Of a stretch of DNA of 64,000 nt, positions 1 through 64,000 are shown piece after piece. The stretch comes from Pseudomonas sp. B6002. Lineage in GTDB: Bacteria; Pseudomonadota; Gammaproteobacteria; Pseudomonadales; Pseudomonadaceae. Position 1 is the first letter of the stretch. Each line of letters starts with the position of its first letter. The notes below the pieces were generated by a model that worked only from the letters and a program-made list of their open reading frames with translations, was not told the DNA's origin and searched no databases. A program made the position numbers and the translations under genes. The DNA is taken from contig NZ_JACAOY010000004.1 in the NCBI RefSeq assembly GCF_013385985.1, positions 157,580 through 221,579 on the forward strand, written 5' to 3'.

Positions 1-131
1 CCGAGTGTTGGGGCAAGAGCCCTTTTGGTTACTTTTGGCTGGGCCGGCATTCCGGGCTCTTTTCCAAAAGTGACCCGCCGTAAGGGCGGAACCATAAGCC
101 GCCGTTACCCAAAAAACGGATATGTACTCAA
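1..131. repeat. Dispersed Pseudomonas intergenic repeat with inverted arms
   Basis: Non-coding block ending the window on the left. It has an imperfect 12-bp inverted pair (GGTTACTTTTGG at 26-37 and CCAAAAGTGACC at 64-75, one mismatch), then a small CCGCC...GGGCGG hairpin and the tail CCGCCGTTACCC...GGATATGTACTC. From memory this composite is very common between genes in P. fluorescens-group genomes; its function is unknown. It abuts the stop codon of the gene at 132, so it may also serve as that transcript's 3' end. Confidence 0.6.
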
Positions 132-1303
132 TCAAAAACAGCGTGCCCGCATAAAATCCCCCCACCGTCGCACCAGGTAGTTGTGCTCATCCATCACCGA
201 ATTCCACACCGCAATATGCCCCATGCGCTGCTCATAAGAACCCCCATCACGCACGTCGCCAATGTCGATCAACGGCAATCCATCGCTACCCAACAACTCC
301 TCCCGCGCAGGCAATCCGGCATACCAGTAATCCCATTCGGCACTGCTGAGGTGGTCACGGCTGCGCGCCGGGTTACCGATGTAATACCCCTGGCGCGCCA
401 TCACCGCACCCGGCCAACCCGACAGCCACCAATTGAGGTAGGCATACGCCGCATCCAACACCGCCCCCTGCGCATGGCGTGACAACGACAACCCGCCGAA
501 CCACGCGCGATAACCTTCACGCGGCACCGCCAAGCGATACTTCACCCCCGCGCGATGCAGGCGCATCAAGGTCGGCGACCACAGGCTCTGAATATCGATG
601 GTCGGGCTGAGCATCAATTGCGCCGCCTCTTCGTCATCCGACCAGAACGCCGCAAAGTGCCCTTCCCTCTGCTTGCGCACCAGTATGTCGGCGAGCACGT
701 CGATCTCTTCGATGCTCATGTTGCCGATGTCCTTGAACTGCGCCAGCCCCGCGCCCTGTACCGCCAGCGCCGCGTCCAGGGCACCGATGGCCGCGTCGCT
801 TTGCAATGCGGTACGCGCGCTCCAGGCCGGGTCCAGCAACCACCCCCAACTTTCGTTGCCATGGCAAAAACCCTCGGGCAAGCGCTCGGGGCGGTAGGCG
901 AAACTGTCGGCGTTGTGAGTCAGGGGCAACATGCTGATGCGCTCGGTCACCGTGCTGCCAAGGCTGCCGTCGTGCTGCACGAACAGGCGCTCGCTCGGGA
1001 CGCTGCCACTGCCCAGGCGATCATCGGCCGACAGCCGCCCGCGCTTGGGCAGGTCGTTGATCTCATGCCACAGCGCGATACGCCGCGTGTCGATCGGCTG
1101 GATCGCCCGCGCCGGCCACACGAAGTCGACGTTGTGAAACCACTGATCGTAAAGGTCGTAGCTGTCGGGTTGCATCACCGCGATGCGCTGGGCCTGTTCC
1201 ACATCGTGCACCTGATACACCAGGCGAATGCCCAGGTCTTGTTCGGCCCGCACGCGCAGGCATTCGAGCAGGGTCACCGAGGTGCCGAGGACGCGTAAGG
1301 TGA

Positions 1304-1307
<4 letters not shown>
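132..1307 (-). CDS. Solute-binding-protein-like (PotD-type) protein lacking a signal peptide
   Basis: 391 aa. The fold looks like the type-2 periplasmic binding proteins of polyamine/iron ABC transporters: a beta-strand start (ITLRVLGTSVTLLE), a DLYDQW segment, and a C-terminal NPARS...LSSAEWDYWYAG stretch typical of PotD-like proteins. The start at 1307 is set by an ATGA overlap with the stop of the upstream GTPase gene, so the two are translationally coupled; an open frame continues upstream but there it only shadows the GTPase. No N-terminal hydrophobic signal is visible, and no ABC permease or ATPase gene lies in the window, so export and a transport role are unproven. It could be a cytoplasmic ligand-binding protein. 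Last gene of the leftward catabolic cluster. Confidence 0.7.
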
Positions 1308-2278
<971 letters not shown>

Positions 2279-2303
2279 ATTCCAACCTCATGACGCGTCC
2301 CCT

Positions 2304-2386
2304 TGTAGGAGCCCGGCTTGTCGAATCGTCGCACCGCGGCGATGGCGTATTCAGAATCGCCATCGCCGGCAAGCCGGGCTCCTACA
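2304..2386. repeat. REP/REPIN palindrome (TGTAGGAGCC class)
   Basis: Two inverted REP arms, TGTAGGAGCCCGGCTTG on the left and CAAGCCGGGCTCCTACA on the right, flank a short linker with its own GGCGATGGCG / CGCCATCGCC pair. It sits inside the operon between the 102-aa gene and the GTPase gene. Confidence 0.85.
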
Positions 2387-2388
2387 GG

Positions 2389-2697
2389 TCAGGGTGTTTC
2401 AGCAAGCACGTTTAGGTGATCGAGCAGTTTGGGATCAAGGGGATCCAGCGGCCGCCCAAGCATGACCTCGGCCGCCTGCCAGAGTTGATCCAAACCGCTG
2501 GCCAATGCCTGTTTGCCGGTGGCACCCAACAACAGGTAGGAGGCGCCCTGGAAGTCCTCGACCTTGAGCCGGAACACCGCCAGCACTTGGTTGATCGCCG
2601 CGATCCGGCGCAGGCGCTCGCGGCGCCTTGGCAGTTCATCGCCCAGGGGGTCGCTCCAGTGCAGGTCTTCGCCGAGCAATCCGCAGAGTCCGCACAT
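2389..2697 (-). CDS. Small hypothetical protein with N-terminal CGLCG motif
   Basis: 102 aa, begins MCGLCGLLGEDLHW. The two cysteines three residues apart at the very N-terminus could bind a metal or act as a redox pair. The rest is predicted helical and charged (DELPRRRERLRR, then a leucine-rich middle). The start at 2697 is preceded by GAGG about 8 bp upstream, and the upstream dehydrogenase stops 13 bp earlier, so it is in the operon. I do not recognise a named family. Placement just before a COG0523 GTPase invites a metal-handling role, which is inference only. Confidence 0.75.
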   Translation of the reverse strand: MCGLCGLLGEDLHWSDPLGDELPRRRERLRRIAAINQVLAVFRLKVEDFQGASYLLLGATGKQALASGLDQLWQAAEVMLGRPLDPLDPKLLDHLNVLAETP

Positions 2698-2710
2698 GGC
2701 TAAACCTCGC

Positions 2711-3460
2711 TCATGGCATGACGTCGCCGGAGTTCGGGCCCAGGGTCTGGCCGACGAACAGATTGCCGCCGGGCTCGCTGGCGAGCAGCACGGCGGTGGG
2801 CGCCACTTCATCAGCCAGACCGAAGCGGCCCAGGGGCAGTTCCTTGGCCTTGGCGCGCTTCCAATCGTCGCTGATCCCGCCCACCAGCGGCGTTTCAATC
2901 GGGCCAGGGGCGATGGCATTGACCAGCACGTTGTCCTTGGCCACTTCCAGGGCCAGGGATTTGGTGAAGCCAATCACGCCCGCCTTGGCCGCCGCGTAAT
3001 GGGTAAGTTCGGCACCGCCCTTGATGCCCAGTTGCGACGCCACGTTGATGATGCGTCCCCAGCGCTGCGCCAGCATGTGCGGCAAGGCGCGCTGGCTGGC
3101 GACGAACACACTGGTGAGGTCGACGCGCAGCATGTCGTTCCACATCTCGATGGACAGGTCGACACAGCGCGCCTGAGTGAGCATGCCCGCGTTGTTGACC
3201 AGAATGTCGATGCCACCGAAGTGTTCGACGCAGCGGTCCACACTGGCCTGGGCGCCTTCGACGGTGCCGACGTCTGCCAGGCACTCGACCACCTCGGCGC
3301 CGAGGTTGCGGCAAGTGATCGCGGTTTCGGCGAGGCTCGCGGCATTGCGGTCGGCCAGCAGCAGGCGTGCGCCTTCGGCGGCATAGGCACGGGCGATGGC
3401 GGCACCGATGCCGCTGGCGGCGCCGGTGATCACAGCGCGTCGGTTAATGAGTTGGTTCAT
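2711..3460 (-). CDS. SDR-family oxidoreductase (first of two)
   Basis: 249 aa, a classical short-chain dehydrogenase of typical length. The NAD(P)-binding TGAASGIG motif is at residues 12-19, NNAG occurs mid-protein, and the catalytic Ser...Tyr-x3-Lys set is visible (Ser in VASQ, then YAAAK). The C-terminal segment ends with a glycine-rich GQTLGPNSGD. It would interconvert a hydroxyl and a carbonyl group on an intermediate of the pathway encoded here; the substrate cannot be read from the sequence. It is a paralogue of the SDR at 3603-4367, from which it is separated by a REP element. Confidence 0.9.
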   Translation of the reverse strand: MNQLINRRAVITGAASGIGAAIARAYAAEGARLLLADRNAASLAETAITCRNLGAEVVECLADVGTVEGAQASVDRCVEHFGGIDILVNNAGMLTQARCVDLSIEMWNDMLRVDLTSVFVASQRALPHMLAQRWGRIINVASQLGIKGGAELTHYAAAKAGVIGFTKSLALEVAKDNVLVNAIAPGPIETPLVGGISDDWKRAKAKELPLGRFGLADEVAPTAVLLASEPGGNLFVGQTLGPNSGDVMP

Positions 3461-3493
3461 ACAAAAATCTCCTCAGACAAAACACCGATCCAT

Positions 3494-3582
3494 TGTGGGA
3501 GCTGGCTTGCCTGCGATGGCGGTGGGTCAGCAGCACATGTATTCACTGAACCACCGCCATCGCAGGCAAGCCAGCTCCCACA
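3494..3582. repeat. REP/REPIN palindrome (TGTGGGAGCTGG class)
   Basis: Inverted arms TGTGGGAGCTGGCTTGCC and GGCAAGCCAGCTCCCACA around a short linker that itself carries CGATGGCGGTGG / CCACCGCCATCG. It lies in the 142-bp gap between the two SDR genes of one operon. Confidence 0.9.
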
Positions 3583-3602
3583 TTTGGATCTATGTACATC
3601 CG

Positions 3603-4367
3603 TTAGTCTGGCCAGCGCACTGTGAGACCACCGTCGATCACGATGCTCTGGCCCGTGAGGTAGCTCGACGCTTCACTGGTCAAGAACTGCACCAGCGACG
3701 CCACTTCATCCGCCCGCCCGACCCGGCCCAGGGGAATCGCCCGCGCAGCCTTGGCCAGCCCTTCCGGCCCCAGCGAGTTCTGCGCATCCAGCGACTGCGG
3801 CGTCTCGATCAACCCGGGAATCACCGCGTTGCAGCGAATCCCCAGCGGCGCCAACTCCACCGCCAGCGAACGGCACAACCCCGGCACACCGGCCTTGGCC
3901 GCCGCGTAGTGGCTGTGCTCCTGCCAGCCGTACACGCCGCCGGCAATCGACGAGATCGCCACCAGCGCGCCGCCCTCACGCATATGCCGCGTCGCCGTGC
4001 GGAAGGTGCGCATCACCCCCGTCAGGTCGACATTGAGCATCTCGTCCCACAGTGCATCGCTCATCTCCAGCAACGGTGCGCGGCGCAACAAACCAGCGTT
4101 GGCCACCGCGTAATCCAGGCGGCCGAAATGCTGCACGGCTTGCTCGGCCAGCGCATCCACCGAGGCGCTGTTGCCCACGTCCAGGGGCAGCATCAGGCAC
4201 TCACCGCCCACCGCTTCTACCAGGCCCACGGTGGTGTGCGGGTCGTGAGGGTCGGCCGGGTAATACCCGCCGACCACCGCTACGCCCTTTTGCGCATAGG
4301 CAACGGCGAGGGCTTGGCCAATGCCGCTGGCGGCACCGGTAATCAAGGCAACTTTACGACTCATCAT
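3603..4367 (-). CDS. SDR-family oxidoreductase (second of two)
   Basis: 254 aa. Classical SDR with TGAASGIG near residue 10, NAGL at about residue 90, Ser (AISS) and YAAAK catalytic residues, and the common C-terminal GQSIVIDGG signature. The MFS transporter gene ends 7 bp upstream of the start, so the two are co-transcribed. It resembles 3-oxoacyl-ACP reductase-like catabolic dehydrogenases, but the substrate is unknown. Having two diverged SDRs in one operon suggests consecutive oxidations or opposite stereospecificities on a hydroxylated intermediate (inference). Confidence 0.9.
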
Positions 4368-4374
4368 TCACTCC

Positions 4375-5715
4375 TTACTGAACGGTTTCCGGACGCACAT
4401 GGCGAGCGGCGAACATCAAGGCGCCGGACAGGAAGCACGGCAGTGCACCGAACCACAACGCGGCGGTCTGCCAGTCGCTGCCGGCCGACAGCACCTGGGT
4501 GGCGCCAAAGCCTGCGACCACCGCGCCGATCGGGCCCATGGCATGGATGATCGCGCCACCGGTGGCGCGGATGCTGGTGGGGAAACTTTCACTGATGAAG
4601 AACAGCGCCGCCGAATACGGACCGATCAGGAAGAACAGGCCCAGGCTGTACAGCCCGACCACCATCGCCATGTTGCTCGGGCCGAACAGCATGCCGGCGA
4701 ACGACAGCCCGCCGAGCATCCAGCCCAGGCCGATCACGTTGCGACGGCCGATCTTGTCGCCCATCCAGCCATGACTGAGGTAACCGCAGTAACCCACCAG
4801 GTTCGACAGCACGAGGATGATCAGTGAGTTCTCGAACGAGATGTGGTGAACGCTGACGATCACCGAGGTGCCCAGCACGCTGAACACCTGAATCGCCGCC
4901 CAGTTGAGCAGCAGCGCTGCGCCGATCACCAGCGTGGCGCGACGGGCCGGTCCACGGAACGCAGCCTTGAGACCGGCCTTGCTGTGTTCGTCATAGTCGA
5001 CGCCGTAGGTCACCGCGACGTTTTGCGCTTCTTTCACCGCGCCGCTTTTACGCAGCTCGCTGATGCGCTGGTGGATCTGGAACTGCGGGCTCTCCTTGAG
5101 CTTGCGCGCCATGATCGCAATCACGATGGCGGGGATCGCGGCGAAGATGAAGCAGCCCTGCCAGCCGATGATCGGCAGCAACAACGCAGTCAAACCGGCA
5201 GCGATCAACGCCCCTACCGGCCAGCCGCCCTGCACCAGGCTGTAGATAAAGCCACGGCGCTTGGTCAGGCGCGGGTCTTCCGAGGCGCCATACAACTCAC
5301 TCAAATACGTGGCGTTGACGGTTTCCTCGGCATAACCCAGGCCACCCAACGAACGGATCAGAATCAGCGGTGACTTGCCCCACGCGCCGCCAATCGCCGT
5401 CAGCGCAGAGCACAGCGCAGAACCGGCCACGGTGAAGATGATGCCTTTGCGCCGGCCCAACTTATCCACAACCGGGCCAATGGCAAAGGCGACCACCGCC
5501 GTGCCCACGGCGACCCAGGTCGCGATTTGCGCTTGCTCCACTTCACCCCAGCCAAAGTGGCGGCCGATCTCCGGCAGCAGGGTGCCAAACAGGATGAAGT
5601 CATACACCGCAAACACCCAGGCGAAGAACGCGATCCAGGTGGCGAAGCGCACTTCCTGGGACGTCAGTTGCCGGGGTTTCCAGCCGGTCAGGTCAAGCTT
5701 GTTGTAGATAGACAT
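4375..5715 (-). CDS. MFS transporter, metabolite:H+ symporter type
   Basis: 446 aa with about twelve hydrophobic segments and the loop 2-3 signature DKLGRRKG, repeated in the second half as DKIGRR. The central cytoplasmic loop is long and charged, as in sugar/organic-acid symporters. The start at 5715 is preferred over an upstream in-frame ATG because GAGG sits 8 bp before it. Flanked by hydrolase and dehydrogenase genes, it most likely imports the pathway substrate. A REP element fills the gap to the upstream imidase gene. Confidence 0.88.
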   Translation of the reverse strand: MSIYNKLDLTGWKPRQLTSQEVRFATWIAFFAWVFAVYDFILFGTLLPEIGRHFGWGEVEQAQIATWVAVGTAVVAFAIGPVVDKLGRRKGIIFTVAGSALCSALTAIGGAWGKSPLILIRSLGGLGYAEETVNATYLSELYGASEDPRLTKRRGFIYSLVQGGWPVGALIAAGLTALLLPIIGWQGCFIFAAIPAIVIAIMARKLKESPQFQIHQRISELRKSGAVKEAQNVAVTYGVDYDEHSKAGLKAAFRGPARRATLVIGAALLLNWAAIQVFSVLGTSVIVSVHHISFENSLIILVLSNLVGYCGYLSHGWMGDKIGRRNVIGLGWMLGGLSFAGMLFGPSNMAMVVGLYSLGLFFLIGPYSAALFFISESFPTSIRATGGAIIHAMGPIGAVVAGFGATQVLSAGSDWQTAALWFGALPCFLSGALMFAARHVRPETVQ

Positions 5716-5765
5716 GGGTTGCGCCTCAGGGATGGGAGCATTGGGGGCCAATTACGCAAACCACC

Positions 5766-5849
5766 TGTAGGAGCCGGCTTGCCGGCGATGGCGCCCTTGA
5801 AATTCACGCAGGTCTCAAGGGCCTCATCGCCGGCAAGCCGGCTCCTACA
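5766..5849. repeat. REP/REPIN palindrome (TGTAGGAGCC class)
   Basis: Arms TGTAGGAGCCGGCTTGCCGG and the matching CCGGCAAGCCGGCTCCTACA, with GCGATGGCGCCCTTGA / TCAAGGGCC-like inner sequence. It sits between the imidase and MFS genes of the operon. Confidence 0.9.
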
Positions 5850-5861
5850 AGGTGGGCGACA

Positions 5862-6740
5862 TCAGGTACGGGGTTGGCGGCGGATAAAGTCGTCGGCGAT
5901 TTCGTCGAAGGTGACGAAGCGCACGCCGGCATGGCTCTGGATGTGTTCGATCAGTCGCTCCAGCATCAGCAGCACTTGCGGGCGGCCGGACACGTCCGGG
6001 TGAATGGTCATGGTGAACACCGCGTGTTCATGCTCGCGGTAAACCCAGTCGAACTGGTCGCGCCACATTTCTTCGAGGTGACGCGGGTTGACGAAGCCGT
6101 GACTGTTGGGGGCTTTCTTGATGAACATCATTGGCGGCAGGTCATCGAGGTACCAGTTGGCCGGGATCTCCACCAGGTCGGTTTCTTCGCCACGCACCAG
6201 GGGTTTCATCCAGGTGTCGGGGTGCTGGCTGTAGTCGATCTTGGTCCAGCTGTCGCCCTTGCGCACGTAGTAGGGATGGAAGTCGTTGTGCATCAGGCTG
6301 TGGTCGTACTTGATGCCTTTTTTCAGCAGCAGCTCGTTGGTGACCTTGCTGAATTCCCACCACGGCGCCACGTAACCGGTGGGGCGTTTGCCAGTGACCT
6401 GGGTGATCAGCTCGATGGATTTATCCAGGACGATCTCTTCCTGTTCGGCCGTCATGGCGATGGGGTTTTCGTGGCTGTAGCCATGCACACCAATTTCGTG
6501 GCCGGCGTCGGCCACGGCCTTCATCTGCTCGGGGAAGGTTTCCATCGAGTGGCCGGGGATAAACCAGGTGGTGCGCAGGCCGTAGCGTTCGAACAATTTG
6601 AGCAGGCGTGGCGCGCCGACTTCACCGGCGAACAGGCCGCGGGAGATGTCGTCCGGCGAGTCTTCGCCGCCGTAGGAACCGAGCCAGCCGGCGACGGCGT
6701 CAACGTCGACGCCGAATGCACAGAGAATGTCTTTAGCCAT
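5862..6740 (-). CDS. Polysaccharide-deacetylase-fold hydrolase, probable cyclic imide hydrolase (imidase)
   Basis: 292 aa. It has the NodB-homology layout of metal-dependent deacetylases: an early acidic motif (VDVDAV, residues 11-16) and the HGYSH metal-ligand pair (His86, His90), with a PuuE/PgdA-like continuation (YVAPWWEFS). From memory it closely resembles the P. putida imidase (about 293 aa), which opens cyclic imides such as succinimide to half-amides and shares this fold; that equivalence is an inference. The amidase gene ends 11 bp upstream, which fits imide to half-amide to acid plus ammonia. Alternative: an allantoinase (PuuE)-like amidohydrolase. Confidence 0.8.
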
Positions 6741-6751
6741 GGTGTGTCTCC

Positions 6752-8083
6752 TTAAACGTTGAGTACGGATTCGACGGACAACGCAGCGCGCAACAGGCGA
6801 GCGTCCTCCCCCGTCGGGGCACTGAGCAGCAGCCCGGTGGGCAGGCCCCCGGCATCGCGGCCGCTGGGCAAGGTCACGCCGGGCATGTCGAGCAAACTGC
6901 CCGGCATGGTCAGGCGCAGGGTGGCGAGGTTGGTGGTGACGAAGAGGTCGTCGTCGGCTTCCAGCGGCGCGAGGGGCGGCGCCACGTGGGCGACGGTTGG
7001 GGTGATGAGCACGGCGCCGTCGAGGTCATCGATCAGTTGTTGTTGCAGGCGCTGGCGCGCGTCCATCAGGTGCAGCAGTTGGCTGGCGGGCAGCGCACGC
7101 GCGGCTTCGAGGCGACGGCGCACGCGAGGGTCGAGCTGTTCGGCGTCGGCGCTGTCGAGCAAGGCTTCATGCAGGGCAAAGGCTTCGAAGGAACCTAGCC
7201 AGCCTTGGTTTTTGATCAGCGCCAGGGTGGCCTGGAAGGTGGCCGACGGGCGCACTTCTACCAGGGCGCCGTGGGCTCGCAATTGATCAATGGCACGCAG
7301 CAGGTTGTTGCGCACGGCCGGCTCGATGTCTTCCAGGGCGCCTTGTTCAAGCACAAAACGCTGGCCCTTGAGGCTGCGCGCGCTGTGGGTGTGGGCACGG
7401 CCGTGAAGCAGGTCGTCGATGGCCAAGGCATCGCGCACGCTACGGGTCAGCGGGCCGAGGCTGTCGAGGGTGTGGGCCAGGGGAAACACGCCGTCGCGGC
7501 TGTAACGTCTACTGCTGCTGCGATAGCCGACCAGGCCATTGAGCGCGGCGGGAATGCGGATTGAGCCTGCCGTGTCGGTGCCCATGGCGATCGGTACGAT
7601 CCCGGCTGCCACGGCAACCGCCGATCCCGAGGAAGAGCCACCGGGAATACGCGGTTGGTCGTTCCCGTGGGGATTGTGTGGCGTGCCGAAATGCGGGTTC
7701 AGGCCCAGGCCGGAATACGCCAGTTCGCTGAGGTTGGTCTTGCCCACGCTGACCATCCCGGCGCGGCACAACAGGCCCACCGTGGGCGCATCCAGCAAGG
7801 CCTGGGGCGCATGCCGACGGTAGGCGGCGCCGGCCGTGGTGACGCTGCCGGCCATGTCGAACAGATCTTTCCAGGCCAGCGGCACACCGTCGAACACACT
7901 CAACGGCTGGCCGGCACGCCAGCGGGCGGCGGCGGCCTCGGCTTCACGGCGGGCGCGCTCGGCGGTCAGGGAAATAAACACGCCTGGGCAGCGGCTCGCT
8001 TGATCGAGCGCCTGTTCGAGGGCCTGCACCGGGTCGCTGCGACCGCTGGCAAAAGCCTCGGCCATGGAAGTGGCGTCTGACAT
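6752..8083 (-). CDS. Amidase (amidase-signature family)
   Basis: 443 aa. It carries the amidase signature: catalytic Lys in the WKDLFD segment, [14 protein letters not shown], and the nucleophile-bearing [13 protein letters not shown], giving the Ser-cisSer-Lys triad. Start at 8083: GAGG lies 9 bp upstream, inside a longer open frame whose first GTG overlaps that ribosome site. First gene of the leftward operon; a 27-bp palindrome lies 18 bp upstream of the ATG, where a repressor would block it. Likely hydrolyses the half-amide produced by the downstream imidase (inference). Gatatase subunit A is unlikely given the context. Confidence 0.92.
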
Positions 8084-8100
8084 CAAGATGACCCTCACAA

Positions 8101-8127
8101 AACGTACATATTAATAAAATGTACATT
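8101..8127. promoter_or_regulatory. Candidate operator 1 for the divergent GntR regulator
   Basis: Read on the minus strand this is AATGTAC, 13 AT-rich bases (ATTTTATTAATAT), then GTACGTT. The arms are inverted repeats. The same 27-bp design recurs at 8268-8294 in opposite orientation. It lies 18 bp upstream of the amidase start codon. Confidence 0.75.
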
Positions 8128-8267
8128 TTACAAAGGCAGCTTTCGTGCCAGTCTCTGTTGAGTAGTTTTTGCGCAGCGCTGGTTTTTCACCCATAGCTAC
8201 GGGATAGAAGGCTTCAGGCCTGACAAAAAAATCTTGCCTAAACGCCGCGAAGCGCTCTCAATGAAAT

Positions 8268-8294
8268 AATGTATCTTTTATTAATAAGTACATT
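8268..8294. promoter_or_regulatory. Candidate operator 2 for the divergent GntR regulator
   Basis: AATGTAT, 13 bases (CTTTTATTAATAA), GTACATT on the plus strand. It matches the site at 8101-8127 at 23 of 27 positions when that site is read on the minus strand. It lies about 80-110 bp upstream of the regulator gene, a position suited to autoregulation. Confidence 0.75.
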
Positions 8295-8375
8295 TTGGTG
8301 CAGAAAAGTAACATCCCCCTCGGCAAGGCCCCAAATAGGTGCCACTGACGTGGCGCAGAGTGACAGGCACGACTT

Positions 8376-9410
8376 ATGAGAGAATCCCCGGCCACCGTCC
8401 TACATGCCCCAGAGAAACCGATGAAAGCAGTGTCCACCTCGGCCTCCCGTTACGCGATGATTCACCAGGTTCTGCGTGACGCGATCGTCAATGGCACTGC
8501 CCGCCACGGCCTGGTGTTGCTGGAAGCGCCCCTGGCCGAGCTGTTCGGCACCAGCCGCGTGCCGGTGCGCAGGGCCCTGGATTTGCTGCATGACGAAGGC
8601 CTGATCTGCCGTTTCAATGGCCGGGGTTATCTGATCAACCCAGAAGGCCTGGCCATGGAGCCGCTGCGCCTGCCATTGAGCCATGCCCACCTGGGCCTGG
8701 ATGGCGAGCAGGACTTGGTGGACACGCGGCCACTGGGCGAGCGCATCGTCGAGGAGATCGGCGCGGCGCTGTCCACCTGCATCGCCTTCGGGCATTACCG
8801 CCTGGATGAACAAGCCGCCGCCGACCACTACGGGGTCAGCCGCGCGGTGGTGCGTGAGGCGTTGATGCGTTTGCGCGACCGCGGCCTGGTAGAGAAAGAG
8901 CCCTACTCCCAATGGCTGGCCGGGCCGTTGACCGCGCGGGAAGTCACCGAAGACTACGAACTGCGCGCCTGCCTGGAACCCGAAGCGTTGCGCCAGAGCG
9001 CCCCAAACCTCGAGCGCGAACTGCTCGAAGCCATGTTGCAGCGCGTGCTCGACGCCCAGGACAGCCCCCACTGCAGCCTGGAAGCCATCGAGCAGATCGA
9101 AGAAGACCTGCACCAACGCTGCCTGGCCGGCCTGCAAAACCGCAAGATTGCCGCGCTGATCCGCCAGGGCCAGAGCCCGATGATCATCAGCCGGATTTTC
9201 TACCGTTTGCTGGGGATCGGCGCCGATCCGGCGATGTTGGCCGAACATCGCTTGATTCTGGAGTTGCTGCTGCATGGGGCATTTGATGCGGCGGCGTTGA
9301 ACCTGCGTGAGCATTTGCAGCGGGCCAGGCAGCGGATGTTGCAGCGGTTGAAGGTGTTGTCGGTGTTGCCCGAGCAGCCGCTCCCCAGCTACCTGCACAA
9401 AATCAGCTGA
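8376..9410 (+). CDS. GntR/FCD-type transcriptional regulator with two winged-helix domains
   Basis: 344 aa. Two separate GntR-like winged helix-turn-helix regions can be read: residues about 28-87 (LAELFGTSRVPVRRALDLL ending NGRGYLI) and about 119-182 (AAADHYGVSRAVVREALMRL). An all-helical FCD ligand/metal-binding domain follows to about residue 330. Ordinary FadR/VanR-type proteins have one such DNA-binding domain and about 230 aa. Divergent from the amidase operon and probably its repressor. Start uncertain: ATG at 8421 (residue 16) is equally possible, as neither has a strong ribosome site. Confidence 0.85.
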   Translation: MRESPATVLHAPEKPMKAVSTSASRYAMIHQVLRDAIVNGTARHGLVLLEAPLAELFGTSRVPVRRALDLLHDEGLICRFNGRGYLINPEGLAMEPLRLPLSHAHLGLDGEQDLVDTRPLGERIVEEIGAALSTCIAFGHYRLDEQAAADHYGVSRAVVREALMRLRDRGLVEKEPYSQWLAGPLTAREVTEDYELRACLEPEALRQSAPNLERELLEAMLQRVLDAQDSPHCSLEAIEQIEEDLHQRCLAGLQNRKIAALIRQGQSPMIISRIFYRLLGIGADPAMLAEHRLILELLLHGAFDAAALNLREHLQRARQRMLQRLKVLSVLPEQPLPSYLHKIS

Positions 9411-9427
9411 CCCCACACCGTTGCCAA

Positions 9428-9516
9428 TGTGGGAGCTGGCTTGCCTGCGATAGCGGTTCACCCGTTACATCCTCAGCAACTGACACAACGCAATCGCGGG
9501 CAAGCCAGCTCCCACA
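9428..9516. repeat. REP/REPIN palindrome (TGTGGGAGCTGG class)
   Basis: Arms TGTGGGAGCTGGCTTGCC and GGCAAGCCAGCTCCCACA, between the GntR gene and the lon promoter; inner sequences CGATAGCGG and CGCAATCGC. Confidence 0.9.
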
Positions 9517-9571
9517 GGGGCCGCGGTGCGTTGGTCAATATCATGCAATTTGTTGCTAACTGCTCAACGCC

Positions 9572-9600
9572 ATTGAAACCACCGCTGCGCCGCCCCATCT
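9572..9600 (+). promoter_or_regulatory. Heat-shock (sigma-32/RpoH) promoter upstream of the Lon-family gene
   Basis: A -35-like ATTGAAA at 9572-9578 and a -10-like CCCCATCT at 9593-9600, 14 bp apart. The RpoH consensus is CTTGAAA, 13-14 bp, CCCCATNT, so the -10 half is complete and the -35 half differs only at its 5' end. Predicted start about 9607, 24 bp ahead of the ATG. Confidence 0.8.
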
Positions 9601-9630
9601 AACCTCCATACTTCCTTATGCAGGTGCCCC

Positions 9631-12051
9631 ATGAGCGACCAGCAAGCCTTCCCTGATTACGACCTGAACGACTACGCCGACCCCGAAAACGCTGAAACCC
9701 CTTCGTCGAACACCGGCCTGGCGCTGCCTGGGCAGAACCTGCCCGACAAGGTCTACATCATCCCGATCCACAATCGTCCGTTCTTCCCGGCCCAAGTGCT
9801 GCCGGTGATCGTCAATGAAGAGCCGTGGGCCGAAACCCTGGAGCTGGTGAGCAAGTCCGACCACCATTCCCTGGCCCTGTTCTTCATGGAGACGCCGCCA
9901 GAAGACCCGCGCCATTTCGACACCTCCGCCCTGCCGCTGTACGGCACGCTGGTGAAGGTGCATCACGCCAGCCGCGAGAACGGCAAGCTGCAATTCGTCG
10001 CCCAGGGCCTGACCCGGGTGCGCATCAAGACCTGGCTCAAGCACCACCGCCCGCCGTACCTGGTGGAAGTCGAATACCCGCACCAGCCCTCCGAGCCGAC
10101 CGATGAGGTCAAGGCCTACGGCATGGCGCTGATCAATGCGATCAAGGAACTGCTGCCCCTCAACCCGCTGTACAGCGAAGAGTTGAAGAACTACCTCAAC
10201 CGCTTCAGCCCCAACGACCCGTCGCCACTCACCGATTTCGCCGCCGCGCTGACCTCGGCCACCGGTAACGAGTTGCAGGAAGTGCTGGACTGCGTGCCCA
10301 TGCTCAAGCGCATGGAAAAAGTGCTGCCGATGCTGCGCAAGGAAGTCGAGGTTGCGCGCCTGCAAAAAGAAATCTCCGCCGAGGTGAACCGCAAGATCGG
10401 CGAACACCAGCGCGAGTTCTTCCTCAAGGAACAGCTCAAGGTCATCCAGCAGGAGCTGGGCCTGACCAAGGACGACCGCAGCGCAGACGTCGAGCAGTTC
10501 GAGCAGCGCCTGGTGGGCAAAGTGCTGCCGACCCAGGCGCAAAAGCGCATCAACGAAGAGATGAACAAGCTGTCGATCCTGGAAACGGGCTCGCCGGAAT
10601 ACGCCGTGACGCGCAATTACCTGGACTGGGCGACCTCGGTGCCGTGGGGCGTGTATGGCGAGGACAAGCTCGACCTGAAACACGCGCGCAAGGTGCTGGA
10701 TAAACACCACGCGGGCCTGGACGACATCAAGAGTCGCATCCTCGAATTCCTTGCGGTGGGCGCCTACAAAGGTGAGGTCGCCGGTTCCATCGTGCTGCTG
10801 GTCGGCCCGCCCGGTGTGGGCAAAACCAGCGTGGGCAAGTCCATCGCCGAATCCCTGGGGCGGCCGTTCTATCGCTTCAGTGTCGGTGGCATGCGCGACG
10901 AGGCCGAGATCAAGGGCCATCGCCGCACCTACATCGGCGCCCTGCCGGGCAAGCTGGTGCAGGCGCTGAAGGATGTGGAGGTGATGAACCCGGTGATCAT
11001 GCTCGACGAGATCGACAAGATGGGCCAGAGCTTCCAGGGCGACCCGGCGTCGGCACTGCTGGAAACCCTGGATCCGGAGCAGAACGTCGAATTCCTCGAC
11101 CACTACCTGGACCTGCGCCTGGACCTGTCCAAGGTGCTGTTCGTGTGCACCGCCAACACCCTGGACTCCATCCCCGGCCCGTTGCTGGACCGTATGGAAG
11201 TGATTCGCCTGTCGGGCTATATCACTGAAGAAAAAGTCGCCATCGCCAAGCGTCACCTGTGGCCAAAACAGCTGGAAAAAGCCGGTGTGGCAAAGAACAG
11301 CCTGACCATCAGCGACGGCGCCCTGCGCGCATTGATCGACGGTTATGCACGGGAAGCCGGGGTGCGGCAGCTGGAGAAACAGCTGGGCAAGCTGGTGCGC
11401 AAGGCGGTAGTCAAGCTGCTGGATGAGCCGGACTCGGTGATCAAGATCGGCAACAAGGACCTGGAAAGCTCACTGGGCATGCCGGTGTTCCGCAATGAGC
11501 AGGTCTTGTCTGGCACCGGCGTGATCACCGGGCTGGCCTGGACCAGCATGGGCGGCGCCACCCTGCCGATCGAGGCCACGCGTATTCACACACTCAACCG
11601 GGGCTTCAAGCTCACCGGGCAATTGGGTGAAGTTATGAAGGAGTCCGCCGAGATTGCCTACAGCTACATCAGCTCGAACCTGAAGTCGTTTGGCGGTGAT
11701 CCGAAGTTTTTCGACGAAGCCTTTGTGCACCTGCACGTGCCGGAAGGTGCCACGCCCAAAGACGGCCCGAGCGCGGGCGTGACCATGGCCAGTGCGCTGC
11801 TGTCGCTGGCGCGCAACCAGCCGCCGAAAAAAGGCGTGGCCATGACCGGTGAGCTGACATTGACCGGGCATGTGCTGCCGATTGGTGGGGTGCGTGAGAA
11901 GGTGATTGCGGCGCGGCGTCAGAAGATTCATGAGCTGATCTTGCCGGAGCCGAACCGTGGCAGCTTTGAAGAGTTGCCGGAGTACTTGAAAGAAGGCATG
12001 ACGGTGCACTTTGCCAAGCGGTTTGCGGATGTGGCGAAGGTGCTCTTCTGA
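9631..12051 (+). CDS. lon: ATP-dependent Lon-family protease (AsrA-type second Lon)
   Basis: 806 aa cytoplasmic AAA+ serine protease. The N-terminal substrate-binding LON domain begins near residue 40 (IIPIHNRPFFPAQVLPV), the ATPase has Walker A GPPGVGKTS near residue 391, and the C-terminal protease has the Ser-Lys dyad Ser714 (KDGPSAG) and Lys757 (GGVREKVIAARR), spaced 43 as in E. coli Lon. The acidic N-terminal extension (SDQQAFPDYDLNDYADPEN) and the chagasin-like gene next door match my memory of P. aeruginosa PA0779 asrA beside PA0778 icp, rather than the Lon near clpX. The upstream RpoH-type promoter supports a heat-shock role. Confidence 0.93.
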   Translation: MSDQQAFPDYDLNDYADPENAETPSSNTGLALPGQNLPDKVYIIPIHNRPFFPAQVLPVIVNEEPWAETLELVSKSDHHSLALFFMETPPEDPRHFDTSALPLYGTLVKVHHASRENGKLQFVAQGLTRVRIKTWLKHHRPPYLVEVEYPHQPSEPTDEVKAYGMALINAIKELLPLNPLYSEELKNYLNRFSPNDPSPLTDFAAALTSATGNELQEVLDCVPMLKRMEKVLPMLRKEVEVARLQKEISAEVNRKIGEHQREFFLKEQLKVIQQELGLTKDDRSADVEQFEQRLVGKVLPTQAQKRINEEMNKLSILETGSPEYAVTRNYLDWATSVPWGVYGEDKLDLKHARKVLDKHHAGLDDIKSRILEFLAVGAYKGEVAGSIVLLVGPPGVGKTSVGKSIAESLGRPFYRFSVGGMRDEAEIKGHRRTYIGALPGKLVQALKDVEVMNPVIMLDEIDKMGQSFQGDPASALLETLDPEQNVEFLDHYLDLRLDLSKVLFVCTANTLDSIPGPLLDRMEVIRLSGYITEEKVAIAKRHLWPKQLEKAGVAKNSLTISDGALRALIDGYAREAGVRQLEKQLGKLVRKAVVKLLDEPDSVIKIGNKDLESSLGMPVFRNEQVLSGTGVITGLAWTSMGGATLPIEATRIHTLNRGFKLTGQLGEVMKESAEIAYSYISSNLKSFGGDPKFFDEAFVHLHVPEGATPKDGPSAGVTMASALLSLARNQPPKKGVAMTGELTLTGHVLPIGGVREKVIAARRQKIHELILPEPNRGSFEELPEYLKEGMTVHFAKRFADVAKVLF

Positions 12052-12075
12052 TAGTTATGTAGTGCCTGGTCTGGC

Positions 12076-12163
12076 CTCATCGCGGGCAAGCCCGGCTCCC
12101 ACAGAGATCGGTGTTGTTGATGACAAATCGGTCAAATGTCGGAGCGGGCTTGCCCGCGATGGC
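12076..12163. repeat. REP/REPIN palindrome, inverted order
   Basis: Here the half-sites point outward: ATCGCGGGCAAGCCCGGCTCC...ACA comes first, then TCGGAGCGGGCTTGCCCGCGAT. It fills most of the gap after the lon gene and may stabilise its 3' end. Confidence 0.8.
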
Positions 12164-12251
12164 GTTCGTCGCCACAACACAAATCCCTCTTGTCACACCT
12201 TGTCTCATCTTCGGTTATGCTCGCCGTTCGTCGTGAATGAACGGAGCCCCC

Positions 12252-12641
12252 ATGACCGCTGCCCGCCTGCTTCTCCCCCTGAGCCTTGCCCTGCTGGCTG
12301 CGTGCGCCAGTGCGCCGAAACATAACGTCACAGTGGAAGGCCAGAGCGCCTGCCCCTTGCAGCTTAAAAACGGGCAAAACCTGATCCTCACCCTGCCCAG
12401 CAACCCCACCACCGGCTACCGCTGGGCCATCCAGGACTCCGCCGGCGGCGTGCTGCGCGCCCTTAGCCCCGAGGTCTACAGCAGCTCGGAATCCGGCGTG
12501 GTCGGCGGTGGCGGGCAATCCACCTGGCGCTTCCAGGCGTTTGCCACCGGCCAGGGCCGTTTGCGCCTGACCTCCCAACAACCTTGGGAGCCGGAAGCCG
12601 AACCTGCCGAAACCTTTGACTGCGCCATCACGGTGAACTGA
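12252..12641 (+). CDS. icp: Chagasin-family cysteine-protease inhibitor, lipoprotein
   Basis: 129 aa. It has a lipoprotein signal peptide with lipobox LLAAC (Cys about residue 17), then a chagasin domain with the diagnostic NPTTGYRW loop, a GGGG-containing loop and a terminal strand. Chagasin proteins inhibit papain-like cysteine proteases. The start at 12252 is chosen over an in-frame ATG 15 bp upstream because GGAG lies 5 bp ahead and the hydrophobic signal begins immediately after it. Beside the Lon-family gene as in P. aeruginosa. Membrane-anchored in the periplasm. Confidence 0.85.
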   Translation: MTAARLLLPLSLALLAACASAPKHNVTVEGQSACPLQLKNGQNLILTLPSNPTTGYRWAIQDSAGGVLRALSPEVYSSSESGVVGGGGQSTWRFQAFATGQGRLRLTSQQPWEPEAEPAETFDCAITVN

Positions 12642-12642
12642 T

Positions 12643-13299
12643 ATGCCTTGGTTGATTCTTGCGTTGATGGGCGCCGGTACGTTTATCTACGGCCTGACCA
12701 CCCATGCGACCTTGCTGTGCCTGCTGGTCAAACCGCTGCCGGTACTGGCACTGCTCGGTTGGCTGCACGACGCACCGCCCACTGACTATCGACGCTGGAT
12801 CAGCCTCGGGCTGATTTTTTCCCTGGTGGGCGATGTATTGCTCGCTTGGCCGGGCGACCTGTTTATCTTTGGCCTGGGTGCCTTCCTGTTCGCGCATTTA
12901 GCGTACCTCAAGGCCTATTTCAGTGATTGCCGCCGCCTGGCGCTGCTGCCGCTGGTACTGGCGCTGGTTGTAGGGGCTGTGCTGTTGAGCATTCTGGTTT
13001 CCCACGGCCTGGGTGATTTGCTGATCCCTGTGGTGGTTTACGCCACCGTGATCACCGCCATGCTCTGGCGTGCGCTGGCTCGGTTGGGCAGCGCTGTGCC
13101 AAAGCGCTCGGCGGCCTTGGCGGCAGCGGGCGCGGCGTCGTTTGTGTTTTCGGACACGCTGATTGGGATCAACCGGTTTGTGGTGGCGTTCGAGGCGGCG
13201 CCGTATTTGCTGATCATCACTTACTGGCTCGGCCAGTGGGGTATCACGGCCTCTGCTTTCCATCAGACAACCCGCGCACACGAGGGCCAAGTTGGCTAA
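12643..13299 (+). CDS. YhhN/TMEM86-family membrane protein (lysoplasmalogenase-like)
   Basis: 218 aa with about seven to eight hydrophobic segments and the family's conserved acidic positions in LVGDVLL and [17 protein letters not shown]86 proteins hydrolyse the vinyl ether of lysoplasmalogens; the substrate of bacterial YhhN members is uncertain. The start ATG follows the inhibitor gene's TGA by one base, so the two are co-transcribed. Confidence 0.85.
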
Positions 13300-13334
13300 A
13301 ATGCCGGCCTTTCCCCATCAATGCCGGAACAACC

Positions 13335-14078
13335 GTGAGCAAAGAACCCGATCGCCTATTCGCCCAGCCCCTGCCCCAGGTGCCGGACTTCGCCTTTAAC
13401 GAGGACGTGGTGCGGGTGTTCCCGGACATGATCAAGCGCTCGGTGCCGGGTTACCCGACCATCGTCGAAAACCTGGGTGTACTCGCGGCGCAATTTGCCC
13501 AACCCAACAGCGTGCTGTACGACTTGGGTTCGTCCTTGGGCGCGGTAACCCAGGCGCTGCGCCGTCATGTGCGCACAGACGGCTGCCGGGTAATCGCGGT
13601 GGATAACTCGGCGGCGATGGTCGAGCGTTGCCGCGAATACCTCAATGGCCAGGACTCGATGTTCCAGGAGCTGTTGCCGGTCGAGGTGATCGAGGGCGAT
13701 ATCCTCGCGCTGCAGTTCCAACCAGCCTCGGTGGTGGCGCTGAACTTCACCCTGCAATTCATTGCCCCCGATGCGCGCCTGGCGTTGCTCTCGCGCATTC
13801 GTCAGTCGCTGTTGCCGGGCGGTGCGCTGATTCTGTCGGAGAAGCTGCGCTTCAACGACGCCGATGAGCACGCCTTGCTCACCGACCTGCATATCGCGTT
13901 CAAACGCGCCAACGGCTACAGCGAACTGGAAATCGCCCAGAAGCGCAGCGCCATCGAAAATGTCATGAAGCCCGACAGCCTCGAAGAACACCGCGAACGC
14001 CTGCTGGCGGCCGGGTTCTCGAAAGTCGTGCCGTGGTTCCAGTGTCTTAACTTTGCCTCGTTGATTGCCTTGCCATGA
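13335..14078 (+). CDS. cmoA: Carboxy-S-adenosyl-L-methionine synthase
   Basis: 247 aa. CmoA converts SAM and prephenate to carboxy-SAM for wobble uridine-34 modification in tRNA. The methyltransferase-like fold shows the SAM motif [11 protein letters not shown] and an [13 protein letters not shown] acidic loop. The GTG start ([13 protein letters not shown]) is chosen because conserved CmoA sequence begins there; the frame upstream is unconserved. It ends with an ATGA overlap onto cmoB, the usual arrangement. Confidence 0.96.
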
Positions 14079-15031
14079 TTGATCTGTCCCCCCTCGCCCG
14101 CCATTTGGTCGGCACTCCCCTGGCCGTGTGGGCCCAGGGCCTGCAAGCGCAACTCGATAGCAAGATGGAGAAGGGTCATGGCGACCTGGAGCGCTGGCAG
14201 AGTGCGCTGGATGCGTTGCCGAACATCCAGCCCAGCGAGGTGGATTTGCTGGGTGGCCTGACCCTCGACACCGACTGCGACGACGATACCCGTGCACAAA
14301 TGCGCACCGCATTGATGGGCCTGAGCCCGTGGCGCAAGGGCCCGTTCAACCTGTTCGGCGTGCACGTGGACACCGAATGGCGCTCGGACTGGAAGTGGTC
14401 GCGGGTGGCGCCGCACTTGAACCTCAAGGGCAAGCGCATCCTCGATGTGGGCTGCGGCAACGGTTACTACATGTGGCGCATGCTCGGTGCCGGCGCCGAT
14501 AGCGTGATTGGTGTGGATCCCAACTGGCTGTTCTTCTGCCAGTTCCAGGCGGTGCAGCGTTACCTGTCGCAACCCAAGGCCTGGCACCTGCCGTTCCCGT
14601 TTGAAGACTTGCCAGCCAACCTGGAAGGCTTCGACACGGTATTTTCCATGGGCGTGTTCTACCACCGCCGTTCGCCCATCGAGCATTTGCTGGCGCTGAA
14701 GGACACCCTGGTCAAGGGCGGCGAACTGGTGCTGGAAACCCTGGTGGTGGAAGGCGATCAGCAGCAGGTGCTGGTGCCGGAAGACCGTTATGCGCAGATG
14801 CGCAACGTGTGGTTCCTGCCGTCGGTGCCGGCGCTGATGCTGTGGCTGCGCCGTGCGGGCTTCAGTGATGTGCGTTGCGTGGATGTGAGCGTCACCACCG
14901 TCGAGGAACAGCGCGGGACGGAGTGGATGAAGTACCAGTCGCTGAGTGACTTCCTCGATCCGGAGGATCACAGCAAAACCATCGAAGGGCTGCCGGCGCC
15001 GATGCGGGCGGTGGTCATCGCCAGGAAATAA
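14075..15031 (+). CDS. cmoB: tRNA uridine-34 carboxymethyltransferase
   Basis: 318 aa. CmoB transfers the carboxymethyl group of carboxy-SAM to 5-hydroxyuridine-34, giving cmo5U in tRNAs that read four-fold codon boxes. The SAM-binding motif [15 protein letters not shown] is near residue 125, with [12 protein letters not shown] downstream, both characteristic of CmoB. Translationally coupled to cmoA by a 4-bp overlap; a REP palindrome follows. Confidence 0.96.
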
Positions 15032-15062
15032 CCCCACTCCATCTGAATAAATGGAGATCACC

Positions 15063-15150
15063 TGTGAGAGCTGGCTTGCCTGCGATGGCATCACCTGGGT
15101 TTGCCTGACCTACCGAGGTGCCTGCATCGCCGGCAAGCCGGGCTCCTACA
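15063..15150. repeat. Hybrid REPIN (left arm GAGCTGG class, right arm TGTAGGAGCC class)
   Basis: Left half reads TGTGAGAGCTGGCTTGCCTG, right half CGCCGGCAAGCCGGGCTCCT then ACA. The two halves belong to different REP subtypes. It lies between convergent cmoB and tadA. Confidence 0.85.
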
Positions 15151-15159
15151 GGGGACGTG

Positions 15160-15651
15160 TCAGCCTTTTGTGCGGCGAGCCTTGAAGAACTCGCTCAGCA
15201 CGGTCCCGCACTCTTCGGCCAACACCCCACCCTCAAACAGCACCTTATGATTGAGAAAGCCCTGGGTAAAAAACTGCCCCTGGCTCTGCACAATCCCCGC
15301 CTTGGGTTCCAGCGCGCCGTACACCACTCGCGCAATCCGCGAATGCACGATCAGGCCGGCGCACATGCTGCATGGCTCCAGCGTCACATACAGCGTGCTG
15401 CCCACCAGCCGGTAATTGCTGATGGCTTGCGCGGCGGCGCGGATGGCGACCATCTCGGCATGGGCGCTGGGGTCGTTGCCGCTGATGGGGCAATTGAAGC
15501 CACGGCCGATGATTTCACCGTCCTGCACCAGCACCGCGCCCACCGGCACTTCGCCCAGCGCGGCGCCTTGGGTGGCAAGGGCCAGGGCTTCGCGCATAAA
15601 GTCCTGGTCGCGGCTGCGGTCGATGATGGCGGCGGGGCGAAACTGGCGCAT
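15160..15651 (-). CDS. tadA: tRNA-specific adenosine deaminase
   Basis: 163 aa. TadA deaminates A34 to inosine in tRNA-Arg(ACG). The zinc-site motifs are intact: HAE at residues 64-66 (His ligand and catalytic Glu) and PCSMC at 93-97 (two Cys ligands). The start at 15651 overlaps the stop of the multicopper oxidase gene by one base (TGATG), so expression is coupled to that gene. The frame extends further upstream but is unconserved there. Confidence 0.96.
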   Translation of the reverse strand: MRQFRPAAIIDRSRDQDFMREALALATQGAALGEVPVGAVLVQDGEIIGRGFNCPISGNDPSAHAEMVAIRAAAQAISNYRLVGSTLYVTLEPCSMCAGLIVHSRIARVVYGALEPKAGIVQSQGQFFTQGFLNHKVLFEGGVLAEECGTVLSEFFKARRTKG

Positions 15652-17033
15652 CACGCCACCTCGATGGCGGCCATCAGGCCGGTTTCCATGTGGTCGATCA
15701 CGTGGCAGTGGAACATCCACACCCCCGGGTTATCCGCCACCAACGCCACGCGGGCACGCTCGTTCTTGCCCAGCAGGTAGGTGTCAGTGAAATACGGGAT
15801 CACCTTGTGGCGGTTCGAGGCGATCACCTTGAAGCTCATGCCGTGCAAGTGGATCGGGTGCTGGTACTGGGTCATGTTCTTCAATTCGAAAATGTAGCTC
15901 TTGCCCTTCTCCAGCTTGGCAATCGGGCGGTCGGCGCAGGTCTTGTCGGTGATGTCCCAGGCCTTGCCGTTGATTTGCCACAGGCTCGGCGGCTTGCCAT
16001 TGTCGGTATCGACCGACACAGAACCGACCCATTCGAAATTGAAGTTGAGTTTCTCGGCATTGGCCAGGTCGGGCTCGGCAATCGGATTGGCGGGCAACGC
16101 GGGTGGCCATTCGGTGGGCGCATCGGCGTTGGCCACCGAGCGGAAGGTGCCCAGGCGCACCGGGCCGTTGCGAATCGACAGTTCTTCGCCGGCCGCTGGC
16201 GCCTTGATCGCCAGGCAGATGCGCATGCCGGGGCCGAGCCAGTATTCCTTGCCCAGCGGGCGCGGCTCCACGGGGTTGCCGTCCAGCGCGTAGATCTGCG
16301 CTTCGGCGTCGGGAATATTGATGCGATAGGTCAGGGTGTTGTCGAGGTTGAGCAGGCGCACGCGGGTGATTTGCCCGGCCGGCAGGTCGATGACCGCCTG
16401 GGACACCCCGTTGATGGTCGACAGGCGCCCCGCCGTGCCGCCGCGTGCTGCCTCGCGAGGTACGCTGAACGCGACAAAGGCGCCCTCCTCGTCCACGTGC
16501 CAGCTTTTCAGGCTCAGGGTGCGTTCGTGCTTGAAGCCGGTGGGCTCGCGCTCTTCGATGATCAGCGGGCCGACCAGGCCACGGCCGAGTTCTTCGCTGC
16601 TGTTCACGTGGGGGTGATACCAGTAGCTGCCGGCGTCGGGCACTCGGAACTTGTAGTCGAAATATTCGCCGGGCAGTACCGGCAGCTGTGAGACGTAGGG
16701 CACGCCGTCCATTTCCAGCGGCAGGCGGATGCCGTGCCAGTGGATGGTGGTCGCGACCGGCAGGTGGTTGATGAAACGCACCCGCAGCCATTCGCCCTGG
16801 CGCACACGCAACTCGGTGCCCGGCGCCGATGGGCCGAACGCCCAGGCCTGGGTCTTGTGCCCTGGCACCAGTTCCACGTCCAGGGGCGCGGCGATCAGTT
16901 CGTAATCGTGGCCCGCCTCGGACTCGGCGACTTTCCCCAGCCAGTAGCGGTAGGCGCCACCGGCACCGACGCCCACGACGGCGAGGCCTGCAAGGCCACC
17001 CAGGATTTGTCGACGGGAAAAGGATCGGGACAC
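15651..17033 (-). CDS. Tat-exported multicopper oxidase family protein
   Basis: 460 aa. It has a twin-arginine signal (SFSRRQILGG, residues 4-13), then three cupredoxin-type domains. All four copper-binding blocks are visible: HWHG (98-101), WYHPH (138-142), HPIHLHG, and HCHVIDHMETGL near the C-terminus, which supply the T1 copper and the trinuclear centre. The periplasmic enzyme would couple oxidation of Cu(I), metal or phenolics to O2 reduction; there is no long Met-rich insert like that of CueO. The GTG start at 17033 has GAGG 5 bp ahead. A strong hairpin lies just upstream of that ribosome site. Confidence 0.92.
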   Translation of the reverse strand: MSRSFSRRQILGGLAGLAVVGVGAGGAYRYWLGKVAESEAGHDYELIAAPLDVELVPGHKTQAWAFGPSAPGTELRVRQGEWLRVRFINHLPVATTIHWHGIRLPLEMDGVPYVSQLPVLPGEYFDYKFRVPDAGSYWYHPHVNSSEELGRGLVGPLIIEEREPTGFKHERTLSLKSWHVDEEGAFVAFSVPREAARGGTAGRLSTINGVSQAVIDLPAGQITRVRLLNLDNTLTYRINIPDAEAQIYALDGNPVEPRPLGKEYWLGPGMRICLAIKAPAAGEELSIRNGPVRLGTFRSVANADAPTEWPPALPANPIAEPDLANAEKLNFNFEWVGSVSVDTDNGKPPSLWQINGKAWDITDKTCADRPIAKLEKGKSYIFELKNMTQYQHPIHLHGMSFKVIASNRHKVIPYFTDTYLLGKNERARVALVADNPGVWMFHCHVIDHMETGLMAAIEVA

Positions 17034-17043
17034 AACAACCTCA

Positions 17044-17083
17044 CGTATCTGCCGCAGGCCAGGGCCTGCAAAGGGCAGATACG
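17044..17083 (-). promoter_or_regulatory. Long interrupted hairpin in the multicopper oxidase leader
   Basis: Perfect 10-bp outer arms (CGTATCTGCC at 17044-17053 and GGCAGATACG at 17074-17083) enclose a 6-bp inner stem (GCAGGC / GCCTGC) with a 4-base loop and a 4-base bulge. It starts just upstream of the GTGAGG ribosome site. There is no U-tract on either side, so it is not a standard terminator. Role unknown: translational control, mRNA end or protein-binding site. Confidence 0.65.
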
Positions 17084-17150
17084 ATACACCGGCATCGGCT
17101 AAACAGTAAGGCTTCGCATTGCCGCACGGCCAAAACCAACGACCCTCCCC

Positions 17151-17239
17151 TGTAGGAGCCGGCTTGCCGGCGATGGCGCAGGGTCAGTCAATGGGGTGTT
17201 GACTGACACTCCGCTATCGCTGGCAAGCCAGCTCCTACA
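17151..17239. repeat. Hybrid REPIN
   Basis: Left arm TGTAGGAGCCGGCTTGCCGG, right arm CTGGCAAGCCAGCTCCTACA; the inner bases of the arms differ in subtype. Located between pdxJ and the oxidase leader. Confidence 0.85.
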
Positions 17240-17256
17240 GGGGATTGCGGTGTTAT

Positions 17257-18003
17257 TTAGTGCTTGGCAGCGGCGCCCAGGATCAGCGCTTTCATCTCGG
17301 CCACGGCGCCTTTGAAACCGACGAACAGGGCGTGTGCCACCAAGGCATGGCCAATGTTCAGCTCGTTGATGCCTTTGATCGCCGCCACCGCCTCAACGTT
17401 GTGGTAATGCAGGCCGTGGCCGGCATTGACGATCAGGCCTTCCTTGAGGCCGCAGCTCACGCCGTCGATGATGCGTTGCAGCTCGTCCGCCACTTCGGTG
17501 GGCGTGGTGGCATCGGCGTAACGGCCGGTGTGCAGTTCGATGGCCGGCGCGCCGACACGGCGGGAGGCTTCGATCTGGCGCTCGTCGGCGTCGATGAACA
17601 GCGAGACTTCACTGCCGAGCTTCGACAGGCGCTCAACTGCGGCCTTAATGCGCGCCTCTTGGCCGGCCACGTCGAGGCCACCTTCGGTGGTCAGTTCCTG
17701 GCGGGTTTCGGGCACCAGGCAGATGTGCGCCGGGCGGATGCGTTCGGCGAACTGCATCATCTCTTCGGTGACGCCCATCTCGAAATTCATGCGGGTTTGC
17801 AGCACATCCTTGAGCACCAGCACATCGCGCTCCTGGATGTGGCGGCGGTCTTCGCGCAGGTGCACGGTGATGCCGTCGGCGCCCGCTTCTTCGGCGTCCA
17901 GCGCGGCCTTGACCGGGTCAGGGTAACGGGTGCCCCGGGCCTGGCGCAGGGTGGCGACGTGGTCGATGTTGACGCCAAGAAGAATGCGATTGCTGGTGGT
18001 CAC
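17257..18003 (-). CDS. pdxJ: Pyridoxine 5'-phosphate synthase
   Basis: 248 aa. PdxJ condenses 3-amino-1-hydroxyacetone phosphate with deoxyxylulose 5-phosphate in the last ring-closing step of vitamin B6 synthesis. The diagnostic [15 protein letters not shown] near the N-terminus and [14 protein letters not shown] are present, with GHGLHYHN late in the barrel; the length is standard. Follows recO closely, in the usual recO-pdxJ order. Confidence 0.97.
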
Positions 18004-18054
18004 GGAAGCGCTCCTGAAAAGGGAAAGAAACGCCGCACAGCATACACGGGGTTG

Positions 18055-18744
18055 TCAGGGCTTTCGAAACAACTCGCGACTGACCAGCGGCCGTCCGCCC
18101 AAGTGCACGGCCAGGGCCTGGCGCATCAGGCGCTTGGCGGCGGACAAGGCACCGGGGGCGGTCCAGTCGGCTTCGCTCATAGCCAACAGCTCGGTGCCCT
18201 GGAACAGGCCGGGTTGCAGCAGGTATACGCGCTCCAGGCCCGCGTCGACTTGCAGGCGATACATGCCGTCGGCGGCGATGGGCTCGCCGTGCAGGTCGTT
18301 GGCCAACTCGAAACCGTAGCCCAGGTCGTCGAGCAGGCGCCATTCGAAAGCGCGCAGCAGCGGCTCCAATGGGCGGCCTTCGGCCAGGGCCAGCAAGGTG
18401 GCGGCATAGTGATCGAACACGGCGGGGTGCGGGTCTTCGGCTGGCAGCAGGCGAATCAGCAGTTCGTTGAGGTACAGGCCGCTGAACAGCGCCTCGCCAT
18501 TGAGCCAGGCGGAGGTGCCGACACTTTCCATGCGGCCGACGTTTTTCAACTCGCCCTTGCCACGAAACTCCACGTCCAGCGCCACGAAAGGTCGTGCCAG
18601 GGTGCCCGCCTTGCCCCGTGCGCTGCGCAAGACGGCGCGCAGGCGGCCTTGGGGCGTGAGGAAATCCACCAGGGCGCTGGTCTCGCGGTAGGCGCGGCTG
18701 TGCAGGACGTAGGCGGGCTGGCTGGGGGGTGGGGATTGGGACAT
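18055..18744 (-). CDS. recO: DNA repair protein RecO
   Basis: 229 aa. RecO anneals SSB-coated DNA and, with RecR, loads RecA at gaps. The N-terminal OB-fold ([19 protein letters not shown]) and helical C-terminal domain are present. The start at 18744 ([10 protein letters not shown]) is chosen because the upstream frame is REP-adjacent and unconserved. Part of the era-recO-pdxJ cluster; a REP pair separates it from era. Confidence 0.94.
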
Positions 18745-18784
18745 GGCAGTCTCTTCGCGGAACTTAAGAACAGCGATAAACCAA

Positions 18785-18888
18785 TGTGGGAGCGGGCTTG
18801 CCCGCGATGCAGGCAACCCGGTTGTTCAGTTACACCGTGCTGATGCTATCGCAGGCAAGCCAGCTCCCACACAAGCCGGCTCCTACAG
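18785..18888. repeat. REPIN plus an extra half REP
   Basis: TGTGGGAGCGGGCTTGCCCG and GCAGGCAAGCCAGCTCCCAC form the pair. An additional CAAGCCGGCTCCTACA half-unit of the other subtype is fused at 18872-18888. Located between era and recO. Confidence 0.85.
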
Positions 18889-18902
18889 GGGGGGACGGTG
18901 TG

Positions 18903-19805
18903 TTAGAGGTCGCCGTAGCCCAGGGAGCGCAGTGCGCGTTCGTCGTCGGACCAGCCGCCTTTCACCTTCACCCACAGGTTGAGCATGATCTTGGAGTCGA
19001 ACAGCAGCTCCATGTCCTTGCGCGCTTCGGTGCCGATGCGCTTGATGCGCTCGCCCTTGTCGCCAATGATGATTTTCTTCTGGCCGTCACGTTCGACGAG
19101 GATCAGCGCATGGATGTGCAAGGTCTTGCCCTGCTGCTTGAACTCTTCGATCTCGACGGTGATCTGGTACGGCAGCTCGGCACCCATCTGGCGCATGATT
19201 TTCTCGCGTACCAGTTCGGCGGCGAGGAAACGGCTGCTGCGGTCGGTGATCTGGTCTTCCGGGAAGAAGTGCTCGTTCTCCGGCAGGTGCTCGGCGATCA
19301 CGCGCTCCAGTGCATCAAGGTTGTGGCCGTGCTGGGCCGAGATCGGGATGATCTGGGCGTTCGGCAGTTGTTCCTGAAGCCAGCTCAGGTGCGGCATCAG
19401 TTCGGCTTTGTCTTCGATGCGGTCGGTCTTGTTCAGCGCGACGATCAACGGGCCGGTGACGTACTGCACGCGCTCCAGGACCATCTGGTCTTCGTCGGTC
19501 CACTTGGTGCGGTCGACCACGAAGATCACCACGTCGACGTCTTTCAACGCCGCCGAAGCGGTCTTGTTCATGTAGCGGTTGAGGGCTTTCTCGCCGCCTT
19601 TGTGCATACCCGGGGTGTCGACGTAGACCGCTTGCACATTGCCTTCGGTCTTGATGCCCAGCATGTTGTGGCGGGTGGTCTGCGGCTTGCGCGAAGTGAT
19701 CGCGAGCTTCTGGCCGAGGATGTGGTTGAGCAACGTGGACTTGCCCACGTTCGGGCGGCCGACGATGGCAACATAGCCACAGCGTGTTGCGGTTGAATCA
19801 GTCAT
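18903..19805 (-). CDS. era: GTPase Era
   Basis: 300 aa. Era is an essential GTPase that binds the 3' end of 16S rRNA during 30S maturation. G1 GRPNVGKST is near residue 16, followed by DTPGMH (G3), NKTD (G4) and a C-terminal KH domain ending near [17 protein letters not shown]. The start at 19805 overlaps the rnc stop by 8 bp and has GGAG 7 bp ahead; an in-frame ATG 6 bp upstream is less well placed. Confidence 0.97.
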
Positions 19806-20487
19806 GGCCATTCTCCACGCCCAGGGCAATCAGTGCTGCTGCGGCCGCTACCTGTTCGGCAATACGACGGCTCACACCCTGACCTCGGCTTTTTTCGTTC
19901 AGTAAGGTGATTTCACATTCCACGAAGAACACGCGGCAATGGGGTTCACCCTGGATATCCACCACTTCGTAGCGTGGCAGTTCGCAACCGCGGGACTGCA
20001 GGAATTCCTGCAGGCGGGTCTTGGGGTCTTTGTTGGTGTCGACCAGCGTGAGGCTTTCGATCTCGGAGGTCAGCCAGGCGGTGACGCGCTCCTTGGCCGC
20101 TTCCATGCCTGCGTCCAGATAGATCGCACCGATCAGCGCTTCGAGGGCGTCGGCCAGGATCGACTCGCGACGGAAACCGCCGCTCTTAAGCTCGCCGGAG
20201 CCCAGGCGCAGGTACTCGCCCAGGCCGAAACCACGGGCCAGCACGGCCAGGGTCTCGCCCTTCACCAGGCGCGCACGCAGGCGCGACAGCTGGCCTTCAC
20301 GGGCTTGGGGGAAACGCTCGAACAGCGCTTCACCGGCGACGAAATTGAGGATGGCATCACCGAGGAATTCCAGGCGCTCGTTGTTACGCCCGGCAAAACT
20401 GCGGTGTGTGAGGGCAAGGACCATCAATTCCTGGTCCTTGAAGGTGTAGCCGAGCTGGCGCTCGAGACGACTTAGAGAAACGGTCAC
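19798..20487 (-). CDS. rnc: Ribonuclease III
   Basis: 229 aa. RNase III cleaves double-stranded RNA, including rRNA precursors. The catalytic signature [11 protein letters not shown] is near residue 38 and the dsRNA-binding domain follows residue 155 ([14 protein letters not shown]). Overlaps era by 8 bp. The leader from lepB to rnc contains two hairpins. Confidence 0.97.
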
Positions 20488-20570
20488 GGTTTATCCATAT
20501 CTAGTTGGTGGCACCGGCGGCCATCGACGATTGACGCAGTGTTCAAATTCAAATCCTGGTTGGTGCTGCT

Positions 20571-20601
20571 TGGGGCCGGCAACAACATTGTCCCGGCCCC
20601 A
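20571..20601 (-). promoter_or_regulatory. Stem-loop in the lepB-rnc intercistronic leader
   Basis: Perfect 9-bp GC-rich stem TGGGGCCGG / CCGGCCCCA with a 13-base loop, about 84 bp upstream of rnc, without a U-tract. E. coli RNase III cleaves a stem-loop in its own leader; this one could serve the same end, but that is inference. Confidence 0.55.
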
Positions 20602-20611
20602 GAAAAGCATT

Positions 20612-20633
20612 CGGCGCTGTGTTCACAGCGCCG
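20612..20633 (-). terminator. Hairpin with short U-tract after lepB
   Basis: 10-bp perfect stem CGGCGCTGTG / CACAGCGCCG with a 2-base spacer, followed on the minus strand by AATGC and TTTT. It starts 7 bp after the lepB stop. Probably a partial terminator or attenuator between lepB and rnc. Confidence 0.6.
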
Positions 20634-20639
20634 CTTGTA

Positions 20640-21494
20640 TTACTTGATCAGCCCGACCCGCGAGAAGTTCGGCAGGTGGCTGAGCTTGGGTTCCGGCCAG
20701 CTCATCCAGACCGCAAAGGCCTTGCCGACGATGTTCTCGTCGGGGACCATGCCCAGCAGGTCCTTGGGAATGTTGGGGTCATCCCAGTACCGGCTGTCGT
20801 TGGAGTTGTCGCGGTTGTCGCCCATCATGAAGTAGTGCCCGGCTGGCACTTTCCACTCGCCATCGGGCATCGCGCGGTAGCGGCTCATTTCCTTGCGGAT
20901 TTCGTGCTCCACCGCACCGAGTTTTTCCAGGTACAGCTCGGCGCTGCCCAGGGTGTTCGGCTCGGCGCCGATCAGTTTCTCGGCAACCGACTCACCATTG
21001 ACGAACAAACGCTTGTCGCTGGTGTAGCGGATCACGTCACCCGGCAGGCCCACCACACGCTTGATGTAGTTGACGTTCGGGTCGCTTGGGTAGCGGAACA
21101 CCATCACATCGCCACGCTGCGGGTCACCCACCTGGATGACCTTCTTGTCGATCACCGGCAGGCGAATCCCGTAGGAGAACTTGTTCACCAGGATGAAGTC
21201 GCCCACGTCCAGGGTCGGTTTCATCGACCCCGAAGGGATCTGGAACGGCTCCACCAGGAACGAACGCAACACCAGCACGATGAACAGCACCGGGAAGAAC
21301 GACTTGCCGTATTCAACCAGCAGGGGCTCTTTGTTCAGTTTTTCGATCACCACGGCATCGGGCTGGCCGACGCTGCCCTGATAGGACGCGATAGCCGCCC
21401 GCCGACGCGGGGCGAAGAACACCAGATCGAGCAACGCCAGGAGACCGCAAACGGCAACGGCGATGACCAGCAACAGCGGGAAATTTAGTGACAT
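20640..21494 (-). CDS. lepB: Signal peptidase I
   Basis: 284 aa. LepB removes signal peptides from exported proteins. Two N-terminal membrane segments (residues about 5-27 and 64-80) precede the periplasmic catalytic domain with Ser90 in PSGSMKPTL and general-base Lys145 in YIKRVVGLPGD; box E GDNRDNSNDSRYW is also present. Five bp downstream of lepA, so co-transcribed with it. Confidence 0.97.
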   Translation of the reverse strand: MSLNFPLLLVIAVAVCGLLALLDLVFFAPRRRAAIASYQGSVGQPDAVVIEKLNKEPLLVEYGKSFFPVLFIVLVLRSFLVEPFQIPSGSMKPTLDVGDFILVNKFSYGIRLPVIDKKVIQVGDPQRGDVMVFRYPSDPNVNYIKRVVGLPGDVIRYTSDKRLFVNGESVAEKLIGAEPNTLGSAELYLEKLGAVEHEIRKEMSRYRAMPDGEWKVPAGHYFMMGDNRDNSNDSRYWDDPNIPKDLLGMVPDENIVGKAFAVWMSWPEPKLSHLPNFSRVGLIK

Positions 21495-21499
21495 AGGAC

Positions 21500-23299
21500 C
21501 TAACTATCCAACCTGAGCACCGCAAGGAAGGCTTCTTGTGGAACTTCCACGTTGCCTACTTGCTTCATGCGTTTTTTACCGGCCTTTTGCTTCTCAAGCA
21601 GCTTGCGCTTACGGCTTACGTCACCGCCGTAGCATTTGGCCAGTACGTTCTTTCTGAGTGCCTTGACGGAGGTCCGTGCAATGATCTGCCCGCCAATGGC
21701 GGCCTGGATCGCGACGTCGAACATCTGGCGCGGAATCAGTTCTTTCATCTTCTCGGTCAACTGGCGACCTTTGTAGTGCGCGTTGTCCTTGTGCACGATC
21801 AGCGCCAGGGCATCAACCTTGTCGCCGTTGATCAGCACGTCCAGCTTCACCAGATTAGCCGATTGGTAACGGTCGAAATGGTAATCCAGCGAAGCATAGC
21901 CGCGGCTGGTGGACTTGAGGCGGTCGAAGAAGTCCAGGACCACTTCGTTCATCGGCATGTCGTAGGTCACTTGCACCTGGGTACCGAGGAACAGCATGTC
22001 GCGTTGTACGCCACGCTTTTCGATACACAGGGTGATGACGTTGCCCAGGTGCTCCTGCGGAACCAGGATATTGGCCCGCACGATAGGCTCGCGCATGTCT
22101 TCGATGGCCGAGAGATCCGGGAGCTTGGACGGGTTGTCGACGTAAATCGTTTCACCGGTTTTCAGCAACAGCTCAAAAATAACCGTTGGCGCGGTGGTGA
22201 TCAGGTCCAGGTCGTATTCGCGCTCGAGGCGCTCCTGGATGATTTCCATGTGCAGCATGCCCAGGAAGCCGCAGCGGAAGCCGAAGCCCAGGGCGTCGGA
22301 GCTTTCCGGGGTGTACTGCAACGACGAGTCGTTGAGGGTCAGCTTTTGCAGGGCTTCGCGGAAGTCTTCGAAGTCATCGGAGCTGACCGGGAACAAGCCG
22401 GCGTAGACCTGTGGCTGGATGCGCTTGAAGCCTGGCAGCACGTCGACGTCGGGCGTGGAGCTCAAGGTCAGGGTGTCACCCACCGGCGCACCGTGAATGT
22501 CCTTGATGCCGGCGATGATGAAGCCTACTTCACCAGCTTTCAGATCAACGGTAGCGGTGTGCTTGGGGTTGAACACACCGACGCTGTCCACCAGGTGGAT
22601 CTTGCCGGTGGATTTGACCAGGATCTTGTCACCCTTCTTCACACGGCCGTGGCGCACGCGTACCAGGGAGACAACGCCCAGGTAGTTGTCGAACCAGGAG
22701 TCGATGATCAACGCTTGCAGCGGATCGTCGTAGTTGCCGGTCGGTGCCGGGATGGTCTGGACCAGGCGTTCGAGCACTTCGTCGACACCCAGGCCGGTCT
22801 TGGCGCTGCAGGTGACGGCGTCGGTGGCGTCGATGCCGATGATCTTCTCGATCTCTTCCTTGACGCGCTCGGGCTCGGCCTGTGGCAGGTCGATCTTGTT
22901 CAGCACGGGCATGACTTCCAGGCCCTGCTCGATCGCGGTGTAGCAGTTGGCAACCGATTGCGCTTCAACGCCCTGGCCGGCGTCAACCACCAGCAAGGCA
23001 CCTTCACAGGCCGCCAGGGAACGGCTGACTTCGTAGGTGAAGTCGACGTGGCCCGGGGTGTCAATGAAGTTCAGCTGGTAGGTGATGCCGTCTTTGGCTT
23101 TGTAGTACAGCGTAACGCTGTGGGCCTTGATGGTGATCCCGCGCTCGCGTTCGAGGTCCATGGAATCCAGTACCTGGGCTTCCATTTCACGCTCGGCAAG
23201 GCCGCCGCACATCTGGATAAATCGATCGGCCAGCGTCGACTTGCCATGGTCAATGTGGGCGATGATGGAGAAATTGCGGATATGACTCAAATCACTCAC
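21500..23299 (-). CDS. lepA: Elongation factor 4 (LepA), ribosome back-translocase
   Basis: 599 aa, full length. Translational GTPase with G1 [25 protein letters not shown] and the family-specific C-terminal domain ([18 protein letters not shown]). The GTG start at 23299 opens on the conserved [18 protein letters not shown]. Upstream I would expect mucD from other pseudomonads; here a terminator and lptG occupy that side. A TACAAT (minus strand, 23354-23359) could be its -10 box. Confidence 0.97.
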
Positions 23300-23399
23300 G
23301 GATCAACACTCAAAAAGGCTGCAGGCAGATTGCCCGCTGAAAAATAGCCGGGAATTGTACCTGATGCTCTGGCCAGACGTCATCTTTGCTGACCAGAAC

Positions 23400-23433
23400 A
23401 AAAATGCCCCGATCTCTCGAACGGGGCATTTTT
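23400..23433 (-). terminator. Bidirectional rho-independent terminator after lptG
   Basis: Stem ATGCCCCG (23404-23411) / CGGGGCAT (23422-23429), flanked by an A-tract on the left and a T-tract on the right, so it can work in both directions. It ends the leftward lptF-lptG transcript, upstream of the lepA promoter. Confidence 0.88.
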
Positions 23434-23450
23434 TGAACATAAGCGCGGTA

Positions 23451-27414
<3,964 letters not shown>

Positions 27415-27425
27415 GGCAAACCCTG

Positions 27426-27509
27426 TGTAGGAGCCGGCTTGCCGGCGATGAGGTCTTAGAGCCTTGCGGCGCTCTGAAGGACGCCATCGCCGGCAAGCCG
27501 GCTCCTACA
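27426..27509. repeat. REPIN (TGTAGGAGCC class)
   Basis: Arms TGTAGGAGCCGGCTTGCCGG and CCGGCAAGCCGGCTCCTACA, perfect inverted repeats, between pepA and holC. Confidence 0.92.
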
Positions 27510-27538
27510 GGGGGTTATGCGTAAGCCCAGGAAATGTA

Positions 27539-27967
27539 ATGACCCAAGTCGACTTCTATATATTGCCCAGCGCCGACCCACTCGCGCGCCTGGACTTTGC
27601 CTGCAAACTCACCGAAAAAGCCTGGCGCATGGGCCACCGCATCTACCTGCATTGCAGCGATGCCACCCAGCGCGACGAACTGGACGCCCGCCTGTGGCGT
27701 TTCAAGGGCGAAAGTTTCGTGCCCCACGGCCCCGCCGAGTCCGAACCCGACGGCCTAGTTGTCCTGGGTTTGGGGGACAGTTGCGGCGATCACCATGACC
27801 TGTTGGTCAACCTGGACCTGAAAGTGCCGCCTTTTGCCAAGGCTTTTGCCCGTGTGGCGGAAGTGGTGGTGGAAGACCCGGCTATTCGTCAGGCCGCACG
27901 GGAGAGTTTCCGTTTCTACCGTGAACAGGGCTATCCTCTTCAAGATCACCGGCTACAACGACTTTGA
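27539..27967 (+). CDS. holC: DNA polymerase III subunit chi
   Basis: 142 aa. Chi links the clamp loader (via psi) to SSB on the lagging strand. The N-terminal QVDFYIL and HCSDATQRDELDARLWRF match the family. The start at 27539 has AGGA 7 bp ahead. Between pepA and valS, as in most gammaproteobacteria; a small acidic gene follows after 7 bp. Confidence 0.93.
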   Translation: MTQVDFYILPSADPLARLDFACKLTEKAWRMGHRIYLHCSDATQRDELDARLWRFKGESFVPHGPAESEPDGLVVLGLGDSCGDHHDLLVNLDLKVPPFAKAFARVAEVVVEDPAIRQAARESFRFYREQGYPLQDHRLQRL

Positions 27968-27974
27968 GTAAACG

Positions 27975-28364
27975 ATGGACACTCCCAACCCTATAAAAAA
28001 AGACGACCACCTGCTGGACGACCTGGAGTCGATCCGCCAGTTGCTCGGTGATGATGACTTGCAACCGCCGCTGTTGACCGAATCGGTCGAGGGCGAGGTA
28101 CAGATTCCGCTGCTGTTCGACATGGTCGGCGGCAAGCCCGTGACACCCGAGCCGGTTGCTGAGGCTCCCGCTGCCGAACCTGCGCCTGCCGCGGCTGAAA
28201 AAGCGCCGGACGCCTTGCTGCTGCACTTGGACAACGAACTGCGCGCCGCCGCCCAATTGATCATGCAAGACGTGATCGACGATTTTGCCCCGCATATCGA
28301 GGCGGAGATCAAACGTCGGATGGATGCGCGGATGGAGCGGCTGCTCAGCCAATACCAGTCCTGA
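27975..28364 (+). CDS. Conserved small acidic protein between holC and valS
   Basis: 129 aa, unnamed. N-terminal acidic region (DDHLLDDLESIRQLLGDDD), a Pro/Ala/Glu-rich linker (residues about 55-78), then a helical segment (LIMQDVIDDFAPHIEAEIKRR). It follows holC by 7 bp and is often annotated in pseudomonads as a chi-associated hypothetical, though I cannot show an interaction. Soluble, with no signal peptide. Confidence 0.8.
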   Translation: MDTPNPIKKDDHLLDDLESIRQLLGDDDLQPPLLTESVEGEVQIPLLFDMVGGKPVTPEPVAEAPAAEPAPAAAEKAPDALLLHLDNELRAAAQLIMQDVIDDFAPHIEAEIKRRMDARMERLLSQYQS

Positions 28365-28381
28365 GATGGACATATATCTCC

Positions 28382-28470
28382 TGTGGGAGCTGGCTTGCCT
28401 GCGATAGCGGTGTATCAGTCACTGATGAGTTGACTGACAGATAGCTATCGTAGGCAAGCCAGCTCCCACA
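28382..28470. repeat. REPIN (TGTGGGAGCTGG class)
   Basis: Arms TGTGGGAGCTGGCTTGCCTG and GTAGGCAAGCCAGCTCCCAC; inner CGATAGC / GCTATCG pair. Upstream of the valS promoter region. Confidence 0.9.
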
Positions 28471-28575
28471 TTGGTTTGCATCGACCTTTAGGCCGTCTTC
28501 AACTCGCCCTCCACGCCCTGCCCCGTTATACTTGCCGGCTTTCCTGAATAAATGCCAACTAGGGTCCCGCCGCGC

Positions 28576-31422
28576 ATGGATAAGACCTACCAGCCGCACG
28601 CCATCGAAACTTCCTGGTACAACACCTGGGAATCCGAGAATTATTTCGCCCCGCAAGGCGCGGGCGATTCCTACACCATCATGATTCCGCCACCGAACGT
28701 CACTGGCAGCCTGCACATGGGCCATGGCTTCAACAATGCGATCATGGATGCGTTGATCCGTTTCCGCCGCATGCAGGGCCGCAACACCCTGTGGCAGCCG
28801 GGCACCGACCACGCCGGTATCGCCACCCAGATGCTGGTGGAACGCCAACTCGAAGCCACTGGCCAGAACCGCCACGACCTGGGCCGCGAGAAATTCCTGG
28901 AAAAAGTCTGGGAATGGAAAGACCAGTCCGGCGGCAACATCAGCCGTCAGATCCGTCGCCTGGGTTCGTCCGTCGACTGGAGCCGCGAGCGCTTCACCAT
29001 GGACGACGGCCTGTCGGAAGCCGTTAAAGAAGCCTTCGTGCGCCTGCACGAAGACGGCCTGATCTACCGCGGCAAGCGCCTGGTCAACTGGGACACCAAG
29101 TTGCACACGGCAATCTCCGACCTCGAAGTTGAAAACCACGACGAGAAGGGTTTCCTGTGGAACCTCAAGTACCCGCTGGCCGACGGCGCCAAGACCGCTG
29201 AAGGCAATGATTACCTGATCGTCGCCACCACCCGTCCGGAAACCATGCTCGGCGACGCCGCCGTCGCGGTTAACCCGAACGACGAGCGCTACCAGGCGCT
29301 GATCGGCAAGTTCGTCGAACTGCCCTTGGTTGGCCGTCGAATCCCGATCATCGCGGACGACTACTGCGACCCTGAATTCGGCACCGGCTGCGTGAAAATC
29401 ACCCCGGCCCACGATTTCAACGACTACGAAGTCGGCAAGCGCCACAACCTGCCACTGCTGAACATCTTCGATAAAAACGCCGCCGTATTGCCGGCCTGCC
29501 AGGTGTTCAACCTGGACGGCACGCTGAACGAAAGCATCGACGGCAAGATCCCGTCCGAATACGCCGGCCTCGACCGCTTCGAAGCGCGCAAGCAGATCGT
29601 CGCCGCCTTCGACGCTGCCGGCCTGCTGGTGAGCGTTGACGACCACGGCCTGAAAGTGCCGAAGGGCGACCGTTCCGGCACCGTGATCGAGCCGTGGCTG
29701 ACCGACCAGTGGTACGTGTCCACCAAGCCGTTGGCAGAACCTGCCATCGCCGCCGTGGAAGACGGCCGTATCCAATTCGTGCCCAAGCAGTACGAAAACA
29801 TGTACTTCTCGTGGATGCGTGACATCCAGGATTGGTGCATCAGCCGTCAACTGTGGTGGGGCCACCGTATTCCGGCCTGGTACGACGAGTCGGGCAAGGT
29901 CTATGTCGGCCGCGACGAAGCCGAAGTGCGTGCCAAGCACAACCTCGGTGCCGACGTAGCGCTGCAGCAGGACAATGACGTACTGGACACCTGGTTCAGC
30001 TCGGGCCTGTGGACCTTCTCCACCTTGGGCTGGCCGCAGCAGACCGAATTCCTCAAGAAATTCCACTCCACCGACGTGCTGGTCACCGGCTTCGACATCA
30101 TTTTCTTCTGGGTTGCCCGGATGATCATGCTGACCATGCACCTGGTGAAGAACGAGGATGGCACCCCGCAGGTTCCGTTCAAGACCGTGTACGTGCACGG
30201 CCTGGTGCGTGATGGCCAGGGCCAGAAGATGTCCAAGTCCAAGGGCAACGTGCTGGACCCGCTGGACATCATCGACGGCATCGACCTGGAAACCCTGGTG
30301 CAAAAACGCACCTCGGGCCTGATGCAGCCGAAGCTGGCCAAGAAGATCGAGAAGCAGACCCGCGACGAGTTCGCCGACGGCATCGCCAGCTACGGCACCG
30401 ACGCCCTGCGTTTCACCTTCTGCTCGCTGGCGTCCACCGGTCGCGACATCAAGTTCGACATGGGCCGCGTCGAAGGCTATCGCAACTTCTGCAACAAGAT
30501 CTGGAACGCGGCGCGCTACGTGCTGGACAAAGGCGAAGACTGCGGCCAGAACGGCGAAGCCGTCGAACTGAGCCTGGCCGACCGCTGGATCATTTCGCAG
30601 CTGCAACGCACCGAAGCCGAAGTGACCCGCCAACTCGACCAGTTCCGTTTCGACCTGGCTGCACAGGCCCTGTACGAGTTCATCTGGAACCAGTATTGCG
30701 ACTGGTACCTGGAACTGTCCAAGCCTGTGTTGTGGGACGAGAACGCACCGATCGAACGCCAGCGCGGCACTCGCCGCACCCTGGTGCGCGTATTGGAAGT
30801 GGCGCTGCGCCTGGCGCACCCGTTCATGCCATTCATCACCGAAGAAATCTGGCAGCGCCTGGCGCCGCTGGCCGGTATCGAAGGCAAGACCATCATGCTG
30901 CAGCCTTGGCCTGTGGCCAATGAAGCGCGCATTGATGCGGCGGCCGAAAGCGATATCGAATGGCTCAAGACCCTGATGATGGGTACGCGCAACATCCGCG
31001 CAGAGATGAACATCGGCCCGGGCAAGCCATTGGCGGTGTTCGTGAAGAACGCCAGCGCCGAGGATCAGCGTCGTCTCACCGAGAATGATGCACTGCTCAA
31101 GAAGCTGGCAAAGCTGGAGTCGATCACTGTATTGGCGGCCGATGCCGAAGCACCGCTGTCTGCCACCGCACTGGTTGGCGAGATGGAAGTGCTGGTGCCG
31201 ATGGCCGGCCTGATCGACAAGGGCGCGGAACTGGCCCGTCTCGACAAGGAAATTGCACGCCTGCAAGGCGAAGTGCAACGGGTGGGCGGCAAGCTGTCCA
31301 ACGCGGCATTTGTCGACAAGGCACCGGCAGAAGTGATCGAGAAGGAACGCGCCAAGCTGGCCGAGGCTGAACAGGCCCTGGGCAAGCTGGCGGAGCAACA
31401 TGCGCGGATTTCCAGCCTCTAA
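28576..31422 (+). CDS. valS: Valyl-tRNA synthetase
   Basis: 948 aa. Class I synthetase with the HIGH-box variant [13 protein letters not shown] near residue 42, the editing CP1 domain, KMSKSKGN near residue 554 and a C-terminal coiled-coil that grips tRNA. The start at 28576 ([11 protein letters not shown]) is chosen over an in-frame ATG 24 bp upstream because AGGG precedes it and homology begins there. Followed by a strong terminator. Confidence 0.97.
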
Positions 31423-31438
31423 GCTGAAATCTGTGTAA

Positions 31439-31465
31439 AAAAGAGACCTTCGGGTCTCTTTTTTT
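31439..31465 (+). terminator. valS rho-independent terminator
   Basis: Stem AAGAGACC / GGTCTCTT (31441-31448 and 31453-31460) with the stable TTCG tetraloop, then a seven-T run. It starts 16 bp after the valS stop. Confidence 0.95.
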
Positions 31466-31508
31466 ATGCCTTGAGAACACCCATCTCCATCTGAACACCC
31501 CCGACCAA

Positions 31509-31596
31509 TGTGGGAGCTGGCTTGCCTGCGAAGGCATCGACGCGGTCAGGTTGATTAACCGAGTCGCCTGCATCGCCGGCAAGCCGGCTCCTACAG
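31509..31596. repeat. Hybrid REPIN
   Basis: Left arm TGTGGGAGCTGGCTTGCCTG and right arm CGGCAAGCCGGCTCCTACA: one arm of each subtype. Between valS and rlmF. Confidence 0.87.
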
Positions 31597-31660
31597 TTGA
31601 ACGGGTTAGGCTCAGGATGTGTGACAATGCCCGCCACTTTGAGCCAACACCAGAATCATC

Positions 31661-32677
31661 ATGACCGCCCCCAGCACGCCCAAGCCTCCACGCAAGAAGC
31701 CTAAAACCGCCGCCACGGCCAAGCCCGTCGCGCCACGCAAAGAGGCCACCCTGCACCCGCGCAACCGCCACACGGGCCGTTACGACTTCCCGGCGCTGAT
31801 CAAGACCACGCCGGAACTGGCGAAATTCGTGATCATCAACCCGTATGGCAAAGAGAGCATCGACTTCGCAAGCCCCGATGCAGTGCGCGTGTTCAACCGG
31901 GCGCTGCTCAAGTCCTTCTACGGGATCCAGCACTGGGACATCCCGGCCGACTACCTGTGCCCACCGGTGCCGGGGCGTGCAGACTACGTGCATTTCCTCG
32001 CCGACCTGTTGGCCAGCAACAACGACGGCAAGATCCCGCGTGGCTCTATCGTCAAGGTGCTGGACATCGGCATGGGCGCCAACTGTGTCTACCCGCTGAT
32101 TGGCTACATGGAGTACCGCTGGAACTTCCTCGGCTCGGAGGTCGACCCTATCGCAGTGGCCGCCGCCAAAGCCATCGTGCAGTCCAACGACCTGAGCAAG
32201 GTCATCCAGTTGCGTCAGCAGACCAATCCCAAGCAGATCCTGCTGGGTTTGCTGGAAACTGGCGAGGCGTTTGACCTGACCATGTGCAACCCGCCCTTCC
32301 ATGCGTCCATGGAAGAGGCCACCAAGGGCAGCGAGCGTAAATGGCGCGCCCTGGGCAAGGCCGATCCCAAGCGTAAATTGCCGGTGTTGAACTTTGGTGG
32401 CCAATCGGCCGAGCTGTGGTGTGAAGGTGGCGAAGCGCGGTTTGTGACCCAGTTGATCGCTGAAAGCGCAAAAGTCGCCCATCGGGTACTGTGGTTCAGC
32501 ACACTGGTCTCGAAAGCCTCCAACCTGCCCGCCATTGAAACCGCGCTGAAAAAGGCCGGTGCACTGGAAAGCCAGGTGGTGGAAATGTCCCAGGGCCAGA
32601 AACAAAGCCGTTTCGTCGCCTGGACCTTCCAGACCAAGAACGAACAGTTGATCTGGCGCCAGCGCTGGGTGCGATAA
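31661..32677 (+). CDS. rlmF: 23S rRNA (adenine-1618-N6)-methyltransferase
   Basis: 338 aa. RlmF (YbiN) methylates A1618 of 23S rRNA. A basic, Ala/Pro/Lys-rich N-terminal tail (about 30 residues) precedes [12 protein letters not shown], the SAM-binding [16 protein letters not shown] and the N6-methyltransferase NPPF motif ([10 protein letters not shown]). Ends at a bidirectional terminator shared with the convergent HU gene. Confidence 0.95.
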
Positions 32678-32695
32678 ACCAAATCGCAGGCAACA

Positions 32696-32734
32696 AAAAA
32701 CCGTGCCCGGATCGCTCCGGTGCACGGTTTTTTT
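32696..32734. terminator. Bidirectional terminator between rlmF and the HU gene
   Basis: Stem AAAACCGTGC (32697-32706) / GCACGGTTTT (32722-32731) with an inner CCGG...CCGG, A-tract left and T8 right. Serves both convergent genes. Confidence 0.92.
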
Positions 32735-32743
32735 TGCTGCGTC

Positions 32744-33025
32744 TTACTTGTTAACAGCGTCGGTCAGGCCTTTGGCCACAACCAGCTTGATAACTTTCTT
32801 GGCAGCGATTTCGATGGCAGCGCCAGTCGAAGGGTTACGGCCAGTACGGGCAGGACGCTCGGTCACTTTCAGTTTGCCAACGCCTGGCAGAGTGATTTCG
32901 CCGCCGTTTTCCAGCTGATCAGCAACAACTTGACTCAGTTGGTCCAGCAGAGCACGCACGGTAGTTTTCGGTGCGTCTACTGCTTCAGCCAGGTCAGCGA
33001 TCAGTTGGTCTTTAGTAATAGCCAT
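32744..33025 (-). CDS. hupN: HU-type nucleoid protein (HupN by position)
   Basis: 93 aa, the full HU length. It has an N-terminal dimerisation helix pair, GGEITLPGVGKLKV, and the DNA-binding beta-arm with ARTGRNPSTGAAIEI. Pseudomonads carry several HU paralogues; placement between rlmF/valS and the yejK/ndpA gene matches my memory of hupN in P. putida. The symbol therefore rests on synteny, while HU identity is certain. Confidence 0.9.
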   Translation of the reverse strand: MAITKDQLIADLAEAVDAPKTTVRALLDQLSQVVADQLENGGEITLPGVGKLKVTERPARTGRNPSTGAAIEIAAKKVIKLVVAKGLTDAVNK

Positions 33026-33421
33026 TGTGGTGTTCCTTCCCTATCAAATTCATATGGATTGCAGAGTGCAGTGTCAGCCGTCGAGCCTGGCCGTCGTGGC
33101 CTGGCACCCCCGGCTATAACCACGGAGATCGGGGTTATAGATGCTTGAAACGGGGATTGGTTCGACCTGACAGATGCTGAATGCACGCTTAACGCCGAGA
33201 CTTGGCGTAAGACGGGGCAAAACTAGCACAGAGACGGGGAAATATCCGCTTCTACCTACCCATTTGGTCAGCTTTATCGCTCTAAACCGTGAAAAAAAGG
33301 AATATGCCCCGTCGGAGAGCGGCCAAAACGTCCTTCAACGCGTGTCTTGACCAATGGGTGCGGTACACTGGGCGACTTTTCGGGGAGGCCACCTGCTCCC
33401 CTTCAACCAGCCGAGAAGCCT
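33026..33421. other. 396-bp divergent region, HU gene / yejK
   Basis: No supported ORF and no REP. It holds a perfect 8-bp inverted repeat (33114-33121 / 33133-33140). Before yejK, a TACACT hexamer in the GCGGTACACTGGGCG context looks like a -10 box about 60 bp ahead of the start codon, but no good -35 is spaced correctly. Confidence 0.6.
33114..33140. promoter_or_regulatory. Perfect inverted repeat upstream of the HU gene
   Basis: CTATAACC, 11 bases, GGTTATAG; about 90 bp upstream of the HU start codon. Could be an operator or a small hairpin in the leader. No known factor is assigned. Confidence 0.45.
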
Positions 33422-34426
33422 ATGCCGATCCGTCATTGCATCGTCCACCTGATCGACAAAAAACCCGACGGCACACCCGCAGTTCTCCATGCCCGCGACT
33501 CAGAGCTGTCTGAGTCCGCCGCCATCGAGAACATGCTTGCCGACCTCAACGAGAGCTACAACGCCAAACAAGGCAAGGCCTGGGGCTTTTTCCATGCCGA
33601 GTCCGGCGCGCACCCGTTCAGCGGCTGGTTGAAGGAGTATTTCGACGGCGGCCAGGATTTCACCACCTTCAGCCGCACGGCCGTCGAGCACCTGCAAAAG
33701 CTGATGGAGGAGTCCAACCTCTCCACCGGCGGCCACGTATTGTTCGCCCACTACCAGCAAGGCATGACCGACTACCTGGCCATCGCCCTGCTGCACCACA
33801 GCGAAGGCGTGGCGGTGACCGATGAACTGGACGTGACCCCGTCGCGCCACCTGGACCTGGGCCAACTGCACCTGGCGGCACGGATCAACGTGTCCGAGTG
33901 GCAGAACAACAAGCAGTCCAAGCAGTACATCTCGTTCATCAAGGGCAAGAACGGCAAGAAAGTCTCGGAGTACTTCCGCGACTTCATCGGCTGCCAGGAA
34001 GGCGTCGACGGCCCGGGCGAGACCCGTACCCTGCTCAAGGCCTTCAGCGACTTCGTTGAAAGCGAAGACCTGCCGGACGAATCCGCCCGCGAAAAAACCA
34101 AGGCCCTGGTGGATTACGCCAGCAGCCAGGCCAAGCTCGGCGAGCCTATGGGCCTGGAAGAACTGTCGGGTTTGATCGATGAAGATCGACCTAAGGCGTT
34201 CTATGACCATATCCGCAACAAGGACTATGGCCTGTCGCCGGAGATTCCCGCCGATAAGCGCACGCTCAACCAGTTCCGCCGCTTCACCGGCCGCGCCGAG
34301 GGGCTGTCCATCAGTTTTGAAGCACACCTGCTGGGCGACAAGATCGAGTACGACGAAGCCGCTGGCACCTTGATCATCAAGGGCCTGCCGACTCAGCTGA
34401 CCGACCAGCTCAAGCGCCGTAACTGA
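33422..34426 (+). CDS. yejK: Nucleoid-associated protein YejK/NdpA
   Basis: 334 aa, standard for the family. YejK (NdpA) is an abundant nucleoid protein reported to interact with topoisomerase IV. The N-terminus [13 protein letters not shown] and the [27 protein letters not shown] block are diagnostic. The start at 33422 fits homology and a GAGAAG ribosome site. Divergent from an HU gene, so two nucleoid genes face each other. Ends with a TGATG overlap onto the glutaredoxin gene. Confidence 0.94.
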
Positions 34427-34776
34427 TGCTGGGCGGGGTCTTCAAGAAAGTCCTGCTGGTATTGCTCGTGGTGGTGGTGTTCGAGAACTGGGGCAAGATC
34501 GAGCGGGTGTTCAACCCGTCGCAGGTGGTTTCAGAGCCCGTGCGCGCTTCGGCGCGCGTGACACTCTATGCCACCGAGTGGTGTGGCTACTGCAAGCAGA
34601 TCCGCCGCTTTCTGGACCAGAAAGGCATTCCGTACCAGGCGTTCGATATCGAGAAGGACGCCCAGGCGCGCCAGGCGTATGAGGCGCTGGGCGGCGGCGG
34701 GATTCCGTTTGTGAATGTGAACGGCACACTGATTCGCGACTACAACCCTGACGCGATCATGGCAGCACTGAAGTAA
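34426..34776 (+). CDS. Membrane-anchored glutaredoxin-family protein
   Basis: 116 aa. One N-terminal membrane segment (VLLVLLVVVVF, residues 9-19) precedes a thioredoxin-fold glutaredoxin domain with the dithiol motif CGYC (Cys53-Cys56), the cis-Pro in GIPFVNVNG and a DYNPDAI ending. If the N-terminus is cytoplasmic, the domain faces the periplasm. Start overlaps the yejK stop by one base, so it is translated by coupling. Confidence 0.88.
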   Translation: MLGGVFKKVLLVLLVVVVFENWGKIERVFNPSQVVSEPVRASARVTLYATEWCGYCKQIRRFLDQKGIPYQAFDIEKDAQARQAYEALGGGGIPFVNVNGTLIRDYNPDAIMAALK

Positions 34777-34785
34777 CCCACACCG

Positions 34786-34937
34786 TATGGGAGCTGGCTT
34801 GTGTGAATGCTGGTTTGCCTGGAATCTGGCTTGTGTGGGAGCTGGCTTTTGTGGGAGCTGGCTTGCCTGCGATGCAGACACCACGGTCTGTCAGGCACAC
34901 CGCGGTGACGCTATCGCCGGCAAGCCAGTTACTACAG
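34786..34937. repeat. Decayed tandem REP cluster
   Basis: Four GAGCTGG/GCTGG-type left half-sites in a row (starting near 34786, 34808, 34835 and 34852), several truncated, then one right half CGCCGGCAAGCCAGTTACTACA. Reads as a repeatedly duplicated and eroding REPIN. Confidence 0.75.
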
Positions 34938-34940
34938 CCT

Positions 34941-35918
34941 CTAACGCAGCACGATCATCCGCCCCAGCACATGGTGTTGTTCAAACCCCAATACCGCCTG
35001 CAAGGCATTCAACACCGCCTGCGGGTCTTTGCTGGGGAAGCTGCCGCTCACGCGCTTGGCGCCCATGTCGTCGTTCAGCAACAGGATGCGGCCCGGGTAA
35101 TAACGGCCCAAATCCTTGACCACATCCGCCAGCGGCGCCTTGTAGTAGTTGAGCCAACCGTCGCGCCAGGCCAGGCGTGATTCGCTGTCGACCCCGTGCA
35201 GGGGTTCGGCAATGCCATCGGCGTAGGTCACTTGCTGGCCGGCCGTGAGGATTTGCTGCTGACCCGTCTTGGATGGCGTCACTCCCACCCGTCCGGACAA
35301 TACCGTCACCTCGGCCCCTGCCGGCTGCAGGCGCACTTCGAACTGTGTGCCCAACACCCGCGCTTCGCCACTGCCCGCCCCCACCACAAATGACTGGCCA
35401 GTATGGGTCACACTGAAAAAGCCCGCGCCGCGACGCAGCTGGATATGCCGCTCGCCATGGCTGAAATCCACGGCAATGGCACTGTCAGCATCAAGGGTCA
35501 CCTGGGATTGGTCGGCCAGGGTGACGGTTTTGATTTCGCCCGGCGCCGTTACGTAGTCCGCGCCGAAGTCATCGACCCAGCGCGACGGCTGCCAGCCGGC
35601 GCCCATGGACACCATCAACAGGAGGCAGGCGGCCATCGCCAAAGCGCCGGACCAACGTATCGCCCGCGAGCGCTTCGAGGTGTTCATCGCATTGAGGTAA
35701 CCCTGCAACGCCAGCGCATCCTCATCGGCAAGCGCACGCGCCGGCACTTCACTCAACTCCCACAACACCTGCGCCTGGGAATACGCCTGCACATGCGCAG
35801 GGTCGGCACGCAGCCAGCGACTGAACGTGGCCTGGTCGCCGCTGCTGGGCTGGTCATGCAGCAGGCTCAGCCAAGCCAGTGCGGCTTGTTCCTGGGCGGG
35901 CGTGGGGGTGACGTTCAC
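34941..35918 (-). CDS. FecR-family anti-sigma regulator
   Basis: 325 aa inner-membrane transducer. N-terminal cytoplasmic DUF4880-type domain (AALAWLSLLHD...FSRWLRADPAHVQAYSQAQVLW), one membrane segment near residues 90-107 (ALAMAACLLLMVSMGAG), a FecR periplasmic domain (residues about 125-220) and an STN-like C-terminal end. It would hold or activate the ECF sigma encoded upstream. GTG start overlapping the sigma stop (GTGA). No TonB receptor follows it: a decayed REP lies downstream. Confidence 0.9.
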   Translation of the reverse strand: MNVTPTPAQEQAALAWLSLLHDQPSSGDQATFSRWLRADPAHVQAYSQAQVLWELSEVPARALADEDALALQGYLNAMNTSKRSRAIRWSGALAMAACLLLMVSMGAGWQPSRWVDDFGADYVTAPGEIKTVTLADQSQVTLDADSAIAVDFSHGERHIQLRRGAGFFSVTHTGQSFVVGAGSGEARVLGTQFEVRLQPAGAEVTVLSGRVGVTPSKTGQQQILTAGQQVTYADGIAEPLHGVDSESRLAWRDGWLNYYKAPLADVVKDLGRYYPGRILLLNDDMGAKRVSGSFPSKDPQAVLNALQAVLGFEQHHVLGRMIVLR

Positions 35919-36493
35919 GGTGCTTTCCCTGGCGTGCGTGGGGGCGATGGTTCGCGAAGGCTGGCTTTGCAGGCTTCGAGGGCACGCATCATATGTTTTT
36001 CCACGGCACTTTGGGACACCCCCATGGCCTTGGCGATTTCGGCGTATTTGCGCCCGTGAATACGGTTGAGCAGGAAGATCTGCCGGGTGCGCTCGGGCAA
36101 GCTGCGCAGGGCGGCCTCGACATGGCGCAAGTCATTGCCGGCTTCGAGGGCGGCCTGGGGCTCCGAGCCTTGGTTGTCCTGTTGTTCCGGGAGCCAACCT
36201 TCGCTGCTGCGTACGCGGGCGCCTTCGCTACGCAAGTGGTCGATGGCGATGTTGCCCGCGCAGCGCAGCAAGTAAGTGCTGAGTTCTTCGACCTGTACCA
36301 GCGGCCGGCGCCAGAAACGCAGGAACAGGTCCTGCACCAGGTCAGCCGCCGTGGCGCGGCAACCCACACGTCGACTTACCAGCGCTTCCATCTGTGAACG
36401 CTGGGACAAAAACACCTGCAAAAAATGCGCACGTCCACCGGCCGCATCCGTGTGCGGGCTGTCTTGGGATTCCGGTGGTGTGCTGATCATCAT
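35915..36493 (-). CDS. FecI-like ECF sigma factor (second iron-type sigma)
   Basis: 192 aa. ECF sigma-70 with region 2 (LVSRRVGCRATAADLVQDLF, then LRCAGNIAIDHLRS) and region 4 (LPERTRQIFLLNRIHGRKYAEIAKAMGVS helix-turn-helix). The start at 36493 has GAG about 7 bp ahead, 7 bp after the DUF3325 gene, which makes it part of the leftward operon. Its cognate promoter and receptor are not adjacent. Confidence 0.9.
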   Translation of the reverse strand: MMISTPPESQDSPHTDAAGGRAHFLQVFLSQRSQMEALVSRRVGCRATAADLVQDLFLRFWRRPLVQVEELSTYLLRCAGNIAIDHLRSEGARVRSSEGWLPEQQDNQGSEPQAALEAGNDLRHVEAALRSLPERTRQIFLLNRIHGRKYAEIAKAMGVSQSAVEKHMMRALEACKASLREPSPPRTPGKAP

Positions 36494-36500
36494 GGAAGGC

Positions 36501-36827
36501 TCAGAGTAAGGCGAAGGCCGCGACCGGGCTGGCCAGCAAGCCAACCCCCGCCAGGATCAAGGCCAGCCTTGGCCGATACGGCAACAGCAACACCAACAAC
36601 AGTGCGCTGAGCATCAACACCGCGCACCACTCCACCAGGCCCTGGCTCCAGCCGGTGGCGGCAACGGCCGGCCAGATGGCCACGATTAACAACAACCACC
36701 CCGCCCCACGCAAACCCAAGCGCCGGAGCGGGGACGGTTTGCTGTGCAGCAGTTCGCCATGGTGGCGGTCGGTGGCCAGGCATAGCGCGGTAAACCCGGC
36801 GTAGCACAGCAGGAGTGCGAGCAGCAT
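36501..36827 (-). CDS. DUF3325-type small membrane protein
   Basis: 108 aa with about four hydrophobic helices (LLALLLCYAGFTALCLA; GWLLLIVAIWPAVAA; LMLSALLLVLLLP; ALILAGVGLLASPVAAFAL). Its ATG directly abuts the stop of the PepSY gene (TGAATG). This small protein accompanies PepSY membrane proteins and TonB receptors in pseudomonads; its role is unknown. The family name is from memory. Confidence 0.75.
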   Translation of the reverse strand: MLLALLLCYAGFTALCLATDRHHGELLHSKPSPLRRLGLRGAGWLLLIVAIWPAVAATGWSQGLVEWCAVLMLSALLLVLLLPYRPRLALILAGVGLLASPVAAFALL

Positions 36828-38402
36828 TCAGTTCGCCTCCTGCTTGAGCGTCAACGAACCCGTGCGCACTGCCTTTGGCTGCGGCGCCGTGCGGTGCTGC
36901 ATCTTCCAGGCGGCCCAGGTAAGGAAAAGCCCGCTGGCCAGGCACGTCAGGTCGAACCCGGCCATGGCCCAGTCGCCCTTGGCCAATGACACGCCCAGGT
37001 GTTGCGAGGTGGTCAGTGCGTTGAGCAGCGGAATCGACACGAACAACAGCGCACCGACGCTCAGTTGCTCAACCCAACCCTGGCGCCCCCGGCGCAACAC
37101 GGCGTGCAGCAAGCTCAAACCCCAGGCGATGAAAAAGCTCTGAACTTCCCAATCGGAGCGTTCGGAGAGGCCGACCGGCAGCAATCGGTTAGCCCAGAAA
37201 AACGCCGCGATGGCGATCATCAGCCCCGACATGCTGGCGATGTTCAGGACTTCCACCAACCGCAACTCGAATGGCATCACACCGGTCTTGACGTGCTTGA
37301 GCTGACGTTTTCCGAGCCAGATCACCAGCCCGGTGCCGATCATCGCCGTGCCCGCCAGGCCACAGATAAAGTACAACCAGCGCAACACCGGGCCGGCGAA
37401 ATGGCCCATGTGCAGGCCGTAGAAACTGCCGCTGATCGCGGCCGGCAGCGACTGCTCGCCACTGACCCGCAACAGCTCGCCGGTGGTGCCGTTGAACGAC
37501 ACGGTGCTGCCGAAGTCATGCACCACACGGTCGGAGCCGGCGCGGAACACATTCACCGAGGCGTTCACATCGCTCGGGTTGTTGATCGTCAACCGGCCCA
37601 CATGCCCGCCCGCCCACTGCGCCCGAGCCTGTTGGTACATCGGCCCCAAGGGCAGCAATTTGCCCGGCTGGCCAAGTGCCGGTGCGTTGTTGGTGGCCGG
37701 GAATACATCATTGAAAAAAGCGCGGGTGTCGTTGCCGTAGGAGGCGGCAATGGGCGCCGGCATCACCAGGCTCATGAAAATCACCAGGCTGCTGTAGGTG
37801 ATCATCAAATGAAACGGCAGCACCAGCACGCCCACCGCGTTATGCCCGTCGAGCCAGGAACGCTGGCCCTTGCGGGGGCGGAAGGTGAAGAAGTCCTTGA
37901 AGATTTTCTTGTGGGTGATGATGCCGGTGATCAAAGCGACAAACATCACCATCGCGGCAATGGTCGACAACCAGCGACCCCAGGGGTGAGGCATTTGCAG
38001 CTGGAAGTGGAAGCGGTAGAAGAACTCGCCGCCCATGCTTTCCCGCGCCTGGACCGCTTGACCGGTGACGGGGTCGAGGGTTTTCTGGATGAAGTTGCCG
38101 CGTTTGCCTGGGTCGATCTTGTCTTGCCACATCACCGACAGGCCGGGGTCACGGCTGTCTGGCAAGGTGATGAACCAGCGTGCGGCATTCGGTGCCTGTT
38201 GTTGCAGGTAGGCTTGGGCGGCGGCGAGGCTGCGCGCATCGTCCAGCGGGTGGGCCTGCACTTCGGGCTGCATCCAGTGGCTGATCTCGTCCTTGAAATA
38301 GGACAGGGTGCCGGTCAGGAAAATCGCGAACAGCAGCCAGCCGAAGATCAAGCCGGCCCAGGTGTGCAACCAGGCCATTGCCTGGCGAAAGCCCTCTTTC
38401 AT
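36828..38402 (-). CDS. PepSY-associated membrane protein, probable ferric reductase-like
   Basis: 524 aa. An N-terminal membrane helix (LHTWAGLIFGWLLFAIFLTGTL) followed by a periplasmic PepSY part, then further helices with conserved His residues (HKKIFKDFF, GHNAVGVLVLPFHLMI, GLHMGHFAGPVLRWLYF). Such proteins sit next to siderophore receptors; some act as inner-membrane iron reductases (e.g. FoxB/FhoX-type), which is an inference here. The start at 38402 overlaps the DUF3649 stop (ATGA). Confidence 0.85.
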   Translation of the reverse strand: MKEGFRQAMAWLHTWAGLIFGWLLFAIFLTGTLSYFKDEISHWMQPEVQAHPLDDARSLAAAQAYLQQQAPNAARWFITLPDSRDPGLSVMWQDKIDPGKRGNFIQKTLDPVTGQAVQARESMGGEFFYRFHFQLQMPHPWGRWLSTIAAMVMFVALITGIITHKKIFKDFFTFRPRKGQRSWLDGHNAVGVLVLPFHLMITYSSLVIFMSLVMPAPIAASYGNDTRAFFNDVFPATNNAPALGQPGKLLPLGPMYQQARAQWAGGHVGRLTINNPSDVNASVNVFRAGSDRVVHDFGSTVSFNGTTGELLRVSGEQSLPAAISGSFYGLHMGHFAGPVLRWLYFICGLAGTAMIGTGLVIWLGKRQLKHVKTGVMPFELRLVEVLNIASMSGLMIAIAAFFWANRLLPVGLSERSDWEVQSFFIAWGLSLLHAVLRRGRQGWVEQLSVGALLFVSIPLLNALTTSQHLGVSLAKGDWAMAGFDLTCLASGLFLTWAAWKMQHRTAPQPKAVRTGSLTLKQEAN

Positions 38403-38701
38403 GTGCGTGCCATCCAGAAACCCACGCCGGCCAGGGTCGCGAACAACGCACTCGGCACCATCACCCCCGCCCATGCACGCCACGCGGTACGGCAGGCGAA
38501 ACACCAGAGCACGGCCAGCAGGTAGAACACAAATGAACTCATCATCCCGGTGATCACCGCGTCGGCGCGGGACGTTGGCAGCCAGAGCGCCAGGCAGATG
38601 CTGGCCAGGGATGCCATCAGGTAGCCGCCCACCACAGCCGCCAACACGCGCGAGGTGACGGCGAGGCGATAGGTAGCGGGCAATGAGGTTTTGCTTTTCA
38701 T
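38399..38701 (-). CDS. DUF3649-type small membrane protein
   Basis: 100 aa with three hydrophobic helices (VLAAVVGGYLMASLASICLA, MMSSFVFYLLAVLWCF, VMVPSALFATLAGVGFW). First gene of the leftward iron operon and 37 bp from a Fur-box-like site. Start uncertain: the ATG at 38701 has no clear ribosome site, and a TTG 30 bp upstream is possible. Confidence 0.72.
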   Translation of the reverse strand: MKSKTSLPATYRLAVTSRVLAAVVGGYLMASLASICLALWLPTSRADAVITGMMSSFVFYLLAVLWCFACRTAWRAWAGVMVPSALFATLAGVGFWMART

Positions 38702-38737
38702 GCGGGAAGCGCCAGATTCATCAGCGCGCAATATTAA

Positions 38738-38752
38738 TGATAAATATTCTCA
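38738..38752. promoter_or_regulatory. Fur box between the two iron operons
   Basis: TGATAAATATTCTCA matches the 7-1-7 Fur consensus TGATAATnATTATCA at 12 of 14 defined positions. It lies between the divergent DUF3649 and fecI starts, so one Fur dimer pair could repress both. Confidence 0.65.
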
Positions 38753-38871
38753 TAAGCAAAACAGAACGGATGAATCACCAGTCGCCACGGATTGCCGAAC
38801 CGTATCGCGCGCCCTACAATGCGAACAATTCTTGTTCTCTAAAGCATGCCGATGCTTGTGGAGTGATTGCG

Positions 38872-39360
38872 TTGCAGCCGTCCAACACCGTCGAAGTCCT
38901 CTACCACGACCATCACCACTGGCTCACCGGCTGGTTGCGACGCAAGCTCGGCTGCCCGGAAAGCGCGGCCGACCTGGCCCAGGACACCTTCATCCGCGTG
39001 CTCACCGCACGGGAAACGCCGACGCTGATCGAGCCGCGCGCCTTCCTCACCACCGTCGCCAAGCGCGTGCTGTTCAACTTCTATCGCCGCCAGGACCTGG
39101 AACGCGCCTACCTCGACGCTCTGGCGCAGATGCCCGAACAGGTCGCCCCTTCAGAAGAAGACCGCGCGATCATCCTGCAAACATTGCTGGAACTGGACCA
39201 ACTGCTCGATGGCCTGCCCGTGCAGGTCAAACGCGCGTTCCTGCTGGCCCAGCTCGACGGCCTGACCTACGCACAAATCGGCGCGGAACTGGGTATTTCC
39301 ATTGCCACGGTCAAACGCCACCTGAATAAAGCGGCCATGCGCTGCTACTTTGCCCTATGA
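38872..39360 (+). CDS. fecI: ECF sigma factor FecI
   Basis: 162 aa. FecI directs RNA polymerase to fecA when ferric citrate is sensed. Region 2 (HHHWLTGWLRRKLGCPESAADLAQDTFIRVL) and region 4 (QLDGLTYAQIGAELGISIATVKRHL) are clear. Start: a TTG at 38872 with GGAG 8 bp ahead gives the usual FecI N-terminus; a GTG 9 bp upstream is the alternative, while ATG codons further up give unconserved sequence. ATGA overlap with fecR. Confidence 0.9.
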   Translation: MQPSNTVEVLYHDHHHWLTGWLRRKLGCPESAADLAQDTFIRVLTARETPTLIEPRAFLTTVAKRVLFNFYRRQDLERAYLDALAQMPEQVAPSEEDRAIILQTLLELDQLLDGLPVQVKRAFLLAQLDGLTYAQIGAELGISIATVKRHLNKAAMRCYFAL

Positions 39361-40298
39361 ATTTCTCGACCCAAGTCGCCGAGCAAGCCGTGCACTGGCT
39401 GATGGAAATGCAGCAGGGCACGCTCAACTCGCGCCAGCAGGCCGCCTGGCAACAATGGCTGGACGCCCACAGCGAACACCAGCGCGCCTGGGACCACATC
39501 CAGCGCGTCAACCAGCGCCTGCGTGGCATGCCCTCGCCCCTCGCCCACGCCGCCTTGAACGCGCCGAAGTCCAGCAGCCGACGCCAGGCCCTTAAGCTGC
39601 TCTTGATCCTCGGCGCCGGTTCGGCTGCGGCCTGGAGCCTGCGCCAGCAACATATCCTGCCGCCGCTCACCGCCGACTACCGCAGCCCCGTCGGCCAGCG
39701 ACGCAAGGTGCAGCTGGCGGATGGCAGCCAATTGCAACTCAACACCGGCAGCGCCGTGGATGTGCATTTCGATGGTCAGCAACGCTTGATCCGCCTGTTG
39801 GAAGGCGAAATCCTGTTGACCGCCAACACCGGCAATACGCCGCTGCGCGTGCTGACCGGCCAGGGCCTGCTCAGCAGCCAGGCCGCACGCTGGAACGTGC
39901 GCCAGCTCAACGACCACACCCAACTGGCCGTGCTCGACGGTCATGTCGACGTGATGCCCAATAGCTACAGCGGCCTGCCGCTGACAGTCGAGGCGTCCCG
40001 CCAGGTCAATTTCACCCGCAAGGGTTGGGACACCCCACGCCCCACCGACGCCAACAGCGGCGCCTGGGCCGACGGCATGTTGATGGCCGCCCATATGCGC
40101 CTGGAAGACTTCCTCACCGAACTGGGCCGCTATCGCCGTGGCCAGCTCAACTGTGACCCGCAGGTGGCCAACTTGCTGCTGTCCGGCAGCTATCCGCTGG
40201 ACGACAGTGAACGCATCCTCGACCTGTTGGAAGTCAGCCTGCCCGTCAAAGTGCGGCGCTTCACCCGCTACTGGGTAACAGTGCAGGCACGGGCCTGA
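39357..40298 (+). CDS. fecR: FecR, ferric citrate signal transducer / anti-sigma
   Basis: 313 aa. Cytoplasmic N-terminal domain (QAVHWLMEMQQG...AAWQQWLDAHSEHQRAWDHI), membrane segment near residues 78-90, FecR domain (RKVQLADGSQLQLNTGSAVDV, LLEGEILLTA) and a C-terminal domain that contacts the receptor's signalling domain. Between fecI and fecA with a 4-bp overlap on the fecI side. Confidence 0.93.
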   Translation: MNFSTQVAEQAVHWLMEMQQGTLNSRQQAAWQQWLDAHSEHQRAWDHIQRVNQRLRGMPSPLAHAALNAPKSSSRRQALKLLLILGAGSAAAWSLRQQHILPPLTADYRSPVGQRRKVQLADGSQLQLNTGSAVDVHFDGQQRLIRLLEGEILLTANTGNTPLRVLTGQGLLSSQAARWNVRQLNDHTQLAVLDGHVDVMPNSYSGLPLTVEASRQVNFTRKGWDTPRPTDANSGAWADGMLMAAHMRLEDFLTELGRYRRGQLNCDPQVANLLLSGSYPLDDSERILDLLEVSLPVKVRRFTRYWVTVQARA

Positions 40299-40344
40299 AA
40301 TTATTTTGCAGCACCGTGAGCCGTTTTCCACACCTCGCGTGACA

Positions 40345-40376
40345 GAGAAGGAAAGCCACCTTGATTCTTCCTTCTC
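40345..40376 (+). promoter_or_regulatory. Perfect inverted repeat between fecR and fecA
   Basis: GAGAAGGAA (40345-40353), 14 bases, TTCCTTCTC (40368-40376), ending 13 bp ahead of the fecA ATG and just before its AGGA. May be a leader hairpin. The GGAAA in the left arm also resembles the -35 element of FecI-type promoters, but spacing to a -10 is not convincing. Confidence 0.5.
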
Positions 40377-40389
40377 AGGACCGCACTTC

Positions 40390-42726
40390 ATGCCCCAGCA
40401 GCCGACGCTTCTCGCCCGCACCTTGCGCCAACTCCTACTGGGCGCCAGCCTCAGTCTCACAGTGATTCCTCAGGTGATGGCGGCCGAGGCCAAGCCCTAT
40501 CACATTGCGCCGGCGTCGTTGGAAGCGGCACTCAATCAATTCGGGCGTGAAGCCGGCGTACTGATTTCGTTCGGCTCCGACGTGACGGCCGGCCTGCAAA
40601 GCCGCGGGCTGTCCGGCAATTACAACGCCGCCGAAGGCCTGCAGAAACTGCTGGAAGGCACCGGCCTGCAAGCCCGCGCCGAGGGCGACAACGCCTACAG
40701 CCTGCAACCGGCAAGCGCCCCCGCCACGCTGGAACTGCAAACCTCCAACGTGGTGGGCGACTGGCTCGGCGATGCGCAGCAGACCAACGTATTTGAACAC
40801 CCCGGCGCCCGTGACGTGATCCGCCGCGAAGAGTTCGAACGCCAGGGCGCCACCCAGGCCCGCGATGTGCTCAACCGCATTCCCGGCGTCAATGCCCCGG
40901 AAAACAACGGCACCGGCAGCCACGACATGGCGCTGAACTTCGGCATTCGCGGCCTCAACCCACGCCTGGCGTCGCGTTCCACGGTATTGATGGACGGTAT
41001 CCCGGTGCCTTTCGCGCCGTACGGCCAGCCGCAACTTTCGTTCGCGCCGATCAGCATGGGCAACATGGACGCGGTCGACGTCGTACGCGGCGGCGGTGCC
41101 GTCCGCTATGGCCCGCAGAACGTCGGTGGCATCGTCAACTTCGTGACCCGCGCCATTCCCGATGCGCCGACCGTCAAAGGCGGCTTGCAGACTGAAACCA
41201 GCCCGTCTTCCAGCCACGACGGCTTCAAGACCACTGGCAACCTGCTCGCCGGCGGCACTGCTGATAACGGCCTGGGTGGCGCGATCCTTTACTCGGGCAC
41301 CCGTGGCGGCGACTGGCGTGAAAACAGCAACACGCGCATCGATGACCTGATCCTCAAGGGCAAATACCAGCTCGACGACGCCAACAGCTTCAACGCCATG
41401 GCTCAGTACTACGAAGGCCAGGCCGATATGCCCGGCGGTTTGAACGTCAAGGACTACAAGGCCGATCCGTATCAGTCCACCCGCCCCTACGACAAATTCT
41501 GGGGCCGTCGCACCATGTTCAACGCCGGCTACCGCTACCAGGAAGACCGTCGCGAATTCACCGCCAACACCTTCTTCACCACCACACTGCGCAATGGCTA
41601 CCTGGACCAGGGCACCTTCCTGTCGCTTTCGCCTCGCGAGTACTGGGTACGCGGCCTTGAAACCCGCTTTGCCCAAGGCTTTGATCTCGGCCCGAGCAGC
41701 CATGAAGTCGGCGTGGGCTACCGCTACATCAACGAAGCCGGCCATGAATTGCGCTACCGCACGCCGATCAGCGCCAACCAGCAACTGCCCAACACCAACA
41801 GCCGCAACGACCGCGACACCCGTGGCGCCACTGAAGCCAATGCGTTCTTCGTCGATGACCGCATCGACATCGGCAAGTGGACCATCACCCCGGGCGTGCG
41901 CTACGAGATGATCGAGTCCCAGCAGACCAACAACCTGACAAATGTCAAATACAAGGGCGACTACAACACCGCGCTGCCGGCGCTGAACGTGCTCTACCAC
42001 CTCACCGACGACTGGAACCTCTACGCCAACACCGAAGGCTCGTTCGGCAGCGTGCAGTACAGCCAGATGCCCAACCGCGTGACCAGTGGCGAAGTGAAGC
42101 CGGAAAAAGCCCGCACCTGGGAGCTCGGCACGCGCTATGACAACGGCACCTTGCGTGCGGAAATCGGCGCGTTCCTGATCAACTTCGACAACCAGTACGA
42201 CAGCAACCAGACCAACGATTCGGTGATTGCCCGCGGCGAAACCCGTCACCAGGGCATCGAGTCGAGCGTCAACTACGCCCTCGACGGGTTGAGCCCGGCG
42301 CTGGCAGGTTTTGATGTGTATGCCACCTACGCCTATGTCGATGCGACCATCCGCGAAGACGGCCCGAACAAAGGCAACCGCGTGCCCTTCTCGTCCAAGC
42401 ACAAAGGCACCCTCGGCGTGGGCTACACCGAAGGCCGCTGGAAGCTCAACCTGGACAGCAGTTACCAGAGCAGCCAGTTCGCCGACAACGCCAACACCGT
42501 GGCCGAAAGTGCCGACGGCAGCACCGGGCGCATCCCGGGCTACATGCTGTTCAGCAGCCGCGCGGCGTACGACTTCGGCCCGCAGCTGTCGGATTTGAAC
42601 GTGGCGGTCGGCGTGAAAAACATCTTCAACAAGCAGTACTACACCCGCTCGTTCGACGATAACAACAAGGGCAAATACGTGGGCGAACCGCGCACGGTGT
42701 ACGTGCAAACCTCCATCGCGTTTTAA
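40390..42726 (+). CDS. fecA: TonB-dependent ferric citrate receptor FecA
   Basis: 778 aa outer-membrane receptor. Signal peptide to about residue 30 (LSLTVIPQVMAAEA), N-terminal signalling domain (residues about 33-105, AAEGLQKLLEGTGL), plug with RDVLNRIPGVNAPENNGTG and GIRGLNPRLASRSTVLMDG, then a 22-strand barrel ending in the TonB-receptor C-terminal Phe. Long stretches such as YGQPQLSFAPISMGNMDAVD and QYDSNQTNDSV are near-identical to my recollection of E. coli FecA, so the substrate assignment is strong. Confidence 0.96.
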   Translation: MPQQPTLLARTLRQLLLGASLSLTVIPQVMAAEAKPYHIAPASLEAALNQFGREAGVLISFGSDVTAGLQSRGLSGNYNAAEGLQKLLEGTGLQARAEGDNAYSLQPASAPATLELQTSNVVGDWLGDAQQTNVFEHPGARDVIRREEFERQGATQARDVLNRIPGVNAPENNGTGSHDMALNFGIRGLNPRLASRSTVLMDGIPVPFAPYGQPQLSFAPISMGNMDAVDVVRGGGAVRYGPQNVGGIVNFVTRAIPDAPTVKGGLQTETSPSSSHDGFKTTGNLLAGGTADNGLGGAILYSGTRGGDWRENSNTRIDDLILKGKYQLDDANSFNAMAQYYEGQADMPGGLNVKDYKADPYQSTRPYDKFWGRRTMFNAGYRYQEDRREFTANTFFTTTLRNGYLDQGTFLSLSPREYWVRGLETRFAQGFDLGPSSHEVGVGYRYINEAGHELRYRTPISANQQLPNTNSRNDRDTRGATEANAFFVDDRIDIGKWTITPGVRYEMIESQQTNNLTNVKYKGDYNTALPALNVLYHLTDDWNLYANTEGSFGSVQYSQMPNRVTSGEVKPEKARTWELGTRYDNGTLRAEIGAFLINFDNQYDSNQTNDSVIARGETRHQGIESSVNYALDGLSPALAGFDVYATYAYVDATIREDGPNKGNRVPFSSKHKGTLGVGYTEGRWKLNLDSSYQSSQFADNANTVAESADGSTGRIPGYMLFSSRAAYDFGPQLSDLNVAVGVKNIFNKQYYTRSFDDNNKGKYVGEPRTVYVQTSIAF

Positions 42727-42743
42727 CCACGACACCCCTACCC

Positions 42744-42832
42744 TGTAGGCGCTGGCTTACCAGCGATGGCGGCGCATCAATCGATAGATTTGTTGGCTGA
42801 CATACCGCTATCGCAGGCAAGCCAGCTCCCAC
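42744..42832. repeat. Hybrid REPIN after fecA
   Basis: Left arm TGTAGGCGCTGGCTTACCAG, right arm CAGGCAAGCCAGCTCCCACA. Followed by a 27-bp linker and a second REPIN. Confidence 0.87.
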
Positions 42833-42859
42833 AGGGGCTTGTGCAGCGACGAAAATCCA

Positions 42860-42962
42860 CTGTGGGAGCTGGCTTGCCTGCGATAGCGGTGTATCAGCAG
42901 CCGCTGTATCAACTGGCTCACCGACATCGCTGCGGTGCGACGATTCGACAAGCCAGCTCCTG
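42860..42962. repeat. Second REPIN in tandem, degenerate right arm
   Basis: Left arm TGTGGGAGCTGGCTTGCCTG is intact; the right arm is reduced to ATTCGACAAGCCAGCTCCTG. The linker before it, with GTGCAGCGACGAAAATCC, recurs at 45537-45556. Confidence 0.8.
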
Positions 42963-42976
42963 TTGTCGGAAAGGGT

Positions 42977-43849
42977 TTAACTGCCCGCCAGGCAGCTTGG
43001 CGTGCCCGCCACCAGCGCATCGATTGCGCAGCGCGTCTTGGCCGGCATGTGCGGTGCCGTCGGCCAGATCACATGGATCGGTGAAGGCTGCTCCCGGTAG
43101 CCCGGCAAGACCGGCTCCAACTGCCCGCGCAAGACGTAATGCGCAATCAGCCAACTCGGCAACCAGGCCAGACCAACGCCCGCAATCGCGGCATCGGCCA
43201 CGGCCTGGAGGTCGTCCAACACCAAGGGGGACGCCACACGCGAGCGATACGCCGTATTGCTGCGGTAAGCGATACCCCGATGGCCTGCGAGGTCATCAAT
43301 CCCTTCAATACGTCCCTTGCGCTGCAGATACGCCGGTGACGCCGCCAGGCCCACAGCCTGTTCGCCCAGGCGGCGAGCGCTCAACCGATCCGTATCCGGC
43401 AATGGGCCGATGCGCACGGCAATGTCGAAGCCCTCCTGCGCCAAGTCGATCATACGGTCCGAGAAGCAAATCTCGACCTCCAGCTCCGGGTATCGATCCA
43501 TCAACCCCCACAGCGCCGGCGCCGCATAGTGATGACCGAAGGCCAGCGGCACACTCGCCCGCAAGCGCCCGCGTGGCTGCTGCCGACCACTCTCCAACAC
43601 CGACTCGGCCGCCTCCAACTCAGCCAGTGCGCGCAAACAATGTTCGTAGTACGCCTGCCCGTCTTCTGTCAGGCGTTGGCGCCGTGTCGAGCGTTGCAAC
43701 AGACAGGTGCCCAAGCGTGCCTCCAGCCGCGCCAGGCCCTTGCCCACCGCAGAGCGCGTGAGGTTCAGGCGTTCGGCGGCTTGCGTCAGGTTGCCGCTTT
43801 CCACGATCTGCAAAAAGAGTTCGACGCCATCGAAACGCGGAGTGGTCAT
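42977..43849 (-). CDS. LysR-family transcriptional regulator
   Basis: 290 aa. Winged-helix DNA-binding domain (ELFLQIVESGNLTQAAERLNLTRSAVGKGLARLEARLG, abbreviated here by its helices, residues about 8-45) and a type-2 binding-protein effector domain. The start at 43849 is the first ATG giving the conserved N-terminus; the upstream frame runs into the divergent promoter. Probably controls the adjacent MFS gene, 105 bp away. Confidence 0.92.
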   Translation of the reverse strand: MTTPRFDGVELFLQIVESGNLTQAAERLNLTRSAVGKGLARLEARLGTCLLQRSTRRQRLTEDGQAYYEHCLRALAELEAAESVLESGRQQPRGRLRASVPLAFGHHYAAPALWGLMDRYPELEVEICFSDRMIDLAQEGFDIAVRIGPLPDTDRLSARRLGEQAVGLAASPAYLQRKGRIEGIDDLAGHRGIAYRSNTAYRSRVASPLVLDDLQAVADAAIAGVGLAWLPSWLIAHYVLRGQLEPVLPGYREQPSPIHVIWPTAPHMPAKTRCAIDALVAGTPSCLAGS

Positions 43850-43954
43850 GGTGCAATTGTCGCCTTCAGATCCCTTATCAACAGAAAACTTATCACGAAT
43901 AAAGAACCAAATTCCCCTGAAAATAACCGGGTCCCCCATCTTTAGGAGAATCCC

Positions 43955-45475
43955 ATGCCACCCGCCGCCACGTTATCGGCCGTCAGCACACCCCATGCGG
44001 CCAGGAACGCGCTCGCCCTCACCGCCGTTTGCCTTGTCGCCCTGATGTTCGGCCTGGAAATTTCCAGCGTGCCCGTCATCCTGCCCACCCTGGAACAGCA
44101 ACTGGGCACAGGTTTTCAGGACGCCCAATGGATCATGAACGCCTACACGTTGGCCTGTACCAGCGTACTGATGGCCGCCGGCACCCTGGCCGACCGCTTT
44201 GGCCGCCGGCGCATGCTGGTGCTGTGCTTGTGGGTGTTTGGTCTGGCCTCGTTGGCCTGCGGCCTGGCCGACAGCACACCCACATTGATCACTGCGCGTT
44301 TCGTGCAGGGTGTAGGGGCTGGCGCGATGATGATCTGCCAGTTCGCGATTCTTTCGCACCTGTTCCGCGAGCCTGGGGCGCGAGCCCGGGCCTTCGCGAT
44401 ATGGGGCGTGATCGCAGGCATCGGCCTGGGTTTCGGGCCGATGGTGGGTGCGTTGATCCTGGCCGTGGCCGACTGGCGCTGGGTGTTCCTGGTGCATGTG
44501 CCACTGACCTTGCTCACCCTGGTGCTGCTGCGCATCAGCGTGCAGGAATCCCGCGACCCGGCCGGCCATCGCCTCGACATCGCCGGCATGCTCACCTTGA
44601 CGTTGTCGGTGTTCGCGCTGGTGTACTTCATCACCCAAGGCACCGAACACGGCTTTGCCACCCCGACCATGCTCGGCTGGGCCAGCCTGTCGTTGGTCGG
44701 ACTGTTGCTGTTCCTCATCATTGAACGACGCAGCGCGCACCCGATGTTCGATTTTTCGGTGTTTCGTATCCAGCGTTTCAACGGCGCACTGATGGGCTCG
44801 ATCGGCATGAACTTCAGTTTCTGGCCGTTCATGATCTACCTGCCGCTCTACTTCCAGGCCGGCCTGGGCTACGACACCATGACCACTGGCGGCGCCCTGC
44901 TCGCCTACACCCTGCCGACCTTGTTGGTGCCGCCGCTGGCCGAACGCCTGGCCTTGCGCCATGGCGCCGAACGTATCATCCCGCTGGGCCTTGGCCTGAT
45001 GGGCGCGGGGTTCATCGCCATGGCCGTGATCAACCGTGCAGAGCAGCCGAGTACCGCACTGGTGCTGTGCAGTTGCGTACTCGCCGGCATCGGTTTGGCG
45101 CTGACCAACTCACCGACCACCAACACCACCACCGGCTCGGTTTCGGCTGACCGTGCGGGCATGGCGTCGGGCATCGACCTCAGTGCGCGGCTGATCACGC
45201 TGGCACTGAACATCGCATTGATGGGCCTGGTGTTGCTGCTCGGGATCAGCCATCAACTGGCCAGCTTGCTCCCCTCAACCACGGCCATGGACTGGCCTGC
45301 CATCAGCCAGCACATTGCCGCTGGCAAGCTGGACGTGCCGGGGCTGACGACCACAGATGCCCAGGCAGCCCTGCGCCACGGCGCCGGTTGGGCCATGCTC
45401 TTTGCGGGCATTGGCGCGGGCGTGCTGGCGCTGTTGAGTCGCTCTTTTTTCCGTAGCCGCGCACAGCCTTATTGA
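43955..45475 (+). CDS. MFS transporter, DHA2 (14-TM, EmrB/QacA-like) family
   Basis: 506 aa with about 14 hydrophobic segments. Motif ADRFGRRRM in loop 2-3 and the antiporter-type motif C region (VIAGIGLGFGPMVGALI) mark a drug:H+ antiporter. The strong ribosome site TTAGGAG is 6 bp ahead of the ATG. Divergent from a LysR gene, a common arrangement for inducible efflux. No partner membrane-fusion protein is present. Confidence 0.9.
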   Translation: MPPAATLSAVSTPHAARNALALTAVCLVALMFGLEISSVPVILPTLEQQLGTGFQDAQWIMNAYTLACTSVLMAAGTLADRFGRRRMLVLCLWVFGLASLACGLADSTPTLITARFVQGVGAGAMMICQFAILSHLFREPGARARAFAIWGVIAGIGLGFGPMVGALILAVADWRWVFLVHVPLTLLTLVLLRISVQESRDPAGHRLDIAGMLTLTLSVFALVYFITQGTEHGFATPTMLGWASLSLVGLLLFLIIERRSAHPMFDFSVFRIQRFNGALMGSIGMNFSFWPFMIYLPLYFQAGLGYDTMTTGGALLAYTLPTLLVPPLAERLALRHGAERIIPLGLGLMGAGFIAMAVINRAEQPSTALVLCSCVLAGIGLALTNSPTTNTTTGSVSADRAGMASGIDLSARLITLALNIALMGLVLLLGISHQLASLLPSTTAMDWPAISQHIAAGKLDVPGLTTTDAQAALRHGAGWAMLFAGIGAGVLALLSRSFFRSRAQPY

Positions 45476-45477
45476 GA

Positions 45478-45645
45478 TGTCGCCCGTGCCGCCGCCTTCG
45501 CAGCCTCGCTAAAGCTCGACAACTCCTACAGGAGATGTGTGCAGCGACGAAGATCCCCTGTAGGAGCTGGCTTGCCAGCGATGGCGGCGGCACAGTCGAT
45601 TGATATGTCGCCTGTACCGCCGCTTTCGCAGCTTCGCTAGGCTCT
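45478..45645. repeat. Complex REP region with a third REP subtype
   Basis: Two copies of a degenerate right half (45478-45517 and 45606-45644; TGTCGCC...CCGCCGC.TTCGCAGC.TCGCTA) flank a TGTAGGAGCTGGCTTGCCAG unit at 45559. The first is closed by CTCGACAACTCCTACA. The GTCGAGCTTTAGCGAGGCTGCGA reading on the minus strand, cut here to its core, is a REP subtype not seen elsewhere in the window. Confidence 0.75.
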
Positions 45646-45652
45646 CAAAACG

Positions 45653-45682
45653 AAAACGGGCCTGCAAATGCAGGCCCGTCTT
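45653..45682 (-). terminator. Terminator of the HPF-like gene
   Basis: Perfect 10-bp stem ACGGGCCTGC (45656-45665) / GCAGGCCCGT (45670-45679) with a 4-base loop; on the minus strand it runs into TTTTCGTTTTG. It may also slow transcription from the MFS gene on the plus strand (CTTTAG). Confidence 0.85.
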
Positions 45683-45709
45683 TAGTGGCGATGAAGGAAC
45701 TGTCAGTGA

Positions 45710-46120
45710 TCAGCCGTTGAACACGGCACGTTCTTTTTCCAGAAACTCCTGTTCAAGCTCGTCTTCATTCACTTTGGTGGTAGGCTGGCTTTTCCCGGCA
45801 GCGCGTGGCTTGCCTTGCAGTTTGCCGAACAGATGTTCCAACGCATGCTCCAGCTTGATGGCGGCACCGTCGATGGCCTGTTCCAGCGTGTCGGCCTTGT
45901 CGCAGACCGAGACCGGTTGATGGCCCTTTGGCCGTGCTTCCAGTCGGCAACTCAAATCATGGGGGCCTGGCTTGTCGCCGTTCTCATCGCGCAGGTAAAC
46001 CTCAACGCGGGTCAGGTGTTCTTCATAACGTTCGAGCGTGCTCTCAATGGTAGTACGTACCCACTCCTCCAGTCGGATGCTGCTTTCAATATGGTTATCG
46101 CTATTGACTTGGATTTGCAT
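45710..46120 (-). CDS. HPF/RaiA-family ribosome-associated protein
   Basis: 136 aa. N-terminal beta-alpha-beta-beta-beta-alpha domain of the S30EA/HPF type (IQVNSDNHIESS, VEVYLRDENGDKPG, DLSCRLEARPKGHQPVSV, LEQAIDGAAIKLEHALEHLFGKL), then an acidic tail (EDELEQEFLEKE). Such proteins bind the 30S decoding site and idle ribosomes in stress. Not the rpoN-linked hpf by context, so a paralogue. Monocistronic with its own terminator. Confidence 0.85.
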   Translation of the reverse strand: MQIQVNSDNHIESSIRLEEWVRTTIESTLERYEEHLTRVEVYLRDENGDKPGPHDLSCRLEARPKGHQPVSVCDKADTLEQAIDGAAIKLEHALEHLFGKLQGKPRAAGKSQPTTKVNEDELEQEFLEKERAVFNG

Positions 46121-46332
46121 AGTTCTTCCCTTATTTCAGCTAGCTCGCGGGAGGTCACAACTGCAACACCGGTGTGGTGTAACCATGACCTCTTGATTAC
46201 ACAATTGAGCAGTCAGAGAACTAATTCAACCCCTTTGCAAAGATAAATCCCACATTACAAATTAAGTCTGACGACGAGCAAAAACGCTGTTAGGGTGGGG
46301 AGTTGGTTACATCTTCTTACGCCTGAACAACC
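46121..46332. other. AT-rich gap upstream of the HPF-like gene
   Basis: 212 bp between the HPF-like start and the end of the next LysR gene. Noticeably richer in A and T than the surroundings. It holds the HPF promoter and a weak GTGTAA...TTACAC inverted pair. No ORF or REP. Confidence 0.5.
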
Positions 46333-47280
46333 TCACAATTGCCCCTCACCCAAGGGGTGCAATCCGCGAAAAATCCCCGCTTCTTCCACCAGCCAATCAT
46401 GCACCGCCCGTACGCCCGGGTGGCTTAGTGCGCCTGGCGCATACAGCAGTACATAACGTTTGTGATTGGGCACCGCCAATCCGAAGGGCACGATCAAGGT
46501 GCCACGCTCCAGCTCATCATTGAGCAAGGTACGCCGCGCAATGGCTACGCCCATGCCGGCGATGGCAGCCTCGATCGTCAGGTGGTTGCGGTTGAAGGTA
46601 TGCCCGCGTCGAACATCGGCTTCGTGATAGCCGATGGCATTCAGGTAAAACTCCCACTCCGCGTACTCATAACTCCCACGCCACGCGGTGATGTCGTGCA
46701 ACAACGGGAAATGCACCAGATCAGCCGGGCCGTGCAACGGCGGACGTCCACGCAACAGGCTCGGGGCGCACACCGGAAAAATCTGCTCGTCCAACAGGGC
46801 TGTGGATAACAGGCCGGGGTAGCTGCCGTCGTTCAAGTCAATCGCCAAATCGAAGTCACCTTCGTGCAGGGCGATGCTGCTGTCTTCCGCGACCATGCGC
46901 AGTTGGATGTCCGGGAAACGCTGCTGAAGCCGTGGCAGACGCGGGGTCAGCCATTTACCGAGAAACGACGGAATCGAGCGCAAGCGCAAGGTGCCGCTGA
47001 TCATCCCCGCGTCCAGCCGCTGCAACTCCGCATCGATGCTGCCGTAGGCCTCCCCCACCGTCGTCGCGAGCCGCTGCCCCTCGGCGCTCAGCTCCACACC
47101 ACGCGCCCGCCGATGAAACAGACGAAACCCCAGGCGCTCCTCCAACTGGCGAATTTGTTGGCTCACCGCCCCCGGCGTGATGTGCAGTTCTTCGGCGCAA
47201 CGGGTGAACGACAAATGCCGCGCTGCGCAGGAAAACACGTGCAACCAGACGTAGGTCTGACCATGTAGGGGGCGAGTCAT
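46333..47280 (-). CDS. LysR-family regulator (GcvA-like) of the serine module
   Basis: 315 aa. Helix-turn-helix region HLSFTRCAEELHITPGAVSQ, then a GcvA-type effector domain (SIPSFLGKWLTPRLPRLQ; HEGDFDLAIDLNDG). The start at 47280 gives the conserved N-terminus. Divergent from sdaA with 137 bp between, hence probably activates serine deaminase and its transporter in response to serine or a related amino acid (inference). Confidence 0.92.
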   Translation of the reverse strand: MTRPLHGQTYVWLHVFSCAARHLSFTRCAEELHITPGAVSQQIRQLEERLGFRLFHRRARGVELSAEGQRLATTVGEAYGSIDAELQRLDAGMISGTLRLRSIPSFLGKWLTPRLPRLQQRFPDIQLRMVAEDSSIALHEGDFDLAIDLNDGSYPGLLSTALLDEQIFPVCAPSLLRGRPPLHGPADLVHFPLLHDITAWRGSYEYAEWEFYLNAIGYHEADVRRGHTFNRNHLTIEAAIAGMGVAIARRTLLNDELERGTLIVPFGLAVPNHKRYVLLYAPGALSHPGVRAVHDWLVEEAGIFRGLHPLGEGQL

Positions 47281-47417
47281 AGAGTTTAGTCCTGCTAAAG
47301 GGTGTCTTAGGATAATTCGTTGGTCAGTGCCGATCCAGAGGCTCAGTATCGCGCCAATTCCGCTCGTCCTACAAAACATGGCAGCGATTCCTACTCCATT
47401 GCTTGTAAGGCTTTAGC

Positions 47418-48794
47418 ATGGCTATCAGTGTTTTCGATCTATTCAAGGTGGGCATCGGCCCGTCCAGCTCCCATACCGTCGGCCCCATGCGGGCGGCCGC
47501 GACCTTTGCCCAAGCCCTGAAAGACCAACACTTGCTGAGCGACACGCGGCGTGTCGAAGTACGCCTGTACGGCTCGTTGTCGGCCACCGGTGTCGGCCAC
47601 GCTACCGACCGCGCCTGCGTGATGGGGCTGATGGGCGAATGGCCAGACACGGTTGACCCAACCTCCATCAACGCGCGCATCCAGCAATTGCGCGAGTCCG
47701 GCCGCCTGCTACTCGCTGGCACCCAGGACATTGCCTTCAACTGGCAACACGACCTCCTGCTGCTCGACGAAAGCCTGCCCTACCACCCCAACGCCATGTC
47801 CCTGCACGCCTATGGCGACAACGGCGTGTTGAGCGAACAAACCTACTACTCGGTGGGCGGTGGTTTCATCATCGAAGCTGCCGAGGCAGAGTCGGGTGTT
47901 GCGCCGACCAGCGAAGTGGAATTGCCCTACGACTTCTCCAGCGCCGTTGAACTGCTGGCCTTGTGCAACACGCACGGCCTGCGGGTTTCCGAGCTGATGA
48001 TGGCCAACGAACGTGCCTGGCGCAGCGACGAGGAAATCCGCAGCGGCCTGCTGCATATCTGGTCGGTGATGCGCGAATGCGTGGAACAGGGTCTGCGCGA
48101 TGAAGGCATCTTGCCGGGCGGCCTGGACGTGCCCCGTCGTGCCGCGAAATTGCACCGCAACCTGTTGGAAATCGGCAAGCCGAATGTCATCACGTCGACC
48201 TTGTCGGCGATGGAGTGGGTCAACCTGTTTGCCCTGGCCGTCAACGAAGAAAACGCGGCGGGTGGGCGTATGGTCACGGCACCGACCAACGGCGCGGCGG
48301 GCATCATCCCCGCCGTCCTGCACTACTACATGAAGTTCAACCCCGAAGCCTGCGACGACGACGTGGTCAATTTCTTCCTGGCCGCTGCCGCCGTCGGCAT
48401 TCTCTGCAAGAAAAACGCCTCGATCTCCGGCGCCGAAGTCGGCTGCCAGGGCGAAGTCGGTTCGGCTTGCGCCATGGCCGCTGCTGGCCTGGCCGATGTG
48501 CTCGGTGCGACGCCCGAGCAACTGGAAAACGCCGCCGAAATCGGCCTGGAACACAACCTCGGCCTGACCTGCGATCCGGTCGGTGGCCTGGTGCAAGTGC
48601 CGTGCATCGAGCGCAATGCCATCGCCGCCGTCAAGGCGATCAACGCGACGCAAATGGCCCTGCGCGGTGATGGCAAACACTTCATTTCCCTCGACCGGGT
48701 GATCCGCACCATGCGCGATACCGGCGCCGACATGCATGACAAATACAAAGAAACTTCACGGGGCGGCCTGGCCGTGAACTGGGTGGAATGCTGA
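47418..48794 (+). CDS. sdaA: L-serine ammonia-lyase
   Basis: 458 aa, single-chain iron-sulfur serine deaminase converting L-serine to pyruvate and ammonia. N-terminal [20 protein letters not shown] and the cysteine clusters that hold the [4Fe-4S] centre ([29 protein letters not shown]) are intact. A transporter gene follows after 60 bp. Confidence 0.96.
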
Positions 48795-48854
48795 GGAGCA
48801 TTTCCTGACCGTCCCAACGTGAGCCCGCGCAAAAATAATAACGAGGCAATAACG

Positions 48855-50156
48855 ATGACCGATGTACGTACACCTGCTGGCGCTACACCTTCAAAAGCAA
48901 GTCCCGCTCTAGAAAACACCGTGACCACCGGCTGGACCAAACACGACACCACCTGGATGCTCGGCCTGTATGGCACCGCCATCGGCGCGGGCACCTTGTT
49001 CCTGCCGATCAATGCCGGCGTCGGTGGCTTCTGGCCGCTAATCGTACTGGCACTGCTGGCCTTCCCGATGACCTTCTTCGCCCACCGTGGGCTGACGCGC
49101 TTTGTGTTGTCGGGCAAATCCGGCGACATCACCGAAGTGGTGGAGGAACACTTCGGCGTGGGCGCAGGCAAGTTGATCACCCTGCTGTATTTCTTCGCGA
49201 TTTTCCCGATCCTGCTGGTGTACAGCGTCGCGCTGACCAACACCCTCGGCAGCTTCATGGAACACCAACTGCACATGGCTCCGCCGCCACGGGCGATCCT
49301 GTCGCTGGTGCTGATCCTCGGCCTGATGGCGATTGTGCGTTGCGGCCAGGGCGTGATCGTCAAGGCCATGAGCGTGCTGGTGTACCCGTTCGTCGCCGCC
49401 CTGCTGTTGTTGGCATTCAGCCTGATCCCCAACTGGAACGGCGCGTTCTTCGCCTCTGCCGGTGATGGCATGCCGATGCCGCTGTTCCTCAAGACCCTGT
49501 GGCTGGCGATCCCGGTGATGGTGTTTTCCTTCAACCATTCGCCGATCATCTCGGCCTTCGCCGTCGACCAGAAACGCGTGTACGGCGCGCAGGCCGAGCG
49601 CAAGAGCAGCGGCATCCTGGCCACGGCCCACGGCATGATGGTGTTGACCGTGATGTTCTTCTGCTTCAGCTGCGTGCTGGCGCTGTCGCCCGCCGACCTG
49701 GCAGCGGCCAAGGCCCAGAACATTTCGATCCTGTCGTACTTGGCCAACCACTTCCAGACCCCAGTGATCGCCTACGCCGCACCGCTGATCGCGCTGGTGG
49801 CCATTACCAAATCCTTCCTCGGCCACTACATCGGCGCCAGCGAAGGCTTCCAGGGCTTGATCGTCAAATCCCTGCGCAGCCGTAACCGTTCGCTGTCGGC
49901 CAAATGGCTGGAACGCAGCACCGCCCTGTTCATGGTGCTGACCTGCTGGGCTGTGGCGACTTTCAACCCGAGCATCCTGGGCATGATCGAAACCATGGGT
50001 GGGCCGATCATCGCGTGCCTGCTGTTCCTGATGCCGATGTACGCGATCCGTCGCGTGCCATCTCTGCGCCAGTACTCGGGCCAGGTGTCGAATGTGTTTG
50101 TGGTGGTGATCGGCTTGATTGCGCTGTCTGCGATCGTTTTCTCGGTACTGCCCTGA
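48855..50156 (+). CDS. sdaC: Serine/threonine:H+ symporter, SdaC-like (HAAAP family)
   Basis: 433 aa with about eleven membrane segments. The opening GTAIGAGTLFLPINAGVGGF is the family's substrate/ion-site signature, and NHSPIISAFAVDQK is typical of SdaC/TdcC. Start at 48855: GAGG 10 bp upstream; an in-frame ATG 36 bp earlier lacks a ribosome site. Downstream of sdaA in one transcript, so serine uptake and deamination are linked. Confidence 0.9.
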   Translation: MTDVRTPAGATPSKASPALENTVTTGWTKHDTTWMLGLYGTAIGAGTLFLPINAGVGGFWPLIVLALLAFPMTFFAHRGLTRFVLSGKSGDITEVVEEHFGVGAGKLITLLYFFAIFPILLVYSVALTNTLGSFMEHQLHMAPPPRAILSLVLILGLMAIVRCGQGVIVKAMSVLVYPFVAALLLLAFSLIPNWNGAFFASAGDGMPMPLFLKTLWLAIPVMVFSFNHSPIISAFAVDQKRVYGAQAERKSSGILATAHGMMVLTVMFFCFSCVLALSPADLAAAKAQNISILSYLANHFQTPVIAYAAPLIALVAITKSFLGHYIGASEGFQGLIVKSLRSRNRSLSAKWLERSTALFMVLTCWAVATFNPSILGMIETMGGPIIACLLFLMPMYAIRRVPSLRQYSGQVSNVFVVVIGLIALSAIVFSVLP

Positions 50157-50179
50157 AATAGCCCATAACGCAGCTCCCC

Positions 50180-50268
50180 TGTAGGAGCTGGCTTGCCAGC
50201 GATAGCGATCGTTCATCGAAACAATTGTTGACTGATTCGCCGCCATCGCGGGCAAGCCCGCTCCCACA
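50180..50268. repeat. Hybrid REPIN
   Basis: Left arm TGTAGGAGCTGGCTTGCCAG, right arm CGCGGGCAAGCCCGCTCCCACA with different inner bases. After sdaC. Confidence 0.87.
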
Positions 50269-50443
50269 AGGGGTATTCATTGCCTGACAGGGTGCTGTAC
50301 GGCACGGCCTTTGCTGTACAGCTCTTGAGGACAACGGACCTTGTGGAAACCTCAGCGACGGAGTGGCCAGTGGTCAGGAAACGCGAACTAATCCCGACAC
50401 CGGTCGTCAATGACTGCATGTTCTTATCAGGCGGTAACGCACC

Positions 50444-50758
50444 ATGGACAATCCTTTTCAGATCATCACAGACACCTTCACCCCCAACTACCGTGTCAAC
50501 CTGAGTATCCAACGGCTGGATGGCAGCATCATGCTCACCCTCTCGAACGAGTCGGGCGTGGTGGCCAAGCGCATGATCAGCGCCGAACAACGCAACGACC
50601 CGCAACGGCTCAAACGCCTGGTGCAAAGCATTCAATTCGGCATCGCCATCGAGCAGGGCCACAGTGCCATGGAGATCCTGGCGGTGATGACTGACGGCGA
50701 TCACCAGCGCTTGCAGCGACCGCCTACGAACACCCTGCCCTTCAGCGTCGGGCTTTAA
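50444..50758 (+). CDS. DUF3509-like small protein
   Basis: 104 aa, begins MDNPFQIITDTFTPNYRVNL. Short beta-rich N-terminal half (LSIQRLDGSIMLTLSNESG) and a helical second half (LKRLVQSIQFGIAIEQG). It resembles the Pseudomonas-restricted DUF3509 group as I recall it; function unknown. Its last 4 bp overlap the end of the convergent psiE-like gene. Upstream, 50269-50443 has no clear ORF and would hold its promoter. Confidence 0.72.
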   Translation: MDNPFQIITDTFTPNYRVNLSIQRLDGSIMLTLSNESGVVAKRMISAEQRNDPQRLKRLVQSIQFGIAIEQGHSAMEILAVMTDGDHQRLQRPPTNTLPFSVGL

Positions 50759-51243
50759 AGCTCGCCCTTCTCGGTTTCCAGGCTCGCCTCGCCCTTGCGG
50801 CGCGGGCCTTCGACCTTCACCGACGGGAACGCCGACGAGGCGTAGCGCACCACCAGGATCGAGAACGCCAACAGCAGAATCCCGCCGCACAGGTAGATGA
50901 TGCCAATGTCTGGCGGGTTGTGGTGGGACACGTTGGAGATCAGCAGGCGCGTCAGCGCGGTGATCGCCACGTAGATCAGAAAGCGCACCGGCATGTGGTT
51001 GGTCTTGAAGTAAATCCCGACCATTGCGCCCAGTTCCAGGTAGATGAACAGCAACAAGATGTCATCGATCTTGATGTGCCCGTTCTCCAGCATCCCCAAA
51101 AACTCCATCACCGCCGCCCAGGCCGTCACCGCACCAATGGCGAACAGCGCCAGGTAATGGAACGACTCGACAAACAGATTGCCCAGGGACTCGGCCAGTT
51201 CATGCACGTTCTGGCGCAGCTTTTCGGCCCAGTTGATTTTCAC
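50755..51243 (-). CDS. PsiE-family membrane protein (phosphate-starvation-inducible type)
   Basis: 162 aa with four hydrophobic helices (LALFAIGAVTAWAAVMEFL; DDILLLFIYLELGAMVGIYF; FLIYVAITALTRLLI; IIYLCGGILLLAFSILVV) and the conserved HYLALF and NHMPVRFLIY motifs. Inner-membrane protein of unknown function. An adjacent 14-bp palindrome TTCTGCATGCAGAA (51300-51313) lies upstream. Confidence 0.85.
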   Translation of the reverse strand: MKINWAEKLRQNVHELAESLGNLFVESFHYLALFAIGAVTAWAAVMEFLGMLENGHIKIDDILLLFIYLELGAMVGIYFKTNHMPVRFLIYVAITALTRLLISNVSHHNPPDIGIIYLCGGILLLAFSILVVRYASSAFPSVKVEGPRRKGEASLETEKGEL

Positions 51244-51401
51244 GATGATGCTTCCTTAGGTCGACTCGACCGGATAATGCGGGTTGGACGTGACGGTTGT
51301 TCTGCATGCAGAAAAAAGGCCAGAGGCCGATATAAGATGGTGGCGGGGTGACATGAGGCACGGCAAACCTGTATTTACGGGCTACATTAAAAAACTGCTA
51401 C

Positions 51402-51419
51402 CCAAACCCCACGGTTTGG
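51402..51419 (+). promoter_or_regulatory. Small hairpin abutting the yebG promoter
   Basis: CCAAACC, four bases, GGTTTGG; perfect 7-bp stem. The right arm runs into a -35-like TTGGCT. No U-tract. Possibly a terminator-like end of readthrough or a second control site. Confidence 0.4.
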
Positions 51420-51432
51420 CTTACCCTTTTCA

Positions 51433-51448
51433 CTGTATATGAATACAG
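51433..51448 (+). promoter_or_regulatory. LexA (SOS) box of yebG
   Basis: CTGTATATGAATACAG fits the LexA consensus CTGTATATATATACAG with only two central mismatches, 43 bp ahead of the start codon. It overlaps the probable -10 region (TATGAA, 16 bp from TTGGCT), so LexA would block polymerase directly. Confidence 0.93.
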
Positions 51449-51491
51449 TAGTCGCAAAAGACAACTATCGTGAAGGCATGTGAGGTGGTGA

Positions 51492-51752
51492 ATGGCCGTC
51501 GAAGTGGTATACCGCAGCAGCCGAGATCTGGAGCGTTTGTTCATGGATAAAGCCGAAGCTGACCGTCATGACAAGATGCTTGAACTCGCTGAGTTGCTGG
51601 CAGAAGTGTTGCAAAAAGCCGTGCCGTCCCTGAGCGAGCAGCAGGTAGAAGAAGCCGGGATCTACATGGCGAAGAACCGCGATGTCTTTGCCAAGGCGTT
51701 CAAGAGCCAGCCGGACGCGTTGTCCGAGTTGCTGAACGCACCGGCAGAATAA
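51492..51752 (+). CDS. yebG: DNA-damage-inducible YebG family protein
   Basis: 86 aa. The N-terminus AVEVVYRSSRDLERLFMDKAEAD and the ELAELLAEVLQKAVPSLSEQQVEEAGIYM core, given here in parts, match YebG, a small SOS-induced cytoplasmic protein whose molecular role is unsettled. GAGG lies 6 bp ahead of the ATG. Single gene with a LexA box upstream and a terminator downstream. Confidence 0.92.
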   Translation: MAVEVVYRSSRDLERLFMDKAEADRHDKMLELAELLAEVLQKAVPSLSEQQVEEAGIYMAKNRDVFAKAFKSQPDALSELLNAPAE

Positions 51753-51766
51753 AGCCCGAATTGAAC

Positions 51767-51796
51767 AGGCCCTGAGTCACTGACTCAGGGCCTTTT
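51767..51796 (+). terminator. yebG rho-independent terminator
   Basis: Stem GGCCCTGAGT / ACTCAGGGCC (51768-51777 and 51783-51792) followed by five Ts. It also faces the convergent leucine-dehydrogenase-like gene. Confidence 0.92.
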
Positions 51797-51807
51797 TAAT
51801 GCCTGGC

Positions 51808-52827
51808 TTATTTGTACAGCAGGCGCTCGGCCAATTCGTCCGCCACCCGTGCGGGGGAGCGCTTTTCGGCTTGGGCGTGGGCAAAGATCTCGGTCAGGCG
51901 TGCGCCGATGTTCGAGAGGTGTGCGGTGATATCCGCCAGCTCTGCGCCACCGTGCTTGAGCGCGACGTAGATCAGCCCACCCGAGTTGATCACATAGTCG
52001 GGGGCGTAGAGGATGCCGCGCCCTTCCAACTGGTCGGCGATGTCGAGGTTGGTCAACTGCGCACTGGCGGAACCGGCCACGGCGGCACAACGCAACTGGC
52101 CGACGCTGTGGCGATTGAACACCGCACCAACGCCGCAGGGCGCGAGGATGTCGCAGGGCGTGCTGAGCAAGGCGTCGTTGGCGATGGGGTGGGCGCCGAG
52201 TTGCTCCATGGCCAGTTGCACCTTGCCATGGTCGATGTCGCTGACCAGCAATTCAGCGCCGGCCGCATGCAGCTGTTCGGCCAGGGCGAACCCGACATTG
52301 CCCAGGCCCTGGACCGCCACGCGCAAGCCTTCCAGGTTGTCGCTGCCCAGGCGGGCCATGGCGGTGGTGCGGATGCCGGTGAACACGCCCATGGCGGCAT
52401 GGGGCGATGGGTCGCCGGCGGCGGTGGTGCTGGTGACGAAACGGGTGTGCTGGGCGATGCAGTCCATGTCGGCCACCGAGGTACCGCTGTCGATGGCCGT
52501 GATGAAGCGGCCGTCGAGTTTTTCGATGCAGCGGCCGAAGGCTTCGAACAAGGCCGCGCGGCTTTCCACATGCACGGGGCGGATGATCACCGCCGTGCCA
52601 CCGCCCACCGGCAAACCGGCCAGGGCGGCTTTGTAGCTCATGCCTTGGGCCAGGCGCGCAGCATCGGCCACGGCACTTTGATCGTCGGGGTAAGCAAGGT
52701 AGCGACAACCGCCCAACGCTGGGCCCAGGCGGCTGTTGTGGATGGCTATGACCGCCTTCAGCCCGGTGACCGGGTCGACACTCAGGTGCAGCGATTCAAG
52801 GCGGGTGCTGTGCATGAGCGCAAACAT
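51808..52827 (-). CDS. Leucine/Glu/Phe/Val dehydrogenase homologue with a substituted catalytic lysine
   Basis: 339 aa. Clear amino-acid dehydrogenase: GPALGGCRYLAYP, substrate-binding Lys66 in MSYKAALAGLP, AIDSGTSVADMD with the conserved Asp, and the NAD-binding GLGNVG. In leucine dehydrogenases the next block is GGGK, whose lysine is catalytic (Lys80 in the Bacillus enzyme). Here it reads GGGT (Thr78, codon ACG at 52594-52596), one base from AAG. The start is the ATG at 52827 with GGGAG ahead. Divergent from the SirB1-like gene. Likely inactive, altered or a base-calling error. Confidence 0.88.
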   Translation of the reverse strand: MFALMHSTRLESLHLSVDPVTGLKAVIAIHNSRLGPALGGCRYLAYPDDQSAVADAARLAQGMSYKAALAGLPVGGGTAVIIRPVHVESRAALFEAFGRCIEKLDGRFITAIDSGTSVADMDCIAQHTRFVTSTTAAGDPSPHAAMGVFTGIRTTAMARLGSDNLEGLRVAVQGLGNVGFALAEQLHAAGAELLVSDIDHGKVQLAMEQLGAHPIANDALLSTPCDILAPCGVGAVFNRHSVGQLRCAAVAGSASAQLTNLDIADQLEGRGILYAPDYVINSGGLIYVALKHGGAELADITAHLSNIGARLTEIFAHAQAEKRSPARVADELAERLLYK

Positions 52828-53015
52828 CAATGAGCTCCCGAATCACTTCTGGTAGAGGCCCAAGTATAGGCTTACGGTAAAAAACTGCCGAAGTGCGCTG
52901 GAATAAGCCGCCCGGTTTTGCAGGCCTTGTGACATAAGACCGTGGGATATTTCCCCAATGTGCTGGACGAAAATTCTCAGCAAGGCTAAAACGGGGGCAT
53001 CTGCCGGAGAACGCA

Positions 53016-53819
53016 ATGAATCCCCGCACAGCCTTTTTTGCCTGTCTGGAACGTTCACCCCCTGCGCTGTTCGAAGCTGCGCTGTGGATTGCGGCCGAGC
53101 ACGATCCGGCGGTGCAGCCGCAGGTGATCCTGCAAGACTTCACCCTGTTGCAACAACAGGTCAGCGTCGGCTTGCCCATGCTGCCCGCCGACGAACTGGG
53201 CCAGCCACTGCTGCGGCGCATGAATGACCTGGGGTTTGCCCAGGACGACTTCACCCCCTTGCGCCCCGCCGCCGCCTTGCTGGACAAGGTGCTGCAGCGC
53301 AAACGCGGGCAGCCGCTGGCCATGGGGTTGATCGCGATGGAATTGGCGCGACGCCTGAACATTCCGATGGTCGGGGTGAATTTTCCCGGCCACTTCCTGC
53401 TGCGGGTGCCGGGCGCCGACCACTTGCTGGACCCCTGTGGCGGCCGGCGCTTGTACCCCAACGATTGCCGCGAGCTGCTGCACCGCCAGTACGGGCCGAA
53501 CCTCAAGTTGCAGTCCGAGCACCTGCACACCGCCGAACCCCGTTCGATCCTGCAACGGCTGTCCCGCAACCTGCGCCAGTTGCACCTTTCCAATGATGAG
53601 CCGCTGGACGCCCTGATCGACGCCGAACGCGTGCTGGAACTCGGCAACGCCAGCGCCGCCGACTACCTGGCCCGCGCCAGCCTGTACCAGCGCCTGGATT
53701 GCCCGAGTGCCGAGCGCTTTGATCTGGAGCATGCGTTGCTGCTCAGCGAAGACCCGATCCAGCGCCTGCGCCTGACCGAACGGCTGGGTCACTTGCCACC
53801 CAACGCCGTGGTGCATTAG
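53016..53819 (+). CDS. SirB1-family (transglutaminase-like) protein
   Basis: 267 aa. SirB1/YchA-type transglutaminase-like fold followed by a helical repeat region. Visible are LLDKVLQRKRGQPLAMGLIA, split here, and VGVNFPGHFLLRVPG, with DPCGGRRLYPNDC. The cysteine of a classical transglutaminase triad is replaced, as in the family, so it is thought non-enzymatic; function unknown. TPR-like C-terminal helices (DYLARASLYQRL). Confidence 0.85.
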   Translation: MNPRTAFFACLERSPPALFEAALWIAAEHDPAVQPQVILQDFTLLQQQVSVGLPMLPADELGQPLLRRMNDLGFAQDDFTPLRPAAALLDKVLQRKRGQPLAMGLIAMELARRLNIPMVGVNFPGHFLLRVPGADHLLDPCGGRRLYPNDCRELLHRQYGPNLKLQSEHLHTAEPRSILQRLSRNLRQLHLSNDEPLDALIDAERVLELGNASAADYLARASLYQRLDCPSAERFDLEHALLLSEDPIQRLRLTERLGHLPPNAVVH

Positions 53820-53829
53820 CACCCGGCCT

Positions 53830-53918
53830 TGTAGGAACTGGCTTGCCGGCGATGGCGGTGGGACAGTCGGAAAAGCCGTTACTGACAGTCCGCTATCGCC
53901 GGCAAGCCGGCTCCTACA
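53830..53918. repeat. REPIN (TGTAGGA class, left arm degraded)
   Basis: Left arm TGTAGGAACTGGCTTGCCGG, right arm CGCCGGCAAGCCGGCTCCTA then CA. Between convergent genes. Confidence 0.87.
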
Positions 53919-53934
53919 AATGAGCGGTGGTGAA

Positions 53935-55305
53935 TCAGTGATTGGTCGGGGATTTGAGAATATCGCTGTGTAGCGGGCTAGTAGGCACAGCCGCCACAGG
54001 CGAACGCACCTGGATGATCAACAGCGCCGCAATCACTGCCGGAATAGCGCAGAAGAAGAAAATCTGCTCCACCGGAATGTGCATCGCCAGCAACAAGCTG
54101 CCAAACAACGGCCCCAGGATCGAACCAAACCGCCCTACCCCCAGTGCCCAACCCGTGCCCGTTGCGCGAACATGCGCCGGGTAGAAGTTACTGGCGAAGG
54201 CATTCAAAGTCAGTTGCCCACCGATGATGCAGAACCCGGCGGCGAACACGCAGGCCACCAGATAACGCGGGTTATCGTGGTTAAGGCCCAGCAAAACCGT
54301 GCACACCGCGGCTGCCGCCAAAACACCGGACAGCAGGCGCACCTTGCTTTTCAAGCGGTCGGCGAACCAGGCCATGCCGATGGCGCCCAAGGTGCCGGCA
54401 AACAGGAACATCGACGTCACCAGGTTGGCTTCCTTCAACGCCAAGCCGCTTTCCAGCAACAGCGACGGCAGCCAACTGATCATGAAATACAGCAGGATCA
54501 GGCTGACAAAAAACGTCGCCCAGATCAGCACGGTCGGGCGCGCATAACCGTGGCGGAACAGCTCCACGACCGTCAGCTTGCTGACTTGTTCTTGCAGGTT
54601 ATCGGCAGCACTCGCCAGCGGCGGCTGCCAGCCCGGCAACAGGCGCGCCGTGACCTTTTGCAGGCGCGCATAAGGCGGCGCGTCACGCAGCAAACGTGGC
54701 AAGGATTCGGGCAACAGCCACACCAGGAAAGGGAACAGCAACAACGGCGTCACGCCACCCGCCAGGAACACCGCCTGCCACCCGTAGCCTTCGATAAACC
54801 CGGCCGCCACGAACCCACCCGCCGCGCCACCAAACGAAAAGCCGCACGCTGCCAACGTCACCATCAGGGTGCGCAGGCGCGGCGGGGAATATTCCGACAT
54901 CAACGCCATGGCGCTGGGCATCGCGCCGCCCATGCCAATGCCGCAGATAAACCGCGCCACCATCAGGGTGGTCAGTGAGTTGGCGAACACCATCAACACC
55001 GTGAGGGTGGCGTAGATCATCACGCAGCCCAGCAGGATGCGCCGCACGCCAAACCGGTCGGCCAGGGGCGTCACCAGCAATGAGCCCAAGGTGAGCCCCA
55101 ACAGGTTGGCGCTGAACACCGGGCCGAACGCAGCTTTTTCCAGGCCCCAATCCTTGGCCAGCGCAGGCACCACATAACCCAGCACCTGGGCATCGTAGCC
55201 ATCGGTCACCAGCAGCAAGGCCAGCAACAAGAGAATCAACCACTGGTAGCGCGACACCGGACGGGCGTCGAGTGCCGCACGAAAGCTGGCAATCTGAGAG
55301 TGCAT
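53935..55305 (-). CDS. MFS transporter, aromatic acid:H+ symporter (AAHS) type
   Basis: 456 aa, twelve hydrophobic segments. AAHS hallmarks: DGYDAQVLGYVVPAL in helix 1 (the DGxD motif needed for transport in PcaK), ADRFGVRR in loop 2-3 and PESLPRLL before the central loop. Downstream of hmgA-fahA-maiA across a REP, so it most probably imports an aromatic acid that drains to homogentisate, such as 4-hydroxyphenylacetate, phenylacetate derivatives or homogentisate itself (inference). Confidence 0.9.
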   Translation of the reverse strand: MHSQIASFRAALDARPVSRYQWLILLLLALLLVTDGYDAQVLGYVVPALAKDWGLEKAAFGPVFSANLLGLTLGSLLVTPLADRFGVRRILLGCVMIYATLTVLMVFANSLTTLMVARFICGIGMGGAMPSAMALMSEYSPPRLRTLMVTLAACGFSFGGAAGGFVAAGFIEGYGWQAVFLAGGVTPLLLFPFLVWLLPESLPRLLRDAPPYARLQKVTARLLPGWQPPLASAADNLQEQVSKLTVVELFRHGYARPTVLIWATFFVSLILLYFMISWLPSLLLESGLALKEANLVTSMFLFAGTLGAIGMAWFADRLKSKVRLLSGVLAAAAVCTVLLGLNHDNPRYLVACVFAAGFCIIGGQLTLNAFASNFYPAHVRATGTGWALGVGRFGSILGPLFGSLLLAMHIPVEQIFFFCAIPAVIAALLIIQVRSPVAAVPTSPLHSDILKSPTNH

Positions 55306-55348
55306 CGCAAGGTACCTATTATTTTATTTTTATGGCCACGCGCAACCT

Positions 55349-55419
55349 TGTAGGAGCCGGCTTGCCGGCGATAGCGGTCGACCTGACACACCGCCATCGC
55401 CAGCCAACCGGGCCCCACA
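55349..55419. repeat. REPIN, shortened and degraded right arm
   Basis: Left arm TGTAGGAGCCGGCTTGCCGG, right arm CGCCAGCCAACCGGGCCCCACA. Separates maiA from the transporter gene. Confidence 0.82.
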
Positions 55420-55422
55420 GGG

Positions 55423-56058
55423 TCAGGGGGTATCAGGCTGGTTGGCGGGGTGCGCCTGGATAAAGGCCGGATGCTGCGCCGCCAACGCCGCCACGCGACC
55501 GATGCGTGGGTACGCCGTCAACGGCACCTTGAAGCGTTCAGCCGCGTACAGCTGGGGAATCAGAAACGCGTCAGCCATCCCCGGCTGTTCCCCGAAGCAA
55601 AAGCCTCGGTCGCCAATCAATTGCTCCACCGCGCCCAGCCCCTGGCTGATCCAATGGCCGATCCATTCCAGCAACTGCGCTTCGTCATGCCCCCACTGGC
55701 GTAGCAGGTTCTGGGTGCTGGAGTTGTGCAGCGGGTGGATATCACAGCCGATGATCGACGCCACCGCACGCTCATGGGCGCGGGTCGCCAGGTCCTCTGA
55801 CAGCAGCGGCGCCTGTGGATAACGTTCGTCCAGGTATTCGATGATCGCGGGCGACTGAATCAACAGTTCGCCCTCGTCGGTGCGCAAGGCCGGCACACGG
55901 CCTTGGGGGTTAATCGCCAGGTACTCCGGCTGGCGGTTGGCGCCACCCGGTGGCACCAGCAGGTTGACCGGTATCGCGGTGAAATCCAGGCCCTTGAGGG
56001 CCAGCGCGATGCGCACCCGGTACGACGAGGTGGAACGGTAGTAGGTGTAGAGTTCCAT
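55423..56058 (-). CDS. maiA: Maleylacetoacetate isomerase
   Basis: 211 aa, zeta-class glutathione S-transferase. It isomerises maleylacetoacetate to fumarylacetoacetate with glutathione. The N-terminal YYRSTSSYRVRIALALKGL holds the active-site SSxxR-type motif (third Ser replaced as STSSYR), and the C-terminal helical domain ends in AAQHPAFIQAHPANQPDTP. The start lies 12 bp after the fahA stop. Confidence 0.95.
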   Translation of the reverse strand: MELYTYYRSTSSYRVRIALALKGLDFTAIPVNLLVPPGGANRQPEYLAINPQGRVPALRTDEGELLIQSPAIIEYLDERYPQAPLLSEDLATRAHERAVASIIGCDIHPLHNSSTQNLLRQWGHDEAQLLEWIGHWISQGLGAVEQLIGDRGFCFGEQPGMADAFLIPQLYAAERFKVPLTAYPRIGRVAALAAQHPAFIQAHPANQPDTP

Positions 56059-56070
56059 CGCCCTGCCCTC

Positions 56071-57357
56071 TTAGCGCGCTGCGATCACGGTGCCCCGGCA
56101 TTCGCCGAAGCCGATGGAGGCAAACCCTTCGCGGCGGCAACGGGCGCGCAGGATGATTTCGTCGCCGTCCTCAAGGAACTTGCGCACTTCGCCGGACGGC
56201 AGCTCGACGGCTTTCTTGCCGCCTTCGGTCATCTCCAACAGGCTGCCGAACTGGCCCGCTTCCGGCCCGGACAAGGTGCCCGAACCAAACAGGTCGCCGG
56301 CCTGCAACTGGCAACCGTTGACGCTGTGGTGGGCCACCAACTGCGCGACGGTCCAGTACATATGCAGGCTGTTGCTCAGGGCCAGGCGATGCTCGGGCAG
56401 GTTCTGCTCGCGCATGGCGGCGGTGGTCAGCAGCACTTCGAGTTCGATGTCCAGTGCGCCCGCGGCCTGGTCACGCTTGTCCAGCAAGTACGACAGTGGT
56501 TGTGGGTCGCCTTCAGGGCGCGCCGGTTGTGCTTTGCGGAACGGTTCCAGGGCTTCGGCGGTGACGACCCATGGGGAAATCGTGGTGATAAAGCTCTTCG
56601 ACAGGAACGGCCCCAGCGGTTGGTATTCCCAGGCCTGGATGTCCCGCGCCGACCAGTCATTGAGCAGGCAGAAACCGGCGATGTGCTCGGCGGCATCGCC
56701 AATGGCAATCGAATCGCCCATGTCGTTGCCCTGGCCGATCCAGATGCCCAGTTCCAACTCGTAGTCCAGGCGTGCACACGGGCCAAAGGTCGGCTCGGCC
56801 TGACCGGCCGGCAAGGTCTGGCCTTTGGGACGGCGCACGTCGACACCCGAAGGGCGGATGGTCGAGGCACGGCCGTGGTAGCCAATCGGAACGTATTTGT
56901 AGTTGGGCAGCAGGGGGTTGTCGGGACGGAACAGTTTGCCGACGTTCTGCGCGTGTTCGATGCCGACGTAAAAGTCGGTGTAGTCGTTGATGCGCGCCGG
57001 AACGTGCATCTGGCAGTCGGCGGCACGGTGAAGCACCTGGGCCTCGCGGGTTTGCAGCTTGCTGCCTTCGGCGAGCAGTTCCAGTAGACGTTCGCGCAAG
57101 GCCACGCGCGGGCCACGACCCAGTTCGAAAAACGCATTCAACTGGCCGCTGGCCGTTGCTTCGACGGCACGACGGGCATCACCCTCGAATTCGTCGATGG
57201 CTGCCTGCAAGTCGAGGATCGAATCGCCAATCGCCACGCCAGCGCGCGGCGCCGAACCGTTGATGCTGAACACCCCCAGCGGCAGGTTTTGCAGGGGGAA
57301 GTCGGTGTGACCGTTGGCGGAGGCCACCCAGCTGCGGGTAAGTGTGGGCTGAGTCAT
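56071..57357 (-). CDS. fahA: Fumarylacetoacetase
   Basis: 428 aa. It hydrolyses fumarylacetoacetate to fumarate and acetoacetate, the last step of tyrosine breakdown. The N-terminal SH3-like domain (DFPLQNLPLGVF) and the C-terminal FAH domain with metal-ligand blocks (YTDFYVGIEHA, LDYELELGIWIG, NDWSARDIQAWE, GSGTLSG) are present. The hmgA stop lies 3 bp upstream, so the genes form one operon. Confidence 0.97.
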   Translation of the reverse strand: MTQPTLTRSWVASANGHTDFPLQNLPLGVFSINGSAPRAGVAIGDSILDLQAAIDEFEGDARRAVEATASGQLNAFFELGRGPRVALRERLLELLAEGSKLQTREAQVLHRAADCQMHVPARINDYTDFYVGIEHAQNVGKLFRPDNPLLPNYKYVPIGYHGRASTIRPSGVDVRRPKGQTLPAGQAEPTFGPCARLDYELELGIWIGQGNDMGDSIAIGDAAEHIAGFCLLNDWSARDIQAWEYQPLGPFLSKSFITTISPWVVTAEALEPFRKAQPARPEGDPQPLSYLLDKRDQAAGALDIELEVLLTTAAMREQNLPEHRLALSNSLHMYWTVAQLVAHHSVNGCQLQAGDLFGSGTLSGPEAGQFGSLLEMTEGGKKAVELPSGEVRKFLEDGDEIILRARCRREGFASIGFGECRGTVIAAR

Positions 57358-57360
57358 GGG

Positions 57361-58644
57361 TTATCTCCGGTTCGGGTTGAAGGTGGCGGGCAGCGAAGCC
57401 CAGCACGCGTCGTAAGAGTTTTGTAGTTGCAGGCATTCCAGGGCGAACTGTGTAGGGCGCAGCACTTGGCTGGTCTCGAACATGAAGGCCATGGTGTTAT
57501 CGATCTTGTGCGGCGCCAACTCGACGTTGATGGCCTTGGTGCAGGTCTCGCCGTCCGGGCCGTGGGCGCTCATGCAGCTGTGCAGCGACGCACCGCCCGG
57601 CAGGAAACCTTCGGCCTTGGCGTCGTAGGCGCCCTGGATCAGGCCCATGTATTCGTTCATCAGGTTGCGGTGGAACCACGGCGGACGGAAGGTGTTCTCG
57701 GCCACCATCCAGCGCGGCGGGAAGATCACGAAGTCGAGGTTGGCCAGGCCGTGCACGCTGGTGGGCGAGGTCAACACGGTGAAGATCGACGGGTCCGGGT
57801 GATCGAAACTCACCGTGCCAATCGTGTTGAAGCGGCGCAGGTCGTATTTGTACGGCACGTTATTGCCGTGCCAGGCGACGACGTTGAGCGGCGAATGGTC
57901 CAGCTCGCAGGCCCATAGCTCACCGAGGAATTTCTGCACGAGGGTGGTCGGTTGCTTGAGGTCTTCGTAGTGGGCCACCGGCGTCAGGAAGTCGCGTGGG
58001 TTGGCCAGGCCGTTGCTGCCGATAGGCCCCAGGTCTGGCAGACGCAGCGGTGCGCCATGGTTCTCGGCGACATAGCCACGCGCCTGGGCGTCCAGCAGTT
58101 CGATGCGGAATTTAAGGCCACGCGGCAGCACGACGATTTCCAGCGGCTCCACCTCCAGCACGCCCAGTTCGGTGGCGATACGCAGGCGGCCCTGCTCGGG
58201 CACGATCAACAGTTCGCCATCAGCGTTGAAGAACACACGCTCCATGGAGCGGTTGGCGCGGTAGTGATAGATGCTGATGCCAGACGGTTTTTCCGACCCG
58301 GCGTTGGCAACCATGCCGACAAGCCCATCGATGAAGTCCGTCGGCTCGCCCGGAATATCCAGTGGGTTCCAACGCAAGCGATTAGGCGTCACCGCGCCGA
58401 GCGGGCCACCGGCCAACTGCCGTTCCAACTTGATAAACGCTGGGTGATTGGCCGACGGCTGGATGCGATACAGCCAGGTGCGACGGGCTTCGCTGCGCGC
58501 CATGGTGAACGCGGTGCCGGAGAACAGTTCGGTGTACAGCCCGTAGGGCGCTTTTTGCGGGGAGTTCTGGCCGACGGGCAGTGCGCCGGGCAGGGCTTCG
58601 CTGGCGAATTCATTGCCGAAGCCCGACAGGTATTCGAGGGTCAT
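57361..58644 (-). CDS. hmgA: Homogentisate 1,2-dioxygenase
   Basis: 427 aa. It cleaves the homogentisate ring to maleylacetoacetate with non-haem Fe(II). The iron-site region is intact: [14 protein letters not shown] (His and Glu ligands) and [11 protein letters not shown] (His ligand); the N-terminus [19 protein letters not shown] is typical. First gene of hmgA-fahA-maiA. A phased repeat 32-56 bp upstream of its ATG is the likely operator. Confidence 0.97.
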
Positions 58645-58675
58645 GGATCGTCCTCTGAGCGGAAGTTGTTTTTAT

Positions 58676-58700
58676 CGTAATCCAGTTACGCATAACGTAA
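58676..58700. promoter_or_regulatory. Candidate HmgR operator, three 5-bp half-sites phased at 10 bp
   Basis: CGTAA (58676), TTACG (58686), CGTAA (58696), each separated by 5 bp, so adjacent half-sites form two overlapping inverted repeats on the same DNA face. Located between hmgA and the IclR gene. Confidence 0.7.
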
Positions 58701-58764
58701 TTTGATCACTATCGACCGTCAAGCTATAAAGACGCCCATTCATCTCTCGGATTCCCGCTGCCCC

Positions 58765-59544
58765 ATGGAAAAGCCCCGCGACACCGGTAAACAGAAAGTC
58801 CGCTCGGCCGAAGTGGGCACCGATATCCTCAAGGCCCTGGCCGAACTGTCCCCCGCCACGTCATTGTCACGCCTGGCCGAGCACGTGCAGATGCCCGCCA
58901 GCAAGGTGCATCGCTATTTACAGGCGCTGATCGCCTCGGGGTTTGCCGAACAGAACACCGCCACCAACCATTACGGCCTGGGCCGCGAAGCGTTGCGCGT
59001 GGGCCTGGCCGCGCTGGGCAGCATGGACGTGCTGAAAGTCGGCGCGATGCCTCTGGCGGAGCTGCGCGATGAATTGAACGAAACCTGCTTTTTGGCGGTG
59101 TGGGGCAACCAAGGCGCCACCGTGGTGCAGATCGAACCCGCCGTGCGTGCGGTGACGGTGGTGACGCAGTTGGGCTCGGTACTGCCCCTGCTCAGTTCCT
59201 CCACCGGGCTGGTGTTCAGCGCCTACTTGCCGTCACGGGAGACCGTGGAATTGCGCGAGCGCGAAATCCAGGCGGGCACTGCCCACGCCCTGGCGGACGA
59301 CCAGGCCTACGCCACCGCCTGCGAACAGATCCGCAGCCGTGGCCTGCACTTTGTGCATGGCTTGCTGATGCCTGGGGTGGATGCGCTCTCGGCGCCGGTG
59401 TTCAACGCGGTCGGGCAGGTGGCGGCGGTGATGACCGTGGTCGGCCCCACCTCCCTGTTCCATGCCGATGAAGATGGCCCGGCGGCCCAGCACTTGCTGG
59501 CGGCGACCCGGGCCGTGAGCTGGCGCATGGGCTACCAGCCCTGA
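58765..59544 (+). CDS. hmgR: IclR-family regulator of homogentisate catabolism
   Basis: 259 aa. Winged helix-turn-helix (SLSRLAEHVQMPASKVHRYL) and a C-terminal effector domain (LPLLSSSTGLVFSAYLP). IclR-type HmgR represses hmgABC in P. putida until homogentisate binds; divergent placement here supports the same role. Start chosen at ATG 58765 (MEKPRDTGKQ); an in-frame TTG at 58702 would put the start inside the operator. It ends one base from the convergent dacB stop. Confidence 0.88.
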   Translation: MEKPRDTGKQKVRSAEVGTDILKALAELSPATSLSRLAEHVQMPASKVHRYLQALIASGFAEQNTATNHYGLGREALRVGLAALGSMDVLKVGAMPLAELRDELNETCFLAVWGNQGATVVQIEPAVRAVTVVTQLGSVLPLLSSSTGLVFSAYLPSRETVELREREIQAGTAHALADDQAYATACEQIRSRGLHFVHGLLMPGVDALSAPVFNAVGQVAAVMTVVGPTSLFHADEDGPAAQHLLAATRAVSWRMGYQP

Positions 59545-59545
59545 A

Positions 59546-61003
59546 TCAGTTGTCCCAACCGGCGAGGGCTACGGCCACGCGGTTTTCCACGGCCTTGACC
59601 TGCGCCCCGGCCACCACGTAGTTGTTGGTGACCATCGAGAACACCAACCGATGCCCGCGCGCATCATTGATGTAGCCACTGAGTGACGACACACCGCCCA
59701 TGGAACCGGTCTTGGCATGCAAGTTGTTCTCGGCCGGCGTGCCGACCAGGCGATAACGCAAGCTGCCACCCGTCATGCGGTCGGCGTTGCCAGCAATCGG
59801 CAGCGCGTTGTACCAGGCGTTGAACCAGGGTTGTTTGCTGGCCGCCAGCAACAGGTCGGTCAGGGTTTGCGAAGAGACCAGATTGCGTCGCGACAAACCG
59901 GAACCATCCACTTGATTCAGCGCGGCCGCATCCAGGCCCTGGCGCTTGAGAAACCCGGCCACCGCCAACGCCCCCGCCGCCGCCGTGCCGCTATTGGCGG
60001 TCTGGCGCCCCATGGCCTTGAGCAAGGCTTCGGACATGTTGTTGTTCGACAGTTTAAGCAGCGGCGTGATCAGTTCCTGCAACGGTGCCGATTGGTGTTC
60101 GGCCAGCACGCTGGCGGTTGCCGGGCTGGTGCCGCCCATCACCCGACGACCCGACACGCGGATGCCCTGCTGGGCCAACGCCTGTTCAAACAGGTTGGCC
60201 ACCAGTTGCGTCGGTTCCCAGACACTCACCAACTGCTGGCTCTGTTTGCCTGGCGCTACCGCACCACTGAGCTGCAGCAGGTTGGTGCCATGGCGGCGGT
60301 TGATCCCGTAGGTATTGCCCGGGCCGCTGACGGCGCGGTTACTCAATTGCAGGTAGTCGGTGGGCGGGAAGATCTCCACCCCCACCGGCTGGCCTGCACG
60401 CAACGGAGCCTTGGCAGTCACCAGCACGGTGCCCGCATCAAAATCGCTGTTGGGTGAGACGGTCAGCGCCGAAATCTGCGCGCCGTAGTAGGTGCTTTCA
60501 TCGTCATGGGACCAGTCGACGCCCAGCCGCTCGGCGTCAAACCAGGTGTCGTCGAACACCAGGTCGCCCTGCACCTCGCGCACGCCCCGGCTGGCGAGTT
60601 GCGCGGCCAGTACCTGGTAATCGGCAAACTGCAGGGTGGGATCGCCCAGGCCGCGCAGGTAGAGGTTGCCGGTCAGGCGATCACCTTGCTGCTGGCCGTT
60701 GCTCAAGAGCTGAGTGGAGAACCGATACTGCGGCCCCAGCACATCCATCGCCGCCGCCGTGGTCAACAACTTGAGGTTGGAGGCTGGCACCAGCCGTGTG
60801 CGCGGGTTGTGCTGGTAGAGCGTGGCGCCGCTACGGGCATCCCGCACCGTGAGGGAAACCGTGGCGCCATGCAGCGCCGGGTCGGCCAGCATTTGGTCCA
60901 GGCGCTGCCCGCTCGCGGTGTTCGAAGACGTGGCGCAACCGCCGAGCAACACACCGAAACCCAGCGCCATCGCGCTGGCCTGTATCCATCGTCCCAACCG
61001 CAT
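59546..61003 (-). CDS. dacB: D-alanyl-D-alanine carboxypeptidase/endopeptidase (PBP4 type)
   Basis: 485 aa, class C penicillin-binding protein. Lipoprotein signal with lipobox LLGGC (Cys23), then SxxK (Ser75-Lys78 in PASNLKLL), SNN (LSNNNMSEALL) and KTG (HAKTGSMGG). It trims or cleaves peptidoglycan cross-links in the periplasm. Most homologues have a cleaved rather than a lipid signal, so the predicted lipidation is worth noting. A 54-bp gap separates it from the YncE-like gene. Confidence 0.94.
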   Translation of the reverse strand: MRLGRWIQASAMALGFGVLLGGCATSSNTASGQRLDQMLADPALHGATVSLTVRDARSGATLYQHNPRTRLVPASNLKLLTTAAAMDVLGPQYRFSTQLLSNGQQQGDRLTGNLYLRGLGDPTLQFADYQVLAAQLASRGVREVQGDLVFDDTWFDAERLGVDWSHDDESTYYGAQISALTVSPNSDFDAGTVLVTAKAPLRAGQPVGVEIFPPTDYLQLSNRAVSGPGNTYGINRRHGTNLLQLSGAVAPGKQSQQLVSVWEPTQLVANLFEQALAQQGIRVSGRRVMGGTSPATASVLAEHQSAPLQELITPLLKLSNNNMSEALLKAMGRQTANSGTAAAGALAVAGFLKRQGLDAAALNQVDGSGLSRRNLVSSQTLTDLLLAASKQPWFNAWYNALPIAGNADRMTGGSLRYRLVGTPAENNLHAKTGSMGGVSSLSGYINDARGHRLVFSMVTNNYVVAGAQVKAVENRVAVALAGWDN

Positions 61004-61057
61004 AACCCTGGCATTCCTGAATCTAAGAAAGTGCGCAGCTTGGGTAATTCACCGCAT

Positions 61058-62089
61058 TCAATCAAGTGCCAGGGTGGTGATAGAGAATGTTCCCGCTTGA
61101 AACTGCGGGTCTGCCTTGGGCTCGGCGGCGGGCTGCACGTAGTCCATGGCCGGCAAGTAAACCCGTTGGTGCTGCGCGTCGAACGCCATGTTGTAGGCCA
61201 TCGGCAAGGTGCTGATGGTCGCTGCCACGGCGTAATGGTCGGCATCCGTCTGGTCGATCACCACAAGGCTGGCGTCCACACCGCTGGGGACCAGCAAGCG
61301 GCGATGCTGTGCGTCGTAGGCCACGGCGTTGACGTCACGCCCGATCGGCAATTTGGCCTTCACTTCACCCGTCTCGCGGTCCGCCACGATCAACAACGGC
61401 GTGTCACCTCGACAGGCCACAAACAAGCGTTGCCGCTCGACATCCTGAGCCAATGCGCTGGGCTTGGGGCAGTCGGCAAACTGCCAGGTGTCGAGCAGCG
61501 CAAAGTTGCTCGCGGCATAACGCGCGACCTTGCCTTCATCCCGCATGGGCAGAAAAAAGCTGCCATCGCCCTTGAGCAGCAGCGGGTCGATCTTCTTCAC
61601 GGCCAGCTCATGGGCACCGGTGATGCGCTCCAGCTTCGGATCAAACTCGAACAAGGTTGATCGGTCTGCACGGCGCCCACTGACGATGATCACTTTGCCG
61701 GTCAAAGGCTCGTACACCGCGCTGTTGAGGTTGCTTTGCGCCACCTCGATGCGCTTGAGCGGCTTGAGCGTGGATAACTGCACCACACTCAAACTGCCGT
61801 CGGTGTTGAGCACAAACACGCGATCCAACTCAGGCACGAACACCACGCCGTTGGCGCCTTGCGACTGCGCCACCGTCTTGACCGTTTTCTGGTGCTGAAC
61901 ATCAAACACCGTCAGGCCATTTTCACGCCGGGCCACAAACAGGTAGGGCCGCGTCGGGTCCAGGCCGACAAAGCCCCAACTGTGACCGGAACCGGGCAAC
62001 GTCACCCGGTGTTCACGGTGGGCGACGGCATCATCTGCCGCCGCCGTGGTGGTGATGAACAGGGCCAGTAGCCAAGCGAAGGCCTTCAT
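61058..62089 (-). CDS. YncE-like periplasmic beta-propeller protein
   Basis: 343 aa. Signal peptide to about residue 19 (AWLLALFITTTAAA), then about seven repeats of the YVTN/YncE propeller kind (for example GLTVFDVQHQKTVKTV; NSAVYEPLTGKVIIVSG; NAVAYDAQHRRLLVPSG). No catalytic residues are evident; such propellers bind ligands or partners. Start overlaps the stop of the TonB receptor gene by one base (TGATG), so the two are translationally coupled. In E. coli yncE also neighbours a TonB receptor gene (yncD). Confidence 0.88.
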   Translation of the reverse strand: MKAFAWLLALFITTTAAADDAVAHREHRVTLPGSGHSWGFVGLDPTRPYLFVARRENGLTVFDVQHQKTVKTVAQSQGANGVVFVPELDRVFVLNTDGSLSVVQLSTLKPLKRIEVAQSNLNSAVYEPLTGKVIIVSGRRADRSTLFEFDPKLERITGAHELAVKKIDPLLLKGDGSFFLPMRDEGKVARYAASNFALLDTWQFADCPKPSALAQDVERQRLFVACRGDTPLLIVADRETGEVKAKLPIGRDVNAVAYDAQHRRLLVPSGVDASLVVIDQTDADHYAVAATISTLPMAYNMAFDAQHQRVYLPAMDYVQPAAEPKADPQFQAGTFSITTLALD

Positions 62090-64000
62090 CAGAAGGTCAA
62101 CGTGCTGGAGACCGACACCTGGCGCGCATCGCCGATGGACACGAACTGCGTATTCACCGAAGACGTGTAATACGTGCGGTCGAACAGGTTCTTCACGTTG
62201 AGTTGGAACTTGACTTTCTGCCCGTCGATTTTGGTGTCGTAGCTGGCAAACGCATCGGCCACGGTGTAGCTCGGCAGTTCGAAGCTGTTGGCCGCGTCCC
62301 CTGCCCGCTCGCCCACATAACGCGCACCGGCGCCGACACGCAGCTGATCGCCACCCAGAATGCTGCCGAAGTCATACACGGCCGACAGCGAAGCGGTATT
62401 TTTCGCCACGTTCTGTAGGCGCTTACCTTTGAGTGCAGGGTCTTCGGTGACCTCGGCATCGGTGTAGGCGTAGCTGCCGATCAGGCTCCAGTTATCAGTC
62501 AGCTGGCCACTGGCATCCAGCTCCAGGCCACGGGAGCGCACCTTGCCCGCCACGCTGTAGACCGCTGCCAAGCCGTCGCCGACCTGCACCAGCACATTGC
62601 GTTTCTCGATATCGAACAGCGCGGCGCTGGCCGTGATGCGGCCCGGAATGTCGAGCTTGGTACCCAGTTCCCAGGCCTTGGACTGCTCCGGTTCCAGGCT
62701 ACCGTCTAGCACGCTTTTGTTAGCCAACGGAGCGATGGTCGAGTTGGGTTTGAACGACTCGGTGTAGCTGCCGTAGAAGGACAACTGGTCGGTATAGCGG
62801 TACACCAGACCAGCACGCGGTACCCACTTCTGGCCATTGCCATCGGTGTTGGCAGTGAACGGTACGCCCTTGCCCGCGTATTGGTCGTACATCTGGTAGC
62901 GCGCGCCGCCGACCAGAATCCATTGGTCATTCAGGTGAATGGCATCCTGGAAGAACAGCGAATCGCTGCGCAACAGGTCGGTCTGGTTGCTGTCAGGTGC
63001 ACTGACGGTCGTGCCAGCGACTTCGTTGCCATATACCGGGTTGTTATAGTTGAAGACACCCCGCGGGGCTTGGCGAATCAGGTCAGCGCGGTAGATCTTG
63101 CGGTATTCGTCATCCAGGCCGAACACCAGGTCATGTTGCATGCCGGCGACGTCAACCTTGCCTTCCAGGCTGGTGGTAGCGAAACGGTCGGTGGTCAACG
63201 CGCCCTGCGTGCCGTCCATGCTGCGGGTCAACGTACCGTTGGTGTTCACCTTGACCACACGCACCTGGCTGGCATCGTACGTCTCGCGGTTCCAGCTGTA
63301 GCCGAAGTGGGCTTTCCAGTCGTCGTTCAGATCATGATCGACTTCCAGGCGGTACAGGTCGGAGCGGCCTTCCATGTTGTTGAACGGCTCATCCAGGCGA
63401 CGGGTCGCAGGGATGTTCAACGGGTGGTTGGTCTTGGGGTCGATGGCAGTGCCACGGTCGAACGGTGAAAGGAATTCACGGTGTTCATAGGCAAACACCA
63501 CCTTGGTGGTGTCGCCATACCAGGCCAGCGACGGCGCCACCAGCGTCTCGCGGTGGGTGCCGAAGTTGCGCCAGTAGTCTTCGTCTTCATGGTCGACGAT
63601 CAGGCGATAAGCCAGGCCGCTGTCACCAATCGGGCCGGTGGTGTCGAGGTTGCCGCCGCTGCCGTTCTTGCCATCACCAAAAGTCGAACCGCGTGCGGTC
63701 AACGAAGTGGACTGCACCAGTTCAGGCTTTTTGCTGACGATGTTGACGACGCCGCCCGGGTCCTGGATGCCGTACAACAATGACGACGGGCCCTTGAGTA
63801 CTTCAACGCGCTCGGCGGTGGAGTTCAACGCACGGCCCTGCACCACGGGCATGCCGTCCTGCATGATCGAGCCGTTACGGTTGTCGCCGAAACCCCGCAG
63901 CATCACCGCATCCTGCGTGCTGCCGAGGGTGTTTGCCTGGGTAATGCCACTGATGTTGCCCAGGGCGTCGTCCAGGTTGCGTGGCTGTTGATCACGCAGC
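62089..64000 (-). CDS. TonB-dependent siderophore receptor, 5' end beyond the window
   Basis: 636 residues visible; the N-terminus (signal peptide and most of the plug) lies past 64000. The frame stays open to the edge. The plug end is seen as DAVMLRGFGDNRNGSIMQDG and ERVEVLKGPSSLLYGIQDPGGVVNIVSKKP, cut here to its core, followed by a barrel with ARGSTFGDG, KAWELGTKLDIPG, NLFDRTYYTSS and a terminal Phe. The type is FhuE/FpvA/FoxA-like. Cargo not determined. Any N-terminal signalling domain would be outside the window. Confidence 0.93.
   Translation of the reverse strand, partial: LRDQQPRNLDDALGNISGITQANTLGSTQDAVMLRGFGDNRNGSIMQDGMPVVQGRALNSTAERVEVLKGPSSLLYGIQDPGGVVNIVSKKPELVQSTSLTARGSTFGDGKNGSGGNLDTTGPIGDSGLAYRLIVDHEDEDYWRNFGTHRETLVAPSLAWYGDTTKVVFAYEHREFLSPFDRGTAIDPKTNHPLNIPATRRLDEPFNNMEGRSDLYRLEVDHDLNDDWKAHFGYSWNRETYDASQVRVVKVNTNGTLTRSMDGTQGALTTDRFATTSLEGKVDVAGMQHDLVFGLDDEYRKIYRADLIRQAPRGVFNYNNPVYGNEVAGTTVSAPDSNQTDLLRSDSLFFQDAIHLNDQWILVGGARYQMYDQYAGKGVPFTANTDGNGQKWVPRAGLVYRYTDQLSFYGSYTESFKPNSTIAPLANKSVLDGSLEPEQSKAWELGTKLDIPGRITASAALFDIEKRNVLVQVGDGLAAVYSVAGKVRSRGLELDASGQLTDNWSLIGSYAYTDAEVTEDPALKGKRLQNVAKNTASLSAVYDFGSILGGDQLRVGAGARYVGERAGDAANSFELPSYTVADAFASYDTKIDGQKVKFQLNVKNLFDRTYYTSSVNTQFVSIGDARQVSVSSTLTF

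Follow-up and report, generated by a model that had tools for sequence, protein, structure and literature searches.

Which compound is a nine-gene cluster of Pseudomonas sp. B6002 likely to degrade, and why does the cluster encode a solute-binding protein devoid of a signal peptide? The cluster lies in a 64,000-nucleotide stretch of contig NZ_JACAOY010000004.1, hereafter the window, and consists of an eight-gene leftward operon and a divergent regulator gene, GNTR. A preliminary description had recognized six leftward genes (amidase, imidase-like hydrolase, MFS protein, two SDRs and a small Cys protein) running on into a COG0523 GTPase and a binding-protein-like gene, with REPs inside the operon. 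All eight genes were recovered in place on the - strand, and REP-like inverted repeats were found at three sites within the operon. The last gene was named only in passing in that description, yet it is the one that carries most of the evidence for novelty. The features are as follows.

8376..9410, alternative start 8421 (+): GNTR, regulator in which an FCD domain accompanies two GntR helix-turn-helix domains (Pfam)
6752..8083 (-): AMD, amidase-signature protein, likely half-amidase (PF01425; NCBIfam NF004766, 694 bits, cut-off 559)
5862..6740 (-): PDA, CE4-type cyclic imidase, HpPgdA/HxnM-like (3qbu match and active-site residues)
4375..5715 (-): MFS, transporter, likely importer (PF07690/PF00083; best NCBIfam model TIGR00895, under its cut-off)
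3603..4367 (-): SDR1, short-chain dehydrogenase (PF13561/PF00106)
2711..3460 (-): SDR2, short-chain dehydrogenase (PF00106/PF13561)
2389..2697 (-): CYS, small protein with an MCxxCG motif that may serve COBW and the imidase as an adaptor (co-occurrence)
1304..2278 (-): COBW, COG0523 GTPase, proposed to deliver metal to the imidase (PF02492 and PF07683 above cut-off; CxCC in the sequence)
132..1307 (-): SBP, solute-binding protein without signal peptide, putative sensor in the cytosol (PF13416, 28.1 bits, cut-off 27)
8104..8128 (-): operator-like doubled box, GTAC to GTAC 17 nt
8265..8297 (-): second, weaker doubled box, GTAC/GTAT, 17 nt (read from the sequence; also in relatives)
2304..2386, 3494..3582 and 5766..5849: REP-like inverted repeats within the operon
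9416..9528: REP-like inverted repeat beyond GNTR

Conservation and distribution of the cluster

Gene order was read with tblastn in 80 named loci, the best of at least 511 confirmed matches to the binding-protein alignment, a choice that biases the set towards close relatives. The order GNTR / AMD-PDA-MFS-SDR1-SDR2-CYS-COBW-SBP was whole in 69 of these best 80; eight of the remaining loci end at a contig edge and three lack AMD only, AMD thus being absent from 3 of the 72 loci that extend to its place. The co-occurrence of the eight genes in other genomes, proposed earlier as a check, was thereby confirmed. In a sample of 198 genomes of the family, the imidase (E <= 1e-60) was present in 16, and the same 16 harbored a binding protein at least 73% identical to SBP; together with the order kept in the named loci, this indicates that the operon is grouped by more than chance.

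The imidase is patchily distributed in the phylum sample (10 of 398 genomes at E <= 1e-80), and the gene set is also found in rhizobia and other bacteria, where plasmids carry it. PDA, CYS and COBW were found together in all 25 further imidase loci, in three additional genomes (L226-L228) and in the nine plasmid loci read that carry this imidase. Around this core, the importer can be an MFS protein, a Pot-type ABC system or an annotated NCS1 transporter, and the amide hydrolase an amidase or an asparaginase, the alternatives standing in for one another.

The imidase and the putative pathway

PDA aligns without gaps, over residues 1-291 of 292, to HpPgdA from H. pylori (HP0310, 3qbu; 540 bits) and retains D12, D14, H86, H90, H247, W127 and W128. 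Full-length similarity and the conservation of metal and catalytic residues make it a predicted member of the CE4-type cyclic imidases, the group of HpPgdA, HxnM and the P. putida YZ-26 imidase. As a PuuE allantoinase it scored 88.3 bits, below the TIGR03212 cut-off of 424.6. Database records call such proteins polysaccharide deacetylases, and the very name PgdA of the H. pylori relative would fit an action on cell-wall or chitin-like polymers. However, PMC3084791 gives no known substrate for HP0310. In that paper, neither GlcNAc, chitotriose or allantoin nor any of several acetylated amines and peptides was turned over by the enzyme, whose pocket is closed and which lacks a signal peptide. 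HxnM of Aspergillus nidulans, in turn, opens an imide (PMC9304392). These two papers led us to discard cell-wall deacetylation, and polymer deacetylation at large is extremely improbable.

The imidase family, the active-site positions and the interchangeable importers and amide hydrolases all back the earlier proposal of imide/amide catabolism, which is very probably the role of the operon. The claim that no described pathway matches it stands only in part: the logic of an SDR, an imidase and an amidase is already described for the lower part of nicotinate degradation in A. nidulans, where HxnW (SDR), HxnM (cyclic imidase) and HxnN (amidase) successively process a hydroxylated glutarimide (PMC9304392). 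Both systems gather an SDR, a CE4-type imidase and an amidase in one regulon, a comparison made at the level of families. The window operon differs by its two SDRs, MFS protein, COG0523 GTPase, CxxC protein, binding protein and GntR control, and no upstream pyridine-oxidising enzyme is encoded among the nine cluster genes. The hydroxylated imide guessed at first came near the hydroxylated glutarimide of the Hxn pathway (PMC9304392), and our best guess by analogy would be a substrate of the hydroxyglutarimide type. Solved structures were of little help in this respect: the nearest to SDR1 and SDR2 are generic FabG-like chains, from which we gave up deducing a substrate, and those nearest to AMD, a probable amidase and a biuret hydrolase, were uninformative.

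Related clusters with hydantoinase-type enzymes share the same core, which counts against fixing the substrate. Among their products are a CN_hydrolase, a member of the hydantoin/Asp racemase family and one of the D-hydantoinase family (582 bits to TIGR02033, cut-off 393), and an annotated NCS1 transporter is found in Leisingera; a hydantoin or dihydropyrimidine could hence be the target rather than a compound of the glutarimide/succinimide type. Yet these hydantoinase-type clusters lack SDRs, the window cluster combines SDRs and an amidase with no hydantoinase, and the substrate of HxnM is a hydroxyglutarimide (PMC9304392), so that we consider a hydantoin-like target somewhat unlikely.

A candidate metallation module

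COBW possesses both the CobW nucleotide-binding and the C-terminal Pfam domains as well as a CxCC motif, as do COG0523 metallochaperone GTPases, from which it differs in being apparently tied to one imidase cluster; its scores are under the NCBIfam cut-offs for CobW, ZigA and PRK11537. CYS matched no family in Pfam or NCBIfam and gave no credible PDB match; C2, C5, G6, W14 and D85-P86-L87 are invariant among 12 aligned sequences. Given their co-occurrence with the imidase in 25 of 25 loci, COBW may deliver metal and CYS may act as adaptor, and a metallation dedicated to the imidase is, from these sequence data, somewhat better than an even proposition.

A signal-less binding protein

SBP is of the SBP_bac_8/PotD-like type, its SBP_bac_8 score being barely above cut-off. 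No twin-arginine motif was found in up to 30 codons upstream of its gene in any of the 80 named loci (the best 80 of at least 511 matches), and its N-termini lack a signal peptide wherever they were read. Database records nevertheless label these signal-less proteins as 'extracellular solute-binding protein', 'ABC transporter substrate-binding protein' or 'signal peptide prediction'. The gene is under purifying selection (dN/dS 0.02-0.15). In the window its start overlaps the COBW stop by 4 nt, an overlap seen in 40 of the 80 named loci (again the best of at least 511).

In the phylogenetic tree, 15 signal-less and 15 kinase-linked binding proteins group together (99/98), apart from those of ABC importers, although the signal-less proteins as a single clade are weakly supported (72/43). 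Some alignment columns are conserved in the signal-less group only, among them D54, F57, H58 and D61 and, near the C-terminus, E374, H375, N376, L378, V379, R380 and R381. The kinase-linked relatives are Tat-type binding proteins adjoining histidine kinases: in 15 of 15 cases a kinase match lies downstream and a permease match is absent, whereas all 18 loci of the ABC kind contain a pair of permeases.

SBP could also be a leftover or leaderless part of an ABC importer, as relatives outside the signal-less group have Tat-like N-termini and many adjoin two permeases. But the Pseudomonas cluster has no permease (neither permease nor ATPase genes occur in the window cluster), and in ABC-type clusters, e.g. 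L121, L233 and L238, the signal-less protein coexists with a separate Tat-type SBP. On the strength of this coexistence, the place in the tree and the selection on the gene, we reject a vestigial importer part, and either form of this importer reading is very unlikely.

The tandem GntR regulator and its operator-like boxes

The presence of SBP follows that of the regulator. Among 28 imidase genomes, counted irrespective of kinship, SBP occurs in all 15 that encode a tandem-HTH GntR of full length and in none of the 13 others, an absence set by identity (best SBP matches at 31-40% or none), the binding proteins at 38-40% in G647, G666 and G739 being taken as not signal-less by identity alone. 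The two GntR domains were identified with Pfam in the window, L121 and L138, and elsewhere by full-length BLAST or genome-search matches. The GntR and SBP pair was further found in two plasmid loci (L239, L240) devoid of CYS-COBW and of this imidase. On the other side, no binding protein lies near two paralogues of the tandem GntR (36% and 31%), and in Pseudomonas SBP is the last operon gene, coupled to COBW and not adjoining GNTR.

A pair of GTAC motifs 14-24 nt apart occurs in 50 of 70 intergenic regions, against 2.5% of shuffles, and is absent from the other 20. With up to three mismatches, the doubled operator pattern matched only the 8104-8128 site in the genome, which reveals no wider regulon.

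Two cytosolic signal-less binding proteins coupled to the regulator of a nitrogen operon offer a precedent (PMC3795266): AmiC with AmiR in the P. aeruginosa amidase operon and NasS with NasT in nitrate assimilation. Their partner is an ANTAR RNA-binding protein and not a tandem-HTH GntR as here. No ANTAR partner is encoded among the operon genes, and the regulator reads GntR-GntR-FCD. AmiC is LivJ-like and belongs to another binding-protein family than the SBP_bac_8/PotD-like protein of the window. By this analogy, SBP may be a cytosolic sensor of the AmiC/NasS kind working with GNTR, a reading that we hold with evenly balanced confidence.

Alternatively, in the same operon, SBP would act in the cytosol as a buffer, or would assist COBW or the imidase in metal or substrate hand-over, and the FCD domain alone would sense the ligand. 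The 4-nt overlap with COBW agrees with this reading, and the residues that we presume to form the FCD metal site are kept in the window regulator, such that FCD might sense alone. Against this reading, 13 imidase genomes possess PDA-CYS-COBW without SBP, and SBP tracks the tandem GntR even where COBW is absent (L239, L240); this alternative thus appears rather unlikely.

Discussion

We propose that the operon, under GntR control, serves the catabolism of a small cyclic imide, or of a hydroxylactam converted to an imide. The MFS protein would import the substrate, one SDR would oxidise its hydroxyl to yield the imide, the zinc-type imidase would open the ring to a half-amide and the amidase would release ammonia, the other SDR possibly carrying out the oxidation of the hydroxy acid or of an intermediate formed earlier. 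COBW and the CxxC protein would load metal into the imidase, while the cytosolic SBP would bind the substrate or an intermediate and inform the tandem-HTH GntR, much as AmiC does for AmiR. Taken as a whole, with imide catabolism, metallation and sensing by SBP with GntR, this mechanism has in our view an equal chance of being right or wrong.

More tentatively, and a little short of even confidence, a lineage of binding proteins that serve histidine kinases from outside the cell may have shed its Tat signal, moved inside and joined a GntR regulator with tandem winged helices that reads doubled GTAC boxes, forming a portable regulatory module beside a dedicated imidase-metallation module (COG0523 GTPase and MCxxCG protein). 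This would add another independent example of an internalised binding protein acting as a sensor, the first in our searches whose partner binds DNA. A literature search, covering titles and abstract openings with few subscription journals, returned no treatment of this operon or of a GntR/cytosolic-SBP pair.

Signal-less binding proteins are readily classed as transport proteins. If SBP is a sensor, the cluster would show a route from a periplasmic receptor to the cytosolic partner of a transcription factor, and would provide both a gene pair to seek in other catabolic clusters and a natural imide-responsive switch. To our knowledge, the clients of the COG0523 chaperone family are mostly unknown; a COG0523 GTPase and a CxxC protein tied to one enzyme thus offer this family a testable client.

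Organization and distribution of the operon

The preliminary description had labelled the operon genes as amidase, imidase-like hydrolase, MFS importer, two SDRs, small Cys protein, COG0523 GTPase and binding-protein-like gene, and family scans bore these labels out.

Features of the operon in the window (genome G000, contig 34, 157580-221579)
6752-8083, minus strand, amidase (AMD)
5862-6740, minus strand, CE4-type cyclic imidase (PDA)
4375-5715, minus strand, MFS transporter
3603-4367, minus strand, short-chain dehydrogenase SDR1
2711-3460, minus strand, short-chain dehydrogenase SDR2
2389-2697, minus strand, small MCxxCG protein (CYS)
1304-2278, minus strand, COG0523 GTPase (COBW)
132-1307, minus strand, signal-less solute-binding protein (SBP)
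8376-9410, divergent from the operon, GntR gene
2304-2386, 3494-3582, 5766-5849, 9416-9528, REP-like inverted repeats

Family and phylum genomes were searched as samples. The imidase was found in 16 of 198 genomes of the family (E <= 1e-60), and SBP at at least 73% identity in exactly those 16; a seventeenth genome (G103) carries an SBP relative at 40% identity with a Tat-like N-terminus, and any SBP match at E <= 0.001 extends to 45 of the 198, those beyond the 17 being weak. The phylum sample yielded the imidase in 10 of 398 genomes (E <= 1e-80).

Named genomes were scanned with an alignment of 11 signal-less SBPs, and the best 80 of 511 confirmed matches, from several Pseudomonas groups, Halotalea and one other gammaproteobacterium, were used. 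The nine-gene order is intact in 69 of these best 80 loci, eight are interrupted by contig ends, and AMD alone is missing from three (L176, L180, L222). The locus decays in some genomes, with the SBP gene in fragments or with broken frames in L082 and L117. Klebsiella plasmids, with five matching records, carry the whole cluster (L234, 7262-16382) close to insertion sequences, so the cluster is moving between hosts.

Lack of a signal in the solute-binding protein

The SBP start and the COBW stop share 4 nt in the window and in 40 of the best 80 of 511 matches, and a twin-arginine motif upstream of SBP (open frame, up to 30 codons) was found in none of the 80. Most SBP relatives outside the signal-less group start with a Tat-like stretch, as do the separate ABC-type SBP paralogues within clusters such as L121, L233 and L238.

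In a midpoint-rooted maximum-likelihood tree of 60 rows, with groups predefined by locus and N-terminus, 15 signal-less and 15 Tat-type SBPs fall together (support 99/98) and the 30 others apart. The signal-less group is one side of a weakly supported branch (72/43), so the signal may have been lost more than once. Downstream of the Tat-type SBP, all 15 loci (L085-L099) have a co-directional histidine-kinase match, weak and 0.6 kb off in L092, and none of the 15 has a permease hit; two permeases lie downstream in 18 of 18 loci (L080, L100-L116). Kinase domains were checked with Pfam in L086 only, where the protein is a hybrid kinase. The L085-L099 pairs are candidate binding-protein-dependent two-component sensors.

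A decaying leftover is ruled out for SBP by dN/dS values of 0.02-0.15 to 12 relatives, rough figures because dS is often close to 1 or higher. Of the 12 comparisons, seven rank SBP second lowest among the nine genes, and the remaining five place it third or fourth.

Association of the binding protein with the GntR regulator

The window regulator (GNTR) combines two GntR helix-turn-helix domains with an FCD, as do the relatives in L121 and L138. Outside the Pseudomonas group, co-occurrence was assessed in 28 genomes with the imidase (G216, G288, G369 and 25 others), with E < 1e-45 for a full-length tandem-GntR match. The regulator and a signal-less SBP are both present in 15 and both absent in 13, in which the best SBP match is 31-40% or none (Fisher's test, which ignores kinship, 2.7e-8).

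Tandem GntR and signal-less SBP in the 28 genomes
Both present: G369, G493, G635, G600, G730, G581, G678, G756, G734, G753, G606, G622, G607, G701, G588
Both absent: G603, G288, G516, G739, G666, G614, G660, G642, G723, G624, G647, G653, G216

The place of the SBP gene varies: it may follow COBW, lie co-directionally upstream of GntR with about 50 nt between matches (five genomes and Paraburkholderia), lie downstream of GntR (L138), or stand tail to tail with GntR (L229, L230). Plasmids of Agrobacterium rubi (L239) and Aminobacter (L240) carry a GntR-SBP pair without CYS, COBW or this imidase; beside the L240 pair lie an amidase and an imidase relative at 29%. Counting against the link, no SBP was found near two tandem-GntR paralogues. 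Annotated coenzyme F420 genes (cofC, cofD, cofE, cofH, npdG) adjoin the L239 pair (14164-21152), with a flavin-dependent oxidoreductase annotated nearby.

A GTAC pair spaced by 14-24 nt occurs in 50 of 70 mutually related intergenic regions, versus 2.5% of shuffles, and is absent from 20; 51 pairs are spaced by exactly 17 nt. The doubled site occurs once in the window genome, allowing up to three mismatches.

A possible cytosolic sensor

The 31 columns conserved (at least 85%) only in the signal-less group, including a C-terminal EHN.LVRR stretch, are candidates for a surface binding an SBP partner. Alternatively, the FCD of GNTR may sense the ligand directly in the window operon, since the window regulator keeps the residues that we take to be the FCD metal site; two of the histidines presumed to form it are missing from the regulators of L233, L238 and L242.

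For the proposed SBP sensor, PMC3795266 describes cytosolic precedents, AmiC-AmiR and NasS-NasT, and the survey PMC9602780 mentions cytosolic solute-binding proteins with other functions. AmiC and NasS have ANTAR RNA-binding partners, whereas the window operon has a regulator of a DNA-binding family, and the window SBP is another kind of binding protein, with weak PotF/PotD matches. Because of these two differences, the identification of SBP as an AmiC was rejected, and that it may work like AmiC is our reading.

Imidase, core cluster and likely substrates

The imidase gives an ungapped alignment with 3qbu (HP0310) that spans residues 1-291 of 292 (540 bits), and D12, D14, H86, H90, H247, W127 and W128, named for HP0310, occur at identical numbering. 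PMC3084791 reports that HP0310 showed no activity with GlcNAc, chitotriose, several acetylated amines and dipeptides, or allantoin, argues for a small ligand, and places polyamine-importer genes beside relatives. For Aspergillus nidulans, PMC9304392 describes HxnM, 64.2% identical to the P. putida imidase YZ-26, as opening 3-hydroxypiperidine-2,6-dione, the product of the SDR HxnW, after which HxnN frees the nitrogen. The pathway as described there shares its SDR, imidase and amidase types with the window cluster, which differs by a second SDR.

PDA, CYS and COBW occur in that order in all 25 other imidase loci read (L081, L113, L120-L142; L117, with a match of only 24%, was left out); in L081 and L124, MFS-SDR1-SDR2 separate PDA from CYS. 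The three core genes are also together in three more genomes (L226-L228) and in 9 of 9 examined plasmid loci with this imidase (L233-L238, L241-L243), a non-random sample because it was chosen from imidase and SBP hit lists. In L236 (19426-24873) and L240 (904-7914), a remoter CE4 relative (29-31%) is accompanied by an ABC transporter, an amidase and a 'urea carboxylase-associated' protein.

Beside the core, the importer (MFS, Pot-type ABC or, in Leisingera, an annotated NCS1 transporter) and the amide hydrolase (amidase, or asparaginase in L138 and, as annotated, Thioclava) vary. Some SDR-less clusters contain a D-hydantoinase-family protein and a CN_hydrolase, often with CMD and a 3-hydroxyisobutyrate-dehydrogenase-like protein: the core adjoins CN_hydrolase without SDRs in L122, L133-L137, L139 and L141, and the other three genes in most of these. 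An Asp/Glu/hydantoin-racemase-family gene comes next in L113. The Shinella, R. johnstonii and Acidiphilium clusters border on genes annotated as 5-oxoprolinase- or urea-carboxylase-type biotin carboxylases and carboxyltransferases, with PxpA named in the annotation beside the Acidiphilium cluster. We infer the substrate of the window operon from such relatives; the varying neighbours of the core point to small cyclic amides and imides as the cluster substrates.
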